Below are positions 1-28,298 of a DNA stretch of 28,298 bases, piece after piece. Origin of the DNA: a virus. Under the pieces are notes generated by a model, which had not been told where the DNA came from, ran no database searches, and was given only the letters and a program-made list of their open reading frames with translations. Position numbers and translations under genes: made by a program. The number at the start of each line of letters is the position of its first letter. The first letter of the stretch is position 1. The stretch is taken from the IMG/VR virus record IMGVR_UViG_3300046501_000357, positions 1 to 28,298 of that record; one strand, 5' to 3'.

Positions 1-21
1 CGAATCCCATCGCCTCCGCCA
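1..21 (+). tRNA. 3' end of a tRNA gene, probably tRNA-Ser (partial)
   Basis: The first 21 bases fit the 3' part of a bacterial tRNA. They read as the last five T-loop bases (CGAAT), the 3' half of the T stem (CCCAT), the 3' acceptor strand (CGCCTCC), discriminator G and an encoded CCA. The 5' acceptor strand would be GGAGGCG, outside the window. A G discriminator and this acceptor sequence suit tRNA-Ser, but without the anticodon the identity is an inference. The intrinsic terminator right after it supports the call. tRNA 3' ends are common integration sites for phages and islands. Confidence 0.75.
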
Positions 22-29
22 TCTTTATA

Positions 30-64
30 CGACAAAGCCCTGATTATTCAGGGCTTTGTCGTTT
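30..64 (+). terminator. Intrinsic terminator of the tRNA gene
   Basis: A perfect 14-bp inverted repeat (30-43 with 48-61) flanks a 4-base TTAT loop and is followed by TTT. The stem is GC-rich near the loop (GCCCTGA/TCAGGGC). It starts nine bases after the tRNA CCA end, as expected for a tRNA transcription terminator. Confidence 0.85.
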
Positions 65-226
65 CCGGCGTTCAAAGATCGAAGCGATTTCATAGAGGCG
101 TTACAAAACTATTTGGTAACCGTTACAAAATTTTCCGGTTTCGCCTCCTTCTCCGGCGTCCTGCTGACCGTTAAAAATCCTTCATGAAACTCAGTGCTAC
201 GCTGACCTCATAACCGAGGATTTGCG

Positions 227-436
227 ATGCCAAACTCAGACCTGCTCCCTTCCCTGCTCTTCAAGATCAATGAAAACCAGCTCGCCTTGGAGGCCGCCAT
301 CCTGGAGCTTTCGAACTGGGTTGAGTAACGCGGTGCCGCCGAGGTCGCCGATAACGTCCGCGGAGCCTTGGACACCATCGATAAAAATGAAGAATTCATC
401 AAGCTAACGCTCGCAGTGCTGATGACCCTGGAATGA
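227..436 (+). pseudogene. Small conserved Pseudomonas-type protein broken by an in-frame stop
   Basis: An ATG at 227, six bases after an AGGA ribosome-binding site (217-220), opens a frame of 69 codons that ends in TGA at 434-436. It is interrupted once, by TAA at 326-328 (codon 34). Both halves read as one protein: an N-terminal part ending in SNWVE, then RGAAEVADNVRGAL onward. From memory this resembles a family of roughly 70-residue Pseudomonas proteins in which WVEQRG is usual at this point, so a single CAA-to-TAA change would explain the stop. The rest of the frame is undamaged, which suggests a recent lesion. The function of the family is unknown to me. An isolated sequencing error or stop readthrough cannot be excluded. 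Confidence 0.6.
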
Positions 437-509
437 CTCCGGACCGGCGATAAGCGCCCATTTGCGAAGCGCTGCTATGGGTCGGCTACTGCTAACTCGA
501 CAGGCAGAA

Positions 510-528
510 ACTGGCCAAAAAGGCCAGT
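510..528. repeat. Short hairpin 3' of the small minus-strand gene
   Basis: ACTGGCC (510-516) and GGCCAGT (522-528) form a perfect 7-bp inverted repeat around AAAAA. It lies 22 bases past the stop of the minus-strand gene at 551. On that strand the loop is TTTTT but no T run follows the stem, so it is at best a weak terminator. Confidence 0.35.
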
Positions 529-550
529 AACATCGCTAAAATTCAATGCG

Positions 551-766
551 CTACGCTGAAAGGTCTGCTACCGATCGCGCATAGGCCGCCGTTGCAATTC
601 CGATCAATGTGTTGCGCTCCGATCTATCAATAATCCCTCGGCATCGATACTCGTCAGCGAGCTTCAGCAACTCGTCATAGCGCTCTTCCGCATCCATCAA
701 AATTTCGGAATCCGTCAACAGTTCGTGCCATTTGGCATAAGCCAGCATTTTCGCTTCGCTATACAT
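551..766 (-). CDS. Small hypothetical protein (71 aa)
   Basis: I do not recognise a named family. The ORF can be extended to a TTG at 796, but the ATG at 766 is preferred because a GAGG motif lies nine bases before it. The product is 71 residues, charged and apparently all-helical (SEAKMLAYAKWHELL, EERYDELLKLADEYR), with no signal peptide or membrane segment, so it should be cytoplasmic. It is divergent from the NUDIX gene, and the 194 bases between their starts presumably hold both promoters, though I could not place them with confidence. Composition is less GC-rich than the phage genes. It may be a small accessory gene of Pseudomonas. Confidence 0.6.
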   Translation of the reverse strand: MYSEAKMLAYAKWHELLTDSEILMDAEERYDELLKLADEYRCRGIIDRSERNTLIGIATAAYARSVADLSA

Positions 767-960
767 GACCGCATACCTCTGTCGCCTTTTATTCAATAGA
801 GGTCACCGGCGAAGGGTTGTTCACTGCGGTGGACATATGGCGTTGCTTTTGCCCCGATCGGCCCGCCATTTTTCTCGGAATTTTTTGTGAAGCCGCCCAG
901 TCATTAGCTTATAAGAAGGTAAAAGGCGTAAAGCTACAGAACGATCCCGGCGACCTCACA

Positions 961-1323
961 ATGAAGATCCGAGCTACAGTCATTTGCGAGAGAGATAGGC
1001 AGGTTTTGCTGGTTCGCAAGCCGGCGTCAAAATGGGCGTTGCCTGGCGGCAAAGTAGAGCTTGGCGAAGCCATTGTCGGAGCAGCTGCTCGAGAACTCCA
1101 AGAAGAAACGGGGCTTAACGCTGAACAGCTTCTGTACATGTTTGAGTTTGAAACGGATCGTACCCTTCACCACGTTTTTGAAGCCTTCGTCCTCCACGCC
1201 GAAAACGCTACACCTCAAAACGAGATTGCCGAGTGTTCCTGGCATTCGCTGAGCATGCTGCATGACCTGGACATTAGCGCTGCTACGCAAGCAATCCTGC
1301 GGTCATTCATACGTCGTCTTTGA
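961..1323 (+). CDS. NUDIX hydrolase
   Basis: This 120-residue protein is a single NUDIX domain. The box GX5EX7REUXEEXGU is complete: it begins at GGKVELGE, continues to REL and ends QEETGL. NUDIX enzymes hydrolyse nucleoside diphosphates linked to another group, using Mg2+ held by the glutamates of the REXXEE part. The substrate (oxidised or damaged nucleotides, nucleotide sugars or others) cannot be read from the box. The frame is open back to a TTG at 817, but the upstream residues do not look like NUDIX sequence. The ATG at 961, immediately before the first beta strand (MKIRATVICERD), gives the usual compact length. Its ribosome-binding site is weak. It is probably cytoplasmic and transcribed alone. 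Confidence 0.85.
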   Translation: MKIRATVICERDRQVLLVRKPASKWALPGGKVELGEAIVGAAARELQEETGLNAEQLLYMFEFETDRTLHHVFEAFVLHAENATPQNEIAECSWHSLSMLHDLDISAATQAILRSFIRRL

Positions 1324-1503
1324 CCGCTGAAAAAGTGATTTCATTGCTCATTTTCAGTGCCAAATGATCGATTTTTTAAATAGAACCTTTTTGATAACCC
1401 CTGTCGATCCTACGGTCTGAATTGTAGAGAACCGCAACCGATGCTCATTTTAGGATTTGGGCGATCAGCTAAATGACAGGGATGATTTGAAGGTAGAACC
1501 GTC

Positions 1504-1809
1504 ATGTCGAACTATTCAGCCGACCAGATTATTGCCTGCCGCCGCGTCGCAATGGAGCAAAACCAAAAGCTTTTCGAGGAGGCAAACGCCCTCAATCGGT
1601 CAGCACTTGACCTCCTGGAACGTAGTGACTTCGACAGTGAAATGTTTTTGGTTTATCTGCAGGTTAAAAAAAGGGCAGAAAACCGGTTTAGCGAAGCGCT
1701 AGAACATGCCATTTTACTGAATGAGCATTTCCCCTCCACCGAAGCTCCAAAATACCCACAGATGGAACAATCGGAAGTAAGAGCGGAAGAGCTGGTAAAT
1801 CAGACTTAG
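1504..1809 (+). CDS. Small hypothetical protein (101 aa)
   Basis: The ATG at 1504 follows a GAAGG motif about ten bases upstream. The 101-residue product looks mostly helical (LFEEANALNRSALDLLER, then VYLQVKKRAENRFSEALEHAILL) with a charged C-terminal tail, and has no signal peptide, membrane segment or catalytic motif I can see. I do not recognise the family. It sits alone between a 180-base and a 163-base non-coding stretch and could be transcribed independently. A longer alternative frame that starts at 1457 overlaps it and looks non-coding. The reading rests on the good start site and on protein-like composition. Confidence 0.55.
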   Translation: MSNYSADQIIACRRVAMEQNQKLFEEANALNRSALDLLERSDFDSEMFLVYLQVKKRAENRFSEALEHAILLNEHFPSTEAPKYPQMEQSEVRAEELVNQT

Positions 1810-1972
1810 CCAATCCATAGAGTAAAGCGACATGATTCGAGGCTAGGAACTTCTCTGCCATCGCAGGCAGCAACTGGCGTAGCTAGTCATTCACCGCTCA
1901 CCTGAAAACATGGGGTAGTATGGCTGGACGGCACAACGATTTGACTGCAGCATTGCATTAAGGCCTTTGATC

Positions 1973-4900
1973 ATGACGTCTTCCGTAAAGCGCTCCCCCA
2001 ATGTCCCGCAGCGCAAGGAGCTGATACCTAGCACCTTGCCTTTTCCTGTGGTCGGCATCGGGGCTTCCGCTGGCGGCCTCCAGGCGGTTAAGTCATTTTT
2101 CGAGCACATGCCCAATGACAACGGCATGGCCTTTGTCATTATTTTTCACTTGTCGCCCGATTATCCCAGCCAAGTCGATCGGATCATTCAGGAAGTCACC
2201 AAAATGCCGGTGCGGCAGGTGACCGAGACTATCTCCATCGAAAAGAACACCGTGTATGTCATCTCGCCGGCGCACAACCTGATGATGAACGATGGTTATC
2301 TGTCGGTGGCGCCATCGGATCGGCCGCCCGGCATGCATGTGGCCATTGACCTGTTCTTCCGAGACCTGGCGGATGTGCACAAGGAACGTGCCTTCTGCCT
2401 GATACTGTCCGGCACTGGCTCTGACGGTGCGGTAGGGCTTTCACGGATCAAGGAACAAGGCGGCATCACCTTGGTGCAGACTCCGGAAGATGCCGAATAC
2501 GATGGCATGCCCCGGGCTGCCATCAATACGCAGATGGTCGATCTGGTATTGCCCGTGGTGGAGATGCCGCAAAAACTGCTGGAGCTCTGGCGTAATTCGA
2601 AGTCCATCACACTACCGACCGCCAACGATCCGGAAATCAAGACCACCCCTCCTGCTTCCGAACGTGATGCCGCCTTGGCCGAGCAGCAACTGCAAGACAT
2701 CTTGCTTCAGCTGCGCAATGGAACCGGTCACGATTTCAAACACTACAAGCGGGCCACCGTGCTGCGCCGCATCGAGCGTCGCCTGCAGGTGACCGCACAG
2801 CCGGATCTGGGCGCCTACTACGACTATCTACAAGCCCACCCCGAAGAAACCAAGGCGTTGCTGGGGGACATGCTGATCGGCGTGACCAATTTCTTTCGCG
2901 ACCGCGAAGCCTTCGAAGCATTGGAACGCAATGTCATTCCCGATCTGGTTAAATCGTTGCAGGACACCCTGCCGCGCCGGGATGAAATCCGTGTCTGGTC
3001 AGCGGGCTGCTCTACTGGCGAAGAGGCCTACAGCTTGGCCATCCTGTTGACCGAGCAGATGACCCTGGAGTCCAGCCCGGCCAAGCTGCAGGTGTTTGCC
3101 ACCGACATCGATGATCGCGCGATTGCCTTTGGTCGAAGTGGCGTCTATCCCGAGGCAATCATTACCGACGTTCCGCCGCCGCGCATGCGCCAATATTTCA
3201 CCCTGGAAAACCATCATTACCGCGTGCGCAAGGAAATTCGCGAGAAAGTGCTGTTCGCCAAGCACAGCCTGTTGCTCGACCCGCCTTTCTCGCAACTCGA
3301 CTTGATCGTCTGTCGTAACCTACTGATCTACCTCGACCGCGAGGTGCAGCGTGACATCATGCAGATGTTCCACTTTGCCTTGCGCCCGGGCGGTTACCTA
3401 TTCCTCGGTTCCTCGGAATCCGCCGATGGCTGCCTGGATCTGTTTACGCCGGTGGACAAACGCAACCGCATCTTCCGCGCCAAGAGCGTGTCCAGCAGTC
3501 CCCGACGCGCACCCACCCTGCCGCGCGGTGGTTATGCACGTACCACTGTCGCCACCCGCCCCCTGCAACCAGCAGTGGCACGCAAGGTGTCGTTTGCCGA
3601 CATCCACCTGCGGGCGCTGGACAAGGCCGCGCCGCCGAGTATCATCGTCGACGCCAGCGCCAACATACTGCACATGAGCGAAGGCGCCGGGCGTTTTCTG
3701 CGCTACGTGGCCGGCGAGATATCACGCAACCTGTTGACCCTGGCCCACCCGGATCTGCGTCTGGACATTCGCACCACGTTGTACCAAGTACAGCAGAGCG
3801 GACTGCCGGTCACCTCGCGCAAAATCCGCATCGAGCGTGAGCAGCGCAGTTACCTGGTCGACCTGAACGTGCATCCTTACAAGGATGACGAGACTGACAG
3901 CGAATACACCCTGGTGATCTTCGAGGAACGCGAGGTCGATCCTCAAGAGTTGCTCGATATCAGCGCCAGCCAGACCGAAAACCAGATGTTGGCCAACCTG
4001 GAGCATGAACTGCAGCGCACCAAGCTGCAGTTGCAGGAGACCGTCGAACAATCGGAAGTCTCCAGCGAAGAGCTCAAGGCCTCCAATGAAGAAATGCACG
4101 CTATCAACGAAGAACTGCGCTCAGCCACCGAAGAACTGGAAACCAGCAAGGAAGAATTGCAATCGATCAATGAAGAGCTGCTGACCGTTAATGCCGAACT
4201 CAAGGCTAAGGTCGAAGAAACCGATAAGGTTAACGACTACCTGACCAACCTGATTGCCTCCACCGACATTGCCACCGTGTTTGTCGATCGCAACATGCGC
4301 ATCCGCTGGTTTACCCCACGGGCCACCGAGATCTTCAGCATGTTGCCGGTCGACACCGGGCGCTCGCTAATGGACATCACCCACCGCCTGGACTACCCGG
4401 AGATAGCCGAGGATGCGGCAACAGTCTTCGAGTCGCTGAACATGATCGAGCGCGAAGTCTGCAGCAGCGACCAGCGCTGGTACATCGCCCGTCTATTGCC
4501 TTACCGCTCCAGCGAGGATCACATCGACGGCACGGTGCTGACCTTCATCGATATCTCCAAGCGCCGTGCCGCCGAGGAGGAGTTGCGCATCAGTGAAGAG
4601 CGCATGCGCCTGGTGGCCGAGAGCACCCATGACTTCGCCATTATTATCCTCGATGATAACGGCGTAATCACCGACTGGAACACCGGGGCCAAGTTGATTT
4701 TTGGCTACAGCAAAGAGGAAGTGCTCGGCGCCTATTACGACCTGATCTTCACACCGGAAGAACGCAGCTCAGGCGCACCGGAAATTGAGCTGTGCGCCGC
4801 GCGCGAACACGGTCGCGGTGAAGACGAACGCTGGCACCTACGTAAGGACGGCAGTCGTTTCTACTGTAGCGGTGAAGTCATCCGCCTGGAAGGCGAGAGC

Positions 4901-6121
4901 CTCAAAGGCTATGTGAAGATCGCTCGCGACCTCACCGGTCACAAGCGCCTGCAGGACGAACAAACTCAACGGCTGGCCGAAACCCAAACCAGCAGCCATC
5001 TCAAAGACGAGTTTTTCGCGGTGATGTCCCATGAGCTCAAGCACCCGCTCAACCTCATCCAACTCAATGCCGAACTGCTGCGTCGCCTGCCGATGACCAA
5101 AAGCGTCAGCCCGGCCATGAAGGCGGTCAATACCATTTGCGACGCGGTGTCGAGTCAGGCGCGGATCATCGACGACCTATTGGATGTTGCCCGGGTGCGC
5201 ACTGGCAAACTCAAGCTGAAAAAACAGGCAGTGGATCTGGGACGGATTCTGCAGGACATCCACACGGTGGTGGTCAACGATCAACACCCTTGCGAAATCA
5301 TCCTGCAGGTACCCCAGCCGCCGGAGCCACCGCTGGTGGTCGATGCTGATAGCACGCGCCTGGAACAGATCATCTGGAACCTGGTGAACAATGCCCTGAA
5401 GTTCACCCCCAAGGATGGTCGCATTGAGCTGATCGCCCGGCGCGTCGAGGATGTAGCGCAATTGGACGTCATCGACAGCGGCATTGGCCTTGAAGAGGAT
5501 AACCTGCACAAGGTGTTCGACCTGTTCACCCAGGCGGAAAACCAGCATGCCACCCATCAGCGCGAGGGCCTGGGCATTGGCCTGTCACTGGTGCGGCAAC
5601 TGGTGGAAGCCCACGGTGGCTCGGTGGATGTGCGCTCCGAAGGCATTGGCTGCGGTTGCACGTTCTCCATCCGCCTGCCGCTGTGCCACCCCCATCAAAC
5701 TGCGCCTGATCAAGCCCAGAACGCGGCTGAATCCGGGCGCCTGCTTGGCCAGAAAGTGCTCTTGGTGGATGACTCTCGAGACGTGATGGAAGTGCTGCAA
5801 ATGCTGCTGGAGATGGAGGACGCGCACGTGGAAGCTTTCAGCGATCCGCTACTGGCCCTGAAAGCTGCGAAAGAAGGCAACTACGACGTGATCATTTCCG
5901 ACATTGGTATGCCAGTCATGGATGGCCACAAGCTGATCCAGGCCATTCGCCAGATCACCCATCACAAATACACTCCGGCCATTGCCCTTACGGGTTACGC
6001 CACCAGCATTGACCAGCAAAAAACCAGACAGTCGGGGTTCAACTACCACGTGAGCAAGCCGGTCGCCCATGATGAATTCATCGACATTATTGACGAGGCT
6101 TGCAAAACTCGGCCGTATTAA
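1973..6121 (+). CDS. CheB-CheR-PAS hybrid sensor histidine kinase with receiver domain
   Basis: The 1382-residue protein has, in order: a CheB-type methylesterase domain (about 20-200) with its Ser-His-Asp residues visible at S32 (GASAGG), H59 (FHLSPDYPSQ) and D151 (SGTGSDGAVG); a CheR-type SAM methyltransferase domain (about 225-505; SAGCSTGEEAYSLA); a PAS-like segment (540-655); a long Glu-rich coiled coil (670-752); two PAS domains (755-865, 870-990); HisKA with phospho-acceptor H1020 (SHELKHPLN); HATPase (1120-1240); and a C-terminal receiver with D1310 (SDIGMP). There is no N-terminal receiver before CheB. Such fusions are known in proteobacteria and are thought to link methylation chemistry with phosphorelay signalling; the ligand is unknown. 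No membrane segment is seen. ATG at 1973 is preceded by AAGG nine bases upstream; an in-frame TTG at 1967 is less likely. It converges on the phage late operon. Confidence 0.92.
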   Translation: MTSSVKRSPNVPQRKELIPSTLPFPVVGIGASAGGLQAVKSFFEHMPNDNGMAFVIIFHLSPDYPSQVDRIIQEVTKMPVRQVTETISIEKNTVYVISPAHNLMMNDGYLSVAPSDRPPGMHVAIDLFFRDLADVHKERAFCLILSGTGSDGAVGLSRIKEQGGITLVQTPEDAEYDGMPRAAINTQMVDLVLPVVEMPQKLLELWRNSKSITLPTANDPEIKTTPPASERDAALAEQQLQDILLQLRNGTGHDFKHYKRATVLRRIERRLQVTAQPDLGAYYDYLQAHPEETKALLGDMLIGVTNFFRDREAFEALERNVIPDLVKSLQDTLPRRDEIRVWSAGCSTGEEAYSLAILLTEQMTLESSPAKLQVFATDIDDRAIAFGRSGVYPEAIITDVPPPRMRQYFTLENHHYRVRKEIREKVLFAKHSLLLDPPFSQLDLIVCRNLLIYLDREVQRDIMQMFHFALRPGGYLFLGSSESADGCLDLFTPVDKRNRIFRAKSVSSSPRRAPTLPRGGYARTTVATRPLQPAVARKVSFADIHLRALDKAAPPSIIVDASANILHMSEGAGRFLRYVAGEISRNLLTLAHPDLRLDIRTTLYQVQQSGLPVTSRKIRIEREQRSYLVDLNVHPYKDDETDSEYTLVIFEEREVDPQELLDISASQTENQMLANLEHELQRTKLQLQETVEQSEVSSEELKASNEEMHAINEELRSATEELETSKEELQSINEELLTVNAELKAKVEETDKVNDYLTNLIASTDIATVFVDRNMRIRWFTPRATEIFSMLPVDTGRSLMDITHRLDYPEIAEDAATVFESLNMIEREVCSSDQRWYIARLLPYRSSEDHIDGTVLTFIDISKRRAAEEELRISEERMRLVAESTHDFAIIILDDNGVITDWNTGAKLIFGYSKEEVLGAYYDLIFTPEERSSGAPEIELCAAREHGRGEDERWHLRKDGSRFYCSGEVIRLEGESLKGYVKIARDLTGHKRLQDEQTQRLAETQTSSHLKDEFFAVMSHELKHPLNLIQLNAELLRRLPMTKSVSPAMKAVNTICDAVSSQARIIDDLLDVARVRTGKLKLKKQAVDLGRILQDIHTVVVNDQHPCEIILQVPQPPEPPLVVDADSTRLEQIIWNLVNNALKFTPKDGRIELIARRVEDVAQLDVIDSGIGLEEDNLHKVFDLFTQAENQHATHQREGLGIGLSLVRQLVEAHGGSVDVRSEGIGCGCTFSIRLPLCHPHQTAPDQAQNAAESGRLLGQKVLLVDDSRDVMEVLQMLLEMEDAHVEAFSDPLLALKAAKEGNYDVIISDIGMPVMDGHKLIQAIRQITHHKYTPAIALTGYATSIDQQKTRQSGFNYHVSKPVAHDEFIDIIDEACKTRPY

Positions 6122-6158
6122 CCCCGCGACGTCTTGCTCTGAGCGGTCATTTGCCATC

Positions 6159-6196
6159 GTCGAAGGGCTACTATTCGTCGACTAAAGCCCTTCAAC
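6159..6196. terminator. Hairpin between the convergent host-type gene and phage late operon
   Basis: GTCGAAGGGCT (6159-6169) pairs with AGCCCTTCAAC (6186-6196) with one G-T pair, giving an 11-bp stem around a 16-base loop. It fills most of the 76-base space between the sensor kinase stop and the Rz stop and could stop transcription from both sides. No T run follows on either strand, so a factor-independent role is not certain. Confidence 0.5.
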
Positions 6197-6197
6197 T

Positions 6198-6731
6198 TCA
6201 GCGCATAACTTCACCCACGTATGACTGGCACGCGGCCAATGCAATCAGTCCTTGGTCGCCGGCGTCAGTGATGGCGACAATTCGTTGAGCATGCGCTGGG
6301 TCAAGTTCGGCTCTCGTGACTCCATGAACCACACCGCCGGCGCTGGTAGTGGCTGACACCCCAGCACCACCGGAGGAACCGGCGGCGAGTAGGACTGACA
6401 ACCGCACATCAGCAGTGGCAAGGCGATCAGACAGGCGTTGTTGAGCTTTTTTTGCATCGGACAGTTCCTTGTGGTGGGTTTCATCGTTGGCCTGCAGGCG
6501 GTGCTCCAGGGCGCTGCGCTTGGCCTGCTCGATCACCAGTGCGGCCAGGGCATCCTTGGCGCGCTTGAGCGCCGCCTGATCGACCTTGCCGGCCTGCTCG
6601 GCCAGGGCCTTGCCATAACGCCAGTCTTGCACCTGCCAGGCGCCGCCAGCGGCTGCGCCGGCGATCGCCAGCAACACCAGGACCACCGCCCAGGGGCGCA
6701 GCGTCGGAGGAATCAGCTCGATCAGCTGCAT
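6198..6731 (-). CDS. Rz-like i-spanin (lysis protein)
   Basis: The 177-residue protein begins with one N-terminal membrane segment (residues about 11-30, RPWAVVLVLLAIAGAAAGGA) followed by a long charged, helical periplasmic part (AKRSALEHRLQANDETHHKEL). This is the layout of Rz, the inner-membrane spanin that with Rz1 fuses the two membranes at the end of lysis. The start at 6731 overlaps the endolysin stop by ten bases and has an AAGG motif upstream; longer versions of the frame run antisense-style through the endolysin and are rejected. The Rz1 gene is nested inside it in another frame, the classic spanin arrangement. It is the last gene of the late operon. Confidence 0.85.
   Translation of the reverse strand: MQLIELIPPTLRPWAVVLVLLAIAGAAAGGAWQVQDWRYGKALAEQAGKVDQAALKRAKDALAALVIEQAKRSALEHRLQANDETHHKELSDAKKAQQRLSDRLATADVRLSVLLAAGSSGGAGVSATTSAGGVVHGVTRAELDPAHAQRIVAITDAGDQGLIALAACQSYVGEVMR
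6245..6457 (-). CDS. Rz1-like o-spanin lipoprotein, nested in Rz
   Basis: Entirely inside Rz in a different frame. The ATG at 6457 follows an AAGGA motif at good spacing, which is preferred over the upstream ATG at 6484. The 70-residue product has a lipoprotein signal (KKLNNACLIALPLLMCGC, cleavage likely before the second Cys) and then a short Pro-rich stretch (SYSPPVPPVVLGCQPLPAP), as in Rz1. It should be lipid-anchored in the outer membrane and bind the C-terminal end of Rz across the periplasm. Nested Rz1 genes are standard in phages of Gram-negative hosts, so this also supports the Rz call. Confidence 0.85.
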   Translation of the reverse strand: MQKKLNNACLIALPLLMCGCQSYSPPVPPVVLGCQPLPAPAVWFMESREPNLTQRMLNELSPSLTPATKD

Positions 6732-7381
6732 AGCACCGCCTTGGCCTTGGCCCACAGCTCGCGACGCTCGGCCCGGCCATTGCCGCCGCCGTTGATCACG
6801 CTGCTGATGCCGTCGAACAACCCGAGGTCGGCCTTTTCGCTCAAGTTGCGATCCCACCAGAACCAGGCCGCCGACAGCGCCGCGTATTCCGCCTGCTCCA
6901 GCAGCTCGGGTTGCTCGACCAGGGGAACGCCCAGGGCCTTGCAGCACAGCCGATAGTTGTCGCGAAAGGTGATGCCGATCAAGCCGCGCGCGCGGTACTT
7001 GTAGCCGTCGCCGGACGCCTCGGGGCCGTTACCGTAACGCCCGCCATACACCCGGTTGGCCAGCTTTTCCGAATTGCGCAAATAACCCTGGGCAAACTCG
7101 ACCTCGGCCGGATCGACGCGGCCGTTATGGTTGAGGTCAAAGCCATACTTGAACAACTGCGCGACCCGCTCGGCGTCCTTGTAATACAGGCTTTCCGACA
7201 GCTTGGTCAGCTGCGCCGACTCGTGGCCGATCTGCGCCAGAAACGCCGCCTGGCGCGCCCGGGTGTTGATGTCGAAACGGGCCATGGCGCGATTCAGCGC
7301 CGGCAGGAACGCACCGACCACCGGCCGGCAGTTGGGCAGGATGGCCAGCAGGTGTTGTTGGGTCAGCGGGGGGTAAGCCAT
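6722..7381 (-). CDS. GH19 (chitinase-fold) endolysin with an EF-hand-like insertion
   Basis: The 219-residue protein matches phage lysozymes of glycoside hydrolase family 19, which cut the peptidoglycan sugar backbone. The catalytic region is visible: FLAQIGHESAQL (likely general acid E54), a second Glu at E63 (SESLYY), NRVYGGRYGNG, YKYRARGLIGITFRDNY and AAWFWWDRN. Between the catalytic helix and NRVYGG it carries a 12-residue loop, D82 to E93 (DLNHNGRVDPAE), with the EF-hand spacing of ligands. The usual RGRGLIQ-TGR motif is altered (A for the first G, G for Q, F for G). There is no signal peptide or N-terminal anchor, so export would need a holin, which is not in this window. An SD (TGGAG) lies before the ATG at 7381, just after an intrinsic-type hairpin. 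Confidence 0.9.
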   Translation of the reverse strand: MAYPPLTQQHLLAILPNCRPVVGAFLPALNRAMARFDINTRARQAAFLAQIGHESAQLTKLSESLYYKDAERVAQLFKYGFDLNHNGRVDPAEVEFAQGYLRNSEKLANRVYGGRYGNGPEASGDGYKYRARGLIGITFRDNYRLCCKALGVPLVEQPELLEQAEYAALSAAWFWWDRNLSEKADLGLFDGISSVINGGGNGRAERRELWAKAKAVLCS

Positions 7382-7399
7382 TGCATAAACTCCAGGCGT

Positions 7400-7421
7400 A
7401 AAAAAACCGCCCGTGGGCGGT
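7400..7421 (-). terminator. Intrinsic terminator-like hairpin between hub gene D and endolysin
   Basis: On the - strand ACCGCC/GGCGGT (7406-7411 with 7416-7421) forms a short GC-rich stem followed by seven T residues (7400-7406). It lies 18 bases before the endolysin start, just ahead of its ribosome-binding site. Confidence 0.75.
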
Positions 7422-7435
7422 CAGAGGGATAGGGA

Positions 7436-8476
7436 TTACAGCGGGGAAACGACTCTCAGCGGCGCGGCGGGCTTCTTGCCCTTGGCCTTGGCCTTGCCCT
7501 GCTTGCCACCGTTGCATTCAACGGTGGTCGACCAGCCGGACTGGGTGAATACCTGTTCCAGGGAATCGACCAGGTACTCACCATCGAGCCCGACCTTGAA
7601 CCCCGAGGCGTTAATCACCCGCTCGGCGAACAGGTCGGTACGCCCGGGCATTTCCAGGCGCACGGCGGCGGTCGAGCGGTTGAACGCGGCCAGGCGCGCC
7701 TTGACCGCCTGCTCGGCGGCGGTCTTGTTCGGGTGAATATGCCGATCGGTATGCACCGGTGGCAGGCCGTCCGGCGCATCGGCATTGCTCAGGCTGACCA
7801 CCGTCAGTTTGCCGGTGGCCTTGTCCTGGAACTGCGCATTGACCGCCTTGTGGGTCGAGCGATCGCCGAGGCGGAATGAAAAGCGGCTGACGTCGGCCCG
7901 GGTGATGGTCACGACACCCAAAGCCTTGCCGCTGGCCGTGACGCCACCTTGACGCGGCATGACCAGCAACTTGCCGTCCGCCACCTTGGCCGTGCAATCG
8001 TGCTGCCTGGCCAGCCGGGTGATGAAATTAAAATCCGACTCGCCGAGCTGGTCAGCCCGGGGCACGATCGTGCCCACGCTACAGACCGGCTCCCAGCCGT
8101 TGCGCCGGGCGACGGTGGCCACGATGGTGGCCAGACTGACGTTTTCCCAACTGCCGCTGCGCGTGGTCTTGCCACTGCCGCGCATGTCGCTGGCCTTGCC
8201 CCGGATCACCAGGGTATCCGGTGGGCCGGACAGCTCGATCTCGTCGACCGTGTAACGCCCCAGGCGCACCAGGCTGGTTTCGGCATAGCCCAAATAGATT
8301 TCGATACTGGCCCCGCGCTCGGGCAGCGACACGGCGCCGTCCCGGTCATCAATGCGCAATTCGAATTCGTCCGACTCCATGCCGGGCTTGTCCAGGGTGC
8401 GCAGCAACAGCAGGCGGTCGTTGATCAGGCGGGTGATGTCGCTGCCGTTGGCAACGATACGAAACAGTGGGGTCAT
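7436..8476 (-). CDS. D: P2 gpD-like tail hub protein (late control gene D family)
   Basis: This 346-residue protein matches the gpD family, the baseplate hub that links spike V to the tube in contractile tails. P2 D is 387 residues. The N-terminal part (MTPLFRIVANGSDITRLINDRLL...DEFELRIDDRDG...IEIYLGYAE) is the first hub beta-barrel. The central EPVCSVGTIVPRADQLGESDFNFITRLARQHDC region is the most characteristic signature of the family. The C-terminal tail is Lys-rich and low in complexity (KQGKAKAKGKKPAAP). It follows X in P2 order. A GGAG motif precedes the ATG at 8476, only a few bases past the T run of the hairpin at 8489-8514, which leaves no space for a promoter of its own. Confidence 0.92.
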   Translation of the reverse strand: MTPLFRIVANGSDITRLINDRLLLLRTLDKPGMESDEFELRIDDRDGAVSLPERGASIEIYLGYAETSLVRLGRYTVDEIELSGPPDTLVIRGKASDMRGSGKTTRSGSWENVSLATIVATVARRNGWEPVCSVGTIVPRADQLGESDFNFITRLARQHDCTAKVADGKLLVMPRQGGVTASGKALGVVTITRADVSRFSFRLGDRSTHKAVNAQFQDKATGKLTVVSLSNADAPDGLPPVHTDRHIHPNKTAAEQAVKARLAAFNRSTAAVRLEMPGRTDLFAERVINASGFKVGLDGEYLVDSLEQVFTQSGWSTTVECNGGKQGKAKAKGKKPAAPLRVVSPL

Positions 8477-8488
8477 GGTGGCTCCAAC

Positions 8489-8514
8489 AAAAAGCCCCGC
8501 ACTTAGGCGGGGCT
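8489..8514 (-). terminator. Intrinsic terminator-like hairpin between X and D
   Basis: AGCCCCGC (8493-8500) and GCGGGGCT (8507-8514) make a perfect 8-bp stem with a 6-base loop; on the - strand it is followed by TTTTT (8489-8493). It is nearly identical in sequence to the hairpin at 23255-23275. Only 12 bases separate the T run from the D start codon. Confidence 0.85.
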
Positions 8515-8533
8515 CGGGGAAATTTCAACAGGC

Positions 8534-8547
8534 CGTTACGCGTAACG
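8534..8547. repeat. Palindrome copy 1 (CGTTACGCGTAACG)
   Basis: A perfect 14-base palindrome lies one base past the gpX stop codon and 20 bases before the hairpin at 8489-8514. The 12-base core GTTACGCGTAAC recurs at 12149-12160 and 21496-21507. It could be a protein-binding DNA site or, as RNA, a hairpin with a CGCG loop. Confidence 0.85.
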
Positions 8548-8548
8548 C

Positions 8549-8758
8549 TCAGCTCCACAACTGGATCACCTGGTCAGCGCTGGCCCGGGCCAGCTCAGGC
8601 AGCACGATCAGCAGCCCGCCGCGATACGGCTGGACCTCGACCGACAACCCGGGGTTGGCCGCCAGGACCGCCTCGACGCTGCCGTCCAGGTGGCCGTAAT
8701 AGTTGTGACAGAGGGTAAACAGCACGTCCCCGTCAGTGGTTCTGCAAGTCCTCGCCAT
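8549..8758 (-). CDS. X: P2 gpX-like tail protein (LysM-like)
   Basis: The 69-residue product is close in length to P2 X (67) and has the family pattern: an N-terminal GDVLFTLCHNYYGHLDGSVEAVLAANPGL, as in LysM-type repeats, then PYRGGLLIVLPEL. Tail protein X takes part in late tail assembly, and LysM-like folds often clamp hub parts together. The ORF begins with a TTG at 8767, but the ATG at 8758 is the likely start, with GGAG upstream. It overlaps the end of U by 26 bases, so translation of the two is probably coupled. The palindrome and a terminator-like hairpin follow directly. Confidence 0.88.
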   Translation of the reverse strand: MARTCRTTDGDVLFTLCHNYYGHLDGSVEAVLAANPGLSVEVQPYRGGLLIVLPELARASADQVIQLWS

Positions 8759-9578
8759 AGCGGACAAACTCCAGGGTAAAGGCTTGTTTGCGCGGGATAC
8801 CGCCCTGCAACAGGGCGCTTTGTTCTTCCTCGATGTTGGTCAGACACCAATCGCCCAGGACCAGCCCATAACCGGTGGTCAACCCCAGCGGCAGCAACTG
8901 GTTGCCGATGCTGCGCAAGGTGTCCAGCTGCTTGAGCCCGCCCTTGTGCCCGGGAAAGATCGCGCCCTTGAGGGTCATTTTCTCATCGCCGATGCCGACC
9001 GCCTGCTGCGCCTGGCGCCGCGTCAGCCGCTCCTGGCTGGCCCAGCGGAACGCGCTTTGCCGGCGCAGCTCGTCAAAGGCGGCCGTGTCCAGGTTGAAGT
9101 AATACGGCTGCGCGCTGGTCTTGTGCGGCTGAAGAATCAACAGGTGCGGAAACGCCTTGATCGCCTCCACCGCCGGCGTCTGGTCCGGGGCAAACACGCT
9201 GGTGGGCAGGATGTCGCCCAGCGCCGGATTGAGTTTGCCGGCGATCTGGTTGATCGCGCTTTTGGCCCGCGCCGCCTGCGCACCCAACACACCTAAGCGC
9301 TCATCGATCTGCGACACGGCGCGCGTGGCCTGGTTGTAGACCGCCACCACCTTGCCGACATTGGCCTGGGCGGTGTTGATGCCACGCATGACCCGTTGCA
9401 GCTTCTCACCGACGATCGGCCCCACGATCGGCAGGCTCTCCAGCTCCGACGCGGCGCCGGTGATTTCGCCGATCGCGCCATTGACCGGCCCCAGCATGCC
9501 GTCCAGGCTGCGCCGCCCCGCTTCACCGGCGGTCGCCAGATAACCGAGGGTGCTTTGCAGCTGCTCCATGTAGGCCAT
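8733..9578 (-). CDS. U: P2 gpU-like tail protein with a long N-terminal extension
   Basis: The C-terminal ~140 residues match tail protein U of the P2 group: EKMTLKGAIFPGHKGGLKQLDTLRS, then GLVLGDWCLTNIEEEQSALLQGGIPRKQAFTLEFVRYGED. gpU is needed to complete the tail; P2 U is 159 residues, whereas this protein has 281. The additional ~135 N-terminal residues are Ala- and Gln-rich and look helical (SLDGMLGPVNGAIGEITGAASELE, then QATRAVSQIDERLGVLGAQAARAKSAINQIAG), with no signal peptide. The start is secure: a strong TAAGGAGGTG ribosome-binding site overlaps the T stop codon. Between T and X, its position is that of U in P2. Confidence 0.85.
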   Translation of the reverse strand: MAYMEQLQSTLGYLATAGEAGRRSLDGMLGPVNGAIGEITGAASELESLPIVGPIVGEKLQRVMRGINTAQANVGKVVAVYNQATRAVSQIDERLGVLGAQAARAKSAINQIAGKLNPALGDILPTSVFAPDQTPAVEAIKAFPHLLILQPHKTSAQPYYFNLDTAAFDELRRQSAFRWASQERLTRRQAQQAVGIGDEKMTLKGAIFPGHKGGLKQLDTLRSIGNQLLPLGLTTGYGLVLGDWCLTNIEEEQSALLQGGIPRKQAFTLEFVRYGEDLQNH

Positions 9579-9587
9579 GGCACCTCC

Positions 9588-12137
9588 TTACCCAATATGC
9601 GGGCTGTCGTACAGTTGGCGAGCATTGGCCCGGCGGGCCGAGTCTTCCAGCTCCCGCGAAAAGTCGCGGAACCGGTTTTGCATCATCGCATCCAGCTGGC
9701 GGGTCAACTCCGCCGGGTCCTTTACATCACCCTCGATCGTGATCGGCATATGCGGGGCAAAGGTGATTTTCTGCTCGATCGCGGCCGGCTGGATCTCCGG
9801 CTTGAGCAACAGCGGCGACGGCGGTAGCGGCGGACCCGTCGGTGCCGTCATCGAGCGCACGACATCCCCCGGCGCCGACTCACTGCCAAACAGCGACTTG
9901 GCCAGCGTCGACTTGCCCAGCATCGCCCCCAGCGATTCGCCCCCCATCGCGCCCAGCATGGCGCCGACCATGCCGCCCACCGCCGTGCCGAGGATGGGCA
10001 CCACCGAACCGATCGCCGCGCCGGCGGCCGCACCGGCCATGGTCCCCGCCAGGCCGCCGGCGGCGGCGCCGTAGCCTTCGCCCTTCTCGTCGTCGGTCTT
10101 GGCCGTGGTGTATGTCTCAAAGACCTTGACGCCCGCCTCGATCACCGTTTCACCCGGGAGCGCCTTGCCCAGCTTGCCCAGCTTGCTCACCGTCCCGACC
10201 ACATCCCGCAAGCCCAACCCGGCGGACGACGACGGCGCCGCCGGTGATGGTGCCGGTGGTGGTGCCGGTTGCGGTGGTGCCGGTCGCGGTACCGGTCGCG
10301 GTGGCACCCCGGGGCGGCGTGACCGACGCGGCGCGCGACGACTGTCGCCCCCCGCACCCGGCCCGCCGAAGTCCCCGGCGTTGACCACAAAGACCTTTTG
10401 AATGGGCGCGGCAGGGACGCCCGGCTTGCCCCCGCCCGGGGCATCGGGCACTGTCCGGCCGGGATCCACCGGATCACGGCGTCGGCCGGCTGGCGACTCC
10501 GGCGCATCGGCGTCCGGGGCCCCGCCGTCACGCGCGCCCAGCCGACCCCGGGCGACATTGAGCACCCCCCGGCCGATCTTGATGGTTTTCAGCACCGTCA
10601 TGGCCGCCAGCGCACTGGCGCCCAGGCCGGTCAGCCCCATGACCACCATCGGCGATGCATCGCTGATGCTGGTAATGCCCTTGGCCGCCGAGGCCAACCC
10701 GCTGGCCAGCGCGTCGGTGGCCGGGCGAATCGCATCACCCACGCTGCGCAACGCCTCATTGCCCGCTTGCAACGCCTCGCTCCACTTCTGTGACGAGGTA
10801 TCGCGGCGCTCGGCCAGGTTCTTGTCGAGAATCCCCGAGGCGCTGCCGGCTTTCGATTTCAGTTCGTCATACAGCGCCTTGTTTTGCACATAGGCCGCCA
10901 GCGCCGACTTGACCTGCATATCCGCGAAAATGTCGCCGGTGCGCAACATCTGCTCCAGGCTATTGAGCATTTCCTTGGCTTTGGCCGGGTCGGTTTCCTG
11001 GTTGATCTTGGCCGTCGCCTCGGCCATTGCCTGGGCCTTTTTTGGGTCCGTGGCTTCGACGTACTGCTTGGCCAGGCCAAAACTTGCCTCCAGCGTCGAC
11101 ATGCCGTTTTGAATGCCGTCGTTGAGCGACTTCTGGTAATCGATCCCCGCGTCTGCATACGACTTGACCACATCCCCGGAACCGATTTTCTCGATCCAGT
11201 TTTTCAGGTTATTGGCCGCCTCGTCGGCGGTGCCGGCGGTCTTCATCTGCACCTGGAGCATTGAGCCCAGTTGCGTCACCGCATCCATGCCAGTGATGCC
11301 CTGTTTCTGCATGCCGGCCAGCAATTCCGGGAACCAGCGCGCCATGTCGCTGGCCTCAAAGCTGCCCGCCTGGCCTTGGTAGGCCACCGCCTCCAGCGCC
11401 TTCTCCAATTGCTTGGGGTCGGTGATCTTGGCGTTGCTTTGCAGCGCGTAGATCATCTTGGCGGTGTCGACCCCGGTCGAGCCCTGGCCGATCACAAATT
11501 TGGCCGCCACCGGGGCGAACTCCAGCGCCTGGCGCAGCTCCATACCGGCGCCGACCAACTGGTTCACCACATCGGCCACGTCGTTGCGACCCATGCCGAC
11601 GTCTTGCGAGGTCTGAATCACCCGGCGCGACACCTGCGCTTCCTGGTCGGTCCTGGCCACCCCGGCCTTGATCGCAATGTCCCGAATGATCGCCTGATAG
11701 TCCGCGCTGACCTTGGTCGGGATCGCCATCAACCCCATGCCAACCGAGGCCTGCGCAATGCCGTCGCGCAAGCCCTGCTTGCCCTGGTCAATCTGGTGGT
11801 GCCCCTTGGCCTGTAGTTCGGCGCTGCGCCCGCCCCGGCCCAGGCGATCGTATTCGCGCGCCAGGCGCCCGACCTCGACGCCCTCCTTGCGCAACACATT
11901 GAGGTTGTTTTCCAGGCGCTTTAACAGCGCCGAGGCGCCTTTTTCGCCCGCGTCATGGGCCTTTTTCCACGCATCCTGCAGGCGCATGGTCTCGCCGATA
12001 CTGCTTTGCAGCACCCGCGCCTTTTTGCCCTTGTCGCTCAGCGACTTGACGCGGTTTTCCACGTCCCGGAATGCGGCGCCCACGGTCGAGCTGACCGCGC
12101 CGCCGATCACCAGGCCGAGCGCCATCTTGTTTGCCAT
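9588..12137 (-). CDS. T: Tail tape measure protein (P2 gpT-like)
   Basis: At 849 residues it is close to P2 T (815), so the tail should be roughly as long as that of P2 (inference). The N-terminal ~110 residues are charged coiled coil (VENRVKSLSDKGKKARVLQSS, MRLQDAWKKAHDAGEKGASALLKRLENNL), followed by the TP901-type tape-measure core (DYQAIIRDIAIKAGVARTDQEAQ, DVADVVNQLVGAGMELRQALE, QLGSMLQVQMKTAGTADEAANNLKNW). A hydrophobic segment is near 510-540 and a Gly/Ala-rich one near 705-750 (GTMAGAAAGAAIGSVVPILG), typical of proteins that enter the host membrane. Between them is a Pro/Arg-rich low-complexity linker (about 560-660). It follows the two chaperone frames and has a copy of the palindrome 12 bases before its start. 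Confidence 0.93.
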   Translation of the reverse strand: MANKMALGLVIGGAVSSTVGAAFRDVENRVKSLSDKGKKARVLQSSIGETMRLQDAWKKAHDAGEKGASALLKRLENNLNVLRKEGVEVGRLAREYDRLGRGGRSAELQAKGHHQIDQGKQGLRDGIAQASVGMGLMAIPTKVSADYQAIIRDIAIKAGVARTDQEAQVSRRVIQTSQDVGMGRNDVADVVNQLVGAGMELRQALEFAPVAAKFVIGQGSTGVDTAKMIYALQSNAKITDPKQLEKALEAVAYQGQAGSFEASDMARWFPELLAGMQKQGITGMDAVTQLGSMLQVQMKTAGTADEAANNLKNWIEKIGSGDVVKSYADAGIDYQKSLNDGIQNGMSTLEASFGLAKQYVEATDPKKAQAMAEATAKINQETDPAKAKEMLNSLEQMLRTGDIFADMQVKSALAAYVQNKALYDELKSKAGSASGILDKNLAERRDTSSQKWSEALQAGNEALRSVGDAIRPATDALASGLASAAKGITSISDASPMVVMGLTGLGASALAAMTVLKTIKIGRGVLNVARGRLGARDGGAPDADAPESPAGRRRDPVDPGRTVPDAPGGGKPGVPAAPIQKVFVVNAGDFGGPGAGGDSRRAPRRSRRPGVPPRPVPRPAPPQPAPPPAPSPAAPSSSAGLGLRDVVGTVSKLGKLGKALPGETVIEAGVKVFETYTTAKTDDEKGEGYGAAAGGLAGTMAGAAAGAAIGSVVPILGTAVGGMVGAMLGAMGGESLGAMLGKSTLAKSLFGSESAPGDVVRSMTAPTGPPLPPSPLLLKPEIQPAAIEQKITFAPHMPITIEGDVKDPAELTRQLDAMMQNRFRDFSRELEDSARRANARQLYDSPHIG
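10235..10312. repeat. GC-rich low-complexity tract inside the tape measure gene
   Basis: Short imperfect repeats of GGTGCCGGT and GGTCGCGGT type run through this stretch on the + strand. On the coding strand they encode a Pro-rich linker (RPVPRPAPPQPAPPPAPSPAAP). The tract is in frame and probably a length-variable flexible spacer. Confidence 0.7.
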
Positions 12138-12148
12138 AGGAATGCCCT

Positions 12149-12160
12149 GTTACGCGTAAC
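12149..12160. repeat. Palindrome copy 2 (GTTACGCGTAAC)
   Basis: A perfect 12-base palindrome with a G at the 3' flank as in the other copies (the 5' flank is T instead of C). It lies in the 35-base space between the short GpE-type frame and the start of the tape measure gene, close to the expected ribosome-binding region of T. Confidence 0.85.
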
Positions 12161-12172
12161 GAAGGGAAAGGC

Positions 12173-12298
12173 TCAATCCGTGAGCCACCAAAGCATGCGG
12201 TCGAACCGCATGGCTTCGATTTCGCTGGCCGAGAAATGCGTCTCCCGGGCCAGCCGTTTGGCCACCGCCTTAATTGTCGTAGGGGTAAGGCTCATCAT
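12173..12298 (-). CDS. Short GpE-type tail assembly protein (41 aa), overlapping E
   Basis: This short frame overlaps the end of E in the +1 frame. It begins with ATGATG (12298 and 12295) and encodes 41 residues: MMSLTPTTIKAVAKRLAR, then ETHFSASEIEAMRFDRMLWWLTD. The C-terminal pattern (F-x2-SEIEAM then a Trp-rich end) fits the GpE family of P2-group phages, whose members sit between E and T and are often expressed as a frameshift extension of E that binds the tape measure protein. P2 uses a -1 shift; here the relation is +1 (equal to -2). A CCC-U site (12281-12284) lies in the overlap and could allow a +1 slip. The ribosome-binding site ahead of the ATGs is weak, so either separate initiation or frameshifting is possible. 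Confidence 0.75.
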   Translation of the reverse strand: MMSLTPTTIKAVAKRLARETHFSASEIEAMRFDRMLWWLTD

Positions 12299-12587
12299 CT
12301 TCGACCAGGCGAAAATAGCCGGCCTGAATGCGGTTGTAGTCCACGATCGTCAGCGCCTCCATGTCCTTGGTGCCGGCGTCCGCCAACGAGGCAAACAGGA
12401 TCACCTCGCGCTTTTCCGCATCGCCGCCGGATTGCAGGGTGGCGGCGCGCAAGTCGGCCACCGTGGGCGCGCGCAGGCTAACGCGCTGGACCTTCACCTG
12501 GTTGATCTCCGAAGCCTTGCGCAAGGTGATGTTTGCGCCCTCGTCGGTCAGTTCCAGCCAGCTTGGCAGTTTCTTGGTGGTCGTCAT
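12270..12587 (-). CDS. E: P2 gpE-like tail assembly chaperone
   Basis: The 105-residue protein matches phage tail assembly chaperones of the E type (P2 E is 91 residues): ITLRKASEINQVKVQRVSLRAPTVADLRAA, then a second helical half with FASLADAGTKDMEALTIVDYNRIQAGYF. These proteins coat the tape measure before the tube forms and do not enter the virion. The frame is open to a TTG at 12602, but the ATG at 12587 is preferred because GAGGA lies eight bases upstream. It follows the tube gene after 11 bases, and its end overlaps the short GpE-type frame. Order tube - E - E' - T is the same as in P2. Confidence 0.9.
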   Translation of the reverse strand: MTTTKKLPSWLELTDEGANITLRKASEINQVKVQRVSLRAPTVADLRAATLQSGGDAEKREVILFASLADAGTKDMEALTIVDYNRIQAGYFRLVEDDEPYPYDN

Positions 12588-12598
12588 CGTCTTAGTCC

Positions 12599-13102
12599 TC
12601 AAATGCCCAGGGCGGCGCGTTCATCGGCCAGTTGATCCACGCCATCAATGACGCGCACGCAGTTGACCGGGTCGATTTCGAACATCACCCGGCCGTCAAT
12701 TTCCAGCTTGTAATAGGTCACAGACACCGAGTATTTGAACTCGGCTTTTTCGCCCGCCTTCCAGTCCCCCGGATCGACCTCACGCAGGCCGCCACGCAGG
12801 GTGGCCACCACCGCCTTGGTCGCACCTTTCTGGCCCTTGAACGCGCCCCGGAAAGACGCGTTAAAGCCGGTCTGGTCGAAGGCGCCGAAGTGTTTCAGCA
12901 CCTCGCGGCGCACGCCGTTGGTGGTAAAGCCGGCCTCCAGCTTTTCCAGACCCATATCCATGTCGATCGGCGCATCCATACCGCCGGCGCGGTATTCCTC
13001 GACCTTGACCGACAGCTTGGGCAAATTCAGGCTCGGTACATCGCCTTGCAGGCTGTTACCACCGACAAACATGTTGGTGTTGTGCAGTACTTCAGGAATC
13101 AT
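12599..13102 (-). CDS. FII: Tail tube protein (P2 FII-like)
   Basis: The 167-residue protein matches the major tail tube protein of contractile tails (P2 FII, 172 residues). The start MIPEVLHNTNMFVGGNSLQGDVPSLNLPKLSVKVEEYRAGGMDAPIDMDMGLEKLEA is typical of the family, as is the end with YYKLEIDGRVMFEIDPVNCVRVIDGVDQLADERAALGI. It polymerises into the inner tube through which DNA passes. It lies 12 bases past the sheath stop, the normal FI-FII order, and should be made in high amount. The preceding stretch GGAGGCGCGCAC supplies a strong ribosome-binding site. Confidence 0.95.
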   Translation of the reverse strand: MIPEVLHNTNMFVGGNSLQGDVPSLNLPKLSVKVEEYRAGGMDAPIDMDMGLEKLEAGFTTNGVRREVLKHFGAFDQTGFNASFRGAFKGQKGATKAVVATLRGGLREVDPGDWKAGEKAEFKYSVSVTYYKLEIDGRVMFEIDPVNCVRVIDGVDQLADERAALGI

Positions 13103-13114
13103 GTGCGCGCCTCC

Positions 13115-14275
13115 TTAGGCTACGTCGAGAACTTCGGTCATCCACTGGTTGGTTACCTCGACTTCGAAAATCGGGTTTTCCGCCGGCGGCACATCAGAGA
13201 AACGAATCGACCAGACCACCTTGCCCTGTTCGATCTGGCTCGCGGTGTTGCGCTCGGGGTCGGCAAACACTTCGAAGTTGATCACCGCGCCCTGGGCCTT
13301 GAGGTCGCGCATAAAGGCGTTGAGGCCTTCGGTCACTTCCTTGATGTAAGTCTTGGTGATGCCCAGGTCGACCGCCCAACGGTGGCCCGCCTGAATCGCC
13401 GCCATGACCATGTCGACGGTGCGCACACGGGTGACAAACGACCATTTTTCATCGCTGGACAGGGTGCGGTTGCCCCACGCCCGATAACCGCCGTCGCGAA
13501 TGATGGTGGTGATCTTGGCGTTGTTGAGGATGTTGGCCCGGCAGGACGGGTCGTTGTCCAGGTACTCCACGGCGCGGCCGGTGCCGGTGATGCCGGCGAT
13601 TTCCTTGTTCGACGGCGACGACCAGAAGCCATAACGCGCATCGGTCTGCGCGAACAGTCCGGCCATCATGGCCGAGGCCGGCAGGATCTCTTCGGCGTCG
13701 GTGGTGGTGTTCCAGCGCTTGATGCCCGGATCGACCAAAAACAGGCGCTTGTTGCTCAGCTCGGTGGCGTAGGCAATCGCCGCCTCGTCGGTCGTGCCCG
13801 GGCCGTCGACGATACCGATCGCGCCCAGCTTGCCCACCAGTACACCCATGGCGGTGGCCACCGCCTCGGTCGCGCTGTGCTTGGGTGCCACGACCAGCCG
13901 CGGTTGCAGGTTGAACAGGCTTTTACCGTCCAGCAGGGCTTGCAGGCCGGTACGTTTGCCGTTCGCCTGGACGCCGCCGATCACCGCGCTGGTCAGCGCC
14001 GCCGCCTCGCCCGAGGACGTCACACCGACTGCCACAATGACCGCCGCCGCCTGATCAAAAATCGTCAGGGCGGCCTTGGTGATCGGCGAGTTAGCGCCAA
14101 ACGCAGCCACCGCCTCGCGCGGGCTGGTCAGCAGCGTGGGCACGTTGTCCTGCACCAGCCCCAGCCCCGGGGTGAAGGTGTCGACCAGGCCGATGATCGA
14201 CGACGACGGTAAGCTGATAATGCGGGCGCCGGACTCGACCAGGCTGGTCGTGACACCGTGAAAGAAGCCACTCAT
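13115..14275 (-). CDS. FI: Tail sheath protein (P2 FI-like)
   Basis: The 386-residue product matches contractile tail sheath proteins (P2 FI, 396). Family features include the N-terminal FFHGVTTSLVESGARIISLPSSSIIGLVDTF, the central NKRLFLVDPGIKRWN, RAVEYLDNDPSCRANILNNAKITTIIRDGGYRAWGNRTLSSD, and the C-terminal VNFEV-type strand region ending EVEVTNQWMTEVLDVA. The sheath contracts to drive the tube into the host cell and proves a myovirus-type tail. AGGAG precedes the start at 14275. A terminator-like hairpin sits between this gene and the fibre gene upstream, yet only 22 bases separate its T run from the start codon, so transcription probably enters by readthrough. Confidence 0.95.
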   Translation of the reverse strand: MSGFFHGVTTSLVESGARIISLPSSSIIGLVDTFTPGLGLVQDNVPTLLTSPREAVAAFGANSPITKAALTIFDQAAAVIVAVGVTSSGEAAALTSAVIGGVQANGKRTGLQALLDGKSLFNLQPRLVVAPKHSATEAVATAMGVLVGKLGAIGIVDGPGTTDEAAIAYATELSNKRLFLVDPGIKRWNTTTDAEEILPASAMMAGLFAQTDARYGFWSSPSNKEIAGITGTGRAVEYLDNDPSCRANILNNAKITTIIRDGGYRAWGNRTLSSDEKWSFVTRVRTVDMVMAAIQAGHRWAVDLGITKTYIKEVTEGLNAFMRDLKAQGAVINFEVFADPERNTASQIEQGKVVWSIRFSDVPPAENPIFEVEVTNQWMTEVLDVA

Positions 14276-14297
14276 AAAAACGCTCTCCTAAGAAACG

Positions 14298-14320
14298 AAA
14301 AAACCGCCCAATTGGCGGTT
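14298..14320 (-). terminator. Intrinsic terminator-like hairpin between tail fibre and sheath
   Basis: AACCGCC (14302-14308) pairs with GGCGGTT (14314-14320); on the - strand a run of six T residues (14298-14303) overlaps and follows the stem. It is 24 bases past the fibre stop and 22 bases before the sheath start. Confidence 0.8.
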
Positions 14321-14343
14321 GCGTGAAACGGGTATTGCCTGAA

Positions 14344-15921
14344 TTACATCGGGGTCATGCGGTAGCCCACGGCGAGCCAGCGCACGCCGATGTTCTGCAC
14401 GTTGTTGTTATATTCGGTGAAACTCAGGGTGAAGCCGCCGGTGGTCAAGGAGCCTTCGTTCAGGGCACACGTCACCGTCGCGGCCGCCACATTGCCGCCT
14501 GCATGCTGGGTAATCACCGGCAGGACAATAAAAGGCGCCGTATCAAAGCCCCAGGTGAAGCCAAACGGCACGTTCCACACCCCGCCGGGGGTGTCGCCCA
14601 GGTGCGCGACGCCCCACTGCACGAACAACCCGGTGTTTTTGTCCCACCAGAAACCATTGGCGCTGTGCCACAGCGCCGCCGGCGACGCGGCACCAATGTT
14701 CGCCCGGGCCGACGCCGCGTCCCAACCGCCGGTGCCACCGCGCCACAGCGGCAGTTGACCCGAGACCATGGCGCTGGCATCAAAGCCGGCCAACGTCAGC
14801 GCCACGTTGACGTCCGAAAGGCCACTGAGCCAGGCCCCGCCACTGGCGGCGCCGGAAAAACTCAGGTAACGCCCGTTCAGCCACTGCGACGCGCTGGCCG
14901 CGTTGCCGGTGGTGTTGCGGGTCAGCGTGCCGGTGGTGATCTTGCTGGCATCGAGCGCCGGAATGTCCGCCGCCGTCAGGCCCATGCCCTCCACCACCAG
15001 GCCCTTGGCATTGACCCGGACCTTGCCGTAACTGCCGGCCGGCACGCCGCTGTTACCCAGCGTCATGTGGATATCGACGTTGCCCGAGCCATCAAACAGG
15101 CCATTGCCCGCCAGGTCGCCGCTGTAACTGATCTTGCGCGCGGTCTGCAACTTACTCGCCGTGCCGGCGTTCCCAGTGGTGTTGCGGTCCAGCGTGCCGC
15201 TGGTGATCTTGCTGGCATCGAGCGCCGGAATGTCCGCCGCCGCCAGGTTGGTCGCCGATTTCACTCGGCCTTTGTCATCGACCGTGACCTTGGTGTAAGT
15301 GCCACCGGCCACGCCGGTCTTGGACAGCGCCAGGGCGATGCTCAAAGGCGCCGAACCGTCGAACTGGCCCTGGCCCGTGGCGTCGCCCGTGAGCGCGATG
15401 GCGCGCGGCGTCTTCAGCTTGCGTGCGCTGGCCGCCTCGCCCTGGTCGATCGCCTCCTGCACCACGCCGAGGGTCGCCGTGACCGTGTTCGGGTCATTGA
15501 TGATTTGCACGGTGGCCGTGCTGCTGACCTGGATCACCAGGCGAATCACCTGGGTGCGGCCGCTGCCCTGCTCGCGCACTGGCTTATAGGTGGCCGGGTA
15601 GCTGGCCACCGCGACCAACAGCCCAGCGTCGTCGTACAGGCCGACCTCGCGCACCCACCAGCCGCCCATCTCGGGCAACAAAATGCCCTCGGCGACAATC
15701 GCCGACTTTTCGCTCTGCGCCGTGAGTCGGTTCAAATTGAAACGGTATTTTTCGCCGATCAGCTTCTTTTGCAATTTCGACGGTAGCGGCGTGACCCCGT
15801 TGCCATCCCCGACCGCCATCTTGGGAATTTTCCACGGCGTGCCGTTGGCAATGGACTTGGCCAACTGCGCCGCGCCCACCTCCGTCAGCATCGCGATATA
15901 AATAATATCCTGCTCTGCCAT
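14344..15921 (-). CDS. Tail fibre protein (P2 gpH-type N-terminus)
   Basis: The 525-residue protein starts with the baseplate-anchoring fibre domain of P2-type phages (MAEQDIIYIAMLTEVGAAQLAKSIANGTPWKIPKMAVGDGNG...GWWVREVGLYDDAGLLVAVASYP, about 1-150). A shaft follows made of two clear repeats 89 residues apart, each with AADIPALDASKIT-GTL-RNTTGNA. The C-terminal ~100 residues (FVQWGVAHLG...VPFGFTWGFDTAPFIVLPV...NNNVQNIGVRWLAVGYR) are a gp53-type receptor-binding tip. It probably forms a trimer and recognises the host surface. No fibre-assembly chaperone gene follows; the next gene is the sheath. The receptor cannot be inferred from the sequence. AAGG precedes the ATG at 15921. Confidence 0.92.
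   Translation of the reverse strand: MAEQDIIYIAMLTEVGAAQLAKSIANGTPWKIPKMAVGDGNGVTPLPSKLQKKLIGEKYRFNLNRLTAQSEKSAIVAEGILLPEMGGWWVREVGLYDDAGLLVAVASYPATYKPVREQGSGRTQVIRLVIQVSSTATVQIINDPNTVTATLGVVQEAIDQGEAASARKLKTPRAIALTGDATGQGQFDGSAPLSIALALSKTGVAGGTYTKVTVDDKGRVKSATNLAAADIPALDASKITSGTLDRNTTGNAGTASKLQTARKISYSGDLAGNGLFDGSGNVDIHMTLGNSGVPAGSYGKVRVNAKGLVVEGMGLTAADIPALDASKITTGTLTRNTTGNAASASQWLNGRYLSFSGAASGGAWLSGLSDVNVALTLAGFDASAMVSGQLPLWRGGTGGWDAASARANIGAASPAALWHSANGFWWDKNTGLFVQWGVAHLGDTPGGVWNVPFGFTWGFDTAPFIVLPVITQHAGGNVAAATVTCALNEGSLTTGGFTLSFTEYNNNVQNIGVRWLAVGYRMTPM
14934..14975. repeat. Fibre gene direct repeat, copy A
   Basis: This 42-base stretch is repeated exactly at 15201-15242 (offset 267 bases, 89 codons). 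Flanking sequence is also similar with scattered differences. It encodes the AADIPALDASKIT part of the fibre shaft. The near identity suggests recent duplication or gene conversion. Confidence 0.85.
15201..15242. repeat. Fibre gene direct repeat, copy B
   Basis: Exact 42-base partner of the stretch at 14934-14975, in the same reading frame of the fibre gene. Unequal exchange between the copies would add or remove one 89-residue shaft unit. Confidence 0.85.
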
Positions 15922-15976
15922 ACCTGCGCCTTGTCTTGAAGTCTGCGCCCCGCCATACCGGCCGGGCCTTGAATGG

Positions 15977-18811
15977 CTACGCCGGAAGCGGCGCGCCGTA
16001 GATGTTCGCCCCGGCCCCGTGGGTGCGGTACTGAATGTAAAGGCTCAGGCCGCGCAGGATCTCCCCCGCCCAAAAGCCGAAGAACATGCCGTTGTCGGTG
16101 CCCAGGCGCACGCCCGGCGACCAACTGCCATTCATGGCCTGGCCCGGTACCGGCGTGACCACGTAATGCTGCTGTAGCTCGCTGACACAGGCCTCAATCA
16201 GCACATCCAGCTCAGCCACCTGACTGCCCGCCAAACCCGCCATGCAGGCACCAGCCAGCCACAGGCCGGTCATATGCCCGGTGAAGTCGTCCGGCACCGG
16301 CTGCGGCACGCTGGCCATGGGAAAATCCGTGGGCAATACCCCGTCGTGCGCCTTCACAAACTGGATCAACCAGGTGATCCAGTTTTCCGCATAGGCGATC
16401 AACTTGGGCGGCACCGGCTTGCCCTGCTGCGCCAGCTCATACCAGGCGCGACAGGCGCCGAAAAAGGCTCGGGACTGGTAGCCGCTCCAGGCCGTACCGT
16501 CGCCCCAGTGGTGCATGGTCCAGGTGTCCGGGTCGCCGTACTTGAAGTTATCCCAGCGGTTCCACACGTAGGCCGAGGCGCCCGGGCCGAGCTGGCCGAA
16601 CCGCTGCTGATACCACTGCTGCGAGTCGTACAGAAAATCGACCATGTTCTTCAGTTCGTTGACGTACTGGTCCAGCGGATCGACGCAGTAAATAAACGGG
16701 TACTGATAACCCGGGTAGGGCATGCCGTGCCAGGCGCCGATCTGGTCGGCACCCTCCGAATAGATGTTGGAAAACGGGATCACCCCGGGGCAATAGGCCA
16801 GCGAATCGTTGCGGTAATCGCGGATCGTGCAATCGCCCACCAGCGCCCGAAACTGCGCCTGGCCGCTGACCGTCAACCGATATTGCAGCGTGTAGCCGTC
16901 TTGCTCGGCAAAGGCCGGCGGCAGGTCATTGACGCAGTAATATTCAAAGGTCAGGTTGGTGTCCGAGTCATCCATAAGGATGCTGAAACCTTTGATTTCC
17001 GAGTACACCGGCGCCGAAGGGTTGGGTCGGCCGTTCTTGTCAGGCTGATAGCTCGACAGCTTACCGGCCGACTTCACGATCGGTAGGGTGACAAAGGCGC
17101 CCCCTGTCGGCGGCAGCATCCACCACCAGCGCCATTTGTTGTCATCGGCAAAGCGCAGATTGAAATAGCCGTCCGACCGATAGGTGATGCTGTGCATCGG
17201 CGCCTTTTCGCTGGCCAGCAGGTAATGCCCGATTTCGTACCATCCCGAATCATCCGGGAAAAACGACTTCACCACCGTGCCGGCGCGCCCTTCAAAAATC
17301 GCTGGTTCGTAACTCTCCACCGAAACGATACCGTCCGAACTCGACACCGCGCGCAGGTCGGCCATGACGTACTCGCTGCCGTCGTCCTTGGTCAGACGGG
17401 TGAACTGCGACAGCGGTATGTCGTGCGTCACCAGCTCGACGCTGGACACCGACTTGGGCAGCGCACAGCCGTACTTGATGCCACTGCCCTCGGCCTTGTC
17501 TTGGGAAATGGTCAACTCCACCTTGGCCGTCAGCGGGCCGTTGTTGATGTCGACGCCGCCGTAACAGGTGCGCACCAGCGAATTCGGGGTAATGCGAAAC
17601 CACACCGATTGCTGCTCGACCGACACCTGGGCGGCCGCGTCGGTCTGCATCGTGATGTACCCCAGCGAGTCGCGGCCCAGCACCGGCGTGACCGTCTCCG
17701 GGTAGGTGAACTCATAGGAAATGCCATCGGTAAACGGCGTGCCCGCCGTCGTGCTCTGCCGAAAAAAGCGGTCGGTCGAGTCGATTTGTGTGTATTCGTG
17801 CGCGGTGAAGCGGCACGCGTCCATGGCCTTCTTGTAGCGACTTTCGCCGGTGATCCGCCACAGCAGATAACAGGCGTCCATGTACCACTCTTCACCGTCC
17901 GCCGCGTTGCCCATCTGATTGACGCTGCCCAGCAGCGGCACATGCAGCGGCCGGTTGTGCTGCACCGCGTTACGCGGGATCAGGTAGCCGCCGTGCTCGA
18001 CTGGCTGCCGGGTCGCATAGTTGAACTTGTGCACGCCGTTGAGGCCGGTGTTTTTCAGTTGCACCCGGCCGCGCTCGGCCAGCGGGTGGCCCTCCGACAA
18101 CACGTCGCCATCCCAGTTAATCTTTTGACCGGTCCAGGCAATGATCCAATCGACGTCATATTGCACGCCGTTCTGATCCCAATCCGTCGCGCCGTCCGGC
18201 TTCACGCCCTTGACGGTTGCGTTGATCGCGTCCCAGGCCAGCGCCCCGTCAAAGGCAAACGTGGCCTTGTCCAGGTACTCGCCCCAGTGCGGCGCGCCGT
18301 GCGGAATCGCCAGCGCGCCGTTGCTGAAAGTGAATGGCACGCCCTTGAAACCGCTGTGCGTGGGCTCGGCGGCGTTGATCGGCCAGTTGGCCAGCACCGG
18401 CTCCTTGGCGTTGACGATCCAATTGGCAATCCGTCGTTGCGGCGTGTCCGGGATCGGCTGGCCCGCGTAGAAATACGCCTCGTAGGCCTCCCAATACCAC
18501 ACAGCGGCCTCCAGATAACGCGGCTCGCGGGTGGCCAGGTAGGCATGCGCATAGCCGAGGATCTGCAAGGCCTGGCCCTCGGTGGTGCCGTCGCCGTTGG
18601 GCTGGTACTCCATTTGCGAATGCGCGATGAAATGCCGGTTGTTCGCCAGCACGCCTTGAGTGTTCTGCACGTAGTGCTGCACCGTGGCGTCGAGCGTGTC
18701 GCCGGTGTTGCGTTGCAGAAAGCGGTGGTGTCCCTCGATCATGCTCAGGGCATTGGCCAGCGTGGCTTTCTGGCTGGTCGCACGGCGACTGTTAAGCGGG
18801 ACTTGAAACAT
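15977..18811 (-). CDS. Large tail-associated protein, predicted (alpha/alpha)6 glycosidase or lyase fold
   Basis: The product has 944 residues and I do not recognise a named family. The N-terminal part holds helical hairpins with aromatic-rich turns typical of six-hairpin glycosidases (EGQALQILGYAHAYLATREP, RYLEAAVWYWEAYEAYFYAG, then about residue 310 EEWYMDACYLLWRITGESRYKKAMDACRF). A beta-rich block follows (about 360-680), and hairpins return at the C-terminus (FGACRAWYELAQQGKPVPPKL, MTGLWLAGACMAGLAGSQ). Many Trp, Tyr and Asp residues suggest carbohydrate binding. Placed between baseplate I and the fibre, it is probably a virion enzyme or adhesin that degrades or binds host polysaccharide. 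ATG 18811 is chosen because GAGGGGGGG precedes it; in-frame starts at 18829 and 18850 are weaker. No signal peptide. Confidence 0.7.
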   Translation of the reverse strand: MFQVPLNSRRATSQKATLANALSMIEGHHRFLQRNTGDTLDATVQHYVQNTQGVLANNRHFIAHSQMEYQPNGDGTTEGQALQILGYAHAYLATREPRYLEAAVWYWEAYEAYFYAGQPIPDTPQRRIANWIVNAKEPVLANWPINAAEPTHSGFKGVPFTFSNGALAIPHGAPHWGEYLDKATFAFDGALAWDAINATVKGVKPDGATDWDQNGVQYDVDWIIAWTGQKINWDGDVLSEGHPLAERGRVQLKNTGLNGVHKFNYATRQPVEHGGYLIPRNAVQHNRPLHVPLLGSVNQMGNAADGEEWYMDACYLLWRITGESRYKKAMDACRFTAHEYTQIDSTDRFFRQSTTAGTPFTDGISYEFTYPETVTPVLGRDSLGYITMQTDAAAQVSVEQQSVWFRITPNSLVRTCYGGVDINNGPLTAKVELTISQDKAEGSGIKYGCALPKSVSSVELVTHDIPLSQFTRLTKDDGSEYVMADLRAVSSSDGIVSVESYEPAIFEGRAGTVVKSFFPDDSGWYEIGHYLLASEKAPMHSITYRSDGYFNLRFADDNKWRWWWMLPPTGGAFVTLPIVKSAGKLSSYQPDKNGRPNPSAPVYSEIKGFSILMDDSDTNLTFEYYCVNDLPPAFAEQDGYTLQYRLTVSGQAQFRALVGDCTIRDYRNDSLAYCPGVIPFSNIYSEGADQIGAWHGMPYPGYQYPFIYCVDPLDQYVNELKNMVDFLYDSQQWYQQRFGQLGPGASAYVWNRWDNFKYGDPDTWTMHHWGDGTAWSGYQSRAFFGACRAWYELAQQGKPVPPKLIAYAENWITWLIQFVKAHDGVLPTDFPMASVPQPVPDDFTGHMTGLWLAGACMAGLAGSQVAELDVLIEACVSELQQHYVVTPVPGQAMNGSWSPGVRLGTDNGMFFGFWAGEILRGLSLYIQYRTHGAGANIYGAPLPA

Positions 18812-19319
18812 TGAACCACCCCCCCTCATAAAGCCCGAGCCAATGCGCACCGTCCCAGGTGAACGTCACCAGGTCGGCCGCGCCGGTTTCATACGACAGC
18901 AGCGGCGGCCGATTGCCCGACCATTGAATGCCGGCCGGAAAGGTCACCTGGTTGGCCCCGGTGCCTTGCACCAGGCGCACGGTAAACGACCAGGTATAAC
19001 CCGCCGGCACCGCCGTGTTGAGAAACGTCAGCGCGCAGTGCGGCTGATCCAGGGTCACGTCAAAGAACGACACCCCGGCGATGTAATTCACATCCAAGGC
19101 CCGCGCCGCGCCCGCCGACGCGATCGCCACACGGCGTGGCAGCAACAGCCCGCCCACCAGGTTGGTGATCATCCCCGACAGCGCCTGAAAGGTCGGAGCC
19201 GGTCCCGACTCGGTGTCGACGACCTCGCTGGCCGGCTTGTGCACGATGTCGTGCGCCACTTGCGCCGCCGCCTCCAGTAATTCAATGGCGGCGCGCTGGC
19301 GGTCTGAAAGTTCGCTCAT
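18792..19319 (-). CDS. Small tail-fibre-domain protein (175 aa)
   Basis: The N-terminal ~45 residues are helical (MSELSDRQRAAIELLEAAAQVAHDIVHK). The rest is beta-rich and resembles a domain common in phage tail fibres: VPAGYTWSFTVRLVQGTGANQVTFPAGIQWSGNRPPLLS, then ADLVTFTWDGAHWLGLYEGGWFNV. It starts in an ATGA overlap with the stop of baseplate gene I, and its own end overlaps the start of the 944-residue protein, so the three are probably translated together. A likely role is to attach the large glycosidase-like protein to the baseplate, or to form part of the host-binding apparatus. This is inferred from position and fold only. Confidence 0.75.
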   Translation of the reverse strand: MSELSDRQRAAIELLEAAAQVAHDIVHKPASEVVDTESGPAPTFQALSGMITNLVGGLLLPRRVAIASAGAARALDVNYIAGVSFFDVTLDQPHCALTFLNTAVPAGYTWSFTVRLVQGTGANQVTFPAGIQWSGNRPPLLSYETGAADLVTFTWDGAHWLGLYEGGWFNVSSPA

Positions 19320-19954
19320 GTAACCCTCATCAGTCCGGGTAATAGGTGGTGGCTGAAATAGTTCAGGTCGTTGCCCAGCATGATCAATTCAAGGTCGAGA
19401 AAGTCCCCCGCCATCAGCTCCGGCGACAGGATTTCGGCCTCATCGCCCGAGAACACCGCCGCGCCCAGGTGAAACACCCCGTTCGGGCTGTAGGTGATGC
19501 TCAGGCCCACCAGGTGCCGGCTGACCGGCTTGGTGTCGGTGATCATCCGTTCCAGCTCGGCAATGCCGCGATCGCTCAGGCCGGTATCGAGTAGCGCCAG
19601 GCCCAGGCTAAAGGTGCCCGGCGGCCCCATCGGTTCCAGTTGCCACCATTCGACAATCTCGATGATGTCGGCGAACGGTTCGACCACCTGGCGCAGCGCC
19701 GCAATCGTGCCCTTGCGCTTGTGAATTTCGAACGCGGCGCGCACCGCCTTGCGCTTGATGTCCTCTGACCATTCCGGGTCCCAGCGGTCCACGCTGCGCT
19801 CAATGGCCAGCCAGGGCAGCATGTTGGCCGAGCAATTTTCCGGCGACTTGGTGTCGCGCAGCACGTCCGCCAGCCCCGGGTTTTCCAGGCCCACTTGCGC
19901 CAGGGCCTGCTCCAGCGGCGTGCGGTTGGACGGCAACAGGCTGGCATCATTCAT
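19316..19954 (-). CDS. I: Baseplate protein I (P2 gpI-like)
   Basis: The 212-residue product matches tail protein I of P2-type phages (P2 I, 176). Signatures include LLPSNRTPLEQALAQVG near the start, LPWLAIERSVDRWDPEWSEDIKRKAVRAAFEIHKRKGTIAALRQVVEPFADIIEIVEWW in the middle, and GLSITYS. gpI joins J to form the wedge of the baseplate where fibres attach. The start overlaps the end of J by eight bases, and its stop overlaps the next start as ATGA. It is somewhat longer than P2 I at the C-terminus. Order W-J-I is conserved. Confidence 0.93.
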   Translation of the reverse strand: MNDASLLPSNRTPLEQALAQVGLENPGLADVLRDTKSPENCSANMLPWLAIERSVDRWDPEWSEDIKRKAVRAAFEIHKRKGTIAALRQVVEPFADIIEIVEWWQLEPMGPPGTFSLGLALLDTGLSDRGIAELERMITDTKPVSRHLVGLSITYSPNGVFHLGAAVFSGDEAEILSPELMAGDFLDLELIMLGNDLNYFSHHLLPGLMRVT

Positions 19955-20837
19955 CGGTGCCCCCGATCGTCACCAGCGAGCGGATGCAGTTGGCCGCCTG
20001 GTGATCGGCGATCACCACATCCGCCGCCGGCTTGATCAACTCGACCCGCTGCACCCGCGACACATGCAACGCGGCATGGATCGCCGAGCGCCGAATGTCG
20101 CGACCCAAACGGCGTTGGGTGTTGATGTAGCGGTTTTTTGAGGCGTTGGCCTCGATCAGACTCAGTTCGTTTTCCGGCCCCGGGTACAGGTACAGCACCG
20201 CCTCAATTTCGTAATCGATCAGCTCGGCCGACTGCACAATCACCCGATCGCCGACCGGGCGGATGGTCTCGTCGCTCAGCGCGAGGCGGATATTGTTCAA
20301 CAGGTCTTCGGTGGCCACGCCCCCGTTGAGCCGGTTGAGGATGCTCACCAGCACCGTGGCCGGGCTCGGGCTGCTGGCCTTGGCATCGGCCACCCGGCCA
20401 TCGGCCGACAGCGCGTGAAACTCATAGGCGCCGCTCGGCCCCGCCACGGCCATGCCTTCGAAGGCCAGCAACACCCGTTCCATCAGCGAATCGTCTTCCT
20501 CGTACTGCGCCTCGATCGGCGGCACGGCCGTGGGGTCGGCCTCGATCACGGTCAAGCGCTTGACGTTGTAGTTGGCCGCCAGGTGATCCAGGTCGGTCCC
20601 CCGCGCATAGGCCACCAATTGCGCCTTGGCCGCGTCATTGATCCGGGCCCGGGTCATCAGCTTTTCATAGGCCGCACGCTCCAGCAGCTTGACCACTGGG
20701 TCCGACTCCAAATCGGCGTTCCAGTTGGCCCCCATCAGCCCGCGAAACTCAGTCAGCGCCTGCTGGTAATACTCTTCAAAGCTCAGCACCTCGATCACGG
20801 TCGGCGCCGGCAGGCTGGCCAGGTCCAGAGTGCTCAT
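19947..20837 (-). CDS. J: Baseplate protein J (P2 gpJ-like)
   Basis: The 296-residue protein matches gpJ (P2 J, 302), the wedge protein at the edge of contractile-tail baseplates. Typical parts are the N-terminal LPAPTVIEVLSFEEYYQQALTEFRGLMGANW, AYARGTDLDHLAANYNVKRL, YEFHALSADGRVADAKASSPSPATVLVSILNRLNGGVATEDLLNNIRLALSDETIRPVGDRVIVQSAE and the C-terminal GRDIRRSAIHAALHVSRVQRVELI. Its start overlaps the stop of W as ATGA, so expression is probably coupled with W and I. Nothing is missing compared with the family. Confidence 0.95.
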   Translation of the reverse strand: MSTLDLASLPAPTVIEVLSFEEYYQQALTEFRGLMGANWNADLESDPVVKLLERAAYEKLMTRARINDAAKAQLVAYARGTDLDHLAANYNVKRLTVIEADPTAVPPIEAQYEEDDSLMERVLLAFEGMAVAGPSGAYEFHALSADGRVADAKASSPSPATVLVSILNRLNGGVATEDLLNNIRLALSDETIRPVGDRVIVQSAELIDYEIEAVLYLYPGPENELSLIEANASKNRYINTQRRLGRDIRRSAIHAALHVSRVQRVELIKPAADVVIADHQAANCIRSLVTIGGTDE

Positions 20838-21160
20838 GCGTCCACCTCAGTCTCAATCTGCAAATCGTTGAAGGTGCCGCGCAAGCGAAAGCGCACCTGG
20901 CCATCCAGCACCGCGATCACCTGGATACTTTCCAGCGTCAGGCGTGTTTCCCAGCGCCCCAGGGCGCGGGCGGCCTCGGCCTGCACCGCGCTTTTCCAAC
21001 CGGCGTTAACCGGCAGGTCGACGAAGCGGCGCACCTTGCTGCCGTACTCGGGCCGCATCACCCGCGAGCCCAGCGGCGTGCCGAGGATGTCGGCAATGGA
21101 CTGGCGCAAGTGCTCGATGCCCGAGATTGGCAACCCCGTTTGGCGGTCCATTCCGATCAT
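20834..21160 (-). CDS. W: Baseplate protein W (gp25-like)
   Basis: The 108-residue product matches the GPW/gp25 family of baseplate proteins (P2 W, 115), with GIEHLRQSIADILGTPLGSRVMRPEYGSKVRRFVDLPVN and ARALGRWETRLTLESIQV. It nucleates the baseplate together with J and links the wedge to the sheath. A longer open frame goes back to 21262, but the ATG at 21160 (MIGMDRQTG) has GGAG at good spacing and gives the family length; the stop of the small upstream gene is only four bases away. Confidence 0.94.
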   Translation of the reverse strand: MIGMDRQTGLPISGIEHLRQSIADILGTPLGSRVMRPEYGSKVRRFVDLPVNAGWKSAVQAEAARALGRWETRLTLESIQVIAVLDGQVRFRLRGTFNDLQIETEVDA

Positions 21161-21164
21161 GGGT

Positions 21165-21371
21165 TTACTCCGGCAAGCGCTGGAAAGCCGGGTCGCTGTC
21201 GAGGAACGCCAGCGCCTCGGCGTCGGCACTGCTGACCGTGACCTTGCCGGCGGCCACCGCATGCGGCCGGCCGCTGTCCATGATCAGGGTCCGCGACGTA
21301 AACGCGGTGTCCTGGTAGGTGATCGGCCGGGGGCTTTGCGCCTCGGCCTTGGGTGGAGTGGGATTGGCCAC
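21165..21371 (-). CDS. Small phage protein of unknown function (68 aa)
   Basis: The product lies between V and W, which are adjacent in P2. It begins with a Pro/Ala-rich stretch (ANPTPPKAEAQSPRP) and continues with YQDTAFTSRTLIMDSGRPHAVAAGKVTVSSADAEALAFLDSDPAFQRL. The second part looks like a small beta hairpin followed by a helix that ends in a short-linear-motif style tail. I do not assign a family. A ribosome-binding site (TGGAG) precedes the start, and a terminator-like hairpin lies 17 bases upstream. Its placement suggests a minor structural or assembly role in the baseplate. Confidence 0.7.
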   Translation of the reverse strand: MANPTPPKAEAQSPRPITYQDTAFTSRTLIMDSGRPHAVAAGKVTVSSADAEALAFLDSDPAFQRLPE

Positions 21372-21388
21372 AGTGTTCTCCAGGTAAC

Positions 21389-21411
21389 AAAAAGCCCGCG
21401 CGCGGCGGGCT
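21389..21411 (-). terminator. Intrinsic terminator-like hairpin between V and the small gene
   Basis: AGCCCGC (21393-21399) pairs with GCGGGCT (21405-21411) around GCGCG; on the - strand five T residues follow (21389-21393). It lies 17 bases past the V stop and 17 bases before the next start codon. Confidence 0.85.
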
Positions 21412-21428
21412 GGTTAAAGGGTTGCGTT

Positions 21429-22010
21429 TTAGTGCTGGTGGTTCGGCGTGTTGCCGGCGGTGTCGATGATCGAGCCGCCGCCGAGAATGTCCGCCGTTAC
21501 GCGTAACGCGCCGTTGATCTTTACGTCACCGTAAATCGTCACGTCACCGTCCAGGGCGATCGCGCCGGACGTCACCACCACGGCGTCATCCGTCACGGTG
21601 GCGGCCGAACTGCCGACCGCAATTTCCACCGATCCGCTCGGCAGGACAATGCTGTAACGCTTGGCCTGCCAGTCATAGGTCAGTGAACCGCCATCGTCGA
21701 ACAGCCAGCGCTCGACATGGTCGCGGCTGTCCGGCGCCGGTCCCGCATTGCCGTACAGCCCCGGCACAAAGGTGCCTTGTGACACGTCACCGCTGGCACT
21801 GATCAACGCGCCCTGCTCGTTCATGCTCGGCACTCGCCAGTGCCGCGCCTTGCCGGCGGCCAGGCTGTGCCAACGCACCCAGGCGCTGGTCCATTCGCCG
21901 TCCGAGACCCGACACACCGGCGGCACCGCCGCCAGGTCCAGGGCGACCACGTAGCACGGCTTGACCAGCCCGGCCAGCATGCGGTCATGCTCGGCGCCGG
22001 CGTAACTCAT
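21429..22010 (-). CDS. V: Baseplate spike protein V (P2 gpV-like)
   Basis: The 193-residue protein matches the tail spike of P2-type phages (P2 V, 211). After an N-terminal segment that leads into an OB-type domain (VSDGEWTSAWVRWHSL, SMNEQGALISASGDVSQGTFVPGLYGN), a run of short beta-helix turns follows (ALDGDVTIYGDVKINGALRV). The chain ends in TPNHQH. The H191-x-H193 pair is the motif that in P2-type spikes holds a metal ion at the needle tip. It should form the trimeric point that pierces the outer membrane. The start overlaps the preceding gene by ATGA. A copy of the palindrome is embedded in the codons for LRVTA. Confidence 0.93.
   Translation of the reverse strand: MSYAGAEHDRMLAGLVKPCYVVALDLAAVPPVCRVSDGEWTSAWVRWHSLAAGKARHWRVPSMNEQGALISASGDVSQGTFVPGLYGNAGPAPDSRDHVERWLFDDGGSLTYDWQAKRYSIVLPSGSVEIAVGSSAATVTDDAVVVTSGAIALDGDVTIYGDVKINGALRVTADILGGGSIIDTAGNTPNHQH
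21495..21508. repeat. Palindrome copy 3 (CGTTACGCGTAACG)
   Basis: Same perfect 14-base palindrome as at 8534-8547, here inside the V coding region, about 84 bases before the hairpin at 21389-21411 in transcription order. It encodes part of LRVTA and so is under protein-coding constraint as well. Confidence 0.85.
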
Positions 22011-22555
22011 GTTTCCCCCGGCGCCACCAGCGGCGCGTCAGAATCAACCGCGCCAGGGTGAACGCCGAACAGCATCGAGCCGGGCGGCTCATCCTCCCAG
22101 GGCCATTCAAACTCGCCAAAGTGCACGACTTGAAACCACTCGACGACCCACACGCAGTATTGCGCCAACTCCGGCACCGAGCCGTCCGGCAGCACCTGGA
22201 TATGCGTCGGTTCCTCCACAAAGTCCACGCCCCAATACTGCCCATCCAACACCACCGCCACGCGGCTGGCCAAAATGGCCGCCTGCAACGGCGCGCGCTT
22301 ACGGGTCGCATCGACCAGCACCGCCGCCTGAAACCGGCACTTCAAGGCGGTTTTGCCCGTGCCGGTGGCCGGCGCCGGCGCGGCCCCGGTCATCGCAAAC
22401 AACAGAGCCGGTTCGCCCATGTCCTGGCCCAACTCGGCATAGGCCTCGACATGTCTGAAGGCCGGTATGCGCGCCTTAAACTCGGCCTCAATGGCCTGAT
22501 GCAAGGCCGTCAGCTCACTGACAGCGGCCTCATTGGATATCGTCTGTTCGCTCAT
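22007..22555 (-). CDS. Unassigned head-tail connector or tail-terminator candidate (182 aa)
   Basis: The chosen start is the ATG at 22555 (MSEQTISNE), preceded by a G-rich ribosome-binding site and overlapping the joining protein by 26 bases; the frame can extend to 22594. The product has a helical N-terminal part (VSELTALHQAIEAEFKARIPAF), a mixed middle (CRFQAAVLVDATRKRAPLQAAILASRVAVVLDGQYWGVDFVEEPTHIQV) and an acidic, Pro-rich end. Sitting between the head-tail joining gene and spike V, and with a length and layout like tail completion proteins that bind the neck, it may cap the tail. I do not recognise a specific family and the role is inferred from location. It ends in an ATGA overlap with V. 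Confidence 0.7.
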   Translation of the reverse strand: MSEQTISNEAAVSELTALHQAIEAEFKARIPAFRHVEAYAELGQDMGEPALLFAMTGAAPAPATGTGKTALKCRFQAAVLVDATRKRAPLQAAILASRVAVVLDGQYWGVDFVEEPTHIQVLPDGSVPELAQYCVWVVEWFQVVHFGEFEWPWEDEPPGSMLFGVHPGAVDSDAPLVAPGET

Positions 22556-22910
22556 TGTCCGCCCCCAGCACCAGGTCAACCATGCCCGCGCCATCCGGCT
22601 CAGGCCTGACCAGCTTGTAACGCCCGCCGCCGTCTTCGGGCGTCAGGTCGATGGTGATAAATGCCCCACGCACCACCTTGGCGGCATCCACCGCCCGCAC
22701 CGTGAAAGTGGGCTCTTTGACCGGATCGGCATTGATCGTCGCGCCAAGGCGATTACCGCTCGCCTTGGCGCCGATCTGCGCCCCGAGGAAAGGCGACGCA
22801 AACGCGCCGCGAATCGTCGAGCCATCCGCCAGGGTGGCCTGATCGCCGAGGCGATCGACCAGCACCGAGTCCATCCGCGCCGCCCGCTCGCGAAAGCGAT
22901 CAGCGCCCAT
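22530..22910 (-). CDS. Head-tail joining protein (lambda FII-like)
   Basis: The 126-residue product begins MGADRFRERAARMDSVLVDRLGDQATLADGSTIRGAF and ends with a beta-rich part (TFTVRAVDAAKVVRGAFITIDLTPEDGGGRYKLVRPEPDGAGMVDLVL). This is the pattern of phage head-tail joining proteins of the FII/attachment type (lambda FII, 117 residues), which add to the filled head and form the site to which the tail binds. It follows the capsid and cement genes and starts with a one-base overlap (TGATG) with the DUF2190 gene. The neighbour order fits a lambda-like head module. The assignment is by pattern and location; identity should be moderate. Confidence 0.8.
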   Translation of the reverse strand: MGADRFRERAARMDSVLVDRLGDQATLADGSTIRGAFASPFLGAQIGAKASGNRLGATINADPVKEPTFTVRAVDAAKVVRGAFITIDLTPEDGGGRYKLVRPEPDGAGMVDLVLGADNERTDDIQ

Positions 22911-23224
22911 CAGGGGATCAGCAATGCGGTGGCCACGTTGCTGACCATGTCGCTGGTCAACTTGCCGAACGGCACCGACCCAGCGGTGGCCGGCGCCACC
23001 AGCACTCCGTCCTTGACGTTGACCTTCTGCCCCGTCGTCAGCGCGCCGTTAGCCGCCACACGCCACTCACCACGGGTAAAGCCCACCAGCTTGGTGCCGG
23101 CCGGGCCACCACTGATCGGGACCAGCACCAGGTCATTGATCACCACCGGCACGCCGGCCACTGCGCCACCGGCCGGTGCGATAAAGTCCAGGGTCTCGCC
23201 GCTGCTTACACCATTTTTAGCCAT
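22910..23224 (-). CDS. DUF2190-type capsid cement (decoration) protein
   Basis: The 104-residue product has the look of DUF2190 proteins: ETLDFIAPAGGAVAGVPVVINDLVLVPISGGPAGTKLVGFTRGEWRVA, then LTTGQKVNVKDGVLVAPATAGSVPFGKLTSDMVSNVATALLIP. Small beta-rich proteins of this kind sit directly after the capsid gene and bind the outside of the shell to stabilise it, the role that gpD has in lambda. AGGAGA lies nine bases before the ATG at 23224. A terminator-like hairpin lies in the 70 bases between the capsid gene and this one, which may lower its expression relative to capsid. Confidence 0.85.
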   Translation of the reverse strand: MAKNGVSSGETLDFIAPAGGAVAGVPVVINDLVLVPISGGPAGTKLVGFTRGEWRVAANGALTTGQKVNVKDGVLVAPATAGSVPFGKLTSDMVSNVATALLIP

Positions 23225-23250
23225 GTACCATTTCTCCTGCCTACTGAAAC

Positions 23251-23275
23251 AACAAGCCCCGCTCTAGGCGGGGCT
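23251..23275 (-). terminator. Terminator-like hairpin after the capsid gene
   Basis: AGCCCCGC (23255-23262) pairs with GCGGGGCT (23268-23275) around TCTAG. On the - strand the stem is followed by TGTTGTTTC, a weaker T tract than in the other hairpins. The sequence on both sides matches that at 8489-8520, so the two are related copies. Confidence 0.65.
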
Positions 23276-23294
23276 CCGGGAATTGCTGCGCGGC

Positions 23295-25361
23295 TTAGGC
23301 GCCGTTCGACCTGTTCAGGCCGCGCGAATCCAGCGGCGCCACGCCGGCATCGATCCGCACCTTGGACGTCACACCGTCGATGGTGAAGCCCTGCTGCTGC
23401 TCCAGGTACGGCAGCTCGACACCGTCCAGGTACGCCACTTCGATGGTGTCGGTGCCCTTCTTGGCCGCCAGATACCAGGCGGTCGCCGACGCATCGTCCA
23501 GGCGCGGTTCGGCGATCACATCGGCAAAGTTGCGGATCGGGTTGTCGATGCCGGCATTGGTGTCGGCACCTGGCACCGAGGCCGAGCGGATCAATTGTTT
23601 GGCCTTGTCTTCCAGCGCCACCGGCACCAGCACGAAGGCTGGGCGGATGTTCAAGGTACGGGCCCGCTCTTTCGAGTCCTTATCAACCTGGCCTTTCTGC
23701 AAAGCCATGGCGGTCTTGGCCTTGCTCAGCGAATCGATCGACAGCGCCGAACCGGCACCGGTGAACAGGTTCTTGTGCGCCACGTCGAACAACGCCTTGC
23801 CGTCGCTCATCAGCGGGTTGTTGATCAGGGTGTCATACACCAAATCACCAATGGTGCCGCGTGCGGCCTCGCCCATGCGTCTTGGCACGGTGGTCAGCTG
23901 ATCCAGGTCATCGTTGAGGATGGCCTGGCGGGTGATCGAGAACAGCTCACCGTAGGTCGCCAGGCGAATGGTTTCGCCACGGTCGCCGGTGGTGATGTAC
24001 TTGTATTCAGCGCCCGGGCGCACTTCGCGCAGGCTGGTGAACTCGCCCATACCCACGCGCTTGGCGGTTTTGAAGTCGCTCAGGCGACCGGTTTTGGTCC
24101 ACAGATGGAAGGTTTCGGCGGCTTCTTCCCAACCCTGCAACACCGACTTGGCGGCAATGTCGACCAGGATATTGCCAAAGTCGCTGGAATCATGGGTGAA
24201 CGCCATGCCGACCATCTGCATCGGGGCCATCGAGCCGACCAAGATGCCGCGATCCGCCAACGACGCACGGGCCAGCTCGCGCAGACTCATGTGGTTATAG
24301 GCGTTATCCGCCTGGGCTTCGGCCTGGCCGGTTCGGCTGGCCAAGGACGCACGCACCGAGTCGCCCACCAGGTTGCCGTTGCTGACATGGCCGGGGTGAC
24401 GCAGGCCAGGGCCGCCGGTCGGGGTAGTGTTGGCCCCCAGGGCCACCAGCAGCTTTTCGCGAGCGGTGGCCACGCTGCACTCCATGTCGTTGAGGCAGAC
24501 ATTCAGCAGCTCGGCATGGCCGGTGCCAAAACCACCAAACGCCGCGGTGATTTCGTTACGGCGGGTGGTGTTTTCCGCCATCACCTGCGCGCGGATTTGC
24601 TCCGGGGTCAGGGCCGAACCGCTGGGGGCCGGCGCGGGAGCGGGAGCCGGCGCAGGTGCAGGAGCAGGCGGGGTAACCGAACCGCGCGGGTTGAATTGAG
24701 CCTTGAACTCGGGGGGCATATTGGTGAACTCCTGAATGCGGTTGGAATTGATTTGGCCAAAGGCCGTGAGCGGATCGAGAACTTTGTCAGCGAAGCCGGC
24801 CGCCACCGCTTCGCTGCCAAACATCCAGGTTTCAGCATTGAGTAATGCGTAGATTTCTTCGGCGGTCTTGCCGGTCTTGGTCATATAGGCCTGGACCAAC
24901 GAGCCCTCGACCTGATCGAGCAGCTCGGCATACTTGCGCATGTCATCGGCGTCACCGCCCTGAATGCCCCAGGGCTTGTGCACCATGATCGCGGCGTTTT
25001 CGGGAATGCTGATCAGGTCGCAGGCCATCAGTATCACGCTGCCCATGGACGCCGCCAGGCTGCCCACGGTGCCCTCTACGCGGGACGGGTGATGCTTGAG
25101 GATGTTGTAAATCGCCAGGCCGTCGAACACGTCGCCGCCGGGTGATTGCATGTACAGCTTGATAAGCGACACATCGCCAAGCGCCTTGAGGTCCTTGGCG
25201 AACTGCTTGGCGGTAATGCCCCAGGCGCCAATCTCGTCTTCAATGCGCAGCTCAGCGACACCGGCCGCCGCGCGCATGGAATACCAGCTTTCGCCCTGGG
25301 GCTTAGGCGCCGCTGTTGAGCCCCTGGGTCGCATGAGCGGCTTATTTTTTTTTCGTTTCAT
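23295..25361 (-). CDS. ClpP-like prohead protease fused to major capsid protein
   Basis: One 688-residue protein has two functional parts. Residues about 20-210 are a ClpP/S14-type prohead protease with nucleophile S105 (SLAASMGSVI) and H128 (IMVHKPWG); the third catalytic residue is probably the acid in NAETW. A Pro-Ala linker (231-246) and a helical, scaffold-like stretch follow. From about 270 to the end is a HK97-fold capsid protein (ARASLADRGI, TIGDLVYDTLINNPLMSDGKALFD, ARTLNIRPAFVLVP, DASATAWYLAA). Separate genes are usual in lambda; this fused form is a known variant in some phages. Self-cleavage would free the capsid part. Start 25361 (MKRKKNK) is favoured by GGGAAG ten bases upstream and overlaps the portal gene by 20 bases; the open frame extends to 25550. 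Confidence 0.93.
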   Translation of the reverse strand: MKRKKNKPLMRPRGSTAAPKPQGESWYSMRAAAGVAELRIEDEIGAWGITAKQFAKDLKALGDVSLIKLYMQSPGGDVFDGLAIYNILKHHPSRVEGTVGSLAASMGSVILMACDLISIPENAAIMVHKPWGIQGGDADDMRKYAELLDQVEGSLVQAYMTKTGKTAEEIYALLNAETWMFGSEAVAAGFADKVLDPLTAFGQINSNRIQEFTNMPPEFKAQFNPRGSVTPPAPAPAPAPAPAPAPSGSALTPEQIRAQVMAENTTRRNEITAAFGGFGTGHAELLNVCLNDMECSVATAREKLLVALGANTTPTGGPGLRHPGHVSNGNLVGDSVRASLASRTGQAEAQADNAYNHMSLRELARASLADRGILVGSMAPMQMVGMAFTHDSSDFGNILVDIAAKSVLQGWEEAAETFHLWTKTGRLSDFKTAKRVGMGEFTSLREVRPGAEYKYITTGDRGETIRLATYGELFSITRQAILNDDLDQLTTVPRRMGEAARGTIGDLVYDTLINNPLMSDGKALFDVAHKNLFTGAGSALSIDSLSKAKTAMALQKGQVDKDSKERARTLNIRPAFVLVPVALEDKAKQLIRSASVPGADTNAGIDNPIRNFADVIAEPRLDDASATAWYLAAKKGTDTIEVAYLDGVELPYLEQQQGFTIDGVTSKVRIDAGVAPLDSRGLNRSNGA

Positions 25362-26841
25362 CGGGTTTGTTCTTCCCGTAGTACAGGTGATAGGCGTCCG
25401 AGCTGAAAACCAGCCCTTTTTCCCGGTTGGTTTGAATCTCCGCCGTGCGCGTGCGTTTAAGCTCCTGAGGGTTGCGCTGACGCGCCCGAGCCACCTCGGC
25501 CTCATCGGCGAAACCCGCCTCCACAAGAATTTTCCAGGCGTTGGCCTCATGCACCGGGTTGATCCAGGGCATCACCGGCCCCTGATAGATCGCGCCGTAA
25601 ACGGTGCGCGGGTCGACGTCCCCCGGCACTTTCAGCACGCCGCTCACAATCGCGATCCGCAACCACTCGCGGTACACCCGGCGACACCAGTAGTCGATGA
25701 ATTCGTGCTGCAACAGGTCGTAACCCAACTGCCCCTCGACCAGCTCCTGACGCTGCGCCGAATAGGTGCCGTCGTAGCTGCGGGCCACACTGGAATACGT
25801 GCCCCGGGTGCCGGCCGCCACCGCCTTGAGCTGACCGTTACGGAAGCCCTCCAGGAACGGGTTGGGCCGGTTGCTTTCGATCATGCCGACGTCTTCACCC
25901 GGCAACAGCGTGTCGACCACCACCCCGGGGGCCAGCGGAAAAGTCCGCTCCGGCGCCTGGGTCTTGGCGGGCACGAAGTCGTCCGGCGTGCCCTTCTTGA
26001 TGTACATGGCCAGCGCGGCACTGATCCGCGCGGCCACTCGCTCGCTTTCCTCGTAATCCTTGATGTCCGCCAAACGAACCAACACCGCGTGCAACAACGG
26101 CTGGCCACGGTTCTGGCCAATCCGTTTGCGGTGCGCGATGTGAATCATCCGATCGGCCGGCACGGCCTTGGTATCGAGCGTCAGCCCGTAGCCCAGGCCA
26201 TCGCCCGGATGTTGCTTGAGTAGGTGATAGGCCTTGGCCCGTCGCCAGCTATTGCGCTCGATGCCCTGGACAATGCCCTTGGCCAGGTCCGTGTAACTCC
26301 ACGGCAGGTAATCGGGCTCCAGTAGCTCCAGGGCAAACGGCACCGCATGCAGGTGCTCATAGTTGGCCACTCTGCCGATCAGCATTTGCGCCAGGCCTTC
26401 ACCGTCGCGTAACCAGGTGCGGCACATGAGGCGTTCCATTTGCGGCCGCGACAACTCGCCCGAGGTTTCCGGCGACAGCGACCACTCCGACCAGGCCGCC
26501 TTGATCGCGGCGGCAAAGTCCAGGTGCACATCGCCGGCATGCGTCAGCGGAATGGGCTCGACGGAAATGCCCGGGCCACCCACCACGCGTTCCTCCAGGC
26601 GATCAAACAACCCGGTAACAATGTCGTGATCCTCGTCCAGCTTGCGGCACTGCTCGCGCAGCGAAACCGCCGCTTTCTGTAACGACTTATTCGCACTGCC
26701 CGACTGTTTTTTAGCCTTGTGCGTGCGGGTCACGTCCGCCGCCTCAAACGCCTGAATCACATTGCGCGCCCGCAAGCGCTGGGCCACAGCACCGGGAAAC
26801 ACCGGCGCCAGGACCCGGTCGAGCAAATTCATGCGACTCAT
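25342..26841 (-). CDS. Portal protein (lambda gpB family)
   Basis: The 499-residue protein matches lambda-type portals (lambda B, 533). Signatures are HDIVTGLFDRLEERVVGGPGISVEPIPL, CRTWLRDGEGLAQML, LLEPDYLPW, AYHLLKQHPGD, MIHIAHRKRIGQNRGQPLLHAVLVRLADIKDYEESERVAARISAALAMYIKKG and SYDGTYSAQRQELVEGQLGYDLLQHEFID. It forms the 12-fold ring at one capsid vertex through which DNA enters and leaves. Its start overlaps the gpW-position gene by ATGA. The last three codons are AAA inside a run of nine A residues just before the TAA stop, within the start region of the fused capsid gene. Confidence 0.95.
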   Translation of the reverse strand: MSRMNLLDRVLAPVFPGAVAQRLRARNVIQAFEAADVTRTHKAKKQSGSANKSLQKAAVSLREQCRKLDEDHDIVTGLFDRLEERVVGGPGISVEPIPLTHAGDVHLDFAAAIKAAWSEWSLSPETSGELSRPQMERLMCRTWLRDGEGLAQMLIGRVANYEHLHAVPFALELLEPDYLPWSYTDLAKGIVQGIERNSWRRAKAYHLLKQHPGDGLGYGLTLDTKAVPADRMIHIAHRKRIGQNRGQPLLHAVLVRLADIKDYEESERVAARISAALAMYIKKGTPDDFVPAKTQAPERTFPLAPGVVVDTLLPGEDVGMIESNRPNPFLEGFRNGQLKAVAAGTRGTYSSVARSYDGTYSAQRQELVEGQLGYDLLQHEFIDYWCRRVYREWLRIAIVSGVLKVPGDVDPRTVYGAIYQGPVMPWINPVHEANAWKILVEAGFADEAEVARARQRNPQELKRTRTAEIQTNREKGLVFSSDAYHLYYGKNKPDETKKK

Positions 26842-27053
26842 TCAAACGTCGCCAGGGAATAACCCGGGCGCCCCCCCGCGGCGGCATTCTGCTGTGCCGC
26901 CAGGCGGCGCTCCCATTCCAGCCGACCCGCCCGAATCTGCGGCAGGTCGGCCATCACCTGCTTGCGGCCGGCGAAAATAATTTCCTTGCCCTCCAGCACG
27001 GCCATTTCGGCCTCCAGATAGCGGTCGACCATCGCCTGTGCATTCACAGCCAT
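26838..27053 (-). CDS. Small head-tail connector in the lambda gpW position
   Basis: The 71-residue product (MAVNAQAMVDRYLEAEMAVLEGKEIIFAGRKQVMADLPQIRAGRLEWERRLAAQQ...) has the length and layout of lambda gpW (68 residues): two helices around a short beta hairpin with a GKE-x-F-x-GR pattern, ending in a Gly-rich, disordered tail. gpW binds the filled head and allows FII and the tail to attach. It lies between terminase and portal, exactly as W between A and B in lambda, and overlaps both neighbours by a few bases. The family call is by position, size and motif; sequence identity with lambda is low. Confidence 0.8.
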   Translation of the reverse strand: MAVNAQAMVDRYLEAEMAVLEGKEIIFAGRKQVMADLPQIRAGRLEWERRLAAQQNAAAGGRPGYSLATFE

Positions 27054-28298
27054 GCGCCTTGTCCTGTAGTGATCCAGCCACCGGCAGGCGCCGGCTCAGC
27101 TGCGGGTTGAAGGTCCGCCGGTTCCGGCACGGGGGCCGGGGCGGGTGTCTCGATAGGCTCAGCGGCCGCTTGCGACTGCTCAATTTCCGATTGCTCGTCG
27201 TCGGGCTCATCGTCGGGCTGGGCGTAGTCTTGCGGCAGCCCCTTGGCCAGCTCGTCCAGGTCCAGACCGAAACGCTGCTGGCTGATTCGCAAGGCCGCGA
27301 GCACGTACACGAAGTTATCCAGGGCCTCGTTGCGCTTCTTGCTGGCATCCCAGCGGAACACCCGCCGCCCCTTAATCACGACCCACTTCTTGGTCTCCGA
27401 CGTGAGCTGTTTCAGCTCGTCGTCATCGCAAATGTCGTCATTGAGCGGGAAGTGCACGCAGCCAGGCACCGGCTGGTCGCCGTTGGGCGGCAACTTCAGG
27501 CGGTTGTAAATCAGCTCTTTGGCGTTATCCGTGCCCACCTCGGTCAGGTAGGTTTTGCTTTTCTTCTCTTTCTTGCGCGGCATGTTGGCAATGGGCTTGC
27601 CGTAGGTGCTGGCCCCGAAAATCGGGATCACCCAATGCACGCCATGCTTGCGGCTCTCGGCCCGGACCTCATCGGAATAGTGGCCGCCGGCGTCCCAGCA
27701 CCAACGCTCGACGCCCATAACCTGGCCATCGGCCCGCATGAACTGGCGATGCAGCTCAATGCCCACTTTGCGCCGCAACTCGACGCTGGCCGGGTCGCCG
27801 TACAAGATGAACCGGTGTACCAGCCAGCTTTCCTCACCAGCACCAAATGCCCAGACTCGGCCCTCATAGCGGTCGTCTTGGGTATCGACGGAACCGAACA
27901 GCGCCACGCCTCGGCCAGGCACCTGCGCGTGATACATCTCGCGACGATCGCGCAGCTGCTCCCAGCTGACTTTTTCCGACTGGTCTTCTTCCCACACCTC
28001 GCCCAGGGTGGTGTTGACGAAGGTCTTGAGCTTGCCCAGGTCCTTGCCGACTTCCAGCCGCTCGGCCGCAATGTCGACCCAGGTGGTGAACGTCGAATAG
28101 ATCGTCCAGATATGAAATGTGACCGAGCGCGGGGTGTTGATCGGCTGATCATTCTTGCCGAACCACTCCATGCCGTTGCGGGTCCAGATGCCGGTGTAAT
28201 CGCAGATATACCGGCCGGTGTTCGACGCCTCGACCATCTCGTGATATTCGAAAGTGCCGCCCTGGCAGTGCTCGCACAGATACCAGGCGCTTTCGACT
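27044..28298 (-). CDS. Terminase large subunit, lambda gpA type (partial, N-terminus off window)
   Basis: The frame is open from the right edge, giving 417 residues of the C-terminal part. The first visible residues include a Cys pair (WYLCEHCQGG) and RYICDYTG, a zinc-finger-like element. The nuclease domain is clear: FGSVDTQDDRYEGRVWAFG with the expected metal-binding Asp, and RWCWDAGGHYSDEV. The chain ends with a Glu/Pro-rich tail (PDDEQSEIEQSQAAAEPIETPAPAPVPEP). The ATPase part with its Walker motifs lies outside the window. The enzyme cuts concatemeric DNA and packages it into the prohead through the portal. An ATG at 28237 is not the real start. Its stop overlaps the next gene by ten bases. 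Confidence 0.93.
   Translation of the reverse strand, partial: VESAWYLCEHCQGGTFEYHEMVEASNTGRYICDYTGIWTRNGMEWFGKNDQPINTPRSVTFHIWTIYSTFTTWVDIAAERLEVGKDLGKLKTFVNTTLGEVWEEDQSEKVSWEQLRDRREMYHAQVPGRGVALFGSVDTQDDRYEGRVWAFGAGEESWLVHRFILYGDPASVELRRKVGIELHRQFMRADGQVMGVERWCWDAGGHYSDEVRAESRKHGVHWVIPIFGASTYGKPIANMPRKKEKKSKTYLTEVGTDNAKELIYNRLKLPPNGDQPVPGCVHFPLNDDICDDDELKQLTSETKKWVVIKGRRVFRWDASKKRNEALDNFVYVLAALRISQQRFGLDLDELAKGLPQDYAQPDDEPDDEQSEIEQSQAAAEPIETPAPAPVPEPADLQPAAEPAPAGGWITTGQGAWL

Follow-up and report, generated by a model that had tools for sequence, protein, structure and literature searches.

The question raised by this locus is how ribosomes reach the second reading frame of a tail chaperone pair, E′, which overlaps the end of the first, E, in a different frame. 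The window, by which we mean the whole 28,298-nucleotide stretch of the viral record IMGVR_UViG_3300046501_000357 that was analyzed, contains a lambda-type head module with portal and protease-capsid genes, and a P2-type contractile tail module on the minus strand, adjoined by bacterial-looking genes. Matches to Pfam and PHROG profiles gave the tail gene order as sheath, tube, E, E′ and tape measure. E (12270..12587, minus strand) starts with the ATG at 12587, stops at the TAA at 12270-12272 and encodes the short form of the chaperone, a protein of 105 aa that matches phrog_166, a tail protein, as well as Phage_TAC_7 (PF10109; tail assembly chaperone E/41/14; 7.2e-15) with 55.2 bits, above the gathering score of 25. 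A search for PDB chains matching E at E≤1 found none. In keeping with Phage_TAC_7, E lies between the gene for the tail tube protein FII (12599..13102, minus strand; Phage_tube, 3.3e-58) and that for the tape measure protein T (9588..12137, minus strand; PhageMin_Tail, 1.6e-23; phrog_794, tape measure, 6.7e-184). Scanning the window for Rfam families and tRNA genes gave no matches.

On the minus strand, the E′ frame runs open from 12349, immediately after an upstream TGA (12352-12350), to the TGA at 12175-12173, and over 12270..12349 it is open together with E. The E′ frame is at +1 relative to E, since (12587-12298) mod 3 = 1, rather than in the -1 frame of a P2-type frameshift. This relation had been noted in a first-pass annotation of the window and was borne out there and in all but two of the 227 distinct loci related to it; in those 225 the second ORF is kept as a C-terminal extension in the +1 frame. 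Because the E′ protein is also conserved among these relatives, the +1 relation goes beyond what chance would produce. The WW-L motif of E′ was found by pattern in 223/227 loci, with L217 added by eye. The extensions themselves are poorly covered by profiles: 13 of 17 matched phrog_10636, a family whose function is unknown, while a Pfam search of the same 17 returned scattered weak matches only. The label "GpE-type" that had been given to this frame was not upheld, as none of the 17 extensions matched a Pfam GpE model at E≤1.

The relatives are E homologues gathered from IMG/VR, GTDB contigs, phage records and a genus-level genome sample. The last of these was centred on a genome of Pseudomonas lini and comprised 398 genomes, 116 of which had a match; of the matching places listed, 30 were already among the loci and 80 further regions were fetched, with at least 19 more left out. 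The GTDB contigs contributed 80 of 107 relatives, and one of the two search patterns used for them contained the peptide YFRLV. Among the phage records, 12 of 35 E matches were fetched. A set of loci that had been inspected (L002-L015) was left out of the count, since most of them came back in a second IMG/VR retrieval. After removal of duplicates 227 loci were analyzed, 225 of the +1 type and two, L195 and L196 from a class-level search, of the -1 type. In that class-level sample 3 of 369 genomes matched, namely the centre genome itself and the two of -1 type. The named hosts in the GTDB contig set are nearly all Pseudomonas, the exceptions being one Pantoea and one Paucimonas record, indicating that the named relatives form one clade.

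A single candidate for the point of frame change emerged from the alignment of these loci. Phe92 of E is encoded by UUU, and together with the first base of the following CGC codon it forms UUU_C (12311..12314, minus strand) in the context UAU_UUU_CGC (TAT TTT CGC at 12317-12309), a site that the first-pass annotation had overlooked. When in-frame 4-mers were scanned from -30 to +27 nt around this site, TTTC was the only one present in all 225 relatives of the +1 type. Phe92 is TTT in 218/218, with no synonymous codon change over these tips in a Fitch count on the 225-tip tree, which takes the FastTree topology as given. The next lowest counts among conserved columns upstream of the site were 15-18 codon changes, and Phe65, within the same gene, is TTC in 151 and TTT in 62 loci, with 28 synonymous changes on the tree. 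The codon that follows TTT in the 218 relatives is CGC in 182, CGT in 35 and CGA in 1. In the remaining 7 of the 225 (L227, L229, L241-L244 and L249) GY[TNR]FLV replaces GYFRLV; here the Phe-Arg pair is gone and TTT_C has been regained one codon downstream as TTT_CTG. Thus the window has UUU_CGC, 218/225 relatives have UUU_CGN and the other 7 have UUU_CUG, indicating that CGN is not strictly required. In one locus, L103, UUU_C is kept and the E′ frame is broken.

Duplicated chaperone genes provided an internal control for this conservation. Tandem E-E genes, in which an ORF of ~200 aa contains two E domains, were found in 22 of 113 loci from the genus and class samples (L197-L218; for instance L210, L197 and L207). 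The first copy has lost Phe-Arg in 22/22 cases (AYS, AYK, AYT and similar), while the second copy, which adjoins E′, has kept YFR[LM] with TTT_CGN in 22/22 and is the only copy to do so. Since only the copy next to E′ retains the motif, its conservation can be ascribed to a slip site rather than to the chaperone fold. UUU_C is, in 225/225 relatives, a conserved shift-prone site that allows re-pairing, as in pairs of the G/GT type.

The region that follows UUU_C is dual coding from very close to the site. The second codon of E′ past it shares its bases with E codons 94-95 and reads TGG in 225/225 loci. E codon 94 is limited to CTG, TTG or ATG, in contrast to Leu68, where CTC and CTT are used freely, and in 16 loci codon 94 has changed from Leu to Met with TG retained. 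Wobble variability passes from position 3 of E upstream of the site (0.449) to position 3 of E′ downstream of it (0.435). The extension after the site measures 45 codons in 211/227 loci and 48 in 11, and the stop codon of E itself varies in position, from 6 to 22 codons past Phe92 across the 225 loci.

Two other points of entry into E′ had been proposed, an ATGATG start (12293..12298) and a CCC-U slip site (12281..12284), and both are present on the minus strand at those places, the latter within TAC CCC TAC (12287-12279). The invariant TGG lies upstream of both, which argues that ribosomes enter the E′ frame before reaching either. The first would make E′ an independent small gene, expressed by internal or coupled initiation, and the window does provide an ORF of 41 aa that opens at the ATGATG. 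The same pair of codons recurs in 29/225 loci, however, and in 80 of 227 there is no ATG, GTG or TTG in the E′ frame between the upstream stop and 12 codons past UUU_C. The ribosome-binding site, already described as weak, is indeed so: the anti-Shine-Dalgarno (anti-SD) energy is -2.7 kcal/mol, compared with -5.9 at the start of E in the window, and the means across relatives are -2.8 and -7.0 kcal/mol, respectively. With TGG held under E′-frame constraint upstream of the ATGATG in 225/225 loci, we consider conversion to an independent gene very unlikely, and read the ATGATG as a by-product of E codons for Asp-Asp rather than as a conserved start.

The same constraint, which begins upstream of the CCC-U, bears on a +1 slip there (12284-12281), with UUU kept for some other reason. 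Re-pairing would be possible at this sequence, and Listeria phage PSA is described as using a +1 shift on a proline codon (PMC5009743). Nonetheless, an in-frame CCC-U anywhere in the overlap is present in 18/227 loci and is missing from most relatives, among them the R-pyocin relative L016, making a slip at this position very improbable. The junction would accordingly fall not after EPYP, as had been anticipated, but after Phe92, between ...QAGYF and AWSK.... Relatives with no start codon in frame and no slip site either, the refuting case named in the first-pass annotation, were not seen, UUU_C being present in 225/225.

Taken together, these data make it very probable that E and E′ constitute one recoded gene, in which programmed +1 frameshifting at UUU_C yields a fusion of 137 aa. 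tRNA-Phe decodes both UUU and UUC, so that moving +1 from the former onto the latter amounts to full re-pairing. We propose that most ribosomes would finish E at its own stop, giving the 105-aa form, and that a minority would slip by +1 with peptidyl-tRNA-Phe on UUU. That tRNA would re-pair with UUC, which overlaps UUU; GCC would then be accepted in the A site in place of CGC, and translation would continue for 45 codons (AWSKMM...WWLTD; 12176..12310, minus strand; stop at 12173-12175). The predicted E-E′ fusion spans 12176..12587 on the minus strand, with TTTC at 12314-12311 translated as a single Phe step. By analogy with G and GT of lambda, E may coat the tape measure and E′ may recruit tube subunits.

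Two further mechanisms could give a product in the same frame. A -2 slip, of which phage Mu is a reported case (PMC5009743, PMC2628397), reaches the same frame as +1, and Pfam places E together with "41 or 14". At UUU_C, however, it would put tRNA-Phe on AUU (TATT, 179/225 loci) or on ACU (TACT, 39/225), neither of which is cognate, whereas the +1 step gives UUC, and no other conserved site is available; a -2 slip is therefore extremely unlikely. Transcriptional slippage could likewise mimic a +1 shift. The run at the site, however, is just UUUU, or UUU in the 39/225 loci with TAC before it, and the runs known to support transcriptional slippage are far longer than UUUU. We give this origin of the longer product next to no weight.

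We also searched for elements that might stimulate the proposed +1 slip at UUU_C. RNAalifold returned 0 pairs as the consensus structure of 104 sequences. Sliding windows of 60 nt whose starts lay between +36 and +96 were somewhat more folded than shuffled sequences (mean z -1.0 to -1.8), an excess that we attribute to coding composition (Ala-Ala-Glu ... Ser-Ala-Ala codons), and an RNA stimulator was rejected on these grounds. In the mean anti-SD profile of the relatives no strong SD-like site was found directly before the slip; a weak trough ends at -3 (-3.7) and stronger ones lie near -40 and +17, so an SD-like stimulator was likewise rejected. A slow A site was not evident from codon usage, as CGC is common in the window, where ten ORFs together contain 279 Arg codons, 145 of them CGC. 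In certain tailed phages and in influenza A, shifting seems to proceed without stimulators, according to PMC5009743.

Homologous chaperones of other phages appear to be shifted in the opposite direction. In a group of lytic myoviruses (Persinger, PPpW-3, Mano, ep3, Arya and others) E is 28-39% identical to that in the window and E′ is homologous to the one found here, but their E′ lies in the -1 frame instead of +1. An X_XXY_YYZ heptamer is present within the last four codons of E in 9 of the 11 -1 phages fetched, and the two -1 loci from genomes differ in this respect, L196 having such a heptamer and L195 none. When the E′ of the +1 group was compared with that of nine -1 type phages, the two were homologous (hhalign probability 96.6, E 6e-10), indicating that opposite shift directions serve the same domain pair. 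A change of recoding mode, one of the two possibilities raised initially, is thus the best reading. As judged from sequence, the direction would differ by lineage, with +1 at UUU_C in prophages of Pseudomonas and in one R-pyocin cluster, and -1 in the other phages examined. A +1 shift at UUU_C that has no detectable stimulator, the bacterial equivalent of the PA-X motif of influenza, has probably been fixed in the contractile tails of Pseudomonas, prophages and R-pyocin cluster alike. Homologues of this gene share its E′ domain and shift at a -1 heptamer some two codons distant, so that the direction has probably switched. In the two exceptions among the 11 phages, Xanthomonas phages FoX3 and Murka (L018 and L021), E′ lies at -1 and E ends in GGC CGT TTT ACC with no X_XXY_YYZ heptamer; part of their E′ frame has been annotated as a gene of its own.

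Tail chaperones with -1, -2 or +1 shifts are already known (PMC5009743). In P2, E and E+E′ measure 91 and 142 aa (PMC3091744), a two-form output similar in size to the 105 and 137 aa predicted here, from a gene pair located between tube and tape measure genes in both; P2, however, shifts by -1 at the heptamer TTTTTTG. Among +1 cases, the haloarchaeal virus HSTV-2 and the forward shifts of actinobacteriophages (PMC5009743, PMC10885494) concern tail chaperones that shift in the +1 direction, as proposed for the window. The +1 shifts of Listeria phage PSA and bacterial prfB (PMC5009743, PMC10885494, PMC3711429) take place, respectively, on a proline codon that adjoins a pseudoknot or stop and on a CUU that precedes a stop and is accompanied by an SD; the site in the window is on a sense codon, and no stimulator was found. 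A parallel in mechanism comes from influenza A PA-X and plant amalgaviruses, where UUU_CGN is a known +1 motif and tRNA-Phe re-pairs to UUC (PMC5052127), as proposed here, with no evident stimulator in influenza A by the account of PMC5009743. Those are eukaryotic viruses translated by eukaryotic ribosomes, and here 7/225 relatives use UUU_CUG. No description of a UUU_C +1 site in Pseudomonas contractile-tail chaperones was found in the PMC open-access literature; +1 tail chaperones and UUU_CGN are each known, and it is their combination that appears new within the open-access literature searched. The authors of PRFect state that no general motif has been identified for forward frameshifts (PMC10885494). 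The present loci amount to an extensive natural alignment of a proposed +1 site at a sense codon, in which the tandem E-E genes and the shifted sites act as internal controls, and they present one homologous gene pair with opposite shift directions in different lineages. They also allow a long chaperone form, with its exact junction, to be predicted in 225 distinct sequences, including one from an R-pyocin cluster.

That sequence, OQ658366 (L016/L277), was the closest match in the phage collection and has tail genes with no annotated head genes. Over 386/386 residues (850 bits), the sheath it encodes matches that of R2 pyocin, PA0622, whose structure has been solved. The E gene of OQ658366 has UAC_UUU_CGC and an E′ at +1, with neither CCC-U nor ATGATG, which leads us to predict the +1 shift for R-type pyocins too. 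The record (1-18475) was deposited as a Pseudomonas phage genome and looks like an R-pyocin cluster.

Elsewhere in the window, an ORF of 957 aa (15977-18850, minus strand) had no Pfam match but matched phrog_2871, a tail protein family, very strongly (1461 bits), and is flanked by tail fibre and baseplate genes. The left end (817-6121, plus strand) carries bacterial-type genes, including a NUDIX protein and a CheB-CheR-PAS-hybrid histidine kinase of 1384 aa at 1967-6121, which suggests that a prophage boundary lies there.
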